64,000 nt of DNA from positions 1 through 64,000 of the forward strand of contig NZ_JAANPA010000009.1 of assembly GCF_011320075.1 (NCBI RefSeq), given 5' to 3'. Source of the DNA: Sphingosinicella sp. YJ22 (GTDB lineage Bacteria > Pseudomonadota > Alphaproteobacteria > Sphingomonadales > Sphingomonadaceae). The translations under genes and the position numbers were made by a program. Every line of letters starts with the position of its first letter. Within the stretch, counting starts at the first letter, position 1. Of this stretch, positions 1 through 64,000 are shown one piece after another. A model generated the notes under the pieces. The model saw nothing but the letters and a program-made list of their open reading frames with translations, searched no databases and was not told the origin of the DNA.

Positions 1-1
1 C

Positions 2-139
2 TGGCAACCGGAGCGGCTCGCAGCGCGCGCGACCAGGCGGCCGTCGCTCGCGGTCACCCTCCCGGCGGGGGCGGCGCTCGGCCTGCTCGCCGGCCTCACC
101 GGCACAGGCGGGGGCATCTTCCTCAGCGGCCGGCGCTGA
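2..139 (+). pseudogene. 3'-truncated end of a TSUP (TauE/SafE-type) permease
   Basis: An open frame enters from the left edge and stops at TGA 137-139. The last 45 residues contain a hydrophobic stretch and the motif GLLAGLTGTGGGIFLS (residues 29-44 of the visible part). This matches the glycine-rich start of the second half-repeat of TSUP anion exporters. A complete TSUP protein continues with a proline and three or four more membrane helices, but here the frame ends three residues after the motif (GRR, stop). The homology stops where the convergent BTAD gene ends (its stop lies at 123-125), so the gene looks truncated by rearrangement. The upstream part is outside the window. A frameshift or assembly error is an alternative. 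Confidence 0.5.
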
Positions 140-875
140 TCTCGCGGAACAGCGCCTGGGTCTGCGGCTCGGGGTCGACGCCGAGCTCGCGCGTCAGCGT
201 CTCGCGCAAGCCGTGATAATGGGTGAGGGCGGCGGCGGCGCGACCCTGGCGGGCGTGCGCGCGCATCACCGTGCGATGGGCATGTTCCTCGAGCGGGTCG
301 AGAATGAGCAGGCGCAGCGCCGCGCGCATCGCCGGCTCGCTCGCATCGGGACGCTCGCCATAAGCGGCGAGCAGGCGTCGCAACACCGACAGCGCGGCTT
401 CGCGCAGGCGCTGGCGCTCGACCTCCACCCAATCCTCGAACGCGGGCGCGTTGCGGATGGCGAAGCCGCCGAGGAAATCGCCGGCATAAAGGGCCGCGGC
501 GGCTTCGAGCCGCTCCGGATCGTCACCGGCGGCGTCGGCCGCGAGGAGGAAGTCGTCCACGTCGGTGGCGACCAGTCCATCGGGAATCGCGAGCCACTCG
601 CCGTCGCCGGCGACCGGCGCCGGCGCGTCGGAGTCAGCCTTGGCGCTTTCCGAACGGAGCAGCCACAGGGCCTTGCGCACGTGGAGGCGGCCCTGGTCGG
701 CGTCGGCATCCTCCCACAGCAGATCGGAGAGGCGCTGGCGGCGCGCACGCCGGTCCGGCTGCACGGCCAGATAGGCCATCAGCGCGAGAGACTTGCGGGT
801 CGAGAGGCGAGTCGGGTGTCCGGACGGCGACGACAACAGGCAGTCGCCGAGAAGCTTCAATTTCCAGGGGTTCAT
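123..875 (-). CDS. BTAD-domain transcriptional regulator (SARP-like)
   Basis: A 250-residue protein with an OmpR-like winged helix at about residues 5-95 (LSTRKSLALMAYLA, then a helix with LSDLLW and VRKALWLLR) and a bacterial transcriptional activator domain (BTAD) at about 105-246. The BTAD ends in the typical ELGVDPEPQTQALFREI signature. The architecture is that of SARP/AfsR-type regulators without the ATPase and TPR extensions; in proteobacteria such proteins are often stand-alone or fused to sensory modules. The target is not evident. Its 3' end overlaps the truncated TSUP gene on the other strand. A 238-bp region (876-1113) separates it from the aldolase gene, and I see no gene or clear promoter there. 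Confidence 0.85.
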   Translation of the reverse strand: MNPWKLKLLGDCLLSSPSGHPTRLSTRKSLALMAYLAVQPDRRARRQRLSDLLWEDADADQGRLHVRKALWLLRSESAKADSDAPAPVAGDGEWLAIPDGLVATDVDDFLLAADAAGDDPERLEAAAALYAGDFLGGFAIRNAPAFEDWVEVERQRLREAALSVLRRLLAAYGERPDASEPAMRAALRLLILDPLEEHAHRTVMRAHARQGRAAAALTHYHGLRETLTRELGVDPEPQTQALFREISAGR

Positions 876-1113
876 TCAATTTCTGTCAGTTACAAGCCCC
901 TGTGGGCGGCTGCCTAGCAGGGCCGTCGGGCGCTTTCCACGTTTTTTCCATGCTTCGCGCTACGCCGTCGGACATGGGGATGATGCAGTTGAACGGCAAC
1001 GGAAAGCCGCCAGCCTCCCTCTCCCCCAAGACGGCACACTCCCACCTGCCGACGGCGGCCGGCGGTTTTCCCAAGGGGTCGGGGCGCGTGCGCTCCGACC
1101 CCTTTCCCCCTCA

Positions 1114-1767
1114 TCACGAGCCGATGCCCTGGCCGCCTGGCGCGCGCAGCGCGTCGATGAAGGCGCGGCCCTGCTCGACGACCTGAGCGCCGGTCTGCCC
1201 CGGCCGGTAGAGCGCGCCGCCCAGCCCGAAGCCGTCGGCGCCCGCCGCCAGATAGGCCGCCATCTTGTCGGGCGTGACGCTGCCGACGACGAGCAGCGGG
1301 GCCGAGCGCGGGATCACCGCGCGCTGCGACTTGACCATGGCGGGCGAGGCCGCCTCGGCTGGGAACAGCTTGAGCGCATGGGCGCCGGCGCCGAGCGCCG
1401 CGAACGCCTCGGTCGGCGTGAAATAGCCCGGGCAGGACACCATTCCCGCCGCCGCCGTCGCCGCGATGACCGCCGGGTCGGCGCAAGGCGAGACGACGAG
1501 CCGCCCGCCCGCCTGATTCACCGCGGCGACCTGATCGACGCCGAGCACGGTGCCGGCGCCGATCAGCGCCCGGTCGCCGAGCCGGCGCGCCAGGCGGGCG
1601 ATGCTGGCGAGCGGATCCGGCGAGTTCAGCGGAACCTCGATGATGCGGATGCCCGCCTGGTAGAGCGCCTCGCCGATCTCCTCGACCTCGTCCGGAGTCA
1701 CGCCGCGGATGATCGCGACCAGCGGGCATTGGGCGAAATAGGCGCGGAATGCGGCGAGCGGCTCCAT
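1114..1767 (-). CDS. dgoA: 2-dehydro-3-deoxy-6-phosphogalactonate aldolase (KDPG/KDPGal aldolase family)
   Basis: A class I aldolase expected to cleave KDPGal (or KDPG) into pyruvate and glyceraldehyde 3-phosphate, in the cytoplasm. Family motifs are in order: VAIIRGVTPDE with the phosphate-binding Arg at 21, IIEVPLNSPDP with catalytic Glu44, ALIGAGTVLG, CPGYFTPTEAF, ALKLFPAE with the Schiff-base Lys at 133, and VGSVTPDKM. The EVPLNSP and GFGLGGALYRPG segments favour the phosphogalactonate (DgoA) branch over Eda. I chose the ATG at 1767 because GGAG lies eight bases upstream; an ATG at 1791 would add eight residues but has no ribosome site. Its partners (kinase, dehydratase) are not beside it. 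Confidence 0.85.
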   Translation of the reverse strand: MEPLAAFRAYFAQCPLVAIIRGVTPDEVEEIGEALYQAGIRIIEVPLNSPDPLASIARLARRLGDRALIGAGTVLGVDQVAAVNQAGGRLVVSPCADPAVIAATAAAGMVSCPGYFTPTEAFAALGAGAHALKLFPAEAASPAMVKSQRAVIPRSAPLLVVGSVTPDKMAAYLAAGADGFGLGGALYRPGQTGAQVVEQGRAFIDALRAPGGQGIGS

Positions 1768-1965
1768 CACGGCATCTCCGTCGACTGGCATGGCGGCGCG
1801 GCTTTGCGGCAGTTTCTGCTCATGATCGCTGGCGCTGTGCCCTTGCCGGGGGGCGTCCGTAAAGGGCGGATCGACCGGCTTCCGGCCCCGGTCTGGACGC
1901 GCTTCCGCTTAAAGCGCATGCTCCGGGCGCGGCCACCAGAGCCGCGAGGACAGGGAGGGCAAGCC

Positions 1966-2331
1966 ATGGGCACGCTTGAGATCTTCATTCCGATCGCGGC
2001 CATCATCACCTTCGCCGTCATCATCAGCTTCATCACCCGGCTGATCGCGACGTCGATGCACCACCGCACGATCCGCGAGGCGATGCGCAGCGATCCGACC
2101 AGCGTGCCGATGCTCGTCCAGAGGCTGGAGGCGCGCCAGCCCTGGGCCGACGCGATGCTCGGCTGGATCTTCATCGCCTTCACGATCGGCATCGCCCTGC
2201 TGGCGATCACCGACAGCGATGCGTCCGACCGCCGCGAGATGCTTCGCGCGGCGATCGTGCCGCTGATCATCGGCATCACGGTGCTCGCCTTCACCCATTT
2301 CGCAGGGCGCCAGAACGCCGACATGCCATGA
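1966..2331 (+). CDS. Small three-helix membrane protein (DUF6249-like)
   Basis: A 121-residue protein preceded by a good ribosome site (cagggaggg, eight bases from ATG). Three hydrophobic segments are visible at about residues 5-27, 63-83 and 94-112. A basic cytoplasmic loop (HHRTIREAMRSDP) lies after the first helix. This layout resembles the DUF6249 family of small inner-membrane proteins, often found near ECF sigma systems in sphingomonads, but no sigma factor is next to it here. I do not know its function. It stands alone between the divergent aldolase gene and the polyketide synthase. Confidence 0.7.
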   Translation: MGTLEIFIPIAAIITFAVIISFITRLIATSMHHRTIREAMRSDPTSVPMLVQRLEARQPWADAMLGWIFIAFTIGIALLAITDSDASDRREMLRAAIVPLIIGITVLAFTHFAGRQNADMP

Positions 2332-2425
2332 AGGGCGCGCGATCCCCGTGGCGCGCCCGAAACCGTGGCTGGGACGTTAAAACGGCAATCGCATGACGGG
2401 GCAACGTGCCGGCCGAGGATGACGG

Positions 2426-3496
2426 ATGAGCAGTAGAGGCGCGTACCTTAATGCCGTCGCCGGAGCGGTCCCCGATCACGACATCCACCAGGCCTATATC
2501 GATTGGGGACGGGCGCAGATCGGCGACCGGCGCCTGAGACTGCTGTTCGAGCGGATGGCGGAACGGTCGGGTATCGCGCATCGCTGGTCGATCCTGCCGC
2601 AGGCGCCGGGCGGCGGATCGCCGGTCGATCCCGGCGGCTTCTACGCCGACCGAATGCCGGGAACGGCGGAGCGGATGCAGCTCTATGCCGATGCCGCGCC
2701 GGAGCTGGCGCTGGCGGCGATCGGGCGCCTGCGTGAGCAGGTCGCACTGGACGGAATTACGCATCTCGTGGTGGCGAGCTGCACCGGCTTCGTCGCACCC
2801 GGCGTCGACCAGGTCATCGCGGCGCAGCTCGGGCTCGGCGACGTCGAGCGGACCCTGGTCGGCTTCATGGGCTGCTACGCCGCGGTCGCGGCGCTGCGGA
2901 CCGCCTTCCATATCGTGCGTTCCGAGCCCGCGGCGCGGGTGCTGGTGGTGACGGTCGAGCTGTCCTCGCTTCATTTGCGGCTTATGACCGAGCCGGAGCC
3001 GCTTCTCGCCGGCCTGCAGTTCGGCGACGGCGCCGCGGCGGCGCTGGTGACCGCCGAGCCCAAGGGCTTCGAGATGACCGCGCAGTTCAACGCGACCCTT
3101 CCTGAGTCGGACGCGCTCATCCGCTGGACGATCGGCGATACCGGGTTCGAGATGACTTTGTCCGGCGAAGTGCCGGGACGGATCGGCGCCGCGCTGACCG
3201 AGCCGCGCGTGCGTGAGCGGCTGCTCGACGGCTGGGCGCCGTCTGACGTCGACGCCTGGGCGGTCCATGCCGGCGGCCGCTCGATCCTCGACGCGGTCGA
3301 GCGCGGGCTGGAGCTCGCGCCGGACGCGCTCGACAGCTCGCGGCGAATCCTCGCCGATTTCGGCAACATGTCGTCGTCGACCCTGATGTTCGTGCTCGCC
3401 GACCTGCTCGGCCGCCCGGAAAAGAAGCGCGGCGTGGCGATCGCCTTCGGGCCGGGGTTGGCGGCGGAAGGGTTCCGCTTCGAGCGGGCGAGTTGA
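2426..3496 (+). CDS. Type III polyketide synthase (chalcone/stilbene synthase superfamily)
   Basis: A 356-residue condensing enzyme. The Cys-His-Asn triad is visible: Cys119 in VVASCTGFVAPG, His281 in WAVHAGGRSILD, and Asn314 in FGNMSSSTL. The segment GFMGCYAAVAALRTA is the usual thiolase-fold core. Such enzymes extend an acyl starter with malonyl-CoA and cyclise it to resorcinol, pyrone or acylphloroglucinol products; which one applies cannot be read from the sequence. It starts at ATG 2426 after gaggatgacgg. It is coupled to the following flavoprotein gene, whose TTG start overlaps this TGA stop, so the two probably act in one short pathway. Confidence 0.9.
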   Translation: MSSRGAYLNAVAGAVPDHDIHQAYIDWGRAQIGDRRLRLLFERMAERSGIAHRWSILPQAPGGGSPVDPGGFYADRMPGTAERMQLYADAAPELALAAIGRLREQVALDGITHLVVASCTGFVAPGVDQVIAAQLGLGDVERTLVGFMGCYAAVAALRTAFHIVRSEPAARVLVVTVELSSLHLRLMTEPEPLLAGLQFGDGAAAALVTAEPKGFEMTAQFNATLPESDALIRWTIGDTGFEMTLSGEVPGRIGAALTEPRVRERLLDGWAPSDVDAWAVHAGGRSILDAVERGLELAPDALDSSRRILADFGNMSSSTLMFVLADLLGRPEKKRGVAIAFGPGLAAEGFRFERAS

Positions 3497-4590
3497 GCGA
3501 CGGGCGCCGGATCGTCGAGGCGCTCGTGGTCGGCGGCGGACCGGCGGGCTCGGCGACCGCGATGACATTGGCGCGCGGCGGGGCCCAGGTCGAGCTGATC
3601 GAGCGCCAGGCGGGGCCGCATGACGTGGTGTGCGGCGGCTTCCTCGGCTGGGATGCGCTGGCCGCGTTGCGGCGGCTGGGAGTGGACGCCGACGGCCTGG
3701 GCGCGCGGCCGATCGCCCGGCTGCGGCTGGCGAGCGCGCGGCGCCTGGTCGAAACGCGGTTGCCGAAGCCGGCGGCTGGGTTGTCGCGTCGTCGCCTCGA
3801 CGAGGCGCTGCGTAACGCGGCCGAGGAGTCCGGCGCGGTGGTGCGACGGGGCCTGGCGGCGCGCGGGGGCGACCCGGCCAGCCTCATCGTGCGCATGGAG
3901 GATGGCAGCGAGATTCAGGCCGGCGCGCTGTTCCTCGCCACCGGCAAGCATGAGCTGCGCGGCCTGGCGCGGCCGCTCGACCAGCGGCGGCGGGGCGCCG
4001 TGGGCCTGAGGGCCGCCTTTGCGCCGGGTCCGAAGGTCGCCGCCGCGCTCGACGGGGTCATCGAGCTGCATCCGTTCGATGGGGGCTATGCCGGCCTGCT
4101 GCTGCAGGAGGATGGGCAGGCCAATCTGTGCATGTCGGTGTCGAGCGAGAAGCTCCGGCGGAGCGGGGGAGTCCGCGAGTTGCTGGAGGCCCTGGCGCGG
4201 GAGACCGCGCTTCTCGCCGAACGGCTTGAGGCGGCTTACGACGCGGCGTGGATCAGCGTCGGCAACGTGCCCTATGGCTGGCGCGCATCGGGATGCGTGC
4301 CGAAGCTGTATCGGGTGGGCGACCAGGCGGCAGTGATCGCGTCGCTCGCCGGTGACGGCATCGCGATGGCGCTGACCAGCGGCATGGCGGCGGCCGACGC
4401 CTATCGGCGCGGGGAAACGGGCGACCGCTTCCAGCGCGGCTGGTCGGCGCGGGCGGCGCGGCCTCTGAGGGTGGCGGAGGGGCTACGCTGGGCGGCGGAG
4501 ACTCGGCTGCCGCGGCGCCTGGCCATGGGCGCGATGGGCGTTGCGCCGGGGCTGGCCGGGCTCGCGGCGCGGCTGACCCGGATCGCCTAG
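3493..4590 (+). CDS. FAD-dependent oxidoreductase (geranylgeranyl reductase/monooxygenase-like)
   Basis: A 365-residue flavoprotein with an N-terminal Rossmann dinucleotide motif (VVGGGPAGSATAMTLARGG, residues 12-30) and an acidic end to strand 2 (ELIERQ). A later FAD-contacting segment, YRVGDQAAVIASLAGDGIAMAL, resembles the GD motif of geranylgeranyl reductases and aromatic hydroxylases. The start is TTG at 3493, overlapping the polyketide synthase stop as TTGA, so translational coupling is likely. By context it probably hydroxylates or oxidises the polyketide product (inference). Its TAG stop is part of a CTAG palindrome that also gives the stop of the convergent hydrolase gene. Confidence 0.8.
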   Translation: MSDGRRIVEALVVGGGPAGSATAMTLARGGAQVELIERQAGPHDVVCGGFLGWDALAALRRLGVDADGLGARPIARLRLASARRLVETRLPKPAAGLSRRRLDEALRNAAEESGAVVRRGLAARGGDPASLIVRMEDGSEIQAGALFLATGKHELRGLARPLDQRRRGAVGLRAAFAPGPKVAAALDGVIELHPFDGGYAGLLLQEDGQANLCMSVSSEKLRRSGGVRELLEALARETALLAERLEAAYDAAWISVGNVPYGWRASGCVPKLYRVGDQAAVIASLAGDGIAMALTSGMAAADAYRRGETGDRFQRGWSARAARPLRVAEGLRWAAETRLPRRLAMGAMGVAPGLAGLAARLTRIA

Positions 4591-5552
4591 CGGCCGGTCA
4601 ACGCTCCCGGCGCGTCGTCGCGCCACTGGCCGGACTGGCGAAATTCGGGGCGCACATGCAGGTCCTCGGCGGGCTGGGTCGCGTAGCGGGCCGGAGCGGG
4701 AGATGGCGTCTGCGCGCGAGTCGTGGCCGAGGCCAGCCAGGCGGGAAGGTCGCCCGTCGCGCCGCGCCGCGCGTAACGCACGGTGATGGGGTTGGGGCGG
4801 GCGATCGGCTCGGCGCCGGCATAAGCGGCGGTGAAGGCGGCGGGCGTGCCGGCGGCGCCGGGCAGCCGGTAGAAGAGGTGGTTGCCGATCACCGCGGTCT
4901 TGAGCAGCCGCGGCGCCCAGGCCGGAAGGACATAATTGGCATGGTAGAAGGTCGACAGCCCGACCGGCGCATGGACCCGGCCGGCGAGCGCCTCGGCGGC
5001 GAGGCGGCGGGCGCGGCCCCAGTCTTCTCCATAGGCGCCAAAGCGCAGCGATCCATCGCAGGTGAAGGTGAACTGGCAGCCGCCCCCGGCCCGTGCCGGC
5101 CCCTGGTAGACGACTCCGCACACGCTGTTCGGCCAGGCCGGATGGCGGACCCGGTTGAGCACCACCTGGGCGACCGCGCGCTGGCCGTCCTCGGGCTCCG
5201 AGCGCGCCTCGTAATAGACGGCCTGGGCGAGGCAATCGAGCGCACGCATGCCGGCGAGCGCGTCCATGTTGCTGAACGCGAGCGACGCCGCGGCGGGATT
5301 GAAGGCGCCTGCGAAGGGCAGGGCGGCGTTGGCGTCGATCGCTTGCGGGCCGGTCAGCATCGGTGGCAGCGACGGATCGAGCGCTGCCGTGTCGGTGACC
5401 GGGATGAGGGTGCCCGGCCGGGCGAGCCCGGCGCTGTCCATCGCCATCGGCGCGCAGGAGCCGGTCAGCGCGGCTACGGCGAGCGTCACGGCGAGGCCGC
5501 GCCGAGGCACGGGCAGTCTCCGCCTCCTACTCCTGCGCCTCGCTGGAATCAT
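4587..5552 (-). CDS. SleB-family cell wall hydrolase (hydrolase_2 domain)
   Basis: A 321-residue exported protein. The arginine-rich N-terminus (residues 1-19) is followed by a hydrophobic segment (20-31) and Cys33, so it may be a lipoprotein, although the lipobox (LTGSC) is not ideal. The hydrolase_2 domain runs from about residue 107 to 225: CLAQAVYYEARSEPEDGQ with the likely catalytic Glu115, AQVVLNRVRHP, SVCGVVYQG, and CQFTFTCDG. SleB-like enzymes are lytic transglycosylases or amidases that trim peptidoglycan; in sphingomonads several paralogues occur per genome. The tail beyond residue 240 is low-complexity and proline/arginine-rich. Confidence 0.85.
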   Translation of the reverse strand: MIPARRRSRRRRLPVPRRGLAVTLAVAALTGSCAPMAMDSAGLARPGTLIPVTDTAALDPSLPPMLTGPQAIDANAALPFAGAFNPAAASLAFSNMDALAGMRALDCLAQAVYYEARSEPEDGQRAVAQVVLNRVRHPAWPNSVCGVVYQGPARAGGGCQFTFTCDGSLRFGAYGEDWGRARRLAAEALAGRVHAPVGLSTFYHANYVLPAWAPRLLKTAVIGNHLFYRLPGAAGTPAAFTAAYAGAEPIARPNPITVRYARRGATGDLPAWLASATTRAQTPSPAPARYATQPAEDLHVRPEFRQSGQWRDDAPGALTGR

Positions 5553-5892
5553 GATCGCGCCGTCGCTCCGCGTCCGCTCGCCTTGTGATCTACGACAGGC
5601 CGGCCCTGTCCGCCCGCGCTGATTCCGCTCCGTCCCATCGGGGAACAGGCTGGCAGGAGCCGGTTACTCGCCCGCAATTGTGCGCCGGTCGTCGCTTCCG
5701 TCGCTTTCGTCGTACCGATGCAGCTTCGCCGAAGCTTCTGCCCCCGCGGTCGAAGCGGAGAGGCGTCCCGCGGCGGCTTGGGCCAGAAGGTCGATGCGGG
5801 TTCGGGAAGCCAGCACGCCCCTGTCACCTTCCCGGCCCGCAACCCGTCAACCAGGCCGACTTCCCCGGCCGCAGTGATGAAGGAGAGACGAT
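5553..5892. other. 340-bp intergenic region without a convincing gene
   Basis: This stretch lies between the divergent starts of the wall hydrolase and a small secreted peptide, so it should carry both promoters. A minus-strand frame (5549-5842) is open but arginine/proline-rich, has no ribosome site and overlaps the hydrolase start, so I do not call it. A purine-rich ribosome site (gaaggagaga) ends the region just before the ATG at 5893. I could not pick out a confident -35/-10 pair. Confidence 0.5.
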
Positions 5893-6075
5893 ATGCGCCT
5901 TGGTGCCATGATCCTCGCCGTCGCCGCCGCCGGCACGATGATGAGTGCGGCCGCGGGTCCGGATCTTTCGAGCGATGCTCGGCAAGTGGCGGTTGCGCCG
6001 TCCTACAGCGACCTGGATTTCGCCGCGCTCGACGCGCGCCAGCCGGTCGTCAGGGAGACGATCACCCGCCGATAA
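5893..6075 (+). CDS. Small secreted peptide, possibly UrcA-like
   Basis: A 60-residue protein with a strong ribosome site (gaaggagaga, three to four bases before ATG) and a typical signal peptide (MRLGAMILAVAAAGTMMSAAA, cleavage near residue 21). The mature part is about 39 residues and contains SYSDLDFAALDA, which faintly resembles the DLDL motif of UrcA-family periplasmic proteins, but it lacks the rest of that family. It is followed by an excellent intrinsic terminator at 6139-6175, which supports a real, separately ended transcript. Its function is unknown. Confidence 0.55.
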   Translation: MRLGAMILAVAAAGTMMSAAAGPDLSSDARQVAVAPSYSDLDFAALDARQPVVRETITRR

Positions 6076-6138
6076 CAAGACGCCCGCCGGCCAGCTGCCA
6101 CGGTCTGCCCACCCTCGCAGCTCCCGCTCCGGCGGCCA

Positions 6139-6175
6139 GGGAGGCGGCGACACGCCCGCCGCCTCCCATTTTTTT
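6139..6175 (+). terminator. Strong intrinsic terminator
   Basis: A perfect 11-bp G/C-rich stem (gggaggcggcg at 6139-6149 pairing with 6157-6167), a 7-base loop and a run of seven T at 6169-6175. It ends the transcript of the small secreted peptide and lies 52 bases before the next plus-strand gene, insulating the two. Confidence 0.9.
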
Positions 6176-6226
6176 CCCGGCCATTTTTTCCTAGACCCGC
6201 CTGACACGGCCTCCGATACGGGAGCC

Positions 6227-6526
6227 ATGTCCAGGCGGGTCTTGCTCATTCTGCCCTGCTGCGCCGCCGGCGCGGCCTGCGGCCCGAACATCGAGGCCGA
6301 GACCATCGCCAACCGCGTGGTGATGCTCACCAATGCCGAGGACGAGCCGCTCACCATCCACAAGATCGTCGCCAACGACCGCCCCGGCCGCTCGGAGTGC
6401 GTCGACACGCCTAACGCCCAGCTCGGGCCCGGCCGGACCTACACGAAGACTTTCTTCTACTGCGACGAGGTCAGCGAGGTGGACATCGAGACCGATCGCG
6501 GAACGGTGACGATCGACCTGGACTAG
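6227..6526 (+). CDS. Exported hypothetical protein, possible lipoprotein
   Basis: A 99-residue protein starting at ATG 6227 after gggagcc. The N-terminus (residues 1-18) is a short hydrophobic signal with several cysteines; AGAAC ending at Cys18 could act as a lipobox, but this is uncertain. The mature region carries two further cysteines (in SECVDT and FYCDEV) that could form a disulfide in the periplasm, and an alternating beta-strand pattern. No family is recognised. It converges on the LytTR regulator gene, overlapping its stop by four bases. Confidence 0.6.
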   Translation: MSRRVLLILPCCAAGAACGPNIEAETIANRVVMLTNAEDEPLTIHKIVANDRPGRSECVDTPNAQLGPGRTYTKTFFYCDEVSEVDIETDRGTVTIDLD

Positions 6527-7257
6527 CCGCGCCCGGTCATCTTCCTGACATTGTCGGCATAGCTCCGGCCAATGCGCTGCTCGGCGCCGTCGGGGAGGCG
6601 GGCGTTCCAGTGGCCGGCTTCGTCGCGGTGGAGGCCGACGATGGTGTCGCGGCGAAGGATCACCGAGCGGTGGACCCGGACGAACAGGGCAGGGTCCAGC
6701 TCCTCCTCGAGCTTGGCAATGGTGCGGTGGATCAGCCAGCTGCGGTTGCCGACATGGAGGCGCATGTAATCGCGCTCGGCGGTGATTCGCTCGATCTGGT
6801 CGGCGCCGATTCGGACGAGGCCGTGAAGCTCCGGCACCCAGAATTCCTCGACATAGCGGGGCGCCGGCGCGGCGGGGCCGGGGGCGCGGCGGGGATGCTC
6901 GCGGGCGCGTTCGAGGGCACGGGCGAGACGGTCCGGAAGGACCGGCTTCATCAGATAGTCGACCGCCTCGACGTCGAACGCCGCGACCGCGAAATTGTCG
7001 AAGGCGGTGACGAAGATGACGAGCGGGACGTGCGGCCGCCCGCTCAGCGCGCGCGCGACGTCGATGCCGTCCATGCCGGGCATGGCGATGTCGAGCAGGA
7101 CGAGATCGGGCTTCAATTCGTCGACCATCTGAAGCGCGGATTCGCCGTCATTGGCGGTGCCCGCGAGCGCCACGTCCGGCTGCTTCGACAGCAGGATCTG
7201 AAGCCGCTCGACAGCGAGCGGTTCGTCGTCGACGGCCAGGACTTTCAGGTCAGTCAT
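6523..7257 (-). CDS. LytTR-family response regulator (first pair)
   Basis: A 244-residue response regulator of the LytR/AlgR type. The receiver domain covers residues 5-115, with acidic residues Asp10-Asp11, the phospho-acceptor Asp56 (LVLLDIAMPGMDG) and Lys in MKPV. The LytTR DNA-binding domain covers about 140-240 (ERITAERDYMRLHVG, RTIAKLEEEL, RVHRSVILRRDTI). The upstream sensor kinase gene overlaps this gene by eight bases (7250-7257), so the two are one translationally coupled unit. Target promoters are not identifiable from the window. Confidence 0.92.
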   Translation of the reverse strand: MTDLKVLAVDDEPLAVERLQILLSKQPDVALAGTANDGESALQMVDELKPDLVLLDIAMPGMDGIDVARALSGRPHVPLVIFVTAFDNFAVAAFDVEAVDYLMKPVLPDRLARALERAREHPRRAPGPAAPAPRYVEEFWVPELHGLVRIGADQIERITAERDYMRLHVGNRSWLIHRTIAKLEEELDPALFVRVHRSVILRRDTIVGLHRDEAGHWNARLPDGAEQRIGRSYADNVRKMTGRG

Positions 7258-8557
7258 CGGTCACCACCGGCATGAAGATGTGGACGGTGTAGCCGCCGCC
7301 CGGATCGGGACCGTGAAGGCAGCCGGCGCCGGCGCCGAAGCGGGCGGTCAGACGGTCGCAGACATTGGCGAGGCCGACTCCGGTGCCGCCGCCCGGCGCG
7401 ATCTCGGCCGCGTCGCCGCCATCGTCCTTGACCTTGATGTGAAGCCGCCCGGCTTCCTCATAGGCCGAGACGTTGATGGTGACCGGATGGCGGGAGCGGG
7501 CGACGCCATATTTCACCGCATTCTCGACCACTGGCTGGAGGATCAGCACCGGCACGCGGCGGTCGAGCAGATGGCCGGGCACGTCGATCTCGACCTTCAA
7601 GCGGTCGGGGAAACGGATCTGCTCGATCTCGAGATAGAGCTTCTGGAGGTCGATCTCCTCCGCCAGCGAGACGTCGGCGGCGGGATCGGCGGCGAGGGTG
7701 GCGCGGAAGAAGGCCGACAGGTTCATCAGCATCTTCTCGGCGGTCTCGGTGCGCTCGGCGAGGACGAGCGAGCTCAGCGAATTGAGCGTGTTGAACAGGA
7801 AGTGCGGATTGATCTGATAGCGCAGCGCGCGGAGCTGGGCGTCCTGCGCCTCGCGGGCGAGCACCGCCGCGCGCTGGTCGGCGGCGCGAAGCTGGCGGGC
7901 GTAGCTCAGCGCCACGTAGATCGCCGACCAGGCGGCGAAGAAGAAGTACCAGGAGAAGGCGCCGTCGGCGAGCATCGCGACCGTGCTCTTCTCGCGGTCG
8001 GTCAGCATCGCGTTGTCGCGGACGATCCACACCGCGTCCATCGGCGAGTAGACGTAAAACATATAATGGTTGAACGCCGAGAAGGCGGCGGCGGCGGGAA
8101 GGCAGAGGATCGCCGCGGCGATGATCTTGGTGCGGATGCCGGCGGCGCTGAACGGGCGCAGCAGAACGTACATGATGCCGGTGAGCAGCATTCCCGCGAC
8201 GATGACGAAGGTGCGCCGCTCGAGCATCTCGAGCTGGCCCTCATAAGCGACGATCGCCCCGCGCAGAGTCGCCTGCACGAGGTAGAAGAGCCAGAAAGCA
8301 AGGATCGTCTTGAGCGCGAGCGGCCAGTCCGGCAGCCAGCGCCCATGCGATCGCGGTAGGGCGCGGTCCATGCCTCCGTCTAACTGAAGCGGATTGCCAG
8401 CGCCGCCCACCGGCCCGGCGTTCGCAGAAGCGGGGCTGGCGTTGGTCGAAAATGCGGGCGAACTGCGGTCGGGAATCGGCCGCCGATAGCCCGACGAGTC
8501 CGCCTCGCTCGCCAATGTGCGGCCCCGCCGCGCCGATTCTCCGCCCGATTCGCTCAT
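7250..8557 (-). CDS. LytS-type sensor histidine kinase (first pair)
   Basis: A membrane histidine kinase of the His_kinase (PF06580) plus HATPase_c type. Numbering from ATG 8557 (435 residues), there are four hydrophobic segments at about 81-101, 116-134, 144-162 and 196-218. The phospho-acceptor is His252 in YQINPHFLFNTLNSLS, followed by ATP-binding boxes (PVVENAVKYG; GGGTGVGLANVCDRL). I chose 8557 because AGGAGG precedes it; a start at 8581 would place that site inside the gene, and a shorter one at 8371 has a poorly spaced site. The first 60 residues are serine/proline-rich and likely disordered. It partners with the LytTR regulator downstream. Confidence 0.9.
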   Translation of the reverse strand: MSESGGESARRGRTLASEADSSGYRRPIPDRSSPAFSTNASPASANAGPVGGAGNPLQLDGGMDRALPRSHGRWLPDWPLALKTILAFWLFYLVQATLRGAIVAYEGQLEMLERRTFVIVAGMLLTGIMYVLLRPFSAAGIRTKIIAAAILCLPAAAAFSAFNHYMFYVYSPMDAVWIVRDNAMLTDREKSTVAMLADGAFSWYFFFAAWSAIYVALSYARQLRAADQRAAVLAREAQDAQLRALRYQINPHFLFNTLNSLSSLVLAERTETAEKMLMNLSAFFRATLAADPAADVSLAEEIDLQKLYLEIEQIRFPDRLKVEIDVPGHLLDRRVPVLILQPVVENAVKYGVARSRHPVTINVSAYEEAGRLHIKVKDDGGDAAEIAPGGGTGVGLANVCDRLTARFGAGAGCLHGPDPGGGYTVHIFMPVVTDD

Positions 8558-8835
8558 CCCACCCCCGCCTCCTGCTAGCATCGCACGAGCGCCGGGTCAG
8601 CGGGGGTAAAAGCGGCCGGCGGCGTAACGATGCTAGAGCGACCGCGGCCGGCGCCCGCTCTCATATGTTGCAGGCCGGTGACAGTTCCACAGGCCCGTGG
8701 CGGCGGCGCGGATTTCGCATTGCCGCCGACTCCATTGCGTGATTCTCTCTCCCTCGGGGCACGCGGGGTGCCAGGGTTAACGGGCTGGAAAGCCTAGATG
8801 TTGCATGATGCTCCGCGGGGATAAGGAGCGGGATC

Positions 8836-9393
8836 ATGAGTACGAATACGCGTCAGCCGCGTCAGCCCAACGGGGCCTTGGCCCTGTCGGAGATGCGTGA
8901 ATTTGCAACCTTCCCGAAGGGCACGCAGCGCTACATCCGCCGCTCGCTCGACGTCGGCCTCGGCCGCCGCGACGCGGTCAAGCGCTGGTCGCGCGACATC
9001 GCGGAAGCTGCCAGCATCCGTGCCCAGGAGCGCGTCTATCAGCGCCTCGAGCATATCCGCTCCTACGTCCCGGACGATTGCGGCCTCGACACGATGGAGC
9101 CGATGATGGCGCCGCTGGTCACGATGACCGCGTTCGACCTCGGCCAGGACCGGCTGAGCTGCTTCGCTTCCTATCGCTTTCTCTACGAGCGGCTGATCGG
9201 CGCGTCGGTGCGCCCGTGGCTGCCGGCCGCCTTCTGCTCCGCGGCGGCGCTCCCGCATCTTCACCCGACCCGCCGCCGCACCTTGCTCCAGTCGATCAGC
9301 GAAGCCGCGGCGACCGCGCCGGGCTGGTCGAGCCGCGAGCCGATGTTCGTCCCCGACTGGGTCGAGAAGGTCGACGTCGCCGTCGCCGAGTGA
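8836..9393 (+). CDS. Conserved-looking hypothetical protein
   Basis: A 185-residue soluble protein with a clear ribosome site (ataaggagcg, six to eight bases upstream). It has no signal peptide or membrane segment. Basic, helix-prone sequence dominates the first 60 residues (KGTQRYIRRSLDVGLGRRDAVKRW), and the centre has several methionines. I do not recognise a domain. The 5' region carries TGTTGCA twice (8664 and 8799), a word also present upstream of the phasin gene. A 12-bp inverted repeat follows the stop. Codon use is like that of its neighbours, so there is no sign of recent transfer. Confidence 0.7.
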   Translation: MSTNTRQPRQPNGALALSEMREFATFPKGTQRYIRRSLDVGLGRRDAVKRWSRDIAEAASIRAQERVYQRLEHIRSYVPDDCGLDTMEPMMAPLVTMTAFDLGQDRLSCFASYRFLYERLIGASVRPWLPAAFCSAAALPHLHPTRRRTLLQSISEAAATAPGWSSREPMFVPDWVEKVDVAVAE

Positions 9394-9400
9394 GTCATTC

Positions 9401-9427
9401 CTCCCCGTCGCCGGTGGCGACGGGGAG
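9401..9427. terminator. Hairpin after the hypothetical gene
   Basis: A perfect 12-bp stem (ctccccgtcgcc at 9401-9412 pairing with 9416-9427) with a 3-base loop, eight bases after the stop at 9393. There is no T-run after it, so it is a weak intrinsic terminator or an RNA-stabilising hairpin between two convergent genes. Confidence 0.55.
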
Positions 9428-9486
9428 CGCTCCCTTCAATCACCTCGATCGTCGCAACTGTCCCGCCCCGACCGGCCGCGCTGCAA

Positions 9487-10665
9487 CTAGGCGTTGCTGA
9501 GGAACTTCTTCACGCCGCGCGCGGCCTGGCGCAGGCGCTGCTCGTTCTCGACGAGCGCAATTCGGACATAGCCCTCGCCTTCCTCGCCGAAGCCGACGCC
9601 CGGGGCGACGGCGACCCCCGCTTCCGTGAGGAGGCGCTTGGCGAAGTGCATCGATCCGGCTGCGCGGAACGGCTCGGGGATCGGGGTCCAGGCGAACATG
9701 CTCGCCTGGGGCGGCGTGATCTCCCAGCCGGCGCGGCCGAAACAGTCGACGAGCACGTCGCGGCGCGCCTTGTAGAGCCTGCGGTTGTGCTCGACGATGT
9801 CCTGCGGCCCGTTGAGCGCCGCGACCGCAGCCGCCTGGATCGGCGTGAAGGCGCCGTAATCGAGATAGGATTTCACCCGCGTGAGAGCGCCGATCAGCTC
9901 GCGGTTGCCGACCGCGAAGCCCATCCGCCAGCCGGCCATCGAATAGGTCTTGGACATCGACGTGAACTCGACCGCGACGCCCCTGGCGCCGGGCACCTGC
10001 AGGATCGACGGCGTCGGCTCATCGCCGAAATAGATTTCGGCGTAGGCGAGGTCGCTGATCACCCACAGGCCGTGCTCGCGGGCGAAGGCTACGACCTGCT
10101 CGTAGAAGGGGAGGTCGGCGACATAGGCGGTCGGGTTGGACGGATAGCCGATGACCAGCACCTTCGGCGTCGGCACGGTGTAGCGCACCGCCCGCTCGAG
10201 CATGTCGAAGAAGTCCGGGCCGGGCGCGGCCGGGATCGAGCGGATCGATGCGCCGGCGATGATGAAGCCGAACTGGTGGATCGGGTAGGACGGGTTGGGC
10301 GCCAGCACCACGTCGCCGGGCGCGGTGATCGCCTGGGCGAGGTTGGCGAGGCCTTCCTTCGACCCGAGCGTGACGATCACCTCGCTGTCCGGATCGAGCT
10401 CGACCCCGAAGCGGCGCTGGTAATAGCCGGCCTGGGCCTTGCGCAGGCCGGCGATTCCCTTGGACGCGGAGTAACGGTGGGCGCGGGGATTGCGCGCGAC
10501 CTCGGCCAGCTTCTCGATGACGTGGGCCGGCGGCGCGCCGTCGGGATTGCCCATGCCGAGATCGATGATGTCCTCGCCCCGCGCCCGCGCCGCCGCCTTC
10601 ATCGCGTTGACCTCCGCGAAGACATAGGGCGGCAGGCGGCGGATGCGGTAGAAATCTGACGTCAT
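9487..10665 (-). CDS. alaC: PLP-dependent aminotransferase, AlaC-type
   Basis: A 392-residue class I/II aminotransferase. The PLP-binding lysine is Lys239 in FTSMSKTYSMAGWRMG; Asp205 and Tyr208 (VISDLAYAE) and the NPSYP/YPSNPTA segments are as in fold-type I enzymes. The N-terminus (FYRIRRLPPYVFAEVN) is characteristic of the group annotated as LL-diaminopimelate or alanine-synthesising transaminase (AlaC), which makes alanine from pyruvate and glutamate. Which amino donor is used in vivo is not settled by sequence. It is divergent from phaC with a 109-bp shared promoter region. Confidence 0.85.
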   Translation of the reverse strand: MTSDFYRIRRLPPYVFAEVNAMKAAARARGEDIIDLGMGNPDGAPPAHVIEKLAEVARNPRAHRYSASKGIAGLRKAQAGYYQRRFGVELDPDSEVIVTLGSKEGLANLAQAITAPGDVVLAPNPSYPIHQFGFIIAGASIRSIPAAPGPDFFDMLERAVRYTVPTPKVLVIGYPSNPTAYVADLPFYEQVVAFAREHGLWVISDLAYAEIYFGDEPTPSILQVPGARGVAVEFTSMSKTYSMAGWRMGFAVGNRELIGALTRVKSYLDYGAFTPIQAAAVAALNGPQDIVEHNRRLYKARRDVLVDCFGRAGWEITPPQASMFAWTPIPEPFRAAGSMHFAKRLLTEAGVAVAPGVGFGEEGEGYVRIALVENEQRLRQAARGVKKFLSNA

Positions 10666-10774
10666 GACGTCGCTGTAGCGCCGCCTGTGCTGCGGCGCAG
10701 CAGGGAATCGCGCGACACTTCCCCGCGCGTGCGGCGTTGGCTAAGCGCAAGGCGAGGGAGAGGAGGCGCGCGCC

Positions 10775-12580
10775 ATGGCCGATCAGGACAGCAAGCAAGC
10801 CGAGTCCAAGGCCGACATGCCCGGCATGCCGCCGCTGCCGAGCCTGGAAGAGATGCAGCACTGGACCTTCGTCATGGGCCGCGCGCAGCAGCTCATGCTG
10901 GAGCATGTCGCCGAGCAGATGAAGGAAGGCGCCGCGGCGGCGTTCGATCCGTCCAAGGCGGCACTGCGCTGGCCGGGCATGGAGATGTTCCCGGACCCCG
11001 CGCAGCTGGCGCAGATGCAGACCCAATTGTGGACCGAGGGGCTGGGCATCTGGCAGCGCGTGCTCGGCCAGGGCGCGGGCGGGAAGACTGAGCTCCAGGA
11101 GCAGGCCGAGAAGGACAAGCGGTTCGCCGCGCCCGAATGGGCGGAGCACCCGATGTTCGACATGATCCGCCAGTCCTACCTGCTGGTGTCGGAACGGCTG
11201 CTCGGCTCGGTCGACGCGCTTCAGGGGATCGACGACAAGCAAAAGGCCAAGCTCAAATTCCAGACCCGGCAGTTCGTCGATGCGATGGCGCCGTCCAATT
11301 TCGCGGCGACCAATCCGCTGGTCATCCAGAAGACGCTGGAGACCAAGGGCGAAAATCTGCTCAAGGGCCTCGAGCACATGCTTCGCGACATGCGCCACGG
11401 GCAGCTCACCCAGACCGACCCCGAGGCGTTCGAGGTCGGCCGCAACATCGCGATGACGCCCGGCAAGGTGGTCAAGCAGACGCCGCTCTACCAGCTCATC
11501 CAATATGAGCCGACGACCGAGAAGGTGCTCAAAGTCCCGCTGCTGATCTTCCCGCCCTGGATCAACCGCTACTACATCCTCGATCTCAATCCGAAGAAGA
11601 GCTTCATCCGCTGGGCGGTCGAGCAGGGCCTGACCGTGTTCGTCGTGTCGTGGAAATCGGCCGACGAGAGCCTCGCCGAGGTCGGGCTCGACGATTACGT
11701 CAAGGCGCAGGTCGAGGCGCTCGACGCGGTGCGCGACCTGCTCGGGGTCGAGAGCGCGCACCTCATCGGCTATTGCGTCGCCGGCACCTATCTCGCCGCG
11801 ACTCTGGCCCTGCTGGCGGCACGCGGCGAGCAGGACAAGGTCGCCAGCGCGACCTTCTTCACCGCCCAGGTCGACTTCTCCGAGGCCGGCGACCTCCAGG
11901 TGTTCATCGACGACGAGCAGATGGAGATGATCCGCCAGATCTCGGCGGAGAAGGGCTATCTCGACGGCCGCTACATGGCGGCGACCTTCAACCTGCTGCG
12001 CGGCCGCGACCTCATCTGGAGCTACGTGGTCAACAATTACCTGCTCGGCCAGGACTATACGCCGTTCGACCTGCTCCACTGGAATTCGGACACGACCAAC
12101 CTGCCGGCCAAGTGGCACGTCGCCTATCTCCAGCAGCTCTACCGCGAGAACAGGCTGGTCCAGCCCGGCGGGATCGAGGTCGACGGGGTGCCGATCAACC
12201 TCACCAAGGTGACGGTGCCGACCTATGTCCAGGCCGGGCGCGAGGACCATATCGCGCCGCCCAGGAGCGTGTGGAAGATCACCCACCACTTCAAGGGACC
12301 GCTGCGCTTCGTCCTCGCGGGCTCCGGCCATATCGCCGGTGTCGTGAACCCGCCCGAGGCCCAGAAATATCAGTATTGGATCAACGAGGATAAGGTCGAC
12401 GCCCTCGACGACTTCATCGCAGGTGCGAAGGAAGTGAAGGGCAGCTGGTGGCCCGACTGGGTCCAGTGGATTCGCGGTCTCTCCGACACCGAGGTGGCGG
12501 CCAAGGGCGCCCGGGTCCCCGGTAAGGGGAAGCTCAAGGCGATCGAGGACGCGCCGGGGAGCTACGTCAGGGCACGTTAG
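10775..12580 (+). CDS. phaC: Class I polyhydroxyalkanoate synthase
   Basis: A 601-residue PHA synthase that polymerises (R)-3-hydroxyacyl-CoA into storage granules. The N-terminal PhaC domain (about 85-260) is followed by an alpha/beta-hydrolase core. The catalytic triad is Cys334 (HLIGYCVAGTYL), Asp491 (AGREDHIAP) and His519 (GSGHIAG). The lipase-like box of class I enzymes normally reads G-x-C-x-G-G; here the fifth position is Ala. The length is typical of class I enzymes without PhaE or PhaR subunits. The start has a strong ribosome site (gagaggagg). The phasin gene follows after 87 bp, with its own promoter. Confidence 0.95.
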   Translation: MADQDSKQAESKADMPGMPPLPSLEEMQHWTFVMGRAQQLMLEHVAEQMKEGAAAAFDPSKAALRWPGMEMFPDPAQLAQMQTQLWTEGLGIWQRVLGQGAGGKTELQEQAEKDKRFAAPEWAEHPMFDMIRQSYLLVSERLLGSVDALQGIDDKQKAKLKFQTRQFVDAMAPSNFAATNPLVIQKTLETKGENLLKGLEHMLRDMRHGQLTQTDPEAFEVGRNIAMTPGKVVKQTPLYQLIQYEPTTEKVLKVPLLIFPPWINRYYILDLNPKKSFIRWAVEQGLTVFVVSWKSADESLAEVGLDDYVKAQVEALDAVRDLLGVESAHLIGYCVAGTYLAATLALLAARGEQDKVASATFFTAQVDFSEAGDLQVFIDDEQMEMIRQISAEKGYLDGRYMAATFNLLRGRDLIWSYVVNNYLLGQDYTPFDLLHWNSDTTNLPAKWHVAYLQQLYRENRLVQPGGIEVDGVPINLTKVTVPTYVQAGREDHIAPPRSVWKITHHFKGPLRFVLAGSGHIAGVVNPPEAQKYQYWINEDKVDALDDFIAGAKEVKGSWWPDWVQWIRGLSDTEVAAKGARVPGKGKLKAIEDAPGSYVRAR

Positions 12581-12586
12581 CCTTCA

Positions 12587-12601
12587 TGTTGCACCGCACA
12601 A
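12587..12601. promoter_or_regulatory. TGC-rich candidate operator upstream of phasin
   Basis: The imperfect palindrome tgttgcaccgcacaa lies nine bases upstream of the phasin -35 box. TGC-rich sites are known targets of PhaR-type repressors that sense PHA granules and control phasin genes. Assigning this one to PhaR is an inference from position and composition. Confidence 0.45.
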
Positions 12602-12609
12602 AATAATCC

Positions 12610-12638
12610 TTGAAACCCCCTGTCGGCTTCCCTAAATG
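12610..12638 (+). promoter_or_regulatory. Sigma-70-like promoter of the phasin gene
   Basis: A -35 box TTGAAA (12610-12615), a 17-bp spacer and a -10 box TAAATG (12633-12638) give a predicted start near 12645, about 23 bases before the phasin ATG. It allows the phasin to be transcribed independently of phaC. Confidence 0.6.
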
Positions 12639-12652
12639 CTGCACTGCAACAA
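12638..12652. promoter_or_regulatory. TGC-rich candidate operator over the phasin start site
   Basis: The sequence gctgcactgcaaca and its 5' flank cover the end of the -10 box and the predicted transcription start. It shares the TTGCA/TGCAC words with the site at 12587-12601. A repressor bound at both sites would bracket the promoter. The PhaR assignment is inferred. Confidence 0.45.
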
Positions 12653-12667
12653 AGGGAGTCGTGCATC

Positions 12668-13468
12668 ATGGCTGATCAGAAAGCCACGCCCGCCAAGCGC
12701 ACCGCCGCGAAGACGAGCGCGAAGTCTGCCGCCGCTGCGGCGGCTCCCGTGAAGGCGGCCGCAACCGCCGCGCCGGTCGAGCCGGCGATCGTGAACCAGA
12801 AGCCGGACGCCAAGCCGGCCGACGTCGTGAAGCCGGAGCCGAAGGCGGCTCCGGTGGCCAAGGCCCAGCCGGTCCAGCCGGCCGCCAAGGTGGAAGAGCC
12901 GAAGATCGAAGTACCGAAGACCGAGAAGAAGGCCGAGCAGCCCAAGGCGAAGCCCGCCATGCCCGCTCCGGCCGCGACCAAGAAGATCGAGACAGGAGCC
13001 AAGAGCATGACCGAGACCATCAACAAGACCCGCGAAGCCGCCGAACAGGCCGCCGAGCAGATCCGCACCGCCATCGGCAGCGCCAACGAGCAGTCGAAGG
13101 CCGCCATGGAGAAGAGCGCCCGCGTCGCGGAAGAGCTCGCCGACCTCACCCGCGGCAACATCGAGGCGCTGGTCGCTTCGCAGAAGACCGCCGCCAAATA
13201 TGCCGAGACGCTGAGCCAGGGCGCCGCCGACTTCGGCCGCCGCAGCTTCGAGGACGCTTCGGCCGCCCTGAAGAGCTTCGCCGAGGTGAAGTCGCCGACC
13301 GACCTGTTCCGCCTGCAGAGCGAGTTCGCCCGCAGCGCGTTCGACCAGCTGGTCGCCGAGAGCGCCCGCGTGTCGGAGACGGTCGTGAAGATGACCGGCG
13401 ACGTCGTCGAGCCGATCACCAGCCGCTATTCGGTCGCGGCCGAGCGCATCAAGACGCTCGCCGCCTAA
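12668..13468 (+). CDS. Phasin family protein with a long Ala/Lys/Pro N-terminus
   Basis: A 266-residue granule-coating protein. Residues 1-113 are almost entirely Ala, Lys, Pro, Glu and Val ([20 protein letters not shown] and so on), probably disordered and DNA- or granule-contacting. The phasin domain follows at about 114-262, an amphipathic helical region ([57 protein letters not shown]). An in-frame ATG at 13007 is preceded by CAGGAG at 8-base spacing, so a 153-residue short form covering just the phasin domain may also be made. It has its own promoter and is followed by a strong terminator. Confidence 0.88.
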
Positions 13469-13484
13469 CTGGCGCCGGACAATG

Positions 13485-13507
13485 CCTGGCGCCCAGTCGG
13501 CGCCAGG
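13485..13507. repeat. Inverted repeat in phasin 3' region
   Basis: A perfect 9-bp stem (cctggcgcc pairing with ggcgccagg) with a 5-base loop lies 17 bases after the phasin stop. A third ggcgcc word precedes it at 13471, so alternative pairings are possible. It sits just upstream of the terminator and may protect the phasin mRNA end. Confidence 0.5.
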
Positions 13508-13514
13508 CGAGTTC

Positions 13515-13560
13515 GAAGGGCGGTCCTCCGGCATACGGAGTGGCCGCCCTTCTCCTTTTT
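13515..13560 (+). terminator. Strong intrinsic terminator after phasin
   Basis: A 9-bp outer stem (gaagggcgg at 13515-13523 pairing with 13544-13552), an inner 5-bp stem (ctccg with cggag) and a T-rich tail (tccttttt) to 13560. It closes the phaC-phasin transcription unit and separates it from clpS. Confidence 0.88.
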
Positions 13561-13595
13561 GGGGCGGTTCGGACGTCGGAAACCATGTCCGGGCC

Positions 13596-13625
13596 TTGCC
13601 CGTTTCCCGACCAATCGCATATTAT
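13596..13625 (+). promoter_or_regulatory. Promoter-like element of clpS
   Basis: A -35-like TTGCCC (13596-13601), an 18-bp spacer and a -10-like TATTAT (13620-13625). Transcription would start near 13632, giving a nearly leaderless mRNA for the ATG at 13636 or a short leader for the ATG at 13666. Neither start has a Shine-Dalgarno sequence, which fits this arrangement. Confidence 0.5.
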
Positions 13626-13635
13626 TGGTCAAACC

Positions 13636-13995
13636 ATGCGTACCGACGACTCTGTGATCAAAGCGATGTCCGACCAGACCGGCGGCGACGACGAAGGCGG
13701 CACCGGCCTCGGGGTCGCGACTCGGACGCGCACCCGCTCCAAGACTCCGGCGCCCTACAAGGTGCTGATGCTCAACGACGACTACACGCCGATGGAGTTC
13801 GTCGTCCACGTCCTGCAGCGCTTCTTCAAGATGGGTGTCGACGATGCCACCCGGGTGATGCTCCACGTCCACCAGCGCGGCGTCGGCGTGTGCGGCATCT
13901 TCACCTACGAGGTGGCCGAGACCAAGGTCGCTCAGGTCATCGACTTCGCCCGCGAGAACCAGCACCCGCTCCAGTGCACGCTGGAAAAAGCGTAG
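13636..13995 (+). CDS. clpS: ATP-dependent Clp protease adaptor ClpS
   Basis: ClpS binds the N-terminal domain of ClpA and delivers N-degron substrates to ClpAP in the cytoplasm. The conserved core is visible: [21 protein letters not shown] with the NDDYTPMEF substrate pocket, [28 protein letters not shown] and [10 protein letters not shown] at the C-terminus. I used ATG 13636 (119 residues); ATG 13666 gives 109 residues, also normal for the family. The open frame extends back to 13540, but that part overlaps the phasin terminator and the promoter and is not coding. No clpA is adjacent on the right; a Crp/Fnr gene converges instead. Confidence 0.93.
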
Positions 13996-14029
13996 GCCCG
14001 CTGACCGCGCGCGGCGGAAACCCGCGCGC

Positions 14030-14788
14030 CTAATTCCTCGCGGGCGGCAGCCAGCTCGTGCCGATCTTCGAGCGGTCGGTGAAGTTCGCCTCGCCCTCGA
14101 GCCGCTTTCGGTCGAGCAGTCGGAAGCTGTTGCCGCTGCGGTCGATGATGCCGTCCTCGACCAGGTTGCGGATCATGCGGTTGACGTGGACCGCGGTGAG
14201 CCCGGTGGCGTCGCCGATCTCTTCCTGGGTGAGCGGGATATGGGCGACGTCCGACGTCGGGCCGTTGACCAGCCGAAGCCGCGAGAAGATCTCGCACATC
14301 AGGGACGCGACCCGCGCCCGCGCCGAGGTTCGGCCGATCGAGGCGAGGCGGTCGGCGAGCTGCGAGCGCTCGGCGACGTTCAATGCGAAGACCAGGGCCA
14401 TCAGCCGGGGATGCTCGCTGAACAGGAGCGCCAGCCGCTCCCGGTCGAACGGACAGATCGTCGCGTCGGTCAGCGTCGTCACCGTCTCCGGAGAATCGTC
14501 GAAGGCGAGCGCGGACAGACCGACGATGTCGCCCGGCAGGTTGATGCGCATGATCTGGCGGCCGCCATTGCCGAGCAGCACGCTGCTCTGCAGCCAGCCC
14601 TTCTGGACGATGTAGAGCTCGCGCGCGGGTTCGCCCTCGCTGATCACCACGGCGTCGCGGCGGCAGTGACGCTGCTGGGCCTCGAGCCGGTCCAGCATGT
14701 CCTGCTCGGCCTTGGTCAACGCAATATAATGGCTGAGACGCTCAGCTAGACAGCTACCCCCCAACGACCCTGATCCCCCGGTACTCAT
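14030..14788 (-). CDS. Crp/Fnr-family transcriptional regulator
   Basis: A 252-residue regulator. A cyclic-nucleotide-binding beta-roll occupies about residues 25-145 (VVISEGEPARELYIVQKGWL, GDIVGLSALAF). A Crp-type helix-turn-helix follows at about 165-230 (IPLTQEEIGDATGLTAVHVN, RMIRNLVEDGIIDRSG). There are no N-terminal cysteines of the FNR iron-sulfur type, and the arginine that contacts cAMP in CRP is not evident, so the ligand is unknown. It is probably one of the many sphingomonad paralogues. It is divergent from murA, with a promoter region of about 145 bp. Confidence 0.9.
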   Translation of the reverse strand: MSTGGSGSLGGSCLAERLSHYIALTKAEQDMLDRLEAQQRHCRRDAVVISEGEPARELYIVQKGWLQSSVLLGNGGRQIMRINLPGDIVGLSALAFDDSPETVTTLTDATICPFDRERLALLFSEHPRLMALVFALNVAERSQLADRLASIGRTSARARVASLMCEIFSRLRLVNGPTSDVAHIPLTQEEIGDATGLTAVHVNRMIRNLVEDGIIDRSGNSFRLLDRKRLEGEANFTDRSKIGTSWLPPARN

Positions 14789-14933
14789 ACGCTGCGAACT
14801 AAGACACCGGTCTAGACCCAGATTAGGCGCCTGCCCTTAAACGAAATCAAGGGTTTCGTCGGTTGCGGCGGATTTTCGCTCGCCGTCGGGCCGCTTGCAT
14901 GGGGGGAGCAAAGCTTTCATAGCCCAGCGCCAA

Positions 14934-16217
14934 ATGGACAGAATCCTCATCCGCGGCGGCCGCCGCCTCAACGGCCGAATTGCCATCTCCGGCGCGAAGA
15001 ACGCGGCTTTGACGCTGATGCCGTGCGCTCTGCTCACCGACGAGATCCTCGAGCTCCGCAACCTGCCGCGGCTCGCCGACGTCGACAGCTTCATGCACCT
15101 TCTGAACCAGCTCGGCGTGTCGACGATGGTGAAGGGGACGAGCCCCGCCGAGTTCGGCCGATCGATGACCTTCAAGGCGTCGAAGATCACCTCGACCGTC
15201 GCGCCCTACGACATCGTCCGCAAGATGCGCGCGTCGATCCTGGTGCTCGGCCCGCTGCTCGCGCGCACCGGCGAGGCGACGGTGTCGCTGCCGGGCGGCT
15301 GCTCGATCGGCACGCGGCCGATCGACCTTCACCTCAAGGCGCTTCAGGCGCTCGGCGCCGAGATCGAGCTCGCCGCCGGCTATGTGAAGGCGGTGGCGCC
15401 CAAGGGCGGCCTCACCGGCGGAACGATCAGCTTCCCGGTGGTGTCGGTCGGCGCCACCGAGAATGCGCTGATGGCCGCGGTGCTCGCTAAGGGCACGACG
15501 GTGATCGAGAATGCGGCGCGCGAGCCCGAGATCACCGATCTCGCCGAATGCCTGGTTGCGATGGGCGCGAAGATCGACGGAATCCGCAGCGACACGCTCA
15601 CCATCGAGGGCGTCGAACGGCTTCACGGCGCCCGCTACTCGGTCATGGCGGACCGGATCGAGGCGGGCAGCTATGCCTGCGCGGCGGCGATCACCGGCGG
15701 CGACATCGAACTCGTCGGCGCGCGGCGGGACAGCATGGCGGCGACCCTCGCCGCGCTTCACGACGCCGGGATCCATGTCGAGGACACCGCCGACGGCCTG
15801 CGCGTCTTCACCAATGAGGAGATCAAGCCGCTGTCGCTGTCGACCGCGCCGTTCCCGGCCTTCGCCACCGACATGCAGGCGCAGTTCATGGCCATGCTGA
15901 CCATGGCCAGGGGCACCAGCCTCTTGACCGAGACGATCTTCGAGAACCGCTACATGCACGTTCCGGAATTGAACCGCATGGGCGCGGACATCGAGGTTCG
16001 CGGCCGCTCGGCGGTGGTGCGCGGAGTCGACAAGCTGGTCGGCGCGCCGGTGATGGCGACCGATCTCAGGGCCTCGATGAGCCTGATCATCGCCGGCCTC
16101 GCCGCCGAGGGCGAGACCCAGGTCAGCCGGATCTACCATCTCGACCGCGGCTATGAGCGGCTCGAGGAGAAGCTCCAGGGCATCGGCGCCGACATCGAGC
16201 GAGTCGGCGACGGCTAA
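14934..16217 (+). CDS. murA: UDP-N-acetylglucosamine 1-carboxyvinyltransferase
   Basis: MurA transfers enolpyruvate from PEP to UDP-GlcNAc, the first committed step of peptidoglycan synthesis, in the cytoplasm. From ATG 14934 it is 427 residues, the family length, starting [20 protein letters not shown]. Lys22 lies in SGAKNAALT and the catalytic Cys123 in [16 protein letters not shown], the residue attacked by fosfomycin. RAGS-type elements such as [14 protein letters not shown] and [16 protein letters not shown] are also present. An ATG at 14895 would add 13 non-conserved residues. Codon use matches the housekeeping genes. Confidence 0.96.
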
Positions 16218-16289
16218 TCGCTGGCTACGAATAGGTCGTGGTCCCGACCAGTGGTATTATTCTCTCCTCCAGACGGAGGGAGAAGCTCC

Positions 16290-16754
16290 ATGCTGTCGCC
16301 ACAAGCAGTAGCTGCATTAATCGCGTTGGGCGGCGTGATCGTCAGCGCAATTGTAAGCTTCGTCACCGCTCGTGAGAGGCTAATTGCGGAACGACGCCTA
16401 GAAATAGCTGCCCATCGCACGATCCATAAGATTCTGAGGCAGACGCGCTGGCGAATGAGAACCTTCAGCGCGATTCAGCACCACCTGCCTGGCTTCGAGG
16501 ATAACGAACTACGAAAACTGCTCGTGGCAGCCGGTGCCGTCGCATTCAGAAATGAAAAGGATCAGGAACTGTGGGGCCTGATTGACGCGAACCGGGGGGC
16601 GCTTTGGCCGGGCGATGATGGTTCAAACGGCACTCCTGGCTACTTCAGAAGAATAGCGGCCAAATTCACTCGTTGGCGGAGAGGCCCGGTCTTCCCCGGC
16701 CTCAAAGGGGTCGTGGTGGCCGCCCCGGCTCAAGCAAGGCCGCAATACGGCTAA
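16290..16754 (+). CDS. Hypothetical membrane-anchored protein, compositionally distinct
   Basis: A 154-residue protein; the start at 16290 is chosen because ggaggg lies nine bases upstream. One N-terminal membrane helix (residues 5-24, AVAALIALGGVIVSAIVSF) is followed by a charged linker (ARERLIAERRLEIAA) and a helical domain with HHLPGFEDNELRKLLVAAGA and KDQELWGLIDANR. The second half looks like a conserved module, but I cannot name it. The gene uses visibly more A/T-ending codons than murA and the amidohydrolase on either side, suggesting recent acquisition. The C-terminus ends 12 bp from the convergent amidohydrolase gene. Confidence 0.6.
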   Translation: MLSPQAVAALIALGGVIVSAIVSFVTARERLIAERRLEIAAHRTIHKILRQTRWRMRTFSAIQHHLPGFEDNELRKLLVAAGAVAFRNEKDQELWGLIDANRGALWPGDDGSNGTPGYFRRIAAKFTRWRRGPVFPGLKGVVVAAPAQARPQYG

Positions 16755-16765
16755 CGCCGTGCGGT

Positions 16766-18127
16766 TCAATCCGCATCGGGCAGAACGCGCTGGCCGCCCA
16801 TCCGGTGGACCCGGCCGTGGCGCATCACGAACTGGACATTCTCGAGCAGGCGGACGTTCTGGGTCGGGTCGCCGGCGACCGCGATGATGTCGGCGTCCTT
16901 GCCGGGCTCGATCGTGCCGACTGTGTCCTGGCGGCCGAGCAGGGTCGCGGCGCTGACCGTCGCCGAGCGGATCGCGTCCATCGGCGACATGCCGGCGCGA
17001 ACCATCAAAGCGAACTCCTCGGCGTTGCGGCCGTGCGGGCTGACTCCGCTGTCGGTGCCGAAGGCGATGTTGACGCCTTCGCGAAGCGCCCGGGCGAAGC
17101 TTCGCTCGGCGTTGCCGGCGGCCTCCTGCGCCTTTTGATATTGCGCCGCGGTGAGCGCCCCGCGCTGGCCGTCGGCGAGCGCCGCGGCGGGTGCGAGAAG
17201 GGTGGGGACGTAATAGGCCCCGGTCTGGCGGTAGAGCTGGAAAGTGCGGTCGTTGGTGAAGGTGCCGTGCTCGATCGAATTGACTCCGGCCTCGAGCGCC
17301 GCGTTGACTCCGTCGACGCCGTGGGCGTGGGCGGCGACGCGGCGACCGAACATGCGCGCCGTCTCGACGATCGAGCGCATCTCGTCGGGCATCATCTGCT
17401 GGTTGAGGCCGCCGGCGACGTTGCTGAGCACGCCTCCGGTCGCGGAGAATTTGATCACCTCGGCACCGCGCGAGATCTGCTCGCGTACCGCGCGGCGGCA
17501 GTCGTCGGCGCCGTTGCAGGTATTGATCGCGTCGGCCTCGCGGATGCGGGTGAGGTCGCGGTTGAGGCCGTTGACGTCGCCATGGCCGCCCGACACCGAA
17601 ATCCCGCGGCCCGCCGCGACGATGGTCGGCCCCTCGAAATCGCCGGCGTTGATGGCGTCGCGGAGCGAGAAGATGAGGTGCGGATCGTTGCCAAGGTCGC
17701 GCACCGTGGTGAAGCCGGCCTGGAGGGTGCTGCGGGCGTGGACGGCGGCGGTATAGGCCTCGTCCTCATAGTCGCGGGTCGCCTCCTGGAGCCGCGCCTG
17801 GAAGCGGTCGTCGAGGCCGCGCATGTGGACGTGCATGTCCATGAGGCCGGGCAGGACATAGTGGTCGCGCAGGTTCACGACGCGGGCGCCGGGGACCTCG
17901 ACGAAGCCGTCGCGGATCTCGGCGATGCGACGGCCGCGGGTGACGATGGTGACGTTGCGGCGCGGCGCCTGGCCGGGGACTGCGAGCAGCGTGCCGGCAT
18001 GGATCGCGGTGACCGGCTCGCTTTGCGGCGCCGGCGCCTGCGCCGGTTGGGCGAAAGCGGGGGATGCAAGGCCGGCGGCAACGGCCATCGGCGCCGCCGC
18101 AGCGGCCAGAAATAGCGCGATTCTCAT
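16766..18127 (-). CDS. Secreted metal-dependent amidohydrolase (imidazolonepropionase-like)
   Basis: A 453-residue protein with a Sec signal peptide (residues 1-26, ending ASPAFA). The amidohydrolase TIM-barrel has the full metal site: His99-x-His101 (MDMHVHMRG), a likely carboxylated Lys in VIKFSATGG, His in AAHAHGVDGV, His in SIEHGT and the catalytic Asp in FGTDSGVSPHG. Periplasmic relatives hydrolyse dipeptides or related amides (Xaa-Pro or Xaa-Arg types). The exact substrate is unknown. The start at 18127 follows aggggattgag; the frame is open to 18220, but the upstream part is not signal-like. It lies downstream of the GTPase-like operon on the same strand after a 183-bp gap. Confidence 0.88.
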   Translation of the reverse strand: MRIALFLAAAAAPMAVAAGLASPAFAQPAQAPAPQSEPVTAIHAGTLLAVPGQAPRRNVTIVTRGRRIAEIRDGFVEVPGARVVNLRDHYVLPGLMDMHVHMRGLDDRFQARLQEATRDYEDEAYTAAVHARSTLQAGFTTVRDLGNDPHLIFSLRDAINAGDFEGPTIVAAGRGISVSGGHGDVNGLNRDLTRIREADAINTCNGADDCRRAVREQISRGAEVIKFSATGGVLSNVAGGLNQQMMPDEMRSIVETARMFGRRVAAHAHGVDGVNAALEAGVNSIEHGTFTNDRTFQLYRQTGAYYVPTLLAPAAALADGQRGALTAAQYQKAQEAAGNAERSFARALREGVNIAFGTDSGVSPHGRNAEEFALMVRAGMSPMDAIRSATVSAATLLGRQDTVGTIEPGKDADIIAVAGDPTQNVRLLENVQFVMRHGRVHRMGGQRVLPDAD

Positions 18128-18310
18128 CTCAATCCCCTGTTGAGGCCCGGCGAATGTTCCCGAATGTTCGCAATGCCCATGGACGTCGAGCCATGCCGCG
18201 CCGAACGCGTCGGGCGGCATGATCGCGGGCTACTAGATCAGGCGAAATCCTATTTCGCAAGCGGTCCGGTCAGGGAGGAAGTGCCACCTCGAACGCGGCC
18301 CAGGCTCATC

Positions 18311-19552
18311 CTACACCGCCGGACCGCTGGCCTGCGAATAGAGAACGTAACCCATCGTAAGGAACAGCGCAGTGGCCAAAGCGATGAGGATCCCAAAAAG
18401 GATGCGCTCGCCAAGGCTCCAGGATTCGTCGGCATCGGTGGTGACCGGCTGGTCCTTCTGCGCCACCGGCTTCTGTCCGGAATGGTCAACATGGATGTTT
18501 GCCGCAGCCGTGGGAAGCGCCGAGACGCGCTGCAGAATCTCACGATGCGCCAGCTCGATGAGTTTGCCGTTGCGGGTGACTTGGTCGGCGACGTCGCGCA
18601 TCTGCCCTTTGATCGCGGCCCACTGGCGGTACTGGTCGCTTCCGTCCAACTCGGCCTGCTGCTCCTCGACTTTCGCCCGCAGGCCGGCAGCCTGATCGGC
18701 CCATTCTGCGGTCCGGCTACGCTCGGAGGCGAGCTCGCCCTCTAGCGCGCGGCAGCGTTCCGACAGCTCGACTGTCTGGGTTTTAGTCGAGCGGTTCTCA
18801 TCGATCGTCGCTGCGAAGGCCCGCGGCAGGACCTTGACGATCTCGGGTGCGGAAAGCGGGACAATGGGACTTGCGGCTTCAGGCACGCCGTCGGCCTGAC
18901 CGGCATGAGGCACAAGAACGAGGATTCGTGCATGGTTGGGCGTCGGCGGGGGAAGCAGCGTAGCACGCAGGAGCTGGTCCGCCGCCAGCTTCCAACCGTC
19001 AGTCTCGTCCTTGCTCGTCGCCAGGAAAATCGCCGTGTCCGCGGCCGGTGTCGCCACGAAAGTCCACCCGCCCAGCACGGAAGGAAGGTTCGGCGACGGC
19101 TGCAGGAAGCCGGGAAGAAAGCGCGCCCTAAATTCGTCGGCGCGCGGGTCGAGGTCATCGCCTTTACGGGCGACATCGGCGAACGTGCGTAGGGATTTCA
19201 GCAGCGGCTCGGCATAGAGAAGGTCATGGTTCAGCAACCACACGCCGACCCCCGCATGGTTTTGCCGGTCCCCGTAAACTTCGTCGACCGCATGTCCGAA
19301 GACCGCGATCCAGGTGACACTGCGCGAACGATAGTTGAACCGCGCGAATTCCACGACATAATCGCCGGGCAGAAGGCTCAGCTCGTTGCGGAACCCGACA
19401 TAATCGCTCGGGGGCACCCAGTCGGGCCGGGCGGCGGTCCCGCCGAGTACCTGCACCCGGAGCCCGCCAGAATAAGAGTGACTCTCCAGGACGAAGTCGT
19501 CCTGCGCGCGTTGCTCTGCCGCGGGCTTGTCGGCCTCCTTCAGCCGAGTCAT
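18311..19552 (-). CDS. Tail-anchored coiled-coil protein of the GTPase-like operon (component 3)
   Basis: A 413-residue protein starting at ATG 19552, which overlaps the stop of the P-loop gene as ATGA. Residues 20-220 form a predicted globular, beta-rich domain (YVGFRNELSLLPGDYVVEF, NHAGVGVWLLNHDLLYAEPL, LGGWTFVATPAADTAIFLA). About 250-330 is a coiled coil rich in Glu, Arg and Gln. A single hydrophobic segment near 382-405 (ILFGILIALATALFLTMGYV) is followed by nine residues, so it is a tail-anchored membrane protein with its bulk in the cytoplasm. No family is recognised. GAP1-type GTPase-associated proteins are a comparison worth testing. Confidence 0.75.
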   Translation of the reverse strand: MTRLKEADKPAAEQRAQDDFVLESHSYSGGLRVQVLGGTAARPDWVPPSDYVGFRNELSLLPGDYVVEFARFNYRSRSVTWIAVFGHAVDEVYGDRQNHAGVGVWLLNHDLLYAEPLLKSLRTFADVARKGDDLDPRADEFRARFLPGFLQPSPNLPSVLGGWTFVATPAADTAIFLATSKDETDGWKLAADQLLRATLLPPPTPNHARILVLVPHAGQADGVPEAASPIVPLSAPEIVKVLPRAFAATIDENRSTKTQTVELSERCRALEGELASERSRTAEWADQAAGLRAKVEEQQAELDGSDQYRQWAAIKGQMRDVADQVTRNGKLIELAHREILQRVSALPTAAANIHVDHSGQKPVAQKDQPVTTDADESWSLGERILFGILIALATALFLTMGYVLYSQASGPAV

Positions 19553-20799
19553 CGCCCGGAGACGAAGTCGAGGAGCTTGTGGAAGGCCCGGACCAGCGCG
19601 GGCTTCCGGGGCGGTTCGGGAAAGAGTGACAGCGGCACCTCGCCTGCGGCCTGCAAGGCGTTGCGATAGAGGTAGGTCCACAGGCGCGGCGGATAGCTCT
19701 TCACGACTCCCTGAAGATCAGAGTCGTTTTTCAGCTGTAACCGCCCATCCTTGTTGATGATGCCCGAGACATAGGCGTTCAACTGCCGTTGGTCAGGATC
19801 GACGTCGAGTCTCTGGAAGGCGGCCAGTGCCTGCGCGTAATTGCCGTAGCAGAAGTCGAGCAAAGCGGGCCGGTCCTCCTCGACGCTTTCGGCGCGATCG
19901 CTCTCGCGCGCCGAGTGAGCGTCCCACTTGGTGACCAACATCAGGTGCCGGTCGCTCATGCGGTGGGTGGCGCGGCTGCGATCATAGGCGTCCAGCACGT
20001 TCGAGATCGCCAGCGAGGCGCCTTCGATCTCGTGGCTGTCCTCGTTCGCGTCCTCGTTCCCATAGACGAAGCGCTGGGTGTAAGGCGTGAGGTAGAGGAA
20101 GCTGATCCCGCCTTGGTAGCTGGCGATGAAGCTTTCGACAGCGGCTTGGAGCTCGGGGGCGGTGCGCTCCAGATCGGAATAGCGCTGATCCCGCTTCTTG
20201 AGCGGGCGGTACCATTCGCCATTGCTCTCCAGAAACGCGAAACGCTGCGGCGGACGACCCGTCGGGCGCACCTCGACCGGAATGAAGAAAGGCAAGCTGA
20301 CATTGGTCTTGGGTGTCGGCTCACCGGCAATGAACGCCTGCGTGCCGACGTCGAACAGCCGCCGCGCATCTTCGTGCAGCTTGCGGCCGACCCCGTCGAC
20401 GGAACCGAGGATCGGGTCGCACAACAGGATGCCGGTTTCGAGCCGCGGCTCCGACACCAGAGTGGCGAAGAGCGACAGAAGTAGCGACGTCTTGCCGCTG
20501 AAGGCCGTGCCGAACAGCACCACCGGATGATAGCCGCCGCTCTCGAGGGCGCGGGCAAGCTGAAGACCGAGGCGCCGCCCTCCGTCACGAGCGTCATCCG
20601 GAGGAGCGGATGGGCTAGAAGGGACGAGAGAGGAGGCGCCCGCTTCCTCCGCGCCGCTATAGGAAGGAAATCGCGGCGGTGCCTCGGCCTCCTCTTCGTT
20701 CGCCGCGCTCATCCGACGCCTCGCCCTGGAGGACAGTGGAGGCGGGACGAGCGCGGGTTGCGCTTCGGCGTCATAGGGTTTCGGCGCTTCGTCCGCCAT
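19549..20799 (-). CDS. P-loop GTPase-like protein of the operon (component 2)
   Basis: A 416-residue soluble protein (start ATG 20799, sharing its A with the TGA stop of the upstream gene; GTG 20805 is an alternative). Residues 1-75 are Pro/Glu/Ser-rich and likely disordered. A Walker A motif GTAFSGKT lies at about residues 97-104 after VVLF, and VTKWDAH at about 289-295 resembles the [NT]KxD guanine-specificity motif. FAFLESNGEW (about 187-196) is in the place of the switch II region. The order and spacing suggest a TRAFAC-like GTPase, close in style to the double-GTPase families of predicted conflict systems (inference). The gene lies between two membrane-protein genes in a three-gene overlap cassette. 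Confidence 0.75.
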   Translation of the reverse strand: MADEAPKPYDAEAQPALVPPPLSSRARRRMSAANEEEAEAPPRFPSYSGAEEAGASSLVPSSPSAPPDDARDGGRRLGLQLARALESGGYHPVVLFGTAFSGKTSLLLSLFATLVSEPRLETGILLCDPILGSVDGVGRKLHEDARRLFDVGTQAFIAGEPTPKTNVSLPFFIPVEVRPTGRPPQRFAFLESNGEWYRPLKKRDQRYSDLERTAPELQAAVESFIASYQGGISFLYLTPYTQRFVYGNEDANEDSHEIEGASLAISNVLDAYDRSRATHRMSDRHLMLVTKWDAHSARESDRAESVEEDRPALLDFCYGNYAQALAAFQRLDVDPDQRQLNAYVSGIINKDGRLQLKNDSDLQGVVKSYPPRLWTYLYRNALQAAGEVPLSLFPEPPRKPALVRAFHKLLDFVSGR

Positions 20800-21824
20800 C
20801 ACCACGCTCCCGCCAGCTTGCTCTCGGTCGCCCTACGGCGGCCGCCATGCGCGGCGACCAGCATGAAGCAGTGGACCATGAAATAGTCGAAGCTAAAGGC
20901 GATCAGCAGGTAGACCCAGGTCACCGGTTGATCGATCCGCTCGAGGAAGAGCGCGGGCAATTTGAAGGCGTTGCCGAGACTCTGCACCTCGGAGATGTGC
21001 AACCCGTCGGGCACATCCCGCACCTCCGCGTGGCGCGACAGACGCTGGCGAAGGGCGCGATAGCGCGAATCCTGCGCTTCGAATTGCGGGAGCACCCGCG
21101 GCAGCATGAGCGGGCTGTACCCGGCCGACAACTCGGACCGCAGATTGCCGAGCGTCTCCTCCGCGCCATTGGCCTCCGCAATGGCGTTCCCAAGATCCGG
21201 ATTGTTCCAGGCGGCCCGGCTGAGCAGCGTGTCGATGCGCTCCCGGTAGTCGGCGATGACCTCCTCGTTGCGTTCGCAATTCCGTCCGGTGTTGCTGAGC
21301 GGAGTGAAGCCGGGGAGGAGGCGCTGCAGCTCGGCGATTCGGCGGCGCGCTTCCTGGCCCTGGCCGCAGTTGAGCGGGTTGCGGATCTCGCTGAAAAAGG
21401 CCTCGCTGGCCGTCCGGACCTGGTTGCCGCGCTCAGTGGCGCCGCTGCTCTCCAGTTCCTGTTCGGCGACGCCCCTCAATCGCGCGAACCGCCCCTGCGC
21501 CTCGCCGGCGGCGTCAGTCAGGATACGACCGCCCTCCAGATAGAGCATCAGGCTGTTGTAGACGCCGGCGGCGCTGACCACGAGGAGGGCGGAGAACAGG
21601 ACCGGGTGCTTCCTAATCCCGCCATTGTTACCGACGACTTGGGCGAGATACCAAGCGAAGATCGCGACCACCGCGGCCCCCACCATCGCCAGGAAAATCC
21701 TGGAGCGCAGGAACAGATTGAAGTATCCGTAGGCGATGATCGCGAAGAAGATCAGCGAGAAGACGAACAGCAGGACCTGCATCGACCGGTATCGATTGAC
21801 CTGCTCGGCTTTGGAGCCCCCCAT
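20799..21824 (-). CDS. Four-helix membrane protein with periplasmic domain (component 1)
   Basis: A 341-residue protein. Membrane helices lie at about 15-38, 41-64, 72-95 and 297-325. Positive residues flank the cytoplasmic sides (VNRYRS, GGIRKH, GGRRRATESK), so residues 98-295 should be periplasmic. That domain is helical and contains two cysteines (PLNCGQGQ and GRNCERNEE), able to form a disulfide. It looks like a sensor or receptor placed across the inner membrane, but no family is recognised. It is the first gene of the operon; its stop overlaps the P-loop gene start (TGATG). A ribosome site aagggga precedes the ATG. Confidence 0.75.
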   Translation of the reverse strand: MGGSKAEQVNRYRSMQVLLFVFSLIFFAIIAYGYFNLFLRSRIFLAMVGAAVVAIFAWYLAQVVGNNGGIRKHPVLFSALLVVSAAGVYNSLMLYLEGGRILTDAAGEAQGRFARLRGVAEQELESSGATERGNQVRTASEAFFSEIRNPLNCGQGQEARRRIAELQRLLPGFTPLSNTGRNCERNEEVIADYRERIDTLLSRAAWNNPDLGNAIAEANGAEETLGNLRSELSAGYSPLMLPRVLPQFEAQDSRYRALRQRLSRHAEVRDVPDGLHISEVQSLGNAFKLPALFLERIDQPVTWVYLLIAFSFDYFMVHCFMLVAAHGGRRRATESKLAGAW

Positions 21825-21979
21825 GGCCTTTCCCCTTGGCCTTAACGATTCGGCAAGGAAGGCTAGAACCGCCTATTCATTGAGGAAATGAGGGTCCGAT
21901 CCGAAACGGACCGGTTCTCGTCCGCTATGGAGCGAGCTTTGCCGGCGGTCGACGCCGGCCCGAACGATGATTGACCATT

Positions 21980-22411
21980 TCAGCCGGTCAGCGCTCGGTA
22001 GAAGCGGTAGCTGCTTCGTTCGTAGCCGAGGCGCTCGTAGAAGGCGTGGGCGTCGGCTCGGCGAAGGTTGCTGGTGACCTCGATCAGGCCGCAGCCCGCC
22101 GCGCGCAGGTGGCGCTCCGCGGCCTCCACGAGCAGCCGTCCCAACCCTTGGCCGCGCGCCTCCTCCGCGACGACCAGCATCGTGATCCGGCCGACCGGGC
22201 GCGGACGGTGAAGCACGGGCGTTATACCCAGGGTGATGCAGCCGACGATCCGGTCGGTCTCGGCGATCAGGGTCGGGCGGCCCTGCTCGGTAAGATCGTG
22301 GAGCCGTGCGCCGAGCCCGTCCTCGTCGACCTCGTAGCCGAGGGCGCGGATCAGGGTCACCAGGGTCGGAATGTCGCGCGTCTCCGCCTCGCGGATGCTC
22401 GGCCCGGTCAA
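21980..22411 (-). CDS. GNAT-family N-acetyltransferase
   Basis: A 143-residue acetyltransferase. The acetyl-CoA binding motif A is clear (MLVVAEEARGQGLGRLLVEA, with the R/Q-x-x-G-x-G/A pattern RGQGLG), followed by motif B with AHAFYERLGYERSSYRFYRA. The substrate is unknown; such small proteins acetylate amines, peptides or antibiotics. Its ATG overlaps the stop of the DUF445 gene (ATGA), so the two are co-translated. A 155-bp gap separates it from the GTPase-like operon start. Confidence 0.88.
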   Translation of the reverse strand: MTGPSIREAETRDIPTLVTLIRALGYEVDEDGLGARLHDLTEQGRPTLIAETDRIVGCITLGITPVLHRPRPVGRITMLVVAEEARGQGLGRLLVEAAERHLRAAGCGLIEVTSNLRRADAHAFYERLGYERSSYRFYRALTG

Positions 22412-23658
22412 AAGGCGACCTCGATCGTGTGGATGAGGAGGCCCACCAGGCCTCCGACGACGGTGCCGTTGATCCGGATATATTGGAGGTCCTTGCCGAC
22501 CGCGGATTCGAGGCGGGCGGTGATCGTGCCGGCGTCCCAGCGCTTGACCGTGTCGGAGACGAGCCGGACGATGCCGTCGCCATAATCGGCGGCGACTCCG
22601 ACGATCGCCCGCCGGGCGAAGCGGTTGATGCCCTGGCGGAAGCGGTTGTTATGCTCCAGCGCCTCGCCGAGCTCGCGCAGCATGGTTCCGACCTCGCCGG
22701 CGAGCGCGCCTTCGGGATCGCGGACCCGACGGATGAGGCCGGTGCGCATCCGCTCCCACACGCCCAGCCACCATTGCTCGACCGCGGGATTGTCGAGCAG
22801 GCCCGACTTGAGGTCCATGACGCGCTGGCGCATTTCCGGATCGCTGCGCAGCTTCTCGGCGAGATCGCGCAGTTGCTCCTCGATCTTCTTGCGCAGCGGA
22901 TGGGCGGGATCGGCGGCGAGCTCGGTCAGCAGCCGGTCGATGCCGTCGATGATCTTGTCGGCGACGGTGGAGTCGAGACCGGTCCAGCGCAGGATCGAGC
23001 CGGAGCGGTCGTGGACCATCTGGCGGATCAGGTCCTCGTTGTTGTTGACGAGGCGCGCGATGGCGATGACCAGCTCGTCGAGCAGGGGGACGTGGCGGTC
23101 CTCGGCGATCGCGGCGTCGAGCGCCTCGCCGATCAGCGGCGCGGCGTCGAAGCTGCGCAGCCGGTCGGCGAGGACTCCCTTCACCATGGTGCCGAAGCGT
23201 TCGGGATCGAGCGCTTCCAGCATATTCTCGAGCATTCGAGCGGCGCCACGCCACAGCCGGCCCTGCTGCGGCGGCTCGGCGAGGAAGCGGCCCGCGGCGC
23301 CGGCGACGTCGACCCGTTGCATTCGGCGGGCGACGACCGACGGCGTGAGGAAATTGTCGCGCAGGAACAAGGCGAGCGTGTCGCCGATGCGGTCCTTGTT
23401 GCGCGGGATGATCGCGGTGTGCGGGATCGGCAGGCCGAGCGGGTGGCGGAACAGGGCGGTCACCGCGAACCAGTCGGCGATTCCGCCGACCATCGCCGCT
23501 TCCGCGAACGCCTTGACGAAGCCCCAGGCGGGATGCGCGCGCTCGAGGCCCGAAACGGCGATGAACACGGCCGCCATCGCCGCCAGCATCGCCGTCGCGA
23601 CGACCCGCATTCGGCGGCCGCTGTCAGGCGGAGGGTAGCGGACGGGCAGCGGGATCAT
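22408..23658 (-). CDS. DUF445 family inner-membrane protein
   Basis: A 416-residue protein of the DUF445 (YjiN-like) family. A hydrophobic helix lies at about 19-37, then FVKAFAEAAMVGGIADWFAV with the family GGIADWFAVTALFRHPLG signature and IPHTAIIPRNKDRIG. The long central region is helical and charged. The C-terminus has a second membrane segment (GTVVGGLVGLLIHTIEVAF). The molecular role of the family is unknown. It is translationally coupled to the GNAT gene downstream. It lies 67 bp after the RND permease stop, where a terminator-like hairpin is found. Confidence 0.88.
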   Translation of the reverse strand: MIPLPVRYPPPDSGRRMRVVATAMLAAMAAVFIAVSGLERAHPAWGFVKAFAEAAMVGGIADWFAVTALFRHPLGLPIPHTAIIPRNKDRIGDTLALFLRDNFLTPSVVARRMQRVDVAGAAGRFLAEPPQQGRLWRGAARMLENMLEALDPERFGTMVKGVLADRLRSFDAAPLIGEALDAAIAEDRHVPLLDELVIAIARLVNNNEDLIRQMVHDRSGSILRWTGLDSTVADKIIDGIDRLLTELAADPAHPLRKKIEEQLRDLAEKLRSDPEMRQRVMDLKSGLLDNPAVEQWWLGVWERMRTGLIRRVRDPEGALAGEVGTMLRELGEALEHNNRFRQGINRFARRAIVGVAADYGDGIVRLVSDTVKRWDAGTITARLESAVGKDLQYIRINGTVVGGLVGLLIHTIEVAF

Positions 23659-23692
23659 GGCCCATCAATAGACGGCGGCGATTTGGGTTCAA

Positions 23693-23717
23693 CCGGGGCG
23701 CAGATCGGGCGCCCCGG
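23693..23717 (-). terminator. Hairpin after the RND permease gene
   Basis: A perfect 9-bp stem (ccggggcgc at 23693-23701 pairing with 23709-23717) and a 7-base loop lie just past the permease stop on the minus strand. Only two T follow in that direction, so termination strength is uncertain. Confidence 0.5.
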
Positions 23718-23725
23718 CCGGACCC

Positions 23726-26700
23726 TCATTCGGCGGGCTGCTGACCGTGCTCGCGCTCCGGGGCCGGCGCATCCTTGCCGCCATTGGTGAGCCAGCGCTT
23801 GAGCTTCGGCCCGAGCCGCTCCTCGATGCCGAGCGCCAGGCTGAACGTGCCGGGCACCAGCACCAGGGTCAGCACCGTCGACAGGATGAGGCCGCCCATC
23901 ACGACGATGCCCATCGGCGCGCGCCAGGCGGCGTCGCCGCTGAGCGCCAGCGCGGTCGGCAGCATGCCGGCCGACATCGCGACGGTGGTCATCACGATCG
24001 GCTGGGCGCGCTTGTGGCCGGCGTCCATGATCGCGGTGAACTTGTCGACGCCCTTGTCCATCTCCTCGAGCGCGAAGTCGATCAGAAGAATCGAGTTCTT
24101 CGCGACGATGCCGAGCAGCATCAGCAGGCCGATATAGACCGGCAGCGAGATGGCGTGGCCGGTGATGATCAGCGCGATGAGACCGCCGAGCGGCGCGAGG
24201 AACAGCGAGCCCAGGTTCACCAGCGGCGGCAGCACGCGCTTGTAGAGCAGCACCAGCACCGCCAGCACGAGGAATATGCCCGCGATCACCGCAAGGAAGA
24301 AGTTCGAGATCATCTCCGCCTGCCAGCGGTTCATGCCCGTCACGACCTCGCGGACGCCGATCGGCAGGTTCTGCATCACCGGCAGGGCGCGGATCTTCTC
24401 ATAGACCGGGCCGCTGACCTGGCCGGGGGCGAGGTCGGCGCCGATGTTCACTCGGCGGATCTGGTTGATCCGGTCGATGCGCGTCGGGCCGGCGCCGAAG
24501 CCGATGTCGGCGACCAGACGAAGCGGCACCGAGCCGCCATTGGAGGTCTGGACCGGCAGGTTCTGGATGTTCGCCAGCTTGGCGCGGGCATCTTCCTCGA
24601 ACGCCACCCGGATCGGGATTTGGCGGTCGGACAGCGAGAAGCGGGCGCTGTTCTGGTCGATGTCGCCGAGGGTCGCGATCCGGATCGCGTTGCTGAGCGC
24701 GGCGGTGGTCACGCCGAGCTCGGCAGCGAGGTCGGCGCGCGGACGGATGGTGATTTCCGGGCGCTGAAGGTCGCCGGCGACTCGCGGAGCGACCAGCTCG
24801 GGGATCGTCGCCATTTCCTGGACCAGCTGGTTCGAAATCCGGTTCAGAAGCACCGGATCGCTCGATCCGAGCGTGATGGTGAGATCGCGCATGCCGCCGA
24901 ATTGCGAGCGGAACGAGACGCGGGCGTCGGGGATCGCCGCGAGCTGCGGAGCGACCGAACGCTCGAACTCGGTGCTGGTCATCTCGCGCTCCTCGCGGAG
25001 CTGGGCGACCACCGATCCGCTGCCGACGCGGGTGCGGGAGAAGACGGCCTCGACCTCGGGCCGCGCCTTGAGGATCTCCTCGGTGCGGCGGACGACGGCG
25101 GCGGTCTGCTCGAGCGTGCTGCCCGGAGCCATCTCGATCGAGGCGGCGCTGCGGTCGAGGTTGACCGTCGGCTGGAAGGTCTGCGGGATCATCATGAAGC
25201 CGGCCACGGTCGCGGCGAGCGAGAGGACGCCGCCGACGACGGTCGTCCAGCGGTGCTTCAGAGTCCAGCGCAGGAGGCCCATGTAGCGGTCCATCAGCCA
25301 GCCTTCGCCGTGCGACTGCTTGCCGTGAGGCTTGAGCAGATAGGCGGCCATCATGGGCGTTATGAGTCGTGCCACAGCGAGGCTGATCAGCACCGCCACG
25401 ACCACGGTGAAGCCGAAATTCTTGAAATACTGGCCGGCGACGCCGGGCATGAAGCCCACGGGCATGAACACCGCGACGATCGAGAAAGTGGTCGCGACGA
25501 CGGCGAGGCCGATCTCGTCGGCGGCCTCGATCGATGCCTGATAGGCGCTCTTGCCCATGCGCATATGGCGGACGATGTTCTCGATCTCCACGATCGCGTC
25601 GTCGACCAGCACGCCGGCGACCAGGCCGAGCGCCATCAGAGTCATCGTGTTGAGCGAGAAGCCCATCAACGAGATGAACCAGAAGGTCGGGATCGCCGAG
25701 AGCGGGATGGCGACGGCAGAGATCGCCGTCGCGCGCCAGTCGCGAAGGAACAGGAACACGACGAGCACCGCCAGCGCGGCGCCCTCGATCAGCGATTCCA
25801 TCGCGGAGTGATATTGCGCGCGGGTATATTCGATGTCGCTGGTCAGCTCGACGAAGCGGACCTCGGGATTGCGCTGCTCGAGCTCGCGCAGCTTGGCGAC
25901 GGCGCCGTCATAGACGCTGAGGTCGGATTCGCCGCGGGCGCGCTTGATCTCGAACGACAGGACCTGCTGGCCGTCGCGAGTCGCGAAGGCGCGCTGCTCG
26001 GCATAGAGGTCGCGTACGGTGGCGATGTCGGCGAGCTTGACCGTGCGGCCGCCGCCGATCGCGATCTGGGTCTGGCCGAGGCGGTAGGCGTCGGTGGCGT
26101 TGCCGAGGACCCGCAGCGACTGCTCGGAGCCGGCGATCTCGGCACGCCCGCCGGCCGCGTTCATGTTGGTCTGGCGAAGCTGTGCGTTCACCTGGCTGGC
26201 AGTGATCCCGTAGGCCTGCATCCGCGCGGGATCGAGCATGACCCGGATCTCGCGGTTGACTCCGCCGGTGCGCTCGACTCCGGCAAGGCCGGGAACCGAC
26301 AAAAGCTCCTGGCTGACCGTGTTGTCGACATACCAGCTCAGCCGCTCGAGCGACATGTTGGTGGTAAGCGCGGTGAAGCTCGCCAGTCCCTGATCGCTGG
26401 TGTCGACCCGGAAGACCTGGGGCTCGATGATGCCATCGGGCAGATCGCTGCGGATCTGCTGGATCGCGTTGCGGACGTCATCGAGCGCACGATCGACCTG
26501 GGTGCCGATGGCGAGCTGGACGACCGTCTGCGAATTGCCCTCGCTGACCGTCGAGGTGATCTCCTCGATGCCGGTGATCGAGCGGACCGCCGCCTCGACG
26601 CGGGTGGTGATCTGGTTCTCGAGCTCGGCCGGAGCGGCACCCGGCTGCGAGATCGAGACGATCACGATGGGGAAGTCGATGTCGGGCTCGTTCTGGACCT

Positions 26701-26806
26701 GCATCGTCATGAAGCTGACGATGCCGGCAACCGTCAAGGCGACGAACAGGACGATCGACGGAACCGGGTTCCGGATCGACCAGGCGGAGATGTTGCGAAG
26801 GCCCAT
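23726..26806 (-). CDS. RND multidrug efflux permease (HAE1/AcrB-type)
   Basis: A 1026-residue inner-membrane proton antiporter. It begins with the usual amphipathic helix and first membrane helix (ISAWSIRNPVPSIVLFVAL), followed by the porter domain start QVQNEPDIDFP. The twelve-helix core shows LVAGVLVDDAIVEIENIVRH, with the paired aspartates of the proton relay in helix 4, and the second-repeat equivalent GIVAKNSILLIDFALEEM. It pumps hydrophobic compounds across the envelope together with the adaptor encoded just upstream. No outer-membrane channel gene is adjacent, so a shared TolC-like protein elsewhere is likely. Confidence 0.95.
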   Translation of the reverse strand: MGLRNISAWSIRNPVPSIVLFVALTVAGIVSFMTMQVQNEPDIDFPIVIVSISQPGAAPAELENQITTRVEAAVRSITGIEEITSTVSEGNSQTVVQLAIGTQVDRALDDVRNAIQQIRSDLPDGIIEPQVFRVDTSDQGLASFTALTTNMSLERLSWYVDNTVSQELLSVPGLAGVERTGGVNREIRVMLDPARMQAYGITASQVNAQLRQTNMNAAGGRAEIAGSEQSLRVLGNATDAYRLGQTQIAIGGGRTVKLADIATVRDLYAEQRAFATRDGQQVLSFEIKRARGESDLSVYDGAVAKLRELEQRNPEVRFVELTSDIEYTRAQYHSAMESLIEGAALAVLVVFLFLRDWRATAISAVAIPLSAIPTFWFISLMGFSLNTMTLMALGLVAGVLVDDAIVEIENIVRHMRMGKSAYQASIEAADEIGLAVVATTFSIVAVFMPVGFMPGVAGQYFKNFGFTVVVAVLISLAVARLITPMMAAYLLKPHGKQSHGEGWLMDRYMGLLRWTLKHRWTTVVGGVLSLAATVAGFMMIPQTFQPTVNLDRSAASIEMAPGSTLEQTAAVVRRTEEILKARPEVEAVFSRTRVGSGSVVAQLREEREMTSTEFERSVAPQLAAIPDARVSFRSQFGGMRDLTITLGSSDPVLLNRISNQLVQEMATIPELVAPRVAGDLQRPEITIRPRADLAAELGVTTAALSNAIRIATLGDIDQNSARFSLSDRQIPIRVAFEEDARAKLANIQNLPVQTSNGGSVPLRLVADIGFGAGPTRIDRINQIRRVNIGADLAPGQVSGPVYEKIRALPVMQNLPIGVREVVTGMNRWQAEMISNFFLAVIAGIFLVLAVLVLLYKRVLPPLVNLGSLFLAPLGGLIALIITGHAISLPVYIGLLMLLGIVAKNSILLIDFALEEMDKGVDKFTAIMDAGHKRAQPIVMTTVAMSAGMLPTALALSGDAAWRAPMGIVVMGGLILSTVLTLVLVPGTFSLALGIEERLGPKLKRWLTNGGKDAPAPEREHGQQPAE

Positions 26807-26828
26807 GGCGAGTCCGATCCAGACTTGG

Positions 26829-28034
26829 TTAGTTGCGCGCCCGCTCGGGCCGGACCGTCTGGCCCGGGGTGAGGAAGGCGCCGGCGGAAAGCACGATACG
26901 CTCGTTGCCGTTGAGGCCCTCGACGATCGACATGCCGCGGTCGCTCACCTCGCCGATCCGCACGTTGCGGCGAACGACCTTGTTGTCGTTGCCGACGATC
27001 AGAACGAAGCTGCCTTGGGCATCGCTCTGAACGGCGGATTCGGGGAGCAGCGGCGCGGTGACGCTGCCAGTGTCGAGCGTCGCCTGGGCGAAGCCACCCG
27101 GGCGCAGCTCGCGGTTATAGGGGACGGCGATGCGCGCCTCGCCCTGACGGGTCTGCGGATCGACGATCGGCGATACCAGGCGGATCTGGCCCTGATAGGT
27201 CTGCTCGGAGCCGACCGGGGTGACGACCGCCGGCATGCCGACCTGGAGCCGCGCGAGCTCGTCCTGCGGAAGCCGGGCGACGAGCTCCATCTGGCCGCCC
27301 TGCGCGATCCGGAACAGAGCGCCGGAGCCGCCGCCGACCACCTGGCCGGCCTCGACATTGCGGTCGAGCACGAGGCCCGCCGCCGGAGCGCGGACGTCGA
27401 GCCGCTGGATTCGTGCGCGGGTGCCGGCGACCTGCGCCTGGGCGACTCGGACCCGCGCGGCGGCGGCGTCGCGGGTCGCGGTCAGGCGATCGATGTCGGC
27501 GCGCGACACGAAGCCGCGCGGCAGCAGCCGCTGGGCGCGGTCGAGATTGGACTGGGCGAGGCGCAGGTCCGCCTGGGCGACCCCGACCTGGGCGGAGAGC
27601 TGGGCGGCTTCCTGGGCCTGGACCGAGCGGTCGATGACGGCGAGCACCTGGCCGGCGCGGACCCACTGGCCGGCATCGACCAGCACGCGCGCGACCTGGC
27701 CGCCTTCGCCGGGGACCCCGACCGGAAGGTCGCGGATCGCGGCGAGCGAGCCGGTCGCGGTGATGGTGCGGCCGACCTGCTGGCGGCCGGGGACGATCAC
27801 GCTGACCACCGGCGCCTGGCCGCCCTGCGCGCCCTTGGGCGGGGCCTTGGCGGGCTCCTCGGCCGAGCCGCCGAACATGAACATGGCCGCGAGCAGAAGC
27901 ACGACCACCGCCACGACGGCGATGATGATGTTGCGCCGCCGGCGCCGCCTCACGACGACGACGGTCTCGTCGACCGGAGATTCCTCGATGCCATCGCGGC
28001 GCCAGCTGGTCGTCTCGACGTTCATAACCTTCAT
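26829..28034 (-). CDS. RND efflux periplasmic adaptor (membrane fusion protein)
   Basis: A 401-residue adaptor starting at ATG 28034 (ribosome site aggggac). After a basic cytoplasmic segment (VVVVRRRRRR) there is one membrane anchor at about 36-53, then a split lipoyl domain (PGEGGQVARVLVDAGQWVRAG and VRAPAAGLVLDRNVEAGQVV), a helical hairpin (about 120-190) and beta-barrel/membrane-proximal domains. It bridges the permease and an outer-membrane channel. The permease gene begins 22 bp downstream, so the two form one operon. An upstream ATG frame to 28082 lacks a ribosome site. Confidence 0.93.
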   Translation of the reverse strand: MKVMNVETTSWRRDGIEESPVDETVVVVRRRRRRNIIIAVVAVVVLLLAAMFMFGGSAEEPAKAPPKGAQGGQAPVVSVIVPGRQQVGRTITATGSLAAIRDLPVGVPGEGGQVARVLVDAGQWVRAGQVLAVIDRSVQAQEAAQLSAQVGVAQADLRLAQSNLDRAQRLLPRGFVSRADIDRLTATRDAAAARVRVAQAQVAGTRARIQRLDVRAPAAGLVLDRNVEAGQVVGGGSGALFRIAQGGQMELVARLPQDELARLQVGMPAVVTPVGSEQTYQGQIRLVSPIVDPQTRQGEARIAVPYNRELRPGGFAQATLDTGSVTAPLLPESAVQSDAQGSFVLIVGNDNKVVRRNVRIGEVSDRGMSIVEGLNGNERIVLSAGAFLTPGQTVRPERARN

Positions 28035-28255
28035 TGTCCCCTGCCCACACGTGCCCGCCCGGGCCCTAGCCCGACGTCCCATTGCTGTATTAGCTGACTA
28101 GATCACCCCCGGCAAGGTGATTCACCACCTGACGCCATTCGTTGATTAACTGGTGGCCGGAACCGCTTTTTACTAGTCTTGTTACAGCTTGGCCACGCAT
28201 GAATATGGCGGCGCGCGCCAGTAGAGGCGCAAATATCGGCGGGAGGAGAGCAGAT

Positions 28256-28540
28256 ATGGAACAGTTGATGGCCGACTATGGCATCGTCGGATGGATCATC
28301 ATCGGCGGCCTGGCAGGCGCGATCGCCAAGCTGATCATGCCGGGCAAGGACCCGGGCGGGTGCGTCGTCACCATCCTGCTCGGAGTCGCCGGCGCCCTGC
28401 TCGCGGGCTTCCTCGGCCGGCAGCTCGGCTGGTACGACGCGGACGACGCCGGGGCCGGGTTCATCGCCGCCATCGTCGGCGCCCTCATCATTCTCGTGGT
28501 CTATCGCATGATCATGGGGGTGCGCCGCCCGCGTCTTTGA
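28256..28540 (+). CDS. GlsB/YeaQ/YmgE-family small membrane protein (first copy)
   Basis: A 94-residue protein of the transglycosylase-associated family. Three glycine-rich membrane helices are visible (IVGWIIIGGLAGAIAKLIMP, VVTILLGVAGALLAGFLG, FIAAIVGALIILVVYRMI) with the family signature GLAGAIAKLIMPGKDPGG. Such proteins are induced under envelope or acid stress in enterobacteria, but their role is unknown. The start at 28256 follows gggaggagag; the longer open frame to 28142 is not needed. A second, shorter family member is at 29446-29703. Confidence 0.88.
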   Translation: MEQLMADYGIVGWIIIGGLAGAIAKLIMPGKDPGGCVVTILLGVAGALLAGFLGRQLGWYDADDAGAGFIAAIVGALIILVVYRMIMGVRRPRL

Positions 28541-28638
28541 ACCGAACCCCGTTCCACCCGTTACGGTACCGGCTCGTTCATCTTCGAGCCGGTGGCTCCG
28601 CGCTATCCGATTGGCACGGACAGTAAGGGAGTAACGGT

Positions 28639-29364
28639 ATGAAGCGTCTCATCCTCGCATCGCTGGCGGCCTGCGCCGCCACGCCCGCCCTGGCGCAGCC
28701 GACGGTGCCGCCGCCGCTCACCACGCCGATCAGCGGCGTCCGCCTCGACGTCGTCGTCACCGGCGAGGTCACGCGGGTGCCCGACCAGGTCACCATCAGC
28801 GCCGGGGTCACCAGCCGCGCGCCGCAGGCCCAGGCCGCGCTCCGCGACAATGCCACGCAGATGGAGCGGGTTCGCGCCGCCCTGCGCAGGCTGGGCATCG
28901 CCGACCGCGACATCCAGACCGGCACCATCTCGCTGCACCAGGATTACGAGCGGACGCCGGAGGGCGGCCGACCGAGCGGCTATGTCGCGAGCAATCAGCT
29001 CAACATCCGCTTCCGCGACGTCGCCAATGCCGGCCGAATCATCGACGCGCTCGTCGCCGAAGGCGTCAACAACGTGCAGGGGCCGATGTTCGGCCTCGCA
29101 AATCGCGACAGCGCGGTCGACGAGGCGCGCACTCGGGCGATCGCCGTGGCGCGCGCCCGCGCCGACCTCTACGCCCGCACGCTCGGGACGCGGGTGCGCC
29201 GGATCATCGCGATCAGCGAGACGGGCCAGCCGGGGGTCATCATGGGCGAAGCGAGGATGGCGGCCCAGGCAGGCGACGCGTCGACCCAGATCGTTCCCGG
29301 CGAGCAGGTGGTCGGCACCACGGTCAACGTCACCTTCGAGCTCGATCCGCCGCCGAGCCGCTGA
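28639..29364 (+). CDS. SIMPL (DUF541) domain periplasmic protein
   Basis: A 241-residue exported protein with a signal peptide (MKRLILASLAACAATPALA, residues 1-19). The SIMPL/DUF541 domain fills the rest: TGEVTRVPDQVTISAGVTSR, LGIADRDIQTGTISLHQDY, GYVASNQLNIRFRDV, ARARADLYARTLGTRVRRI and VNVTFEL at the end. E. coli YggE of this family lowers oxidative stress, but the mechanism is unknown. The ribosome site aagggag is well placed. A 15-bp-stem terminator follows the stop. Confidence 0.88.
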   Translation: MKRLILASLAACAATPALAQPTVPPPLTTPISGVRLDVVVTGEVTRVPDQVTISAGVTSRAPQAQAALRDNATQMERVRAALRRLGIADRDIQTGTISLHQDYERTPEGGRPSGYVASNQLNIRFRDVANAGRIIDALVAEGVNNVQGPMFGLANRDSAVDEARTRAIAVARARADLYARTLGTRVRRIIAISETGQPGVIMGEARMAAQAGDASTQIVPGEQVVGTTVNVTFELDPPPSR

Positions 29365-29386
29365 CCGCGTCTTCGCGAGGCAAAAG

Positions 29387-29425
29387 AAATGCCGCGCCGG
29401 GGAGGTCCCGGCGCGGCATTTTCAT
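29387..29425. terminator. Very strong, probably bidirectional terminator
   Basis: A perfect 15-bp stem (aaatgccgcgccggg at 29387-29401 pairing with 29407-29421) and a 5-base loop (gaggt). T-rich sequence follows on the plus strand and the matching A-rich start serves the minus strand. It lies between the convergent SIMPL and GlsB-type genes. Confidence 0.92.
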
Positions 29426-29445
29426 TGTCCGTTCGGGCTGGGTGC

Positions 29446-29703
29446 TTAGCGCACCGCGCCGCGGCGGAACAGGTTGACGATCGCGAGCAGCACGATCGCG
29501 CCGACCAGCGACACCAGGAACGAGGTCAGGGTGATGCCCTGATTGATGCTGCCGCCGCCAACCACCAGGCCGGCGAGGAAGGCGCCGACGATGCCGACGA
29601 CGATGTTGAGAAGAATGCCCTGCTGCGCGTTGGTGCGCATCACGATGCTGGCGAGCCAGCCCACGACGCCGCCAACGATAAGCCAGACGATGATACCGAT
29701 CAT
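29446..29703 (-). CDS. GlsB/YeaQ/YmgE-family small membrane protein (second copy)
   Basis: An 85-residue protein with three helices (IGIIVWLIVGGVVGWLASIV, GILLNIVVGIVGAFLAGLVV, TLTSFLVSLVGAIVLLAIVN) and the family pattern GGVVGWLASIVMRTNAQQG. A perfect ribosome site (aaggagg, seven bases before ATG) supports the start. It is about 1 kb from the first copy but on the opposite strand, and the two are quite divergent, so this is not a recent duplication. Its function is unknown. Confidence 0.9.
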   Translation of the reverse strand: MIGIIVWLIVGGVVGWLASIVMRTNAQQGILLNIVVGIVGAFLAGLVVGGGSINQGITLTSFLVSLVGAIVLLAIVNLFRRGAVR

Positions 29704-29879
29704 GAGCCTTGCCTCCTTGAAACCGGTGCGTTGAATTTGGTTTCGAACGCGGTCCGATCCAAAGACGCTCTAGGGCGACGGTTGTTCCTGTCGGGCGGGG
29801 TGAGAAGTGGTTAACGCAAACGAATCGCGGCGGCGCGCCCGGGGAGGGCGGCCGCCGCGACTTTTCGGTGTTGGTGCCG

Positions 29880-30179
29880 TCAGTAGCGCTGCTGGCGCTC
29901 GTACAGCGACTTGTAATGCTGGATGCGGGTGACGCGCAGGCCGGGCATGCCCGACCGGTCCACCGCGCGCTGCCAGCTCGCGAATTCCTCGAGGCTGAGA
30001 CCGTAGCGATCGCACGCTTCGTCCACCGTGAGGAGCCCGCCATTCACCGCGGCGACAACCTCCGCCTTGCGGCGCACGACCCAACGAGTCGTGCCCGGCG
30101 GCGGCAGGCTTTCGATGGTGAGCGGCTCCCCGAGAGGACCGATCACCTGCGCGGGACGGAATTTTTGGTTTTCGATCAT
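29880..30179 (-). CDS. sciP: CtrA inhibitor SciP (DUF1153)
   Basis: A 99-residue DNA-associated regulator restricted to alphaproteobacteria. The family pattern is clear: PLTIESLPPPGTTRWVVRRK, AEVVAAVNGGLLTVDEACDR with a helix-turn-helix, YGLSLEEFASWQRAVDRSG and the C-terminal GLRVTRIQHYK. In Caulobacter SciP binds CtrA and blocks activation of CtrA-dependent promoters in G1. A ribosome site gaggtag is just upstream of the ATG. The gene is monocistronic here. The C-terminal YERQQRY extension is a few residues longer than the Caulobacter protein. Confidence 0.93.
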   Translation of the reverse strand: MIENQKFRPAQVIGPLGEPLTIESLPPPGTTRWVVRRKAEVVAAVNGGLLTVDEACDRYGLSLEEFASWQRAVDRSGMPGLRVTRIQHYKSLYERQQRY

Positions 30180-30649
30180 TACTACCTCAAAACAGCGATA
30201 CGCATCGATCTTACGTCTCGTCCCCCGCAGCCGATGTAATCAGAGGTGGTTGAAGGAAGGCTAAAGCCGGGTGGTAAAAATACCGGTCATGGCGGTTTAG
30301 CCGGGGTTTATCCGGCGTATCGCCATGGCACGGCTGAAACAGGACTGTCCCGCCGCGGCCTCGTTCCAGCCCTCCTCGCCGAGGAGCAGGGCGGCCAGCG
30401 TTCCGGAACTCGACTGGCTTTTCAGACCGGACGTGCAGCGGCCATGCGCCCGCGCCGTCGGGGTCGAATCCTGCCGGGCGACGGCGAGCGCCGCGAATTC
30501 CGCATAATGAGGATGAGCGGACGGACCTTGTTCGAGCAGGCGCTGGGCGCGCAGGAGAAAGGCCTGGTCCATGGCCCGCCACATAGCCGGCGAGTCTTGA
30601 AGGTGAGGTAAAGAGCGCCGAAGGGTGGGCGGATCGCGCCCGCCACCCT
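30180..30649. other. 470-bp region between sciP and mnmA, mostly without a confident gene
   Basis: It holds the sciP promoter side and the mnmA upstream region. One minus-strand frame, 30297-30572 (listed separately), is open but weak. AT-rich sequence immediately before sciP (30180-30240) is a likely promoter zone; I see no confident TTAA-N7-TTAA CtrA site in it. Confidence 0.5.
30297..30572 (-). CDS. Possible small hypothetical protein
   Basis: A 91-residue open frame from ATG 30572. The first 35 residues (FLLRAQRLLEQG, HYAEFAALAVARQD) look protein-like and helical, but the rest is Ser/Ala/Gly-rich. There is no good ribosome site, and an equally long frame exists on the opposite strand. 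It is adjacent to and divergent from mnmA. I list it only as a possibility; conservation in related genomes would decide. Confidence 0.25.
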   Translation of the reverse strand: MDQAFLLRAQRLLEQGPSAHPHYAEFAALAVARQDSTPTARAHGRCTSGLKSQSSSGTLAALLLGEEGWNEAAAGQSCFSRAMAIRRINPG

Positions 30650-31780
30650 ATGTGGGCGGCGATGATCGCCGACTTCCAGCTCGCCAAGCCGCTCGCGGAC
30701 TCGCGAATCGTCGTCGCCATGTCGGGCGGCGTCGACAGCTCGGTCGTGGCCGCGCTCGCCGCCAAGAGCGGCGCCGAGGTGATCGGCGTGACCCTGCAGC
30801 TCTACGACCATGGCGAGGCGGTCGGCCGCGCCAAGAGCTGCTGCGCCGGGCGCGACATCTATGACGCGCGCACGGTCGCCGATAAGCTCGGCATCGCCCA
30901 TTATGTGTTCGATTTCGCCTCGCAGTTCCGCGAGGGCGTGATCGAGAAGTTCGCCGACGACTATGCCCGCGGGCGCACGCCGATCCCTTGCGTCCAGTGC
31001 AACCAGGGTGTGAAGTTCCGCGACCTGCTTGGAATCGCCCGCGACCTCGGCGCCGACTGCCTCGCCACCGGCCATTATGTGCGCCGCGTGGAGACTCCGG
31101 ACGGGCCGCAGCTCCACCGCGCCGCAGATCCGGCGCGCGACCAGAGCTATTTCCTGTTCGCGACGACCCGCGACCAGCTCGCCGACCTCAGGTTCCCGTT
31201 GGGCGGCTTGCCCAAGCCGGCGGTGCGCGAGCTGGCGCGCGAGCTGGACCTGCTGGTCGCCGACAAGCCCGACAGCCAGGACATCTGCTTCGTCCCCAAT
31301 GGCGACTATGCCTCGGTGGTGAAGAAGGTGCGGCCGGAGGCGGCGGTGCCGGGCGAGATCGTCGACCTCCAAGGGCGCGTGCTCGGCCGCCATGGCGGTC
31401 TCATCCATTTCACCGTCGGCCAGCGCCGCGGTCTCGAGATCGGCGGCCAGCCCGAGCCGCTCTACGTCGTTCGCCTCGAGCCGGAGACCCAGCGCGTCGT
31501 CGCCGGGCCGAAGCGCGCGCTGGCGGTGAGGGCTGCACAGCTCAGCGGCCTCAACTGGCTCGGCGAGGACCAGAGCCACGGTCTCACCGCCAAGGTGCGG
31601 TCGCTGGCGCGGCCCGCTCCAGCGCGGATCGAAGTGGCCGAGTCAGGCGCGACGGTGACGTTCGAAACGCCCGAATATGGAGTGGCGCCCGGCCAGGCGG
31701 CGGTGATCTATGACGGCGACCGCTTGCTCGGCGGCGGCTGGATCGAGGAAACCGTGGCCGCGGAGCTCGAGGCCGCTTGA
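30650..31780 (+). CDS. mnmA: tRNA 2-thiouridine(34) synthase MnmA
   Basis: MnmA adenylates and thiolates U34 in the wobble position of Lys, Glu and Gln tRNAs. The PP-loop motif SGGVDS is at residues 25-30. The catalytic cysteine pair is in [14 protein letters not shown] and [14 protein letters not shown], and [11 protein letters not shown] is the family signature after the PP-loop domain. The central tRNA-binding and C-terminal beta-barrel domains follow ([14 protein letters not shown]). The length is 376 residues; ATG 30662 is an alternative start. The last 73 bp overlap the 3' end of the convergent APC permease gene. Confidence 0.95.
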
Positions 31781-33066
31781 CGGCGGGCCAGCGCGAACAG
31801 GACTGACCCGCCCGCGACAAGGGCGAGCAGGGTCAGCCAGGACGCCCATTGCGACTGGAGCGCCGCCCATAGGCAGACCGCGATAGCGGCAGCCACCAGC
31901 GCCCAGACGCCAGCCCGCATCGGCTCGCCGGCGCGGCGGCGCAGGCGCGGGAGGGCGGCGATGCTCGACGAATAGACGACGAGGCGGGCAAGCGTGCTCG
32001 CCACCGCCAACCAGACGAAGCTGGAGCTGATCGCAAGCACTGCCGCCAGCACACCAAGGAACAGGATCGAGTTCGCCGGCGTGCTGAAGCGCGGGCTGAT
32101 CCGGCCGAACCAGCCGGGCAGGAGGCCGTCGCGGGCGAGCGCATAGGTCGCGCGCGGCGTGGCCGTCATGTTGCCGCTGAGGTTGCCGCCGAGCGAGAAG
32201 AGGGCTGCGGCGGTCAGGATCGCGGCGCCTAGCGGCCCCGCGACAGTGCGACCGAATTCGACCAGCGGCGCGTCGCCGCCTTCGCCCGGCGCCATCACCG
32301 ACACGTAGGCCAGCTGGACGATGAAATAGAGGCCCGCGGTCGCGACGATGGTTGCGAGCAGGGCGCGGGGAATGGTGCGCTTCGGGTCGGCGGTCTCGCC
32401 GGCGGGGACGACGCTGTTCTCGAACCCGACGAAGGCATAGAGGACGAGAAGCGCCGCGACCTCGACCTCGCCGAGCGCCGGCAGCGCGGTGGGCATTTCG
32501 AACGCCCCCGCCGTGGTCAGTCCCCACAGGGCCATCAGCAGCAGCGGAGTGGCCTTGAGGATGGTGAGGGCGTCGAGCAGCCGGATGGCGCGCTTCACCC
32601 CGACGATGTTGGCGAAAGTGAGCAGCGCGACCAGCGCCACGATCGCGAGCGCCCGCGGAAGCCCGTCCTTCAGCCACGGCGCGAAGGCGGCGACATAGGT
32701 GACGAAGACGTTGGCGTTGGCGGCGAGCGCGGTGGTGCGCGCGACATAGTAGATCCAGCCGAGCTGGAAGGAGGCGAGCGGGCCGAACACCGCGCCATAG
32801 GCGACCGGCCCGCCGGACTCGGAAAAGTGGCCGGCGACCTTGGCGAACGGGATGGCCACCACCAGCACGAGCAGGCCGAACAGCGGAAACAGCCAGGGGC
32901 TGAACGCGCCGAAATCCGCATAAAGACTGGCCGGCAGAGCGAAGATGCTCGCCCCGATCACCCCGTTGAACGACAGAAAGGCGGAGCCGGTGAAGCCGAT
33001 GTCGCGGCGCAGGCCGTCCCCGGCCTCCGCCGCGCCTTCCGCCGCGCCGCTGTTGATCCCCGCCAA
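31708..33066 (-). CDS. APC-superfamily amino acid permease
   Basis: A 452-residue membrane transporter with about 12 helices. The first helix contains the broken-helix substrate motif [15 protein letters not shown]. The APC signature [20 protein letters not shown] in helix 6/7 and [16 protein letters not shown] after helix 8 are also present. The substrate is unknown; the closest style is basic or neutral amino acid transporters. The start is TTG at 33066, six bases after the upstream stop and in the same frame; there is no good ATG. The C-terminal tail (about 24 residues, Ser/Pro-rich) is encoded entirely on the antisense strand of mnmA. Confidence 0.88.
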
Positions 33067-33072
33067 GAGGAT

Positions 33073-33816
33073 TTATTCGTCCGGCTGCTGCTGCTGCTGC
33101 TGGGCCTGGGGCGAATTGGCGGGCACGACCCGGCCGCCGATCGGGATGACCGGCTCGCCGGCCGGCTGGGTCGGCGCGGGCGTGCCGTCCGGATAGGTGC
33201 AGGTGATGATCACCATCTCGGTGCTCGGCGGGCACAGCTGGCCCGGCTCGATCTGAAGGGCCTGGACTCGGCGGTTGCCGCCGGCGCTGAGCTCGGCCTC
33301 GGACGACGCCTGGTTGATTCCGGCGAGGCGCTGCTGGCGCGCTTCCTCGATCAGGCGCGCCCAATTGACCTCGGGCCGGCCGCGGCGCTCGGCCACCGCC
33401 TGGTTGATCAGCTGCTGGTTGCAGCCGGTCCAGCCGCCCGGGCCGACCGGGGTGCAGCTGCCGATGCCGCCGCGGCCGACATAGGAAAGCTCGATCGCGC
33501 GGTTGGTCCAGGCCTGGTTCTCGGGCGCGTCGGGGTTGCCCCGCAGATTCTCCGGGATCCGGAAGCGGTCGCTGTTGGGCAGGCGCGCGCAGACGTTGAT
33601 CGTGTCGGGATCGGTGCTCGGCGGGCAGGCGTCGTCACCGAAGATGTAGATCTGGTTGACCTGCATGTTGGCGACGTCCTCGACGGTCGGCTCGGCCGGC
33701 ACCGGCGTGGTGCCGAGCGCGCGCGCCGCCTCCGGGTTGGGAACGCCGGGCTGCCCGCTCTGCGCCGCGGCGGCGGTGGCTGAGCAGGCGGCGAGAAGGA
33801 AGAGCAGGGCACGCAT
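33073..33816 (-). CDS. Exported Gln/Pro-rich hypothetical protein
   Basis: A 247-residue protein with a signal peptide (MRALLFLLAACSATAAAA, about 1-18). The mature region includes NQIYIFGDDACPPSTDPDTI and a matching second element QLCPPSTEMVIITCTYPDGT, so a short CPPST-containing unit appears twice. Three further cysteines (VCAR, GSCTP, GCNQ) suggest disulfides. The C-terminus is a run of seven glutamines within a Pro/Gln-rich tail. It is co-directional with COQ7 upstream (three-base gap) and the permease downstream (six-base gap). Its function is unknown; similar proteins appear typical of sphingomonads. Confidence 0.75.
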   Translation of the reverse strand: MRALLFLLAACSATAAAAQSGQPGVPNPEAARALGTTPVPAEPTVEDVANMQVNQIYIFGDDACPPSTDPDTINVCARLPNSDRFRIPENLRGNPDAPENQAWTNRAIELSYVGRGGIGSCTPVGPGGWTGCNQQLINQAVAERRGRPEVNWARLIEEARQQRLAGINQASSEAELSAGGNRRVQALQIEPGQLCPPSTEMVIITCTYPDGTPAPTQPAGEPVIPIGGRVVPANSPQAQQQQQQPDE

Positions 33817-33819
33817 GAG

Positions 33820-34371
33820 TCAAATCCTCTTGGACAGGAATATGGCTGCGCGGCAGCCGGCGCGGATGGCGGAATAGAGCAGGGGATAGGCGAAGGCGCT
33901 CTCGGCGCCGTGGGCGAGGGCGGTGTCGCGGTGCTCGACCTCCTCGGCCTGGAATTCCTCGATGGCGGACGACAAGGCGGGATCGCCGTCGCCGAGCGCG
34001 CGCAGCTGCTCGCCATAATGGGCGTCGATCTCGTCCTCGACCGCGGCGGTGCAGGCCATCGCCGCGCTCGGGCTCATCAACGCGGTGGCAGCGCCGAGCG
34101 CATGACCGGCGGCGTGCCAGAAGGGCTGGAGGACGGTCGGCCGAACACCGCGCTCGACCATCATCCGGTCGAAATGGGAGAGGTGGCGCTCTTCCTGGTT
34201 GGCCATGTGGGCGACGATCCGCGCCGTGGGATGGCGGGTGCCAAACACTGCAAGCTGGCCGGCATAGATCCGGGTCGCGCCATATTCGCCGGCCTGGTCG
34301 ACGCGCAGCATGGAGTCGGTGTCGGGGCGCTGGTCCCCGGGACGCCAGGTCGGGCGCGCCGCGGCGGTCAT
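33820..34371 (-). CDS. coq7: COQ7-type demethoxyubiquinone hydroxylase
   Basis: A 183-residue di-iron monooxygenase for the C6 hydroxylation step of ubiquinone synthesis. The carboxylate-bridged iron ligands are visible: Glu in VDQAGEYGATRIYAG, Glu and His in MANQEERHLSHF, Glu in AVEDEIDAHYGEQL, and Glu and His in FQAEEVEHRDTA. This is the short COQ7/CAT5 form, not the UbiF flavoprotein. The start at 34371 overlaps the dsbB stop as ATGA; the open frame upstream of it is the dsbB gene in another phase. It cooperates with ubiG, found at 57199 in this window. Confidence 0.93.
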   Translation of the reverse strand: MTAAARPTWRPGDQRPDTDSMLRVDQAGEYGATRIYAGQLAVFGTRHPTARIVAHMANQEERHLSHFDRMMVERGVRPTVLQPFWHAAGHALGAATALMSPSAAMACTAAVEDEIDAHYGEQLRALGDGDPALSSAIEEFQAEEVEHRDTALAHGAESAFAYPLLYSAIRAGCRAAIFLSKRI

Positions 34372-34886
34372 GCCAGCGCCAGGTCCTTGGGCCGTTTGAA
34401 GCTCAGCCATAGAATCACCAACGCGGCAGCGATCGAAAGGATCGCGTTCCACCCGGCCATCGAGATGCCGAGGAACTCGAACTGAATCTCGTCGCAGCGG
34501 ACCATCGGCGCGTTCATCACCGAACGCAGCAGGTCCTCGGTCGAGGCGCCGGTGACCATCGACGTGCATTGGGTCGCGCCTTCGAACAGGCCCGCCTCGA
34601 CCCCGGCATGGTAGCCGCCGATGGCGCCGCTGGTGAGGATGGCGAACGCCGCCAGCCACACGAAGGAGCGGCCGCGGTCCGGCATGCGCGCGAGCAGATA
34701 GGCGCCGATCGCGAAGGCGAGGCCGGCCCAATGCGCGTAACGCTGCCAGTAGCACATCTCGCACGGCGCGAGGCCGCCGAGATATTGCGAGCCATAGGCG
34801 CCGGCGAGCAGGGCCGCGGGCACGCCGAAGGCGATCGCCTTGGTGGCGCTCAGCGCGTCGAAGCCGGCGCTTTTCACTTCAGTCAT
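34368..34886 (-). CDS. dsbB: Disulfide bond formation protein B
   Basis: A four-helix inner-membrane protein of 172 residues that reoxidises DsbA and passes electrons to ubiquinone. The redox pairs are Cys42/Cys45 (LAPCEMCYWQRYAHW) and Cys107/Cys131 (GATQCTSM and MVRCDEIQFEF). The Arg after the first pair (WQRY), which stabilises quinone, is present. The start is ATG 34886; an in-frame TTG two codons upstream is less likely. The stop overlaps the COQ7 gene, which makes the electron acceptor. This is a functionally sensible pairing, though possibly coincidental. Confidence 0.92.
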   Translation of the reverse strand: MTEVKSAGFDALSATKAIAFGVPAALLAGAYGSQYLGGLAPCEMCYWQRYAHWAGLAFAIGAYLLARMPDRGRSFVWLAAFAILTSGAIGGYHAGVEAGLFEGATQCTSMVTGASTEDLLRSVMNAPMVRCDEIQFEFLGISMAGWNAILSIAAALVILWLSFKRPKDLALA

Positions 34887-34901
34887 GGTCAACCGGTCCG
34901 A

Positions 34902-36248
34902 TCAGCGACGGGACGTCGGCCGGGCGTCACCGCCGGTTCCCGCCTGCTGGACGCGGCCGAGCCGCGAGATCGTCTGAAGCGCATAATGGAGCTGGTAGTC
35001 CTCGATCCCGCGCTGCTCGAGCTGCGCCGGCGTGGCGGCGAAGCGCGGATCCGGCCGGCCGTCGTCCTGGATCACGTCCTCCTGAACCGCGGTCTCGTTG
35101 ATGAGATGACGGCGAAGGTCGGATTCGCGGATTCGGCTGCGCGAGCGGTAATCGGGATCGCTCAGTTGCGGCACGGCGATGTCCGGATTGACGCCGCCTT
35201 CCTGCACCGAACGGCCCGACGGCGTGTAGTAGCGGGCGGTGGTGAGCCTGAGCGCGGTATTGCTGTTGCCGAGCGGGACGAGGGTCTGGACCGAGCCCTT
35301 GCCGAAGGTGCGCTCGCCCATCACGAGGCCGCGGCGATGGTCCTGCAGGGCGGCGGCGACGATCTCGGCGGCCGAGGCGCTGCCGGCATCGACCAGAACC
35401 ACGATCGGCTTGCCGTTGGTGACGTCGCCGGGCTCGGCATAGAAACGCTCGATGTCGGTGCGGCGGCGGCCGCGCTGCGACACCACCTCGCCGCGCTCGA
35501 GGAACAGGTCGGACAGGCCGATCGCCTGGTCGAGCAGGCCGCCGGGGTTGGAGCGCAGGTCGAGCACATAGCCGAGCGGCGCGGTGTTCGGGTTGCGCTC
35601 CATCTCGGCGATGGCGCGGCGCGCCATGTCGGTGGTGTTGCGGTTGAAGGTGGTGACGGTGATGATCCCGACGCGGTCGCGCACTTCCGAGCGCACTGCC
35701 GGGATGTCGATGATCGCGCGGGTGACGGTGAGCTCGAGCGGCTGATCGCGGCCGGCGCGGACGACCCGCAGGCGCACCGACGTGCCGGGGTCGCCGCGCA
35801 TCCGCTCGACCGCCTCGTCCAGCGTGCCGCCGAAGAACAGCTGGCCGTCGATATGGGTGATGAAGTCGCCCGCCTTGATGCCGGCGCGATCGGCCGGGGT
35901 GCCGCGCGTCGCCGCGATCACCTTCACGGCTCCGTCCTCCATCGTGACGGTGAGGCCGAGACCACCATAATTGCCGTCGGTGGTGCTCATCAGATTCTCG
36001 AAGTCACTCGCGTCGAGATAGGAGGAGTGCGGGTCGAGGCTGGCGAGCATGCCGTCGATGGCGCCGCGGATCAGCCGCTCGTCGTCGACCTGGTCGACAT
36101 ATTCGGAGCGTACACGGTTGAGAACGCTGACGAACTCGTCGAGATTCTGATAGGTGTCGACCTCGACCTGGGCGAGCGCGGCAGTGGTGGCGGGGACGAG
36201 GGCGACAGCTCCGACCAAGGCCAGCGAGCGGAAGAGATTGCTGTTCAT
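34902..36248 (-). CDS. ctpA: S41-family C-terminal processing protease
   Basis: A 448-residue periplasmic serine protease. A signal peptide occupies residues 1-26 (ending TTAALA). The PDZ domain is at about 75-160 (GGLGLTVTMEDGAVKVIAAT, AGIKAGDFITHIDGQLF). The peptidase S41 core has the catalytic serine in VLVDAGSASAAEIVAAALQD and the lysine 25 residues later in ERTFGKGSVQT. It trims C-termini of envelope proteins and, in several species, murein hydrolases. It is next to an EnvC-like murein hydrolase activator, as in many alphaproteobacteria. Start ATG 36248; the frame is open to 36329 but overlaps envC. Confidence 0.93.
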   Translation of the reverse strand: MNSNLFRSLALVGAVALVPATTAALAQVEVDTYQNLDEFVSVLNRVRSEYVDQVDDERLIRGAIDGMLASLDPHSSYLDASDFENLMSTTDGNYGGLGLTVTMEDGAVKVIAATRGTPADRAGIKAGDFITHIDGQLFFGGTLDEAVERMRGDPGTSVRLRVVRAGRDQPLELTVTRAIIDIPAVRSEVRDRVGIITVTTFNRNTTDMARRAIAEMERNPNTAPLGYVLDLRSNPGGLLDQAIGLSDLFLERGEVVSQRGRRRTDIERFYAEPGDVTNGKPIVVLVDAGSASAAEIVAAALQDHRRGLVMGERTFGKGSVQTLVPLGNSNTALRLTTARYYTPSGRSVQEGGVNPDIAVPQLSDPDYRSRSRIRESDLRRHLINETAVQEDVIQDDGRPDPRFAATPAQLEQRGIEDYQLHYALQTISRLGRVQQAGTGGDARPTSRR

Positions 36249-36325
36249 ATGAGTCCCATATGGAGGGTCGACTGAGGCCTTTACAGGCTTTCTAGGCCTT
36301 AAGAAAGCAACGCTGGATGAACGGA

Positions 36326-37471
36326 TCACCCGGCCAGGGCGGCGGTGACCGGAACCGGGCGGCCGTTGTGGCGAAGCTCGATCGTCACCGGCTCGCCGCC
36401 GCCGCGGGCGCGGCCAACGACGGCGCCGCGCTGGACGCGCTGGCCGGGCGACACGCCGATGCCCGCGAGGTTGGTGACGAGAGACGTCCAGCCGCCGCCA
36501 TGGTCGAGGATGACGACCGACCCGTAGGAACGGAACGGCCCCGAGAAAGCGACTCGGCCGTTCGACGGCGCGCGCACCACCGCCTGGGGCTCGACCTCGA
36601 GGGTGAGGCCGCGGGCATGAACTCCGGCTTCCGACAATTCGCCAGTGCCGGTGAGCACTCGCCCCCGCACCGGAAGCAGGAAATTGCCGCGCGCCGCCGC
36701 CGCCGCGTTGCCGCCGGGACGCGGCGCCGGGCCGTCGAGCTCGGCCAGGCGAGTCGCCAGCCGGCGCTGGAAAGCGCGGTCGCGGACCACCTCCTCGAGG
36801 CCCCGGGCTTCCTCGCCGAGCGCAAGCGCGCGGTCGGATTCGCGCAGCGCGAGGTCGGCGAGGCCTTCGGAGCGGGCACGCTGGCGGGCCTCCAGTTCGG
36901 CCAGCGCGGTGCGGCGGGCGCCGAGCTCGCTGCGGCTGGCGACCAGCGCTTGGCGCGCCATCTCCTCCTGGGCGAGCAGGGCGTTGGCGCGGTCGATCTC
37001 GGCGCGCAGGCCGGCGGTGCGGGCGCGGATCTGCGGCAAGGCCGCGGCGAGGACGGCGCGCACGCGCATCGCGTCATCGAGGCTGCCGGGCTGGACGAGC
37101 GCGAGCGCGGGCGGCCGTCGCGAAAGATTCTGGAGCGCGGCGGTGAGGCGGATGAGCGGACCCTGGCGTTCGGCGAGGCGGGCGCGCTGAATCCTCAGCT
37201 GCGCGGCGATGAAGGCGCTTCGTCCCTCGGCGGCGGTGATCTCGGCCTCGGCCGCCTCGATTCGGGCGACGAGGCTCTCGGCCTCCGCACGGGCGCGCGC
37301 GGCGTCGTCGGTGGCCTCGGCCGCCTGGCGCTCCAGCTGGTCGGCGCGCTGCTGCGCCTCGCGGGCCTCGTTGATGGCGGCGCGGAAGCTCGCCGGGTCG
37401 ACGCGCGGCGCGGCGACGGCGAGGCTGCCGCCGGTGAGGCTCAGGGCCAGGATCGCGATTCCGGCACGCAC
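36326..37471 (-). CDS. envC: EnvC-like murein hydrolase activator with degenerate LytM domain
   Basis: A 381-residue exported protein. A signal peptide (about 1-20), a long coiled coil (about 30-235, very rich in Ala, Arg, Glu) and a C-terminal LytM/M23 domain (about 265-378) match EnvC. The zinc motifs of M23 peptidases are degenerate: the first His/Asp site reads VHARGLTLE and the last HxH is replaced (SLVTNLAG), so it should activate amidases rather than cut peptidoglycan itself. The likely start is GTG 37471, four bases after the rlmH stop, with GGAAGGA as ribosome site; the ATG-type frame to 37540 would overlap rlmH. Confidence 0.88.
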   Translation of the reverse strand: MRAGIAILALSLTGGSLAVAAPRVDPASFRAAINEAREAQQRADQLERQAAEATDDAARARAEAESLVARIEAAEAEITAAEGRSAFIAAQLRIQRARLAERQGPLIRLTAALQNLSRRPPALALVQPGSLDDAMRVRAVLAAALPQIRARTAGLRAEIDRANALLAQEEMARQALVASRSELGARRTALAELEARQRARSEGLADLALRESDRALALGEEARGLEEVVRDRAFQRRLATRLAELDGPAPRPGGNAAAAARGNFLLPVRGRVLTGTGELSEAGVHARGLTLEVEPQAVVRAPSNGRVAFSGPFRSYGSVVILDHGGGWTSLVTNLAGIGVSPGQRVQRGAVVGRARGGGEPVTIELRHNGRPVPVTAALAG

Positions 37472-37475
37472 CGCC

Positions 37476-37898
37476 TCATCCTTCCCGATGATAGGGGTGG
37501 TTCGCAAGGATGCTGGCCGCGCGCCAGAGCTGTTCGGCAAGCATGGCGCGGGCCATGAGGTGCGGCCAGGTCGCGCGGCCGAAGGAGATGATGAGGTCGG
37601 CCTCGGCGCGCTCGGCGTCGCCGAAGCCGTCGGCGCCGCCGATCCGGAACTGCGCCTCGCGCGCGCCGCCGTCGCGCCATCGCTCGAGGCGTCCGGCGAG
37701 CTCCATCGAGGAGAGATTGTCGCCTTTCTCGTCGAGCAGGATCAGCGCGCCTGACGCGGGACGCGGCGGCACCTTGCCGCCGCTCTCGGGCAATTCAGTG
37801 ACTTTGGTCGCCCAGGAGAGGCGGCCGAGATAGCGTTCGACCAGCTCCGCCTCCGGCGAGCGCCCGATCTTGCCGCGGGCCACGATGTGGAGGAGCAT
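37476..37898 (-). CDS. rlmH: 23S rRNA (pseudouridine1915-N3)-methyltransferase RlmH
   Basis: A 140-residue SPOUT-class methyltransferase acting on helix 69 of 23S rRNA in assembled 70S ribosomes. Conserved segments are ALILLDEKGDNLSSMELAGR, FRIGGADGFGD (SAM-binding knot), LIISFGRATWPHLMARAMLA and the C-terminal NHPYHREG, which is the family hallmark. The order nadD-rsfS-rlmH is the common bacterial arrangement; genes follow each other at short distance, pointing to one operon. Confidence 0.96.
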   Translation of the reverse strand: MLLHIVARGKIGRSPEAELVERYLGRLSWATKVTELPESGGKVPPRPASGALILLDEKGDNLSSMELAGRLERWRDGGAREAQFRIGGADGFGDAERAEADLIISFGRATWPHLMARAMLAEQLWRAASILANHPYHREG

Positions 37899-37936
37899 CG
37901 CTTATCCGTCCCCGGCGCAAGCCGGGGAGGAACCGA

Positions 37937-38326
37937 TCACGCCCCCGCCGCGGCGGGGCGGGCGCCTTCCTCGAAAGCCCACATGCGTTCCAGATTGTAG
38001 AAGCTGCGAACCTCGGGCCGGAACAGGTGCACGATGACGTCGTCGGCGTCGATCAGCACCCAGTCGGCGACCGGCAGACCCTCGACTCGCACGTTGCGGC
38101 CGAGCTCCTGCTTGATCCGCTCGGACAGCTTCTGAGCCATGGACGAGACCTGGCGGCTCGAGCGGCCGCTGGCCACGACCATATAGTCGGCGATGTTGGA
38201 TTTCCCGGAAAGCGGGATCGACACCACCTCGACCGCCTGATCGTCATCGAGGGAACGGAGGACGAGGTTGTGAAGCGCCTCGGCCTGGGCGTGGGCTTCC
38301 GTGGAAGCGGGAGCGGGTACGGGCAA
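37937..38326 (-). CDS. rsfS: Ribosomal silencing factor RsfS
   Basis: A 129-residue protein that binds L14 on the 50S subunit and blocks subunit joining when nutrients are short. The family core is clear: VVSIPLSGKSNIADYMVVAS, SSRQVSSMAQKL, VEGLPVADWVLIDADDVIVH and LFRPEVRSFYNLERMW. The start is TTG 38326 with an aaggagg site four bases upstream; no ATG fits. It follows nadD by nine bases. Confidence 0.94.
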   Translation of the reverse strand: MPVPAPASTEAHAQAEALHNLVLRSLDDDQAVEVVSIPLSGKSNIADYMVVASGRSSRQVSSMAQKLSERIKQELGRNVRVEGLPVADWVLIDADDVIVHLFRPEVRSFYNLERMWAFEEGARPAAAGA

Positions 38327-38335
38327 ACGGCCTCC

Positions 38336-39034
38336 TTATGTCACGAGCCGCTGCGTGACCTGGTCACGCAAGCTCTTCGGGTTGAACGAATAGTCGTCGG
38401 ATTCGTGCCAATCGGGACGGGCTGCGCGGATGGCGGTGGCTGACGTCGGGTCGGGCGGCAATTGAAGCAGCACGAGCGCCGGCAAACTCCCCATCGTCCG
38501 GTTCCGAACCTGGTCCGCGGATAGGACGAAGCGCCGCAGCCAGCCCATGGCAGGTGCCTGATGGGCCTCGCCATCATAACCGGGGCGGCCGGCAACGGCA
38601 ATCGGCACCGTTTGCGCAATGTCCTGCCACTGCTTCCAGAGGTGGAACTGTGACAAATTGTCCGCACCCATCAGCCACAGGAACTGGCGGTCCGGGAAGC
38701 GGTCGATGAGCGCGTGCAATGTCTCGAGCGTGTAGCGCGTGCCGAGCTCCTGCTCGATCGCGGTGACCTTGATCGCGGTGCCCTCGGCGGCGCGCACCGC
38801 CGAGGCGAAGCGGGCCGGCAGCGGCGCCATGCCTTCGCGGGGCTTCAGCGGATTGCCGGGCGACACCAGCCACCACATGTCGTCGAGCCCGAGCGCATCG
38901 ATCGCCGCGAGGCTGATGTGGCGGTGGCCGCGATGGGCAGGATTGAACGAGCCGCCGAGAAGGCCGGTGAGGATCAAGCCGGGGCTCCGGGCGACCAAAA
39001 GCGCATGCCGCAGGCGTGGCAGGCCGGGCGCCAT
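38336..39034 (-). CDS. nadD: Nicotinate-nucleotide adenylyltransferase
   Basis: NadD makes deamido-NAD from nicotinate mononucleotide and ATP. The nucleotidyltransferase signature GLLGGSFNPAHRGHRHIS is near the N-terminus (GSFNP and HRGH). WWLVSPGNPLKP, FLWLMGADNLSQFHLWKQW and SATAIRAAR (the second phosphate-binding motif) follow. The length is 232 residues from ATG 39034; a TTG five codons upstream is possible. It heads the nadD-rsfS-rlmH-envC-ctpA minus-strand run. Confidence 0.95.
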   Translation of the reverse strand: MAPGLPRLRHALLVARSPGLILTGLLGGSFNPAHRGHRHISLAAIDALGLDDMWWLVSPGNPLKPREGMAPLPARFASAVRAAEGTAIKVTAIEQELGTRYTLETLHALIDRFPDRQFLWLMGADNLSQFHLWKQWQDIAQTVPIAVAGRPGYDGEAHQAPAMGWLRRFVLSADQVRNRTMGSLPALVLLQLPPDPTSATAIRAARPDWHESDDYSFNPKSLRDQVTQRLVT

Positions 39035-39104
39035 TTTGAAAGACCGCAAACGAAAAGCGGCGGACCCGAAGGCCCGCCGCTGGTTCGTTCAAAGGCCGGT
39101 CGGT

Positions 39105-41075
<1,971 letters not shown>

Positions 41076-41181
41076 CGGTCGTCCCTGTTGGGGGTGCGCG
41101 CTCAAGATAGGCATTCGGCGGGCCGGCGCAATGTAGCCGCGCGAAGTGAATGGGGGCTTACGGGCGAGTAGGCGAACAATT

Positions 41182-41208
41182 CGGACAAAGTGTACATACT
41201 GGACAAAT
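41182..41208. repeat. Direct repeat, candidate TA operator
   Basis: The word ggacaaa occurs at 41183-41189 and again at 41201-41207, an 18-bp period that puts both on the same DNA face region, with the palindrome tgtaca between them. The second copy overlaps the predicted -35 box of the antitoxin-toxin operon. Autorepression by the antitoxin at this site is inferred. Confidence 0.45.
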
Positions 41209-41228
41209 AGAGCAGGATGACCTATATC
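41200..41228 (+). promoter_or_regulatory. Promoter of the RES toxin-antitoxin operon
   Basis: A -35 box TGGACA (41200-41205), a 17-bp spacer and a -10 box TATATC (41223-41228). The predicted start is near 41235, leaving a short leader with the ribosome site aggag before ATG 41252. Confidence 0.6.
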
Positions 41229-41251
41229 CACCCGACGCAATAGGAGTCACG

Positions 41252-41920
41252 ATGTCCGCCACCGAGCTCGAGCGCCCGATCGCGAGGAAGGTCGCGAAGG
41301 ATGTCGAGGGGATCGTCGCCCGCTATGCGGGGGAATTGGGTCTCGTCGCCGGCGAGCTTGCCCGGATCGTCGGCCTCGTGACCTCCGCCCTCGTCGAGCT
41401 TCCGGTTTCCGAGCGCCGACATCTGGCGAGCCAGCGGGACAGCGCCGACTTTGTCCATGACCTGGCCCGCCTGCTGGGAGAGGCGAAGTCCGCGACGGTG
41501 GGAAGCGGGACCGGCTTCGGCCCGCTCATAGCTCGGGCGGAAGGCCGCAAGCGCCTTGCCGCCCGCGCCGTAACCCTGCCCATCGAGGAGTGGGCCGGAG
41601 AGGTTGCCGGCTCGACGCAGCTTCAGCGCGACTTGGGCATCCAGCGTTCGACGCTCCATGAATGGCAGCGCAGGGGCGAGGTTGTCGGACTCCTTCGCGG
41701 CACGCGCAACCATGTGTTTCCGACGGCGCAGTTCATCGATGGCCGGCCGCTGAAGGGCATCGGCCCGATCCTGGCGATCGCGCGGTCGCCGCGGGTCGCC
41801 TGGCTTTGGCTGGTCACGCCAAACCCAAATCTCGCCGACCGCCCGCCGATCGACCTCCTCAGGGAGGACCGGGCCGACGAGGTCGTCGAAGCGGCGCGGG
41901 AGGCGTTCGACGGCCAATGA
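41252..41920 (+). CDS. Antitoxin of RES-type module (Xre/MbcA/ParS-like)
   Basis: A 222-residue protein with a helix-turn-helix-like centre (about 124-146, LQRDLGIQRSTLHEWQRRGE) and a C-terminal toxin-binding region typical of Xre/MbcA/ParS (DUF2384) antitoxins (WLVTPNPNLADRPPIDLLRE followed by RADEVVEAA). The N-terminal 110 residues are helical and unassigned, making it longer than the usual 120-160-residue antitoxin. It is expected to bind and neutralise the RES toxin encoded next, and to repress its own promoter. The genes overlap as ATGA. The start at 41252 has a clear aggag ribosome site. Confidence 0.85.
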   Translation: MSATELERPIARKVAKDVEGIVARYAGELGLVAGELARIVGLVTSALVELPVSERRHLASQRDSADFVHDLARLLGEAKSATVGSGTGFGPLIARAEGRKRLAARAVTLPIEEWAGEVAGSTQLQRDLGIQRSTLHEWQRRGEVVGLLRGTRNHVFPTAQFIDGRPLKGIGPILAIARSPRVAWLWLVTPNPNLADRPPIDLLREDRADEVVEAAREAFDGQ

Positions 41921-42507
41921 AGCTCAACGCGGACACGCTCTCCGCGCTGACGCTTCCGTTCGACGCCACCGGCTATCTGCGCATCATCTGGGACGATTAC
42001 CGCGCAACCCCGACCGGCATGGGCGATGGCAAGACGCGCTTCGCGAGCCCCGACGACAGCTTCAAGCTCCTCTATGCCGCGCGCGACCTCGCGACTGCGA
42101 TCGCCGAGACGATTGTTCGCGACCGATTCGAACGGCGAAGGAAACGCCAGCTGATGGAGGAGGAACTCGACCAGCGGGCGATCGCGAGCCTCGTGTGCAC
42201 CACGAAGCTCCGACTGCTCGATCTTCGTGGTTCCGGCACCAACCGGCTGGGCGTCTCCACCGACGTGGTGCGCGGAAAGTCGCAACGTCCGGGCCGCAGC
42301 TTCAGCGCGAGGCTGTATCGCGAGTCGTCGCTCGACGGCATCATCTATGCGTCGAGGATCACCAATGACGACTGTGTCGCCGTCTACGACCGCGCCGCCG
42401 CGAAGCTGGATCCGAACTGTCCGGTCGCCGACCTGTGTGCGCTGGCCGACCTCGTCCCGGCGCTCGACGCGCTGGACGTCGAGGTGATCGCCCGCGCGGG
42501 CCGGTGA
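41917..42507 (+). CDS. RES-domain toxin (NAD+ phosphorylase-type)
   Basis: A 196-residue protein with the RES fold pattern: YLRIIWDDYRA near the N-terminus, GKTRFASPDDSFKLLYAARD with the conserved Arg, TAIAETIVRDRF with the conserved Glu, and SLDGIIYASRI with the conserved Ser. RES toxins such as MbcT and ParT deplete NAD+ or ADP-ribosylate targets. Translation starts at ATG 41917 inside the antitoxin stop. The central insert (RRKRQLMEEELDQRAIASL) is charged and may be module-specific. A REP-like palindrome follows 23 bp after the stop. Confidence 0.85.
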   Translation: MKLNADTLSALTLPFDATGYLRIIWDDYRATPTGMGDGKTRFASPDDSFKLLYAARDLATAIAETIVRDRFERRRKRQLMEEELDQRAIASLVCTTKLRLLDLRGSGTNRLGVSTDVVRGKSQRPGRSFSARLYRESSLDGIIYASRITNDDCVAVYDRAAAKLDPNCPVADLCALADLVPALDALDVEVIARAGR

Positions 42508-42530
42508 GACGGCTCCGCGGGTTTCCTGTC

Positions 42531-42573
42531 GGTCGCGGTTGCCGGGCCGGCCGGTGACCTGCCTCGCGACCGC
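42531..42573. repeat. REP-like palindromic element, copy 1
   Basis: A 43-bp element with outer arms ggtcgcg (42531-42537) and cgcgacc (42565-42571) and the inner core gccgggccggccggtga. It shares its arms and core with copy 2 at 46166-46214. It ends directly at the stop codon (TCA at 42574-42576) of the minus-strand membrane-protein gene. There is no T-run, so it is not a classical terminator. Confidence 0.7.
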
Positions 42574-43059
42574 TCAGTGGTGCCGGCGCGAGCGGTGCTT
42601 GAGAATGCCGAGCTTCTCGAGGCGGCGGCGGAGCCGGCGGCGGTCGCGCTTCGGGTCGATCGCGGTCCTCAAGTACATGACGCCCGCGACGACGAAGCCG
42701 ACGAGCACGGTGACCCCGATCAGCTGGAGGATGATCCCGATCCCCATGCGCAGCACGGGCGGCAGCCACGGGGCCATGATGACCACCGGCAGAAGAGTCA
42801 TCGCGGCGGCGATGGCGATTCCGATGACGATCTGGTCGTTGCGCCTTCGGCGGACGCCGCGGAGGAGGTAGATGCCAAGGGTGCGGGCGGCATAGACGTA
42901 GAGGGCGAGCCAGCCGAGGATCTCGGCGAACAGGCGCCAGCTCTGCGGCGCCGCGGCGGTCATGTCGGTGAGAGCGTCGAGGCCGACGAAGAAGCCGGGC
43001 ACGAGCAGCAGGCAGCCGATGCCCACCGATGTCGACTCGTGATGATGTTCCTTCGCCAT
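42574..43059 (-). CDS. Hypothetical four-helix membrane protein
   Basis: A 161-residue inner-membrane protein with hydrophobic segments at about 11-31, 40-62, 75-98 and 104-127. A basic loop (LLRGVRRRRNDQ) lies between helices 2 and 3, and a very basic C-terminus (PKRDRRRLRRRLEKLGILKH) makes a cytoplasmic tail. The N-terminus (MAKEHHHES) has three consecutive histidines that could bind metal. No family is recognised. It lies between the toxin-antitoxin module and ATP-grasp gene, all within the interval that separates ftsH from tilS. Confidence 0.65.
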   Translation of the reverse strand: MAKEHHHESTSVGIGCLLLVPGFFVGLDALTDMTAAAPQSWRLFAEILGWLALYVYAARTLGIYLLRGVRRRRNDQIVIGIAIAAAMTLLPVVIMAPWLPPVLRMGIGIILQLIGVTVLVGFVVAGVMYLRTAIDPKRDRRRLRRRLEKLGILKHRSRRHH

Positions 43060-43147
43060 TCCGCTTCACCCCCAACCAGCGCGCGGAGCGTAGCGGGCGA
43101 AAGCGGCCGAGCACAAGCCGCCGCGGTGCCGATCCGGCCGCGCCGCG

Positions 43148-43225
43148 CTAGAGGACCTGGGCGATGAGCAAAGCGAGGGTCGCCACCGCCACGCCCACCA
43201 TTCCGAATACCAGCCGACCTTCCAC
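43148..43225 (-). CDS. Candidate 25-residue membrane peptide
   Basis: A short frame starting at GTG 43225 with an excellent ribosome site (aggagg-like agggagg, seven bases upstream) and stopping at TAG 43150-43148. The product is a single hydrophobic segment (LVFGMVGVAVATLALLIAQV) after a short charged start (MEGR). Its size and composition match known small membrane proteins that modulate transporters or stress systems. It lies between the four-helix protein and the ATP-grasp gene, both on the same strand. Expression is unproven. Confidence 0.45.
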   Translation of the reverse strand: MEGRLVFGMVGVAVATLALLIAQVL

Positions 43226-43309
43226 GACCTCGCCTCCCTGGCCTGTGCCGGAGAGACGCCGCCGCGGGAGCGATCCCGCATTTTTCTGCTGCGTTGATCC
43301 GCTAATCGG

Positions 43310-44152
43310 TCATCCCTGCCGAAGCCGCTCGGCGAGCAGGGCGGCGAAGCCGGCGCCGCGGTCGGGCGCGAGGTCGAGATAGAGGTCGGGCTCGATCAGC
43401 TCCAATTCCATCACGCGGGGGCGGCCGTCGGAATCGGGGACCATGTCGACCCGGGCGTAGAAGGGCGGCTCGGGCGACGCGGCGATGGCGGCGCGGGCGA
43501 GCTGCATCTCCTCGTCGCTCGGCTCGACCAGGGTGAAGGCGCCGCCATATTCGCGCTGGACGCGGAAATCGCCGGGGGCGGCGACCTTGCGCACGGCATG
43601 GGCCGGGGCGCCGGCGAAGAAGAAGATCGACAGCTCGCCCTGGTCCAGCACCGCCGGCATGAACGGCTGGATCATCGCGTCGGCGAGGTTCGGGGCGGGA
43701 TCGGCCGGGCCGACCCGGCTGGTGTAGGAGGCCGAGGCCGAGATCCGCGGCTTCACCACCAGCTCGTCGGCGCCGAAGGCGGCGCGGGCGGCGGCGAGCT
43801 CGGCGTCGTTGGCGAGGCCGACGAAGCGGGTCGGAACGACCGGGACGCCGGCGGCCTGGAGATCGTCGAGATAGCGCTTGTCGCTGTTCCAGCGCAGCAG
43901 GCCCGGTGCGTTGAGCAGCGGCACGTCATCGGGCCAGGCGGCGAGCAGGGTTTCCCAGCGCGCCGGCTGGAGGTGATAGCCCCAGGCGAGCTGCGCCCAG
44001 GCCGGGCGGACGGGCCGCGCATTGGGCCACGCGACCGGCTCGAGCGTGATGCCGTGCGGCGCGAGCAATTGCGCGTACATCGCGATGCGCGCCTCCCACA
44101 CATCGCGGAACTGGTTGTAGCTCGAGTCCGGGGTGAGGAGGGTGACGTGCAT
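43310..44152 (-). CDS. ATP-grasp superfamily protein (RimK/glutathione-synthetase-like)
   Basis: A 280-residue enzyme with the ATP-grasp plan: an N-terminal Rossmann-like part (HVTLLTPDSSYNQFRDVWEA), then the ATP-binding core (LVVKPRISASASYTSRVGPA with the nucleotide-binding lysine) and the metal-binding end (FYARVDMVPDSDGRPRVMEL, with ELELIEPDLYLD containing the acidic ligands). Such proteins join a carboxylate to an amine or thiol using ATP. The substrate cannot be told. It is commonly annotated as a hypothetical or glutathione synthase-like protein. No natural-product partner genes are adjacent. Confidence 0.82.
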   Translation of the reverse strand: MHVTLLTPDSSYNQFRDVWEARIAMYAQLLAPHGITLEPVAWPNARPVRPAWAQLAWGYHLQPARWETLLAAWPDDVPLLNAPGLLRWNSDKRYLDDLQAAGVPVVPTRFVGLANDAELAAARAAFGADELVVKPRISASASYTSRVGPADPAPNLADAMIQPFMPAVLDQGELSIFFFAGAPAHAVRKVAAPGDFRVQREYGGAFTLVEPSDEEMQLARAAIAASPEPPFYARVDMVPDSDGRPRVMELELIEPDLYLDLAPDRGAGFAALLAERLRQG

Positions 44153-44193
44153 GCGTGGCCCTTAGCATGACGGGGCGGCGCGGCGACAACCGC

Positions 44194-45165
44194 TCAGGTG
44201 CGGCGCGGCGGGGCGAGGGTGAGGCGCCAGGTGTCGCCGGGCTCGGCCTTGACTCCGGCAAGGGTGGCGGGGCGGCCGTCGAGCAACGTATCGAGCAGGG
44301 TCATGAGCTTGGGACCGGGGACCGCGGTCTCATCGGTGAAATTGGCGAGCGCGCAACGCAGCAGGCGGCGCTGGAGCTCACGCGGGAGGTCGCGCGCATC
44401 GATGGTGACGCAGGCCTGGTCCTCGGCGCGCCGAAGCCTCGCCTCCACGACGCGCTCGGTCGTCCAGGCAAGGGCCTCCTCCGCGTCGAGCAGGTTCGTC
44501 GCCGATGCAGCGATGCGGACAGGGTTCAGCCAGGGCGCCGAGTCGAGGAGCCGGCGGGCATGGGTGCGGTCGAGGCGGTCGTCGTCGTTGGTCGGGTCGA
44601 CGACGGCCTGCAGGCCCGCAGCCTCGACGATCGCGACCAGCTCGGCCTTCCTCCAGCCGAGAAGCGGCCGGACGACGACGTCGGACTTCGTGGCGGGCCA
44701 GGCGTTGACCGCTCGCACTCCTGCGAGGCCGGCGACGCCCGAGCCGCGCGCGAGGCGCATCAGCAAGGTCTCGGCCTGGTCGTCGACATGGTGGGCGGTC
44801 GCAATCCATTCGCAGCCGGCGCGGCCCGACCAGGCCCTCAGCGCTTCGTAGCGCGCTCGGCGAGCGAGGGCCGGGACGTTGCTCGCGGGCGCCTCCGACC
44901 AGCCCGGGGCGAGGACGGCGTGGGGAACGCCGAGATCGTCGCAGATGCGGGCGACGAAGCGCGCTTCTCCCGCGCTTTCCTCGCGCAGGCCGTGATCCAC
45001 CGTCGCGGCGACAACGGCGCCGGGATAGGCCGCGGCGGCGAGGAGGAGCAGAGCGAGGCTGTCCGGGCCGCCGGAGACGGCGACCCCGAGCTTTTCCGGC
45101 CGCCCTTGCGTCAGCCCCTGGAGGTCGACCTTGAACCTTGCGACGAGGGCAGGATCAGGCGCCAT
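44194..45165 (-). CDS. tilS: tRNA(Ile)-lysidine synthetase TilS
   Basis: TilS modifies C34 of the CAU-anticodon tRNA-Ile to lysidine so that it reads AUA. The PP-loop motif SGGPDS is at residues 31-36. TVDHGLREES and the tRNA-recognition segment ATAHHVDDQAETLLMRLARG are diagnostic. The protein is 323 residues, a short form with a reduced C-terminal domain as usual in alphaproteobacteria. It follows cpoB by 21 bp in the conserved cpoB-tilS order. Confidence 0.95.
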   Translation of the reverse strand: MAPDPALVARFKVDLQGLTQGRPEKLGVAVSGGPDSLALLLLAAAAYPGAVVAATVDHGLREESAGEARFVARICDDLGVPHAVLAPGWSEAPASNVPALARRARYEALRAWSGRAGCEWIATAHHVDDQAETLLMRLARGSGVAGLAGVRAVNAWPATKSDVVVRPLLGWRKAELVAIVEAAGLQAVVDPTNDDDRLDRTHARRLLDSAPWLNPVRIAASATNLLDAEEALAWTTERVVEARLRRAEDQACVTIDARDLPRELQRRLLRCALANFTDETAVPGPKLMTLLDTLLDGRPATLAGVKAEPGDTWRLTLAPPRRT

Positions 45166-45186
45166 CGCCCGGCCCTGCCCCTGGGG

Positions 45187-46047
45187 TCAGCTGCAGCGCG
45201 CCGCGCGGCGCGCCGCGGGCAGGCGGGTGCGCAGGAAATCGCGCATGTTCGGATAATTCTGCTCGAGCTCGTCATAGACCGGGCACGCCTCGCTGCGCCG
45301 GTCGAGGCGGACCAGCGCCTCGCCGAGGAAGAACAAGCTGTCGGCGGCGCGCTCGCCGCGCGGGTCGTCCTGATAATTGCCGAGGAAGACTCGCGCCGCG
45401 GTCGCCGGCTTGCCGTCGTCGAGATAGGCGCGGCCGGCGAGGTTGCGCGCCCAGCTCGCCCAGCGGCTGCGCGGATAGCGCTCGGCGACCGCGGTGAGGG
45501 CGGTCTGCGCCTGCGCGTAATTGCGCGCCTCCCACAGGCGGAAGCCGGCATTGTAGGCGGCCTCGGCCGGGTCGGTCGCGGTGGCCGGCTGAGTCGCCGG
45601 GGTCGAGGGACGCTCGACGATCGGCTCCATGGTCGGCATCGTGGTCGCTGGAGTCGTGGTCGGCTCGGGGGCGGGCGCCGAGGTCTGCTCGATTCGGCCG
45701 AGGCGGGTCTGGGTGTCGGTGCGCAGCTGGTTGAGCTGCTCCTCGAGCTGGCGCATGCGGTAGCCGTTTTCCTCGGCCTGGCCGGTGATGCGGGCGAGCT
45801 GCGCCTCGATCGCGTCGACTCGCGCGTTGAGGGTCGAGAGGGCGTCGCCGGTGTCGACGGTCGGCCGGGTCGGAGTCGCCGGGCGAAGCTCCGGGTCGAC
45901 GGTGGCGCCGGCGCCGCCGGGGAAGACCCGGCGCTGAATCGCGCGCATTTCCTGCTCGAGGCGGTCGACCCGCCGCTCGACAGTCGGCTGCGCCAGTGCC
46001 GGCGTGGCCGCGCCGAGCAGCAGCATGGCAATCAAAATCTTACGCAT
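45187..46047 (-). CDS. cpoB: CpoB/YbgF-type periplasmic TPR protein
   Basis: A 286-residue exported protein: signal peptide (residues 1-19, ending TPALA), a trimerising coiled coil at about 25-45 and 70-125 (ERRVDRLEQEMRAIQRRV, DTQTRLGRIEQ), a Pro/Thr/Ala linker (125-160) and TPR-like repeats at about 160-280 (AAYNAGFRLWEARNYAQAQ, RAADSLFFLGEALVRLDRR). CpoB coordinates Tol-Pal constriction and PBP1b. The pal/tolB genes that normally precede it are not upstream; a RodZ-like gene is, so the usual tol cluster is split here. Confidence 0.88.
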   Translation of the reverse strand: MRKILIAMLLLGAATPALAQPTVERRVDRLEQEMRAIQRRVFPGGAGATVDPELRPATPTRPTVDTGDALSTLNARVDAIEAQLARITGQAEENGYRMRQLEEQLNQLRTDTQTRLGRIEQTSAPAPEPTTTPATTMPTMEPIVERPSTPATQPATATDPAEAAYNAGFRLWEARNYAQAQTALTAVAERYPRSRWASWARNLAGRAYLDDGKPATAARVFLGNYQDDPRGERAADSLFFLGEALVRLDRRSEACPVYDELEQNYPNMRDFLRTRLPAARRAARCS

Positions 46048-46165
46048 TCACCCCGTCCCCGCTGACGATCCGCCTCGCGGCCATGTTATTGAAGGTTAAA
46101 GCCTGTCGCCAGCCTTAAGCATGGCCGGCGCGGAGGCGGAAGCCCGCACTTTTGCGGGGGAGGTC

Positions 46166-46214
46166 GGTCGCGATTGCCGGGCCGGCAGGTGATACCACCT
46201 GCCTCGCAATCGCT
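46166..46214. repeat. REP-like palindromic element, copy 2
   Basis: A 49-bp hairpin-forming element: outer arms gcgattgc (46170-46177) and gcaatcgc (46206-46213), inner arms gcaggtg and cacctgc around a 4-base loop. The 5' end ggtcgcg, the core gccgggccggc and the word cctgcctcgc match copy 1 at 42531-42573. It ends at the base before the stop codon (CTA 46215-46217) of the RodZ-like gene, the same position as copy 1 takes relative to its gene. Confidence 0.75.
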
Positions 46215-47018
46215 CTAGGGCCGCGACGGCGCCGGCTGCGCCTGGCCCTGCGCACGAGCGGCCAGATCCTCCGAACGGAGGCTGACGTCGCCGACCGGCT
46301 GGCCCGACGGCCCGAGCTGCGGGATCGCGGTCTGGCCGACCGTGACTCTTAGCGCCTCGGGCGCGCCGACGCGAAGCATCGGGCGGGTCGCGGTGGCGGG
46401 AACCTGGTAGGTCTCGCCGGCCTGCAGCGTGCGCTCGACGATGGTCGCTCCGCCGGCCTCGTAGACTCGCAGCCAGACCTGGCCGGTCGCGGTCAGGGTG
46501 ACCGGCTGGCCGGCCGCGGCCTGGGGCTGCGGCTGGGCGGCGGGCTGGGCCTGCTGCTGCTGGACGGGCTGCTGCTCGACGGGGGCGGGCTGCGCCTCCT
46601 CCTCGCTGCCGAGCTGCGAGCGCCAGATCAGATAGCCGGCGATCAGCACCAAGGCGAGCAGGCCGGCGATCCAGGCGAGCGGGCGCGACGGGACGCGGGC
46701 GGGATCGGGCGGCGCATAATATTCGGTCGAGATGGTCGAGCCGCGCTGGGCGCCGCCCAACTGGTCGCGCAGCTCGCGGCCGATCTCGGCGCCGTCGAGT
46801 CCAACCGCATTGGCGTAATTGCGGCCGAACCCGACCGTGTAGGTCAGCGCCGGCAATTCCTCATACTTGCCGTCCTCGATGCTGCGCAGATGGCGTATCG
46901 GAATGCGCGTCTGGGCGGCGACTTCCTCAAGGCTCAGGCCGCGCGCCTCGCGCGCCTCGCGCAGCCGCTGGCCGACGCTGTTGCCGCCCTCTTCCTGTTC
47001 AAATTCCGCTTCGGCCAT
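46215..47018 (-). CDS. rodZ: RodZ-like helix-turn-helix membrane protein
   Basis: A 267-residue protein with a cytoplasmic Xre-type HTH (about 14-75: SVGQRLREAREARGLSLEEV, TRIPIRHLRSIEDGKYEELP), one membrane helix (about 113-132, LAWIAGLLALVLIAGYLIW), a Gln/Pro/Ala-rich linker (140-175) and a C-terminal beta-rich DUF4115 domain (VWLRVYEAGGATIVERTLQA). RodZ links MreB to the elongasome and controls rod shape. The membrane orientation and domains fit; whether it is the sole RodZ in this genome is unknown. It lies between cpoB and ptsP. Confidence 0.85.
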   Translation of the reverse strand: MAEAEFEQEEGGNSVGQRLREAREARGLSLEEVAAQTRIPIRHLRSIEDGKYEELPALTYTVGFGRNYANAVGLDGAEIGRELRDQLGGAQRGSTISTEYYAPPDPARVPSRPLAWIAGLLALVLIAGYLIWRSQLGSEEEAQPAPVEQQPVQQQQAQPAAQPQPQAAAGQPVTLTATGQVWLRVYEAGGATIVERTLQAGETYQVPATATRPMLRVGAPEALRVTVGQTAIPQLGPSGQPVGDVSLRSEDLAARAQGQAQPAPSRP

Positions 47019-47089
47019 CCGGCACCCGGCTCCTCACCTATATTTTGTCGTGTCGCGGTCTGGCCGTCATAGCAGCGCGCCGGACTTGA

Positions 47090-49363
47090 TCAACTCAACG
47101 AGACATTCTGTTTCGCCGCCCATTCGGCCAGCGTGGCGCGCATATTGTCGGGCGGCCGCTCCAGCATCCGCTCCATCAACTCGGTGGCGGCGGCGAGGTT
47201 CAGCGAGCGGATCATCGCCTTGATCGGGCCGACCGCGACAGGAGTGATCGAAAAGCGGCGAAGGCCGATGCCGATCAGCGCCATGCATTCGAGGGTGCGC
47301 CCGCCCATCTCGCCGCACACGCCGACGGCGACCTCGGCCTCGTCGCAGGCGCGAACGATGCGCCTGAGGAAGCGAAGGATCGCCGGGCTGAGCCAGTCGT
47401 AGCGCTCGGCGAGCTTGGGATTGGAGCGGTCGGCAGCGAACAGGAACTGGGTGAGATCGTTGGTTCCGATCGACAGGAAATCGATCTTGGGCAGGAGGAT
47501 GTCGAGCGCCTCGGCGAGCGCCGGAACCTCCATCATCGCGCCGTAGCGGATCGCGGTCGGCAGCTTCTTGCCGCGCGCGGCGAGCCAGGCGCGCTGCTCC
47601 TCGACCAGGCGCTTGGCCTCGTCGAACTCCCAGGGCTCCGAGATCATCGGGAACATGACGTGCAGCTCGCGGCCCGCAGCGGCCTCGAGCAAGGCGCGCG
47701 ACTGGGCGCGCATCAAGGTCGAGCGGTCGAGCGCGAGGCGAAGCGCGCGCCAGCCGAGCGCCGGGTTCTCCTCGCCTTCCTCGAGCCCGTGGAGATAGGG
47801 GAGCTGCTTGTCGCCGCCGACATCGACGGTTCGGAACACGACCGGCTTTCCGTCGGCGGCGTCGAGCACCGAGCGGTAGAGGCGCTGCTGGCTCTCGCGG
47901 CGCGGCAAGGTCGCCGATACGAGGAACTGGAACTCGGTGCGGAACAGGCCGATGCCGTCGGCGCCGACCGCGCCCAGGGCGGCGGCGTCGTCGCGCAGGC
48001 CGGCATTGACCATCACGGTGATGCGCGTGCCGTCGCTGGTCACCGGCGGCACGTCGCGCAAAGCGGCGAAGGCGGCGCGGCGCTTCTGGCCCGCCTCCAG
48101 CTTGGCGTTGAACGCCTCCTCGATCGCCGGCGTCGGGCGCACGAACGCGACCGCCTCGTCGCCGTCGATGAGCACGGTGTCGCCTTCGGAGATCGCCTGG
48201 CGGGCGTCGGCGACGCGGCCGATCACCGGCACGCCCATCGCCCGCGCGACGATGATGACATGGGCGGTGAGCGACCCTTCCTGGAGGATCACGCCCTTCA
48301 ACTTGCGCCGGTCATATTCGAGCAGCTCGGCCGGGCCGAGATTGCGCGCGATGAGGATGGCGTCGTGCGGCAGGCCGGCCTGCGCCGCCGTGCCAAGCTG
48401 GCCGGACACGATGCGCAGCAGCCGGTTCGACAGGTCGTCGAGGTCGTGCATTCGCTCGGCGAGCAGCGGATCGTCGATCTCGGCCATGCGCCGCTTCATG
48501 CGCTGGCGAACCCGCTCGATCGCCGCCTCGGCGGTCAGTCCCTGGTCGATCGACTCGTTGATGCGGCGCGACCAGCCCTCGTCATAAGCGAACATCTTGT
48601 AGGTCTCGAGGACCTCGTAATGCTCGCCGGCCGTGCCGAATTCGGCCTGGGTGGTCATCGTGTCGATCTGCTCGCGCATCTTGCGGAAGGCGGAGTAGAC
48701 GCGGTGGCGCTCGGCTTCGATATCCTCGGCGACGGTGTGCTCGATGAGGATTCGGGGCTGGTGATAAACGGCGGTGCCGCGGGCCATGCCGACGACGAGC
48801 TTCAGTCCCTTGATGCGCGCCATGCCCGCCTCGCGGTCGGCTTCGCCGGCCTTGGCGCGGCGGTCGATCAGGCCGGCATTGGCGATCAACTCCGACAGTA
48901 CCATCGCGACGGTCTGCAGCGCCTCGATCTCGAGATCGTCATAGGCGCGCGGCTCGGCATGCTGGACGGCGAGGACTCCGACGGCGCGCTCCTGGCGGAT
49001 GATCGGGACGCCGGCGAAGCTGTGGAAGGTCTCCTCGCCGGTTTCGGGACGATAGGCGAATTCGGGATGGCTCGCCGCCTCGGCGAGATTGAGCACCTCG
49101 ACATTCTTGGCGATGGTGCCGACCAGGCCCTCGCCATTGGCCAGCTTGGTGACGTGGACCGCGCTCTGGTTGAGCCCGACCGTGGCGTAGAGCTCGAGCA
49201 CCCCGTCGCGCAGCAGATAGATCGAGCAGACCTCGCTCACCATCGCCTCGGCGACGATCTTCACGACCTTGTTGAGCTTTGCTTGCGGTCCGATGCGCGA
49301 GGCCATCACCTCGTGAAGGCCCGTCAAAATCTCGCGGGCGGAAGCGATTGAGGCCTCGGGCAT
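47090..49363 (-). CDS. ptsP: PEP-protein phosphotransferase of the nitrogen PTS (EI-Ntr)
   Basis: A 757-residue PtsP. An N-terminal GAF domain (about 20-165) is followed by the EI phosphotransfer domain. The phospho-accepting His is in EGSLTAHVIIVARAMGVPVI. The PEP-binding TIM barrel has DGIGLFRTEFQFLV, VVFRTVDVGGDKQ, MFPMISEP, FLSIGTNDLTQF and the catalytic Cys in VGVCGEMGGR. It passes phosphate from PEP to NPr and then EIIA-Ntr, controlling potassium uptake, PHA accumulation and stringent response in alphaproteobacteria. The GAF domain probably senses glutamine. Upstream, 195 bp separate it from the receiver gene. Confidence 0.95.
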   Translation of the reverse strand: MPEASIASAREILTGLHEVMASRIGPQAKLNKVVKIVAEAMVSEVCSIYLLRDGVLELYATVGLNQSAVHVTKLANGEGLVGTIAKNVEVLNLAEAASHPEFAYRPETGEETFHSFAGVPIIRQERAVGVLAVQHAEPRAYDDLEIEALQTVAMVLSELIANAGLIDRRAKAGEADREAGMARIKGLKLVVGMARGTAVYHQPRILIEHTVAEDIEAERHRVYSAFRKMREQIDTMTTQAEFGTAGEHYEVLETYKMFAYDEGWSRRINESIDQGLTAEAAIERVRQRMKRRMAEIDDPLLAERMHDLDDLSNRLLRIVSGQLGTAAQAGLPHDAILIARNLGPAELLEYDRRKLKGVILQEGSLTAHVIIVARAMGVPVIGRVADARQAISEGDTVLIDGDEAVAFVRPTPAIEEAFNAKLEAGQKRRAAFAALRDVPPVTSDGTRITVMVNAGLRDDAAALGAVGADGIGLFRTEFQFLVSATLPRRESQQRLYRSVLDAADGKPVVFRTVDVGGDKQLPYLHGLEEGEENPALGWRALRLALDRSTLMRAQSRALLEAAAGRELHVMFPMISEPWEFDEAKRLVEEQRAWLAARGKKLPTAIRYGAMMEVPALAEALDILLPKIDFLSIGTNDLTQFLFAADRSNPKLAERYDWLSPAILRFLRRIVRACDEAEVAVGVCGEMGGRTLECMALIGIGLRRFSITPVAVGPIKAMIRSLNLAAATELMERMLERPPDNMRATLAEWAAKQNVSLS

Positions 49364-49559
49364 AAGTCCGGCTAACAGATGCCGCGCCAGCTTCCAACTG
49401 TCGCCCGGATCGCGCGGCTATCCGCGGTGCTTAACGTGGAGCAGGGTCGCGACGCTTGGCCGGCGAGGGCGGCTCCGCTATCCTGCCGCCGACCCCGGTC
49501 GGGCGGATCGAAGTTCCGGTCCGTTCGTCTTCTGCGGGTATCGGCATTCGGAGACATCC

Positions 49560-49985
49560 TTGGAGCCTGGTCCGGAACATGTGACGCCTCGCATCCTGAT
49601 CGTGGATGACGAGATCCTGACCGCCCATTCGATCGAGACGGCGGTCCAGTCGCGCGGCTGGGAAGTGGTCGGCCCGGTCGACCAGATGGAAACCGCGCTG
49701 AGCACGGCCGGCAACGAGGAAATCCACGCCGCGGTGCTGGACCTCAATGTCGAGGGCCGGCTGGTGTGGCCGGTCGCGGCCGTCCTCAAGGACCGCGGCG
49801 TGCCGTTCCTGTTCCTCACCGGCTATCATGAAAGCCAGGTGGTCCATCCGGACTACGAGGACGTGCCGACGCTCGGCAAACCGTTCATCGAGCGCGAATT
49901 GCTGGCGCATATCGCGCGCCTGCTGAACGACCCGAGCGGCCCGCCGGCGGGCGATCCGCCGGTCCAGCCGCTCGAGGGCGACTGA
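49560..49985 (+). CDS. Stand-alone response-regulator receiver protein
   Basis: A 141-residue protein that is a single receiver domain (about 10-125): ILIVDDEILTAHSIE with the acidic pair, VLDLNVEGR with the phospho-acceptor Asp62, PFLFLTGYHE and TLGKPFIERELLAHI with the conserved Lys. The start is TTG 49560 after cggagac; GTG 49581 is an alternative. No kinase is adjacent. Such single-domain receivers in sphingomonads often act in phosphorelays of HWE/HisKA_2 kinases or as phosphate sinks. A terminator follows at 49993. Confidence 0.82.
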   Translation: MEPGPEHVTPRILIVDDEILTAHSIETAVQSRGWEVVGPVDQMETALSTAGNEEIHAAVLDLNVEGRLVWPVAAVLKDRGVPFLFLTGYHESQVVHPDYEDVPTLGKPFIERELLAHIARLLNDPSGPPAGDPPVQPLEGD

Positions 49986-49992
49986 CCCTCCG

Positions 49993-50025
49993 CGCGCCGC
50001 ATTCGTCGGCGCGGCTTCCTTCTTT
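49993..50025 (+). terminator. Intrinsic terminator after the receiver gene
   Basis: A 7-bp GC stem (cgcgccg at 49993-49999 with 50007-50013), a 7-base loop and a pyrimidine tail (cttccttcttt). It begins eight bases after the stop at 49985. Confidence 0.65.
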
Positions 50026-50156
50026 GTCGACGCGCGGTCCCGCACGTCGATCCCGCGCGCGCCGTCGTCGCATCGGCCCTGCCTCTCCCGCCCGCCCGTC
50101 CTAGCAGGGGATCGGCGGCGCCGTGGCGCGCCGTCGCTGCCACGAGGAGAGGCGAA

Positions 50157-50255
50157 ATGTCTGCGGAATCCTTCCGGACCTGGTCGACCTTTGCCGCTGC
50201 ATTGTTCCTCAGCACGATGCTGCTGTCGGCCGCCACTACCGTTCCGCTGGTCTGA
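50157..50255 (+). CDS. Candidate 32-residue membrane peptide
   Basis: ATG 50157 is preceded by a near-perfect ribosome site (gaggagaggcga) and the frame stops at TGA 50253. The product has a short polar start (MSAESFRTW) and one hydrophobic segment (STFAAALFLSTMLLSAATTV) ending PLV. It could be an uncleaved membrane peptide or a very short secreted one. It lies alone between a terminator and the convergent LytTR gene. The combination of ribosome site, terminator upstream and clean hydrophobic pattern supports it; expression is not proven. Confidence 0.5.
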   Translation: MSAESFRTWSTFAAALFLSTMLLSAATTVPLV

Positions 50256-50315
50256 GCGGAGCATAGATAATCGCGGGCCAGGCGAGCGGCAGCGGCGCTG
50301 CTGCCCGCGGCCGCT

Positions 50316-51083
50316 CTAGTCGAAGTTGAGCGCGCCCTTGACCGCCGACACGTAGCTCGGCCCGACCTGCACCTCGGCGCCGCCCTGGAGCACCAGGCAC
50401 AAGGAGCGCCCCGACCGCTTCACTTCCGTCACCTTGTCCGGCCGAACGAACGCGGAGCGGTGGACCCGAAGCAGCGGCGAATGGGCGAGCCGCTCCTCGA
50501 GCGCGGCCATGGTGATGCGCAGCAGGTGGCTGCGCATGCTGGTGTGGAGCAGCACATAGTCGCGCGCCGCCTCGATCCAGTCGATCGTATCGATCGGCAC
50601 GCGGCGCTGGCCGTGGCGCTCGGGCACCCAGAAGCCGTCATCGTCATGGGCGCGCGGCGCGGCGCCGGACTTCAGCGCCGCGACTTCCTCCTCGAGCTGG
50701 CCGGCACGGGTCTCGGCGGCGCGCAGCGCCCTGCGCCGGCGGGCGCGGTCGACGGCCTGGCGCAGGCGGTCGAAGCGGACCGGCTTCAGCAGATAGTCGG
50801 CGGCGTCGACGTCGAACGCGTCGGGCGCATAATGTTCGTGGGCGGTGACGAAGACGATCTCGGGCCGAGGCTCGATGTCGATGTCGGCGGCGGCGCGAAG
50901 GCCGTTCTTGCCCGGCATCTGCACGTCGAGGATGACGAGATCGGGCGTGAGCTGCTGGATCTTCTCCAGCGCCTCGTCGCCGTCGCCGGCCTGGCCGACC
51001 AGCTCGACTCCCTCGATGTCGGCGAAGAAGGTCTTCAGGCGATCGATCGCCAGAGACTCGTCATCGACCAGCAACACGCGCAT
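50316..51083 (-). CDS. LytTR-family response regulator (second pair)
   Basis: A 255-residue regulator. The receiver domain (about 1-115) has VLLVDDESLAIDRL, the phospho-acceptor Asp in LVILDVQMPGKNGL and LKPVRFDRL. A short coiled linker (AAETRAGQLEEEVAALKSG) leads to the LytTR DNA-binding domain (about 150-252: DWIEAARDYVLLHTSMRSHL, RVHRSAFVRPDKV). It is downstream of its kinase gene with a 56-bp gap. It differs from the first pair's regulator mainly in this linker. Targets are unknown. Confidence 0.92.
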   Translation of the reverse strand: MRVLLVDDESLAIDRLKTFFADIEGVELVGQAGDGDEALEKIQQLTPDLVILDVQMPGKNGLRAAADIDIEPRPEIVFVTAHEHYAPDAFDVDAADYLLKPVRFDRLRQAVDRARRRRALRAAETRAGQLEEEVAALKSGAAPRAHDDDGFWVPERHGQRRVPIDTIDWIEAARDYVLLHTSMRSHLLRITMAALEERLAHSPLLRVHRSAFVRPDKVTEVKRSGRSLCLVLQGGAEVQVGPSYVSAVKGALNFD

Positions 51084-51139
51084 GCGGCCACTCTCCCACT
51101 TCCCCAATGGATGTGAGTGGCGAGCAAACCGCCCGGGCG

Positions 51140-52360
51140 TCAAGCCTCTTGTGGGTTGCGGCAGACCGGAAGGGTGATGGTCGCCTCGTAACGGTCGTCC
51201 TTCGCGCCCGCCTCGAGCCTGCCCGCCCTGCCGTAGACGGCCGCGAGGCGCTGGCGGACGTTGATCAGGCCGACGCCGCTGGAGGCGTGGGCCGGTCCGG
51301 TCTGTTCCGCCGAAACGCAATTGGCGACGGTGATCTTGAGGTCGCAATCCTCGACGTCGCCGGTGATGGTGATCTTGGTCGGGCCGCGGGTGCGGGCGAC
51401 GCCGTGCTTGATCGCATTCTCGACGAGCGGCTGGACCAGGAAGCTCGGGATCAGCGCCTCGCAGGCGGCGGGGCTGCAATCGACCTCGACGTCGAGTCGC
51501 TCGCCGAAGCGGACGCTCTCGATGTCGAGATATTCCTCGGTCAGCGCGAGCTCCTCCTCGAGCGGGATGAGCTCGCCGGGATCGGCGTTGAGCGAGGACC
51601 TGAGGAAGCTCGACAATTTGTCGGTCATGCGCTCGGCATCCTCGTTGCGCTGGGTGACGATCAGGGCGGAGATCGAGTTCAGCGCATTGAACAGGAAGTG
51701 CGGGTTCAGCTGGTAGCGCAGCGCCGCGAGCTGGGCGTGCTGGGCGTTGGCCAGCGCCTGGCTGAGCGCCAGTTCCTGCTTCAAGGCCGCGCGGCGGGCG
51801 AAGCCGACCTGGAACAGCGCCATGTTCACGCCGAACACGAGGATATAGTTGAGAAGCGACGGATAGGCGCGGGCCATGTCCGACGGCAGCTGCGCGAACA
51901 GGTGGTCGAGGCGGCTCGCGATCATGGTCTGGAAGGTGAGGTCGAAGGCGGTGTTGATCGTCGCGGTGACGATCACCGTCACCACCATCACGATCACGCG
52001 CTGGCGCAGCGGCTGGTCGACGGTTCGGCGGAACACCGCGAACATCGACAAAGCGAGCATGATCGACACCGGCACGGTCGAGCAGTCGAGCGCGACGCTG
52101 GTCCAGTTGGCGCCCTCGTAGCGCGCGATGATGATCGGAAGGAACAGCAGCAGCACGAACAGCCACAGCGACACGGTCAGAGCGATCGCCTCCGGCCAGC
52201 GGGCCTGGTTGGTGGCGCTCGGCAGCGGCAGCGCCGCCCCGGACGCGGTTTCGACCGGCGCCGGCGGAGCCAGTTGCTGGCGCAGCACCTTGGGGCAGTC
52301 GCGATCGGGGGAGAAGTCCGGCGTCGCCGAGAGCGCAATGTCCATCGAAGCACCATGCAA
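51140..52360 (-). CDS. LytS-type sensor histidine kinase (second pair)
   Basis: A 406-residue kinase with four membrane helices at about 58-79, 93-112, 121-142 and 168-188. The His_kinase domain has the phospho-acceptor His in RYQLNPHFLFNALNSISALI. The HATPase domain shows PLVENAIKHGVAR and SSGVGLINVRQRLAAVYG. It has no extracellular sensor domain, so it may sense within the membrane. ATG 52345 is an alternative start five codons in. It pairs with the LytTR regulator downstream. It resembles the first kinase in plan but its N-terminal membrane part is different. Confidence 0.9.
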   Translation of the reverse strand: MHGASMDIALSATPDFSPDRDCPKVLRQQLAPPAPVETASGAALPLPSATNQARWPEAIALTVSLWLFVLLLFLPIIIARYEGANWTSVALDCSTVPVSIMLALSMFAVFRRTVDQPLRQRVIVMVVTVIVTATINTAFDLTFQTMIASRLDHLFAQLPSDMARAYPSLLNYILVFGVNMALFQVGFARRAALKQELALSQALANAQHAQLAALRYQLNPHFLFNALNSISALIVTQRNEDAERMTDKLSSFLRSSLNADPGELIPLEEELALTEEYLDIESVRFGERLDVEVDCSPAACEALIPSFLVQPLVENAIKHGVARTRGPTKITITGDVEDCDLKITVANCVSAEQTGPAHASSGVGLINVRQRLAAVYGRAGRLEAGAKDDRYEATITLPVCRNPQEA

Positions 52361-52590
52361 TAACGCCGTGCAAAGGTGAAGAGCGGCGGGACGAAGCTGC
52401 CTTGCCCTGCGATGAACAAGACAGCGGCCACCGCGGATTTACTGAGTGCAGGCGCGACAGAAGCGGTCCGCCGGTCGAACGAAATGGCGTTTTCGTCGTG
52501 GGATGGCTGCCAGTCCAAATCGCTCGGCTAGCCGGACATTGCGGCAGGGGGTCCGGCCGCTTGTTTCCTCACGAGTGAAAGAACCAGAAG

Positions 52591-53535
52591 ATGAGAATCC
52601 TGTTCAGCGTCGCCCTGGCGGCGGCGCTCCTGTTCGGCCACGCGCCCGCCGAGGCGCAGCTGGGCGGCCTTGGGGGGCTGGCCAACCGCATCGGCATCCG
52701 CAACCCGCTCGGCGGCAACGCGCCGGTCACCACCAGCATCGCCGACGCGCGCTGGGGCCAGCCCGAGCTCGACAATTTCACGCCGCGCGAGCGGGTCCGC
52801 CCGCTGATGGAGCTTCAGCGCACGCCCAATGGCGGCTTCGTTCTGCAGCCCGGCTATTACGAGATGCACACGCAGAGCTACTGCCTCCACGCCGGAACGC
52901 ATGGGCCGGGCGGCGGCGACGGCTATCTCTACGCGCCGGTCAAGGGCCCGGCCGAGGATGCGATCATGACGATCCTGCGCGGCTCGGTGAACCACCCGGA
53001 GATCGAGCAGCGCAGCATCCAGACCTTGATCTGGGCGATCCTTGCCCGCGCCAAGTTCGAGGACCTGTCGGCCGAGCACAAGGCGGTCGCGGCGCGGCTG
53101 CTGACTCCGCGCCAGCTCGTCAGCCTCAACCGGAGCGCGCTTGACGTTCTGACCGGCCCGCTGCTCGAGCGCGCGATCGGCGGCGTGCCGGCGCCGCTGC
53201 GCGCCATCGCCCAGGCCGAGGCGCAATTGAGGCAGATGCTGACCACGCCGGGGGCGAGCTTCGCTGACATGGAGCGGGTCGCGGTGCTCGCCGGAATGGC
53301 GCCGATGGGCGCGGGCAGCCAGGGCGTGCCGTCGGGGCGCTGGAGCCTCCACCCGGACGGTTACTACATCCGCTACATCCCGCAGGGCTACAGCCACACT
53401 TTGGTGCAGATCTGGGTGGAGCAGGGCAGCCCCGCGGTCGGCCGGGAATATGACCCGGCGACCCATGTCGCGACGCCCGGCAACACCGCCCGCCAGCGCC
53501 TCGCCCAGTCGGGCCGGGTGTACGGCAATCACTAA
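52591..53535 (+). CDS. Exported hypothetical protein
   Basis: A 314-residue protein with a signal peptide (MRILFSVALAAALLFGHAPAEA, cleavage near 22). Next is a Gly-rich stretch, then a domain with QPGYYEMHTQSYCLHAGTHG and YLYAPVKGPAEDAIMTILRG, a helical middle, and a C-terminal part with WSLHPDGYYIRYIPQGYSHT. The two Tyr/His-rich blocks may be part of one fold. I do not recognise the family. It has only a weak ribosome site (agaag) and is followed at once by a terminator hairpin. It is divergent from the second LytS gene across about 230 bp. Confidence 0.7.
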   Translation: MRILFSVALAAALLFGHAPAEAQLGGLGGLANRIGIRNPLGGNAPVTTSIADARWGQPELDNFTPRERVRPLMELQRTPNGGFVLQPGYYEMHTQSYCLHAGTHGPGGGDGYLYAPVKGPAEDAIMTILRGSVNHPEIEQRSIQTLIWAILARAKFEDLSAEHKAVAARLLTPRQLVSLNRSALDVLTGPLLERAIGGVPAPLRAIAQAEAQLRQMLTTPGASFADMERVAVLAGMAPMGAGSQGVPSGRWSLHPDGYYIRYIPQGYSHTLVQIWVEQGSPAVGREYDPATHVATPGNTARQRLAQSGRVYGNH

Positions 53536-53543
53536 GTGACTTT

Positions 53544-53573
53544 CCTCCCCGGCTCCGGCCGGGGAGGATATTT
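53544..53573. terminator. Terminator hairpin between convergent genes
   Basis: A perfect 10-bp stem (cctccccggc at 53544-53553 with 53558-53567), a 4-base loop and atattt after it on the plus strand; tttc precedes it, giving gaaag on the minus strand. It lies between the exported protein and the nitronate monooxygenase gene. Confidence 0.7.
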
Positions 53574-54607
53574 CAGCCCGAACGGCGCTCGAGGGCGTGG
53601 GCGGCTTCGTCGACGAGCTGCTTCAGGATCTCGGGGATGCTCTGCTCGGACTTGACCATTCCGACCGACTGGCCGGCCATCACCGAGCCGGTCTCGACGT
53701 CGCCGTCGATCACCGCTCGGCGAAGCGCGCCGGCCCAGTAATGCTCGATCTGGAGCTGGGCCTCGGCCATCTCGACCTTCTCCTCGTCGAGCAATTGGGC
53801 GACCTCGCGCTGCTTGGCGGCGAAGCTCTCCATCTCGCGATTCTTGAGTGCGCGGACGGGGATGACCGGGAGGCGCGGGTCGATCTGCACGCTGGTGATC
53901 GCGTCGCGGGCGGAGGCGCGGATGAACGCCTTCTTGAAGTTCGGGTGGGCGATGCATTCGTGGCTGCACACGAAGCGGGTGCCGAGTTGGCAGCCGGCCG
54001 CGCCCATCTCGAGGAAGCCCGCCAAGAGCCCGCCATGGCCGATGCCGCCGGCGACGAAGATCGGCACCTCGGCCGACAGCGGCGGCAATATCTCCTGGGC
54101 GAGTACCGAGGTCGAGACCGGCCCGATATGGCCGCCCGCCTCCATGCCCTCAATGACCAGGGCGTCGACTCTGGAGCGGATCAGCTTCTTGGCGAGGCTC
54201 AGCGCCGGGGCGAAGCAGATCAGCTTGGCGCCGCTGCCCTTGATCCGCTCGATCGCGCCGGGCGGCGGAAGGCCGCCGGCGAGGACGACATGGCCGACCT
54301 CATGCTTGGCGCAGACCTCGATCAGCTCATTGAGCTGCGGGTGCATGGTGATGAGGTTGACGCCGAACGGCTTCGACGTGCGCGCCTTGGTCTCGGCGAT
54401 CTCGGTGTCGAGAAGCTCGGGAGTCATCGCGCCGCAGGCGATGACTCCGAACGCGCCGGCATTGGACAAAGCGGAGACGAGGTTGCGCTCGGAGATCCAG
54501 CTCATCGCGCCGCCTAGGATCGCGACCTCGCAGCCAAGGAAGTCGGCGCCGCGCTGCATCTGGCGCTTCAGCCGGTCGTGGCCGATGCTGTCCGGCGTGA
54601 AGTTCAT
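53573..54607 (-). CDS. NPD-family nitronate monooxygenase (FMN-dependent)
   Basis: A 344-residue TIM-barrel flavoprotein. The family motifs are GAMSWISERNLVSALSNAGA at the N-terminus, HVVLAGGLPPPGAI, VIEGMEAGGHIGPVST (with the His implicated in catalysis and phosphate binding), FVAGGIGHGGLLAGFLEMGA and CQLGTRFVCSHECIAH. Nitronate monooxygenases detoxify alkyl nitronates such as propionate-3-nitronate, but many family members have other, unknown oxidation substrates. Its ATG overlaps the lysC stop (ATGA), so it is translated with aspartokinase; why is unclear. Confidence 0.88.
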   Translation of the reverse strand: MNFTPDSIGHDRLKRQMQRGADFLGCEVAILGGAMSWISERNLVSALSNAGAFGVIACGAMTPELLDTEIAETKARTSKPFGVNLITMHPQLNELIEVCAKHEVGHVVLAGGLPPPGAIERIKGSGAKLICFAPALSLAKKLIRSRVDALVIEGMEAGGHIGPVSTSVLAQEILPPLSAEVPIFVAGGIGHGGLLAGFLEMGAAGCQLGTRFVCSHECIAHPNFKKAFIRASARDAITSVQIDPRLPVIPVRALKNREMESFAAKQREVAQLLDEEKVEMAEAQLQIEHYWAGALRRAVIDGDVETGSVMAGQSVGMVKSEQSIPEILKQLVDEAAHALERRSG

Positions 54608-55842
54608 TCGGAATCCTCTGAGTCGAGCCCGTAGGCGGTGTGGAGCACGCGCACGGCGAGCTCGGTATATTCCTCGGGGATCAGCACCGAGACTTTGATC
54701 TCCGACGTGGTGATGGCGAGGATGTTGATCCCGCGGTCGGCGAGCGTCTGGAACATCTGCGCGGCGATGCCCGCGTTGGAGCGCATGCCGACTCCGACCG
54801 CGCTTACCTTGACCACCTCGGTGTTGGTGACGATCTCGTCGAAGCCGACCTCGGCCTGAACCTTCTCGAGCTCGGCGGTGGTGTGGGCGAGCGAGGCGCG
54901 CGGCACCGTGAAGGTGAGAACGCTCTTCTCACCGCGGCGCGGAACGCTCTGCACGATCATGTCGACATTGATGTTGGCGGCGGCGAGCGGCGCGAAGATT
55001 CCCGCCACGGTGCCCGGCGAATCCGCCAGCCCGGTCAGTGTGACCATCGCCTCGTTCTTGTCATGGGCGATGCCGGTGATGACGTTTCTTTCCATGGGGC
55101 TGTCCTCAAGGGCGTCGTCGCCCACGATCAAGGTTCCCGGCCGGTCCTCGAACGAGGACAGGACCTGGAGCGGCATTCCGTAGCGCATGGCGAGGCCGAC
55201 CGAGCGGGTCTGAAGCACCTTGGCGCCGACCGAGGCCAGCTCAAGCATCTCCTCATAGGTGACGAGGTCGAGCTTGCGCGCCTTGGGCACGATGCGCGGG
55301 TCGGTCGTGTAGACTCCGTCGACGTCGGTATAGATGTCGCAGCGGTCGGCCTTCATCGCCGCCGCGAGCGCCACCGCCGACGTGTCCGATCCGCCGCGCC
55401 CGAGCGTCGCCAGCTCGCCCTCGGCGGTGACTCCCTGGAAGCCCGGGATGACGGCGATGCCGCCGCCGTCGAACACGCGCTCCAGCACGTCGACGTCGAT
55501 GCCTTCGATCAGGGCGGCGGCGTGGCCCGAGGCGAGAATGGGCAGCTGCCAGCCCATATAGGAGCGGGCGTTGAGCCCCATGCCCTGGAGGGTGATGGCG
55601 AGAAGGCCGCTGGTGACCTGCTCCCCCGACGCGACGACCACGTCATATTCGCGCGGGTCGTAGAGCGAGGCAGCCTCGCGGCAGAGATGGACGAGCCGGT
55701 CGGTCTCGCCGGCCATGGCCGAGACGACCACGGCGACCTGGTTGCCGCGCTCGGCCTCGCGCTTCACGAGCGACGAGACATGGCGGATGCGCTCGATGCC
55801 CGCCATGGACGTTCCGCCGAATTTCATCACGATGCGGGCCAT
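54604..55842 (-). CDS. lysC: Aspartate kinase
   Basis: A 412-residue aspartokinase, the first enzyme of the aspartate pathway to lysine, threonine and methionine. The N-terminal kinase domain has IVMKFGGTSMAG and VVVSAMAGETD, then LGRGGSDTSAVALAAAMKAD and DGVYTTDPRIVPKARKLD. Two ACT domains at the C-terminus (GLADSPGTVAGIFAPLAAAN; VGMRSNAGIAAQMFQTLADR) give feedback control, usually by lysine plus threonine. The start is ATG 55842 (MARIVMKFGG). It follows lysA after 35 bp in the same operon. Confidence 0.96.
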   Translation of the reverse strand: MARIVMKFGGTSMAGIERIRHVSSLVKREAERGNQVAVVVSAMAGETDRLVHLCREAASLYDPREYDVVVASGEQVTSGLLAITLQGMGLNARSYMGWQLPILASGHAAALIEGIDVDVLERVFDGGGIAVIPGFQGVTAEGELATLGRGGSDTSAVALAAAMKADRCDIYTDVDGVYTTDPRIVPKARKLDLVTYEEMLELASVGAKVLQTRSVGLAMRYGMPLQVLSSFEDRPGTLIVGDDALEDSPMERNVITGIAHDKNEAMVTLTGLADSPGTVAGIFAPLAAANINVDMIVQSVPRRGEKSVLTFTVPRASLAHTTAELEKVQAEVGFDEIVTNTEVVKVSAVGVGMRSNAGIAAQMFQTLADRGINILAITTSEIKVSVLIPEEYTELAVRVLHTAYGLDSEDSE

Positions 55843-55877
55843 ATGCGCGGCGGCGATAGGGAGCGGCGCGCGCGCGG

Positions 55878-57140
55878 TCAACGCAGCCAGTCGGGAACGC
55901 TGTCCCGCTGGATCAAAGCCTCGAGCGGGAGGCGTTCGCGGACCACGGCCCAGCGGTCGCCGTCGACGAGGACTTCGGGAGTGAGCGGGCGGCTGTTGTA
56001 GGTGCTCGACATGGCGGCGGCGTAGGCGCCCGCGGTTCGGAACAGGATGAGGTCATCCTCGCCGACCTCGTCCATGTTGCGGGCGGTCGCGAAGGTGTCG
56101 CCGGTTTCGCACACAGGGCCGACGACGTTGGCGGTGAAGCGGCGGCCGTTCGGCTCGACGGCCTCGATCGCGTGCCAGGCATCGTACAAAGCGGGGCGCA
56201 TGAGGTCGTTCATCGCCGCGTCGACGATGACGAAGGGGTGACTTGCGCCGGGCTTCACGCGGATCACGCGGGTCAGAAGGATGCCCGCATTGCCTGTGAT
56301 CAGTCGGCCGGGCTCGAAGACGAGGCTCGCGTCCCAGTCGCGGGTCACGCGCGCGACCATCTCGCCATAGTCATAGGGGCTGGGCGGCGGTGGCAGTCCC
56401 GGATCGTAGGGCACGCCGAGGCCGCCGCCGAGGTCGGCCACCCTGATGTCGCAGCCGGCGGCGCGAAGGTCGCGGATCAGCTCGCCGATCTTGGTGAAGG
56501 CGCTTTCGAGCGGCGCAAGGCTGGTCAGCTGACTGCCGATATGGACGGCGACGCCCTGCAGCCGAAGGCCGGGAAGGCGGCTGGCATGGGCATAGGCGTC
56601 GAGCGCGTCGGCGAGGGCGACTCCGAACTTGTTGTCGGCGGCGCCGGTGGTGATCTTGGCGTGGGTGCCGGCCTCGACGTCGGGATTGATGCGGAAGCCC
56701 GCCGGCGCCTCGATCCCTAGCGACGCGGCGACGCGCGACAGAGTCTCGGCCTCGGCGACGCTCTCGATGTTGAACTGGAACAGGCCGCCGGTCAGCGCGA
56801 GCGCCATCTCGTCCGCGGTCTTGCCGACGCCGGAGAAGACGATCCTGTCCGGGTCCATGCCCGCGAAGCGGGCGCGGCTATATTCGCCGCCCGACACGAC
56901 ATCGGCGCCGAGGCCTTCCCGCGCCAGCGTCGCCAGCACCGCCGCATTGGGATTGGCCTTCACCGCATATGCGACGATCGGCTCGTCGAGCGCGGCCAGC
57001 GCCTGGTGCATCACCGCGGCGTGGCGGCGAAGGGTCGCGGTCGAATAGACATAGACGGGCGTTCCGACCGCGTCGGCGATCGCGGGCAGCGGCACGTCCT
57101 CGCAATGGGCGATACCGTGCCTCAGGTTGAAATGGTCCAT
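55878..57140 (-). CDS. lysA: Diaminopimelate decarboxylase
   Basis: A 420-residue PLP-dependent decarboxylase making L-lysine from meso-diaminopimelate. The PLP lysine is in VAYAVKANPNAAVL. The glycine loop ADLGGGLGVPY, HIGSQLTS, EPGRLITGNAG and the C-terminal CETGDTF (Cys at the dimer active site) with FRTAGAYAAAMSSTYNSRP are all present. The start at 57140 has gaaggaag as ribosome site; the frame is open further, but that part overlaps the divergent ubiG promoter and gene. It leads the lysA-lysC-nitronate monooxygenase operon. Confidence 0.96.
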   Translation of the reverse strand: MDHFNLRHGIAHCEDVPLPAIADAVGTPVYVYSTATLRRHAAVMHQALAALDEPIVAYAVKANPNAAVLATLAREGLGADVVSGGEYSRARFAGMDPDRIVFSGVGKTADEMALALTGGLFQFNIESVAEAETLSRVAASLGIEAPAGFRINPDVEAGTHAKITTGAADNKFGVALADALDAYAHASRLPGLRLQGVAVHIGSQLTSLAPLESAFTKIGELIRDLRAAGCDIRVADLGGGLGVPYDPGLPPPPSPYDYGEMVARVTRDWDASLVFEPGRLITGNAGILLTRVIRVKPGASHPFVIVDAAMNDLMRPALYDAWHAIEAVEPNGRRFTANVVGPVCETGDTFATARNMDEVGEDDLILFRTAGAYAAAMSSTYNSRPLTPEVLVDGDRWAVVRERLPLEALIQRDSVPDWLR

Positions 57141-57198
57141 GGCTTCCTTCGCGGAAAAAGCGTGGAACCGGAGCGCCGCCGGCTGGTAGGAGCGGCGC

Positions 57199-57936
57199 AT
57201 GGCACAAGCAAGCGAACCGCCCGCCTCGACGATCGATCCGAGGGAGGCCGAGCATTTCGGCAAATTGGCCGCCGACTGGTGGGACCCGAAGGGCTCGTCG
57301 GCGATGCTTCACAAATTGAACCCGGTGCGGCTCAAATATCTTCGCGAGCAGATCGACCATCATTTCGGCACCGACGAGCATGACCGGCGGCCGCTCGACG
57401 GGCGGCGAGTCGCCGACGTCGGCTGCGGCGCGGGCCTGCTGGCGGAACCGCTCGCCCGGCTCGGCGGCCAGGTCACCGCGGTCGACGCGGCCGAGGAGAA
57501 TATCGCCGCCGCGCGCACCCATGCGCAGGGGCAGGGACTGGAGATCGACTATCGCGTCGGCGGGGTCGAGGGGCTCGACGGCCCTTACGCGCTGATCACC
57601 TCGATGGAGGTCGTCGAGCATGTCGCCGACGTTCCGGCCTTCCTCGCCGGGCTCGCCAGGGCACTTGCGCCGGACGGGCTGCTGGTGATGTCGACTCCCA
57701 ACCGAACCACCATGTCGCGCCTGCTGCTGGTCGGCGCCGCCGAGGCGCTCGGGCGGATCCCCAAGGGCACGCACGACTGGGACCGGTTCCTCACCCCGGA
57801 CGAGCTGACCGCGGCGCTGGCGGAGGCGGGGCTCGAGGTCACCGACACGTGCGGCCTCGCCTGGGACCCGCTCCGTGGCCTCCATCTCGGCCACGACATG
57901 AGCCTCAATTACCTGGTGACGGCGCGGAGACTTTGA
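57199..57936 (+). CDS. ubiG: Ubiquinone biosynthesis O-methyltransferase
   Basis: A 245-residue SAM-dependent methyltransferase for both O-methylation steps of ubiquinone synthesis. It starts with the UbiG-specific FGKLAADWWDPKGSSAMLHK and NPVRLKYLREQI. Motif I is VADVGCGAGLLAEPLARLG with the acidic end of strand 2 in VTAVDAAEEN. SMEVVEHVADVPAFL and STPNRT follow, as does the C-terminal DMSLNYLVTAR. An aggag site precedes the ATG. The divergent lysA/lysC-ubiG layout is common in alphaproteobacteria. Confidence 0.95.
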   Translation: MAQASEPPASTIDPREAEHFGKLAADWWDPKGSSAMLHKLNPVRLKYLREQIDHHFGTDEHDRRPLDGRRVADVGCGAGLLAEPLARLGGQVTAVDAAEENIAAARTHAQGQGLEIDYRVGGVEGLDGPYALITSMEVVEHVADVPAFLAGLARALAPDGLLVMSTPNRTTMSRLLLVGAAEALGRIPKGTHDWDRFLTPDELTAALAEAGLEVTDTCGLAWDPLRGLHLGHDMSLNYLVTARRL

Positions 57937-58067
57937 CCCCTCTCCCCTTGAGCGAGAGGGGGGCGCCGCGGAGCGGCGGAGGGAGAGGGGGGAGTCCGAC
58001 ACCCCCGCGCAGCCCCCGCTCCTGGCTCACTTCGTGAGCCGTCCTCTCCCCTGAAGGGGAGAGGGTC
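57937..58067. repeat. Hairpin-rich intergenic segment after ubiG
   Basis: 131 bp built of nested inverted repeats: cccctct...agagggg (from 57937), a 7-bp hairpin ggctcac-ttc-gtgagcc (58024-58040), and a 9-bp hairpin cctctcccc-tgaa-ggggagagg (58043-58064). The last ends four bases before the M20 peptidase stop. The purine/pyrimidine blocks also pair with each other across the segment, so a larger cruciform is possible. It may terminate both convergent transcripts. No coding potential is seen. Confidence 0.6.
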
Positions 58068-59378
58068 TTACCGGCGCGACAGCCTCATCATCAGCAGCGC
58101 GGTGCGGATCGCCTGGCGGGGGAGGCTGGTGAGGTCGACCCATTCGCCTTCGGCATGGGCGCCGCCGCCGGCCATGCCGAGGCCAGCGAGCGTGTCGACG
58201 TCGGCGGCGACAAAGGCGCTGTCGGCGGCGCCGCGGCGGCCCGGGTCAAATTCCGGCATCTCGGGGTAACCGAGCAGGCGGTTGACCTCGTTGAGGCGGG
58301 ACAGCAGCCGGCGGTTGCCTTCGGTCGGCGGCATCGGCGGGTAGCCGCCCGCGGCGAAGGCGAGCTCGGCCGAGGTGCCCGGCAGGTGCTGCGCGACAAT
58401 CGCCTGCATGGCCGTGCGGATGCGCGCGTCCTGGTCGGGGGTGAGCGAGCGCAGGTCGCCGCGGGCGATCGCCATCTCCGGGATGATGTTGGTCTTACCC
58501 GACGCCTGCACCCGCTCGAGGCTGCCGTCGATCGTCGCGGGCGTGCCGCCGGCGGCGAGGCCGACATTGAAGGTGAGGTTGGGCTCAGGCAGCTCCCGGC
58601 GGAAGGCGTCGAGGATGCGCGCGAGCTCGTAGATCGCGCCATAGCCGAGGCCTTCGCCGAAGATGCCGCTGGAATGGCCCGTGCGGCCGCGCACGGTGAG
58701 CGACCAGGTCGACGAGCTGCGCCGAGCGACGGTGCCGAAATCGCGGCCGTCGTCGCGCGCGAGATTCTCGAACTCCAGGGCATAATCGGCCTCGCGGCCG
58801 GCGGCGATGAGGTCGCGGCGCGCCGTGGCCAGCGGCGCTCCGGGCCGCTCCTCGTCGCCGGTGAGGACGACGGTCACGTGCATCCGGCGCAGCTCGCCGG
58901 TGGCGTGAAGCGCCCTCAGCGCCGCGACGATGACCGCGATGCCGCCCTTGTCGTCGCCGATTCCGGGGCCGGTGGCGCGGTCGCCCTGCCGCTCGAAGCG
59001 CTGGAACGGGCTCGACGGCTCGAACACCGTGTCGAGATGGCCGATCATCAGGACATGCTTGCTCGCGCCGCGCGTGAGGTTGCGGTGGGTGGCGATCAGG
59101 TGCCCGGCGCGGCCGGTCTCTGCCATGTCGACCCAGCGCACCTCCATGCCGAGCGCCTCGAACTCGGGGCGCAGCATGTCGGCGACGGCGCGGACGCCGG
59201 CCAGGTTCAGGGTGCCGCTGTTCTGGTTCACCATCCGCTCGAGCAGCGCGATGTGGCGGTCGGTGCCGCGCTCGACGGCGGCGACCACCCGCTGGTCGGG
59301 GTCGGTGAGCTGTGCTTGGGCGACTGCTGGGAAGAGCAGTGCGACCGCCATCGCAAGGGGGCGCAGGATCGTCATCAT
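58068..59378 (-). CDS. Exported M20-family metallopeptidase
   Basis: A 436-residue protein with a signal peptide (about 1-23, ending AVAQA). M20 zinc-site residues: His and Asp in VLMIGHLDTVFEP, Asp in GPGIGDDKGGIAVIVAALRA, the catalytic and ligand Glu pair in LTGDEERPGAP, and His near the end in GGGAHAEGEWVD. The dimerisation lid lies in the middle (TVRGRTGHSSGIFGEGLG). The closest functional group is glutamate carboxypeptidase-like (M20A/CPG2). It is predicted to be periplasmic. The start at 59378 (ATGATG) lies beside a dispersed repeat; the longer frame to 59414 would translate that repeat. Confidence 0.9.
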   Translation of the reverse strand: MMTILRPLAMAVALLFPAVAQAQLTDPDQRVVAAVERGTDRHIALLERMVNQNSGTLNLAGVRAVADMLRPEFEALGMEVRWVDMAETGRAGHLIATHRNLTRGASKHVLMIGHLDTVFEPSSPFQRFERQGDRATGPGIGDDKGGIAVIVAALRALHATGELRRMHVTVVLTGDEERPGAPLATARRDLIAAGREADYALEFENLARDDGRDFGTVARRSSSTWSLTVRGRTGHSSGIFGEGLGYGAIYELARILDAFRRELPEPNLTFNVGLAAGGTPATIDGSLERVQASGKTNIIPEMAIARGDLRSLTPDQDARIRTAMQAIVAQHLPGTSAELAFAAGGYPPMPPTEGNRRLLSRLNEVNRLLGYPEMPEFDPGRRGAADSAFVAADVDTLAGLGMAGGGAHAEGEWVDLTSLPRQAIRTALLMMRLSRR

Positions 59379-59384
59379 CCCGCA

Positions 59385-59418
59385 GTCATTGCGAGAAGCG
59401 GAGCGACGAAGCAATCCA
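59385..59418. repeat. Dispersed ATTGCGAG...GCAAT intergenic repeat
   Basis: The 34-bp sequence begins gtcattgcgagaag and ends gacgaagcaatcca. Its attgc/gcaat ends and the gag-cg-gag centre match a widespread intergenic repeat type. It fills almost the whole 42-bp gap between the MipA-like gene stop (59421) and the M20 peptidase start. Confidence 0.6.
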
Positions 59419-59420
59419 GC

Positions 59421-60218
59421 TCAGAACGGATTGCCGATGCTGAAGCTGACGAACAAGGCGACGCCGGCGGAGAATTGGTCGCGCGATCCGAAATTGCGGA
59501 CGATCGGCGAGTCGGCCGCGTCGCCGACCAAGCGGTCGTAACCGGCATAGCCGTAGATGCCGAAGCTTCGGCTGAGCTGGTGGGTGATCCCGGCGACGGC
59601 GCCGACCGCGCGGATGCCGCCGTCGGGGTCGTAGACCGGGAGGCCCGTCGCCGCGGCGACGGCGGGGGTCACTCCGAAATAGGCCTGCGCATAATCGTCG
59701 TCGTTGAGGCGCAGGCGCGGGCCGATGGTGAACAAGGTGTCGTTGCCGCCGCGCAGGGCGAAGTCCGCCGCGACCGTGCCGACCAGCCCGTCATGGCCGC
59801 CGAGGCCCTTCTGGCCTTCGAGGCGGATTCGGAAAGCGGGGCTGATGTTGATATTGACGAAGGCTCCGGCCTCGACGGTGAAGTCGACGTCGCCGACCGC
59901 CGCGCCGACATCGTCCTCGTCGCGCTCGCTTTGGAACTGGAGCAGAGGCCCGAAGTCGACGACGCTGTCGCGGCCCAGCAGGCCGATGCCGAAGCCGTCG
60001 TCGGGCGTGCGGAACGGGATCGGCGCGCCTTCGCGACGGACGAAGCCGGTGACCAGCGGGCCGAGCCCGTAATCGTCCGCGCCGGGATATTTGGGAAGGA
60101 GCTGGCCGCCGCCGCCGATGCTGAGGATCCGCGGCGGCTCCTCGTCGTCCTGGGCGAGCGCGGGTGACGCGGCGAGAGCGGATGCGGCGGCGAGGCCGAA
60201 GCAGAAGGCGCGGATCAT
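59421..60218 (-). CDS. MipA/OmpV-family outer membrane protein
   Basis: A 265-residue outer-membrane beta-barrel. A signal peptide lies at about 1-22 (ending SPALA). The mature part has alternating amphipathic strands (GLGPLVTGFVRREGAPIPFR, FRIRLEGQKGLGGHDGLVG, TIGPRLRLNDDDYAQAYFGV) and ends in Phe (FVSFSIGNPF), the Bam recognition residue. The family scaffolds lytic enzymes (MipA) or acts as a porin. The start at 60218 is preceded by a purine-rich stretch; the longer frame to 60329 translates a dispersed repeat (LDPRFREDDHDK) and is not real. Confidence 0.88.
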   Translation of the reverse strand: MIRAFCFGLAAASALAASPALAQDDEEPPRILSIGGGGQLLPKYPGADDYGLGPLVTGFVRREGAPIPFRTPDDGFGIGLLGRDSVVDFGPLLQFQSERDEDDVGAAVGDVDFTVEAGAFVNINISPAFRIRLEGQKGLGGHDGLVGTVAADFALRGGNDTLFTIGPRLRLNDDDYAQAYFGVTPAVAAATGLPVYDPDGGIRAVGAVAGITHQLSRSFGIYGYAGYDRLVGDAADSPIVRNFGSRDQFSAGVALFVSFSIGNPF

Positions 60219-60240
60219 GGAAGCCCCCTTCTTGTCATGG

Positions 60241-60265
60241 TCATCCTCGCGAAAGCGGGGATCCA
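60241..60265. repeat. Dispersed palindromic repeat (GTCATCC-type)
   Basis: The 25-bp core tcatcctcgcgaaagcgggg with flanks forms an 8-bp stem (atcctcgc at 60243-60250 with 60255-60262, one G.T pair) capped by a GAAA tetraloop. It belongs to the common sphingomonad intergenic repeat whose translation gives DPRFREDD. It lies upstream of the MipA-like gene. Confidence 0.65.
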
Positions 60266-60359
60266 GCTGCCTTTTAATGGAAGCCGTTCGAGCAGAAAGA
60301 AAAAAGCGGGAGCCGGTTCCGGCGGCCAAGAAACAATGCGGTTTCGTTGCCGCGAAAGC

Positions 60360-62368
<2,009 letters not shown>

Positions 62369-62369
<1 letters not shown>

Positions 62370-62833
62370 CAGAACCGATTTCTACTGCTGTCGAAAACTG
62401 GAATCTCGGTGGGTGAGCAGGTCATCCGCCATTCGATCTCGCTGTAATTTCCGTGCGGGAGATCGCGGTGGGTGAAAAATTGTGCAGTGCCATCGGCACG
62501 ATTCACCTTGAATTCGCACAGGTAGCCATAGCGGGAGTTGTCAGCTCGGACCTGGATCAAGCCGGCGGAGAAGTCCACGCTCGTGAGATAGCCGTCTACG
62601 GCACAAACTTCCTCGAATTCCTGCCGCGGTTCCAACACCCTCTGAACGCGCTCGGCGGTTTCGTCGAAAACGAAGACCTGGCGAGGCAGATCGTAATTGC
62701 GGACGGTAGGGCCATTAGGGAAGGTGTCGGTGAAGCGAGCGTCACCTGTGCACTGGATGGCGAAGCGATCCGCGGCCTGACCACCGCCACCTGTCAGCGC
62801 GATTAAGCCAAGAACGACGCCAATCTTGGACAT
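62369..62833 (-). CDS. Exported hypothetical protein in the pccA operon
   Basis: A 154-residue protein from ATG 62833 with a signal peptide (MSKIGVVLGLIALTGGGGQA, about 1-20). The mature part has four cysteines (FAIQCTGD, EEVCAVDG, YLCEFKV, MTCSPTE), enough for two disulfides, and a beta-rich pattern (RQVFVFDETAERVQRV). No family is recognised. It is slightly more AT-rich than pccA. Its start overlaps the LprI-like gene (TGATG) and its stop overlaps pccA (TGATG), so all three are translationally coupled. Confidence 0.65.
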
Positions 62834-63219
62834 CAACGAACTTCCAACAGGCCACGCAATTGCTCGATGCGCTGGCGGGTGACGACGGCGCGGCAGCCTT
62901 CGTAGAGCATCGTCTCCATGCTCCCGCCGCGGGCCTCGTGTCCCTCATAGGTGCAATGCTCGTCGCGGAAGGTGATCCAGGCGCGCTGGGCGTTGCGAAG
63001 GGCCTGCTCGCTGGTCGGCGCCTCGTCGAACTCGCGGTTGATCTCTGCGTCGGCGCGGCGGGCGGCGGCGATCATCTGCGGCCACAGCTGGTTCAATTCG
63101 CGGTCGGCGGCCTCGAAGTCGAGATAGGCGCAGCGGTTCATCTCGGCCTGATATTGCGGATCGCGGCAGTCGGGGTCTTGGGCGCCGAGCAGGACGGCGG
63201 CCATTGCGAAGATCAGCAT
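62833..63219 (-). CDS. LprI-like (DUF1311) exported protein
   Basis: A 128-residue exported protein: a short signal (MLIFAMAAVLLGAQ) and the lysozyme-inhibitor LprI/DUF1311 pattern with paired cysteines: DCRDPQYQAEMNRCAYLDFE, ADRELNQLWPQMI, LRNAQRAWITFRDEHCTYEG and a final MLYEGCRAVVTRQRIEQLRG. In mycobacteria LprI inhibits lysozyme; elsewhere the role is unknown. The start at 63219 has an ideal aaggagggg site; the frame open to 63387 only translates the dispersed repeats upstream. It lies 13 bp after bioB. Confidence 0.85.
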   Translation of the reverse strand: MLIFAMAAVLLGAQDPDCRDPQYQAEMNRCAYLDFEAADRELNQLWPQMIAAARRADAEINREFDEAPTSEQALRNAQRAWITFRDEHCTYEGHEARGGSMETMLYEGCRAVVTRQRIEQLRGLLEVR

Positions 63220-63230
63220 CACCCCTCCTT

Positions 63231-63316
63231 CGTCATGCCGGACTTGATCCGGCATCCGCCTTTTCTTGAACCGCTTCCGTAAAGCAGGTGGACCCCGGAT
63301 CAAGTCCGGGGTGACG
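63231..63316. repeat. Pair of dispersed palindromes overlapping the bioB 3' end
   Basis: Two mutually inverted hairpins: atgccgga-cttga-tccggcat (63235-63255) and accccgga-tcaag-tccggggt (63292-63312), separated by a 36-bp spacer. They are the typical sphingomonad repeat arms (a stem of eight plus a five-base loop). They encode the last 28 or so codons and the stop of bioB. Confidence 0.8.
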
Positions 63317-64000
63317 TTCGGGCGGGGTGTCCATTGCCTGCAGTCCAAGCTTGGCGAACAACGCGGCGTCCGCCGTGGCGCCGGCATTGCCGGTCGTCAG
63401 AAGCCTGTCGCCGGTGAAGATGCTGTTGGCGCCGGCCATGAAGCACAAAGCCTGGGTGCTCTCGCTCATGCTCTCGCGGCCGGCGGAGAGGCGGACCATC
63501 GAGCGCGGCATGGTGATGCGCGCGACCGCGACGGTGCGGACGAACTCGATCTCGTCGATCTTCGCGAGCGGCGTGTCGGCCAGCATGTCGCCGAGCGGGG
63601 TCCCGCGGACGGGCACCAGAGCGTTGATCGGAACGCTTCCGGGATGCTCGGGAAGGGTCGCCAGCGCGTGGATGAATCCGACGCGGTCCTCGTGGCTCTC
63701 ACCCATGCCGACGATCCCGCCGCAGCACACGCTCATCCCGCTCGATCGCACCGCCTCCAGCGTGTCGAGCCGGTCCTGGAAGGTGCGGGTGGTGATGATC
63801 GCGCCGTAATGCTCGGGCGAGGTGTCGATATTGTGGTTGTAATAATCGAGGCCCGCGGCGGCGAGGCGGTCGGCCTGGTGCTGGGTCAGCATGCCCAGGG
63901 TCATGCAGGTTTCCAGCCCCATCGCCTTCACGCCGGCGACCATCTCGCACAGCGAGTCCATGTCGCGGTCCTTGGGATTGCGCCACGCCGCGCCCATGCA
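63233..64000 (-). CDS. bioB: Biotin synthase (partial, 5' end outside the window)
   Basis: The C-terminal part (255 residues and one more codon at the edge) of the radical-SAM enzyme that inserts sulfur into dethiobiotin. Visible segments are [55 protein letters not shown] (the [2Fe-2S] ligands region), [15 protein letters not shown] and [20 protein letters not shown]. After KLGLQAM the family sequence ends and is replaced by [15 protein letters not shown] and a further tail encoded by the dispersed repeat pair, so the natural C-terminus has been replaced or extended. The start and the CxxxCxxC cluster lie beyond the right edge. Confidence 0.93.

Follow-up and report, generated by a model that had tools for sequence, protein, structure and literature searches.

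A rare three-gene cassette for a four-helix membrane protein, a DO-GTPase2-like GTPase and a tail-anchored protein in Sphingosinicella sp. YJ22

The window considered here is a 64,000-nt stretch of Sphingosinicella sp. YJ22 DNA (contig NZ_JAANPA010000009.1). Between positions 18311 and 21824 it carries three genes, all on the minus strand and all with intact frames, which code for a protein with four transmembrane (TM) segments, a P-loop GTPase and a tail-anchored coiled-coil protein (components 1, 2 and 3, respectively). The genes overlap, by 1 base (TGATG) between components 1 and 2 and by 4 bases (ATGA) between components 2 and 3. The genes and their main features are the following:

20799-21824, minus strand: component 1, 341 aa; three N-terminal TM helices, a predicted periplasmic region of ~200 aa, a fourth TM helix and a short basic tail
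20925-21536, minus strand: predicted periplasmic region of component 1, residues 97-300, with an NPxNCGxG motif (C153) and a second cysteine, C183
19549-20799, minus strand: component 2, a 416-aa P-loop GTPase, DO-GTPase2-like, with a poorly conserved N-terminus (~75 aa)
20488-20511, minus strand: P-loop (G1) GTAFSGKT of component 2, residues 97-104
20212-20232, minus strand: G3/Walker-B-like motif LESNGEW of component 2, residues 190-196; ESNGEW is invariant in 4/4 homologues
19921-19932, minus strand: G4 motif TKWD of component 2, residues 290-293
18311-19552, minus strand: component 3, 413 aa; N-terminal globular domain, coiled coil and C-terminal membrane anchor
18848-19495, minus strand: N-terminal alpha/beta domain of component 3, about residues 20-235, with ARPxWxP, YGxRxN and GxGVWL-type motifs
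18347-18403, minus strand: C-terminal TM anchor of component 3, residues 384-402 (hydropathy)

The TM segments of component 1, as given by hydropathy after merging of overlapping calls, lie at about residues 17-35, 43-61, 75-93 and 306-324, and four were likewise called in each of the four component 1 proteins that we found (see below). The stretch from TM3 to TM4 contains both cysteines, C153 and C183, neither of which varies among the four homologues; the positive-inside rule predicts that this region faces the periplasm. No TM segment was called in component 2. The C-terminal one of component 3 is present in 4/4 proteins, the Methylococcales copy having one extra internal segment, and four arginines of component 3 (R42, R71, R96 and R209) are invariant. 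A preliminary description of the locus had proposed the overlapping start and stop codons, the four helices and two-cysteine periplasmic domain of component 1, the GTAFSGKT and TKWD motifs of component 2 and the globular domain, coiled coil and single C-terminal anchor of component 3; all of these were found again.

That description had been unable to assign the genes to a named system, and the strong HMM match to a well-known system that would speak against this was sought and not found. None of the three window proteins reached the cut-off of a Pfam or NCBIfam model, and whatever components 1 and 3 matched in Pfam, NCBIfam and PADLOC either stayed under the cut-off or reflected composition (coiled coil). 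There were no matches of the window proteins to PHROGs (E up to 0.1), and the solved structures returned by sequence (best E 0.016) seem to be chance similarities only, for instance through a P-loop or a coiled coil. Promoter and terminator scans of the operon strand yielded no more than expected by chance.

The nearest named relatives had been guessed to be the DO-GTPases, and here the profiles agree. DO-GTPase systems were described by Kaur et al. (2020; PMC7159879) and are represented in Pfam by DO-GTPase1 (PF19975), DO-GTPase2 (PF19993) and GAP1-N1 (PF20012); in the part of that article available to us, the double-GTPase systems are predicted from genomes, without a worked-out mechanism. 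PF19993 matched three of the four triplet GTPases: that of Tahibacter passed the Pfam cut-off of 27 (28.0 bits, E 2.1e-6), while those of G169 (21.8 bits, E 1.6e-4) and of the window (12.1 bits, E 0.15) stayed under it; for the Methylococcales protein PF19993 was not among the matches listed (E up to 1). The motifs characteristic of DO-GTPase2 (P-loop, G3 glutamate and G4 T(K)xD) are present in 4/4, with Glu at the usual G3 Asp; TKWD and the P-loop residues G97, S101, G102 and K103 are invariant. LESNGEW aligns with the DLPGEW of a canonical DO-GTPase2, and G1, G3 with its GEW, and G4 all align with a canonical DO-GTPase2 whose gene adjoins one DO-GTPase1 and one GAP1-N1 gene. We infer that E195 is the glutamate meant in the available part of Kaur et al. 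(PMC7159879). When A3 was compared with one canonical DO-GTPase2 by hhalign, the P-loop alone was recovered. Judged from its motifs and profile matches, component 2 is a distant relative of DO-GTPase2. Since its G3 reads Glu-Ser-Asn-Gly in place of Asp-x-x-Gly, GTP specificity and hydrolysis could differ.

A few other candidates were set aside. PF19993 matches in G1038 and G1004 were judged spurious; the ORFs resemble Era and an ABC ATPase (neighbourhoods inspected by eye), and the G1038 match was marked as over the cut-off once in-frame neighbours were added. Five weak A7 matches (E 0.002-0.009) were attributed to P-loop chance similarity.

The triplet was found in the same order in four genomes, namely the Sphingosinicella sp. 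YJ22 window, another genus of its family, a Methylococcales MAG and Tahibacter caeni. The homologues are 25-43% identical to the window proteins and the flanking genes differ from one genome to the next. Because the same gene order recurs in four genomes the cassette is, on this comparative evidence, more than a chance arrangement. The preliminary description, for which absence of the triplet elsewhere would have been a counter-argument, is thus upheld in treating membrane protein, GTPase and tail-anchored protein as one conserved unit.

It was also right about the accessory nature of the cassette, which is rare: it was found once among 26 genomes of the genus and twice among 199 of the family. 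In four of the 25 genus genomes that lack it, the genes that flank it are found near one another. The GC content of the triplet is 64.7% against 68.8% for the remaining window, none of 242 sampled segments of 3514 bp being at or below the triplet value; the compositionally unusual ORF that had been placed beside it was not identified. The triplet was probably acquired horizontally. The longest exact match between its flanks is 8 bases, and therefore no insertion mechanism was found. Searches of plasmids and phages with component 2 (tblastn), of plasmids with the Tahibacter GTPase and with component 3 (tblastn), and of viral contigs with components 2 and 3 gave nothing, or nothing confirmed in the last case. 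The next downstream ORF is on the opposite strand in 3/4 copies; in the window it is a same-strand amidohydrolase, which is also present without the triplet in G933. Where Pfam gives the neighbours a name, these are ordinary genes in three of the four genomes. A location in a defence island had been suggested as well and is not supported, because only one of the four copies has a defence-like neighbour (TerD); none was seen beside the other three in the stretches read, and no defence neighbour recurs across the four.

The cassette shares with DO-GTPase systems a P-loop GTPase with a glutamate at Walker-B/G3 (GEW), membrane-linked partners, a partner gene directly downstream and a patchy spread. 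It departs from them in having a single GTPase, with a G3 Glu-Ser-Asn-Gly replacing Asp-Leu-Pro-Gly, a fixed four-TM partner upstream and a tail-anchored coiled-coil partner downstream, while neither a GAP1 nor an effector gene was found in the unit. No GAP1 model was among the 25 of 28 families listed for the four component 3 proteins (E up to 10), and hhalign of component 3 against GAP1-N1 (three sequences) was negative with these thin profiles. GASH and FNIII gave no match for components 1 and 3 by profile or for the neighbours named by Pfam, the other neighbours having been inspected by eye. All four copies consist of the same three genes, and none of the operons includes a variable effector. 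That the cassette is a double-GTPase system as published is not supported, GAP1 not being found by profile and an effector gene being absent from the unit. The cassette appears to be related to the predicted double-GTPase systems yet distinct from them, and the portions available to us of the literature on DO-GTPase, GTPase-associated protein 1, longin, TagF/TssM and antiphage double-GTPase contain no description of the triplet.

Another relative is the pentapeptide-GTPase locus of G791 (L008). Its GTPase domain is homologous to that of component 2 over 284 columns (hhalign 7e-18) and has LESPGE and LLTKFD motifs, and a four-TM protein is encoded within the same 20-kb stretch. Unlike the cassette, the G791 GTPase has a pentapeptide N-terminus and a CHAT protein nearby, and no component 3 was recognised by eye; the four-TM protein, considered as a relative of component 1, shows no detectable homology to it. 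YcjX (DUF463, PF04317) is also a P-loop GTPase, and its G3 motif, of the PGEW type, resembles that of component 2; PF04317 was not among the 15 families matched by the four GTPases (E up to 10).

The explanation that we favour, with somewhat better than even confidence and on the basis of four triplets, is that of a self-contained sensor-GTPase-scaffold switch at the inner membrane, probably horizontally acquired. Component 1 would sit in the inner membrane and is a probable sensor because it would present a disulfide-capable domain to the periplasm. Component 2 would be soluble, its nucleotide state probably following component 1. Component 3 would be held in that membrane as well by its C-terminal anchor, leaving the conserved domain and the coiled coil on the cytosolic side, where it probably binds the GTPase as a regulator, an output scaffold or both. 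We infer that the three proteins form a direct complex, that signalling runs in this direction and that GTP is hydrolysed. As to the overall role, our guess is that the switch most likely senses, at the membrane, a disturbed envelope or an invader. The unit has no gene of known effector type.

Two other roles both seem unlikely to us. The cassette could be a reduced double-GTPase system directed against phage, with component 3 in the place of GAP1 and with component 1, a small multi-TM protein, acting itself as a membrane-perturbing effector. This would agree with the DO-GTPase2 kinship of component 2, with the patchy distribution and the one adjoining TerD, with the fusion of the distant G791 homologue to pentapeptide repeats ~2 kb upstream of a large CHAT-domain protein, and with the match of the Tahibacter GTPase to PADLOC mad8 (1.2e-4, 19.7 bits, residues 55-206; 0.0035 for G169 and 0.051 for the window GTPase). 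However, mad8 apart, PADLOC returned only weak matches, of the kind that P-loops and coiled coils produce, and none that was convincing for a second component of any system (for components 1 and 3 the window copy was scanned). The plasmid, phage and viral collections yielded nothing for components 2 and 3, and three of the four copies lack a defence-like neighbour in the stretches read. A variable effector would also not be expected to carry a conserved region such as the ~200 aa between TM3 and TM4, nor to be conserved along with the other two proteins, as component 1 is. The conservation of this cysteine-bearing region in all four copies, together with the ordinary neighbours in three genomes, would suit a membrane module, rare by chance, that serves in envelope stress or in housekeeping (envelope homeostasis or the transport of lipids or proteins) and not in conflict. 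A comparative genomics study of phage-shock systems points the same way in its available part, where DO-GTPases are predicted to act in membrane stress (PMC11237479). Absence from 25 of 26 genus genomes, and rarity in general, fit a housekeeping role poorly.

A further proposal overlaps the favoured switch and specifies component 3, which would contain a longin-type (TagF/FLCN/NPRL-like) domain and act as a GAP or exchange factor for the GTPase. The cassette would then be a membrane switch of the longin-GTPase type in minimal bacterial form, or would be related to TagF-TssM of type VI secretion; we give this proposal a low probability. Besides the four invariant arginines it draws on the full-length model of component 3, whose VIA ranks 1-14 are FLCN/FNIP, SMCR8-C9orf72, GATOR1 and SEA complexes, the Lst4 longin domain and TagF, whereas ranks 15-20 are unrelated (Z 4.7-5.3). 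The Z values were 8.2 for 6v4u (rmsd 2.7, 118 aligned), 8.1 for 8dhb (rmsd 3.7, 122 aligned), 7.5 for 4zy8 (rmsd 4.3, 126 aligned) and 6.7 for the TagF 9t0n (rmsd 4.6, 153 aligned), but the model is poor (mean pLDDT 50.5) and a Z of 7-8 is usual in VIA for models without a clear match. The aligned parts of these chains would be longin domains, as is the case for 4zy8, and PA0076 (2qnu) is a TagF. Foldseek also placed a TagF at rank 1 (E 0.016), but nothing reached E 0.001 and the TagF rmsds were 10.8-15.3. The longin ranking was not reproduced with the domain-only model (pLDDT 44.9), for which Lst4 and GATOR1 chains came out at Z 2.2-2.6 only and nothing at Z >= 5, the best being JetC chains (3.8). 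That component 3 is a GAP1 or TagF homologue by sequence was rejected, hhalign showing no relation to TagF_N or GAP1-N1, with thin profiles (3/4 GAP1-N1 loci and 8/10 TagF loci) that give weak evidence of absence. In type VI secretion, TssL and TssM combine a GTPase-like domain, a TM/periplasmic part and a tail-anchored part at the inner membrane. The cassette resembles TagF/TssM/TssL in this layout and in the weak fold similarity of component 3 to TagF; profiles of TagF_N and TssM gave no match for component 1 (E up to 1) or component 2 (E up to 10) and were not among the 25 of 28 families listed for component 3. The more specific idea of a switch in which regulation of a DO-GTPase2-like GTPase falls to a tail-anchored protein of longin fold, with a periplasmic sensor in control, as a prokaryotic counterpart of the eukaryotic Rag-GTPase/longin-regulator membrane complexes, is quite improbable on present evidence; it would link DO-GTPase systems with TagF through a common GTPase-longin principle.

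As a minimal three-gene version in which sensor, switch and anchor are constant and no variable effector occurs, the sensor-GTPase-scaffold cassette would be a tractable model of the coupling between GTPases of the double-GTPase kind and membranes. If component 3 is longin-like, then longin-GTPase coupling at membranes would extend to bacterial accessory cassettes.

The triplet consists of three minus-strand genes that overlap by one base and then by four bases:
20799-21824, minus strand, component 1 (341 aa)
19549-20799, minus strand, component 2, the P-loop GTPase (416 aa)
18311-19552, minus strand, component 3 (413 aa)
Merged hydropathy calls gave four transmembrane (TM) segments for component 1, none for component 2 and a single C-terminal one for component 3; judging from the charges, the stretch that separates TM3 from TM4 in component 1 would be periplasmic.

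With component 2 as tblastn query, two of 199 family genomes were positive, counting the genome under study, the second copy being in G169, a member of another genus; among 385 genomes of the class, the own copy was the sole match. A pattern scan of 84,980 species genomes, based on an alignment of two sequences, confirmed two further copies, both gammaproteobacterial, in a Methylococcales MAG and in Tahibacter caeni; since it was built on two short peptide patterns, more distant copies will probably have escaped it. The gene content of the window suggests an alphaproteobacterial genome. In all four genomes the genes follow the order 1-2-3 on a single strand with short overlaps or gaps, and identity to the window proteins is 28-43% for component 1, 34-40% for component 2 (the tblastn match in G169 had 43%) and 25% for component 3. 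The triplet is thus a conserved unit, and no description of it was found in the open-licence literature searched (DO-GTPase, antiphage double-GTPase, longin and TagF topics).

Component 2 carries P-loop residues (G97, S101, G102 and K103) and ESNGEW and TKWD motifs that are invariant in the four GTPases. Three of the four match the Pfam family DO-GTPase2, Tahibacter with 28.0 bits and G169 with 21.8 bits (cut-off 27); the window protein gave only E = 0.15. When aligned to the canonical DO-GTPase2 of locus L040, ESNGEW faces DLPGEW, the usual G3 aspartate being a glutamate in the triplet GTPases. The glutamate typical of DO-GTPases seems, from this alignment, to be kept; we infer that E195 is the one named as typical by Kaur et al. 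(PMC7159879). Counting against DO-GTPase2 kinship, hhalign of the triplet GTPase family with the single L040 protein recovered the P-loop alone. L040 comes from a genome of the same order; at 225-2651 its DO-GTPase2 gene is followed in tandem by one for DO-GTPase1 and by the beginning of one for GAP1-N1. A fuller homologue is a pentapeptide-fused GTPase of genome G791 (hhalign 7e-18, 284 columns). This protein (locus L008, G791:C2:976001-996000, at 9493-10923) lies about 2 kb upstream, with other ORFs in between, of a gene whose 1290-aa product ends in a CHAT domain (12953-16825; Pfam 3.5e-9), and a 4-TM protein is encoded in the same stretch (18937-20001); this is possibly an undescribed GTPase-CHAT conflict locus.

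Profile searches assigned no family to component 1 or component 3. Between TM3 and TM4, component 1 has the motif NPxNCGxG and, 30 residues further on, another cysteine; both cysteines are invariant in the four copies, and a disulfide-bonded sensor domain can reasonably be predicted there. Component 3 has 33 invariant positions, 24 of which fall in the N-terminal 110 residues (ARPxW, D, G, TW, D, G-R-N, GxGVWL), followed by a coiled coil and the anchor; the G169 protein (L003, 10948-12516) has some 100 extra residues past the anchor, which would be periplasmic. In a VIA search with the full-length AlphaFold model, the best 14 matches (Z 5.5-8.2) were FLCN/FNIP, SMCR8-C9orf72, GATOR1 and SEA chains, the Lst4 longin domain and three TagF entries, TagF crystal structures thus ranking alongside eukaryotic GTPase-regulator chains. 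The aligned domain we take to be the longin domain in the latter, and PA0076 to be a TagF. A longin-type fold is a lead rather than a result, because the model, built from four sequences, is weak (pLDDT 50.5), best Z values of 7-8 are typical for models without a clear match, the best Foldseek match (TagF) had an E of 0.016 with a large rmsd, none reaching 0.001, and a domain-only model, itself worse (pLDDT 44.9), did not reproduce the ranking (best, JetC, Z 3.8).

Within the genus, a profile of the four GTPases matched a single genome out of 26; in a sample of the phylum it matched two of 398 (the own genome and the more distant G791 homologue). The triplet is therefore accessory in this genus, all 26 genomes of which have the DUF445 gene. 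At the sites of four of the other 25 genomes, murA and DUF445 are at most about 2 kb apart, with no triplet gene between them; the interval holds a GNAT gene in two, the amidohydrolase also present in the window in one and neither in one. Comparison of window 14895-23658 with these sites (L036-L039) outlines a small variable site between murA and DUF445, occupied by GNAT, by the amidohydrolase, by the triplet or by neither. The GC content of the triplet is low: out of 242 windows of equal length that were sampled, none was at or below it. Rarity in the genus, absence from the relatives' sites and low GC make acquisition by transfer likely, although the triplet may instead have been lost from the other members.

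Flanking genes, named with Pfam where given below and otherwise judged by eye in the ORF lists read (window 16000-25000, L003 over 20 kb, L004 6000-16000 and locus L005 over 14 kb), differ between the four copies. The window copy has an amidohydrolase downstream and GNAT and DUF445 genes upstream, with an EPSP-synthase-family gene, read as murA, farther out; the Tahibacter copy adjoins a LysR regulator and glutamine synthetase, and that of G169 an aldehyde dehydrogenase and an ABC transporter segment. The Methylococcales copy has a glycosyl hydrolase on one side and TerD (1.9e-84) on the other, the latter directly downstream on the opposite strand with two genes (285 and 166 aa; L004 12682-14883) whose Pfam matches are at chance level only.

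The triplet is best read as a membrane switch in which component 1 would take periplasmic input, the nucleotide state of component 2 would serve as memory and component 3, anchored by its tail, would act as regulator or output platform; that the three form a complex, which way the signal runs and what role it has are what we infer here. It may be a defence system, as the DO-GTPase kinship, the patchy spread, the TerD neighbour of one copy and a weak match to the PADLOC model mad8 (1.2e-4 for Tahibacter, 0.051 for the window) would suggest, but neighbours are ordinary in three genomes and searches of plasmid, phage and viral sets with components 2 and 3 found no copies. It may equally be an envelope-stress system. 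The preliminary description had named GTPase-centred conflict systems as the nearest concept; the DO-GTPase2 kinship agrees with this, whereas the profile search found no GAP1 and the unit has no effector gene, so that it is not a double-GTPase system by the published definition. Neither was a GASH/FNIII partner seen among the triplet's own proteins and the few neighbours scanned. We propose, nevertheless, that the triplet may work in a similar way to double-GTPase systems, at the membrane.
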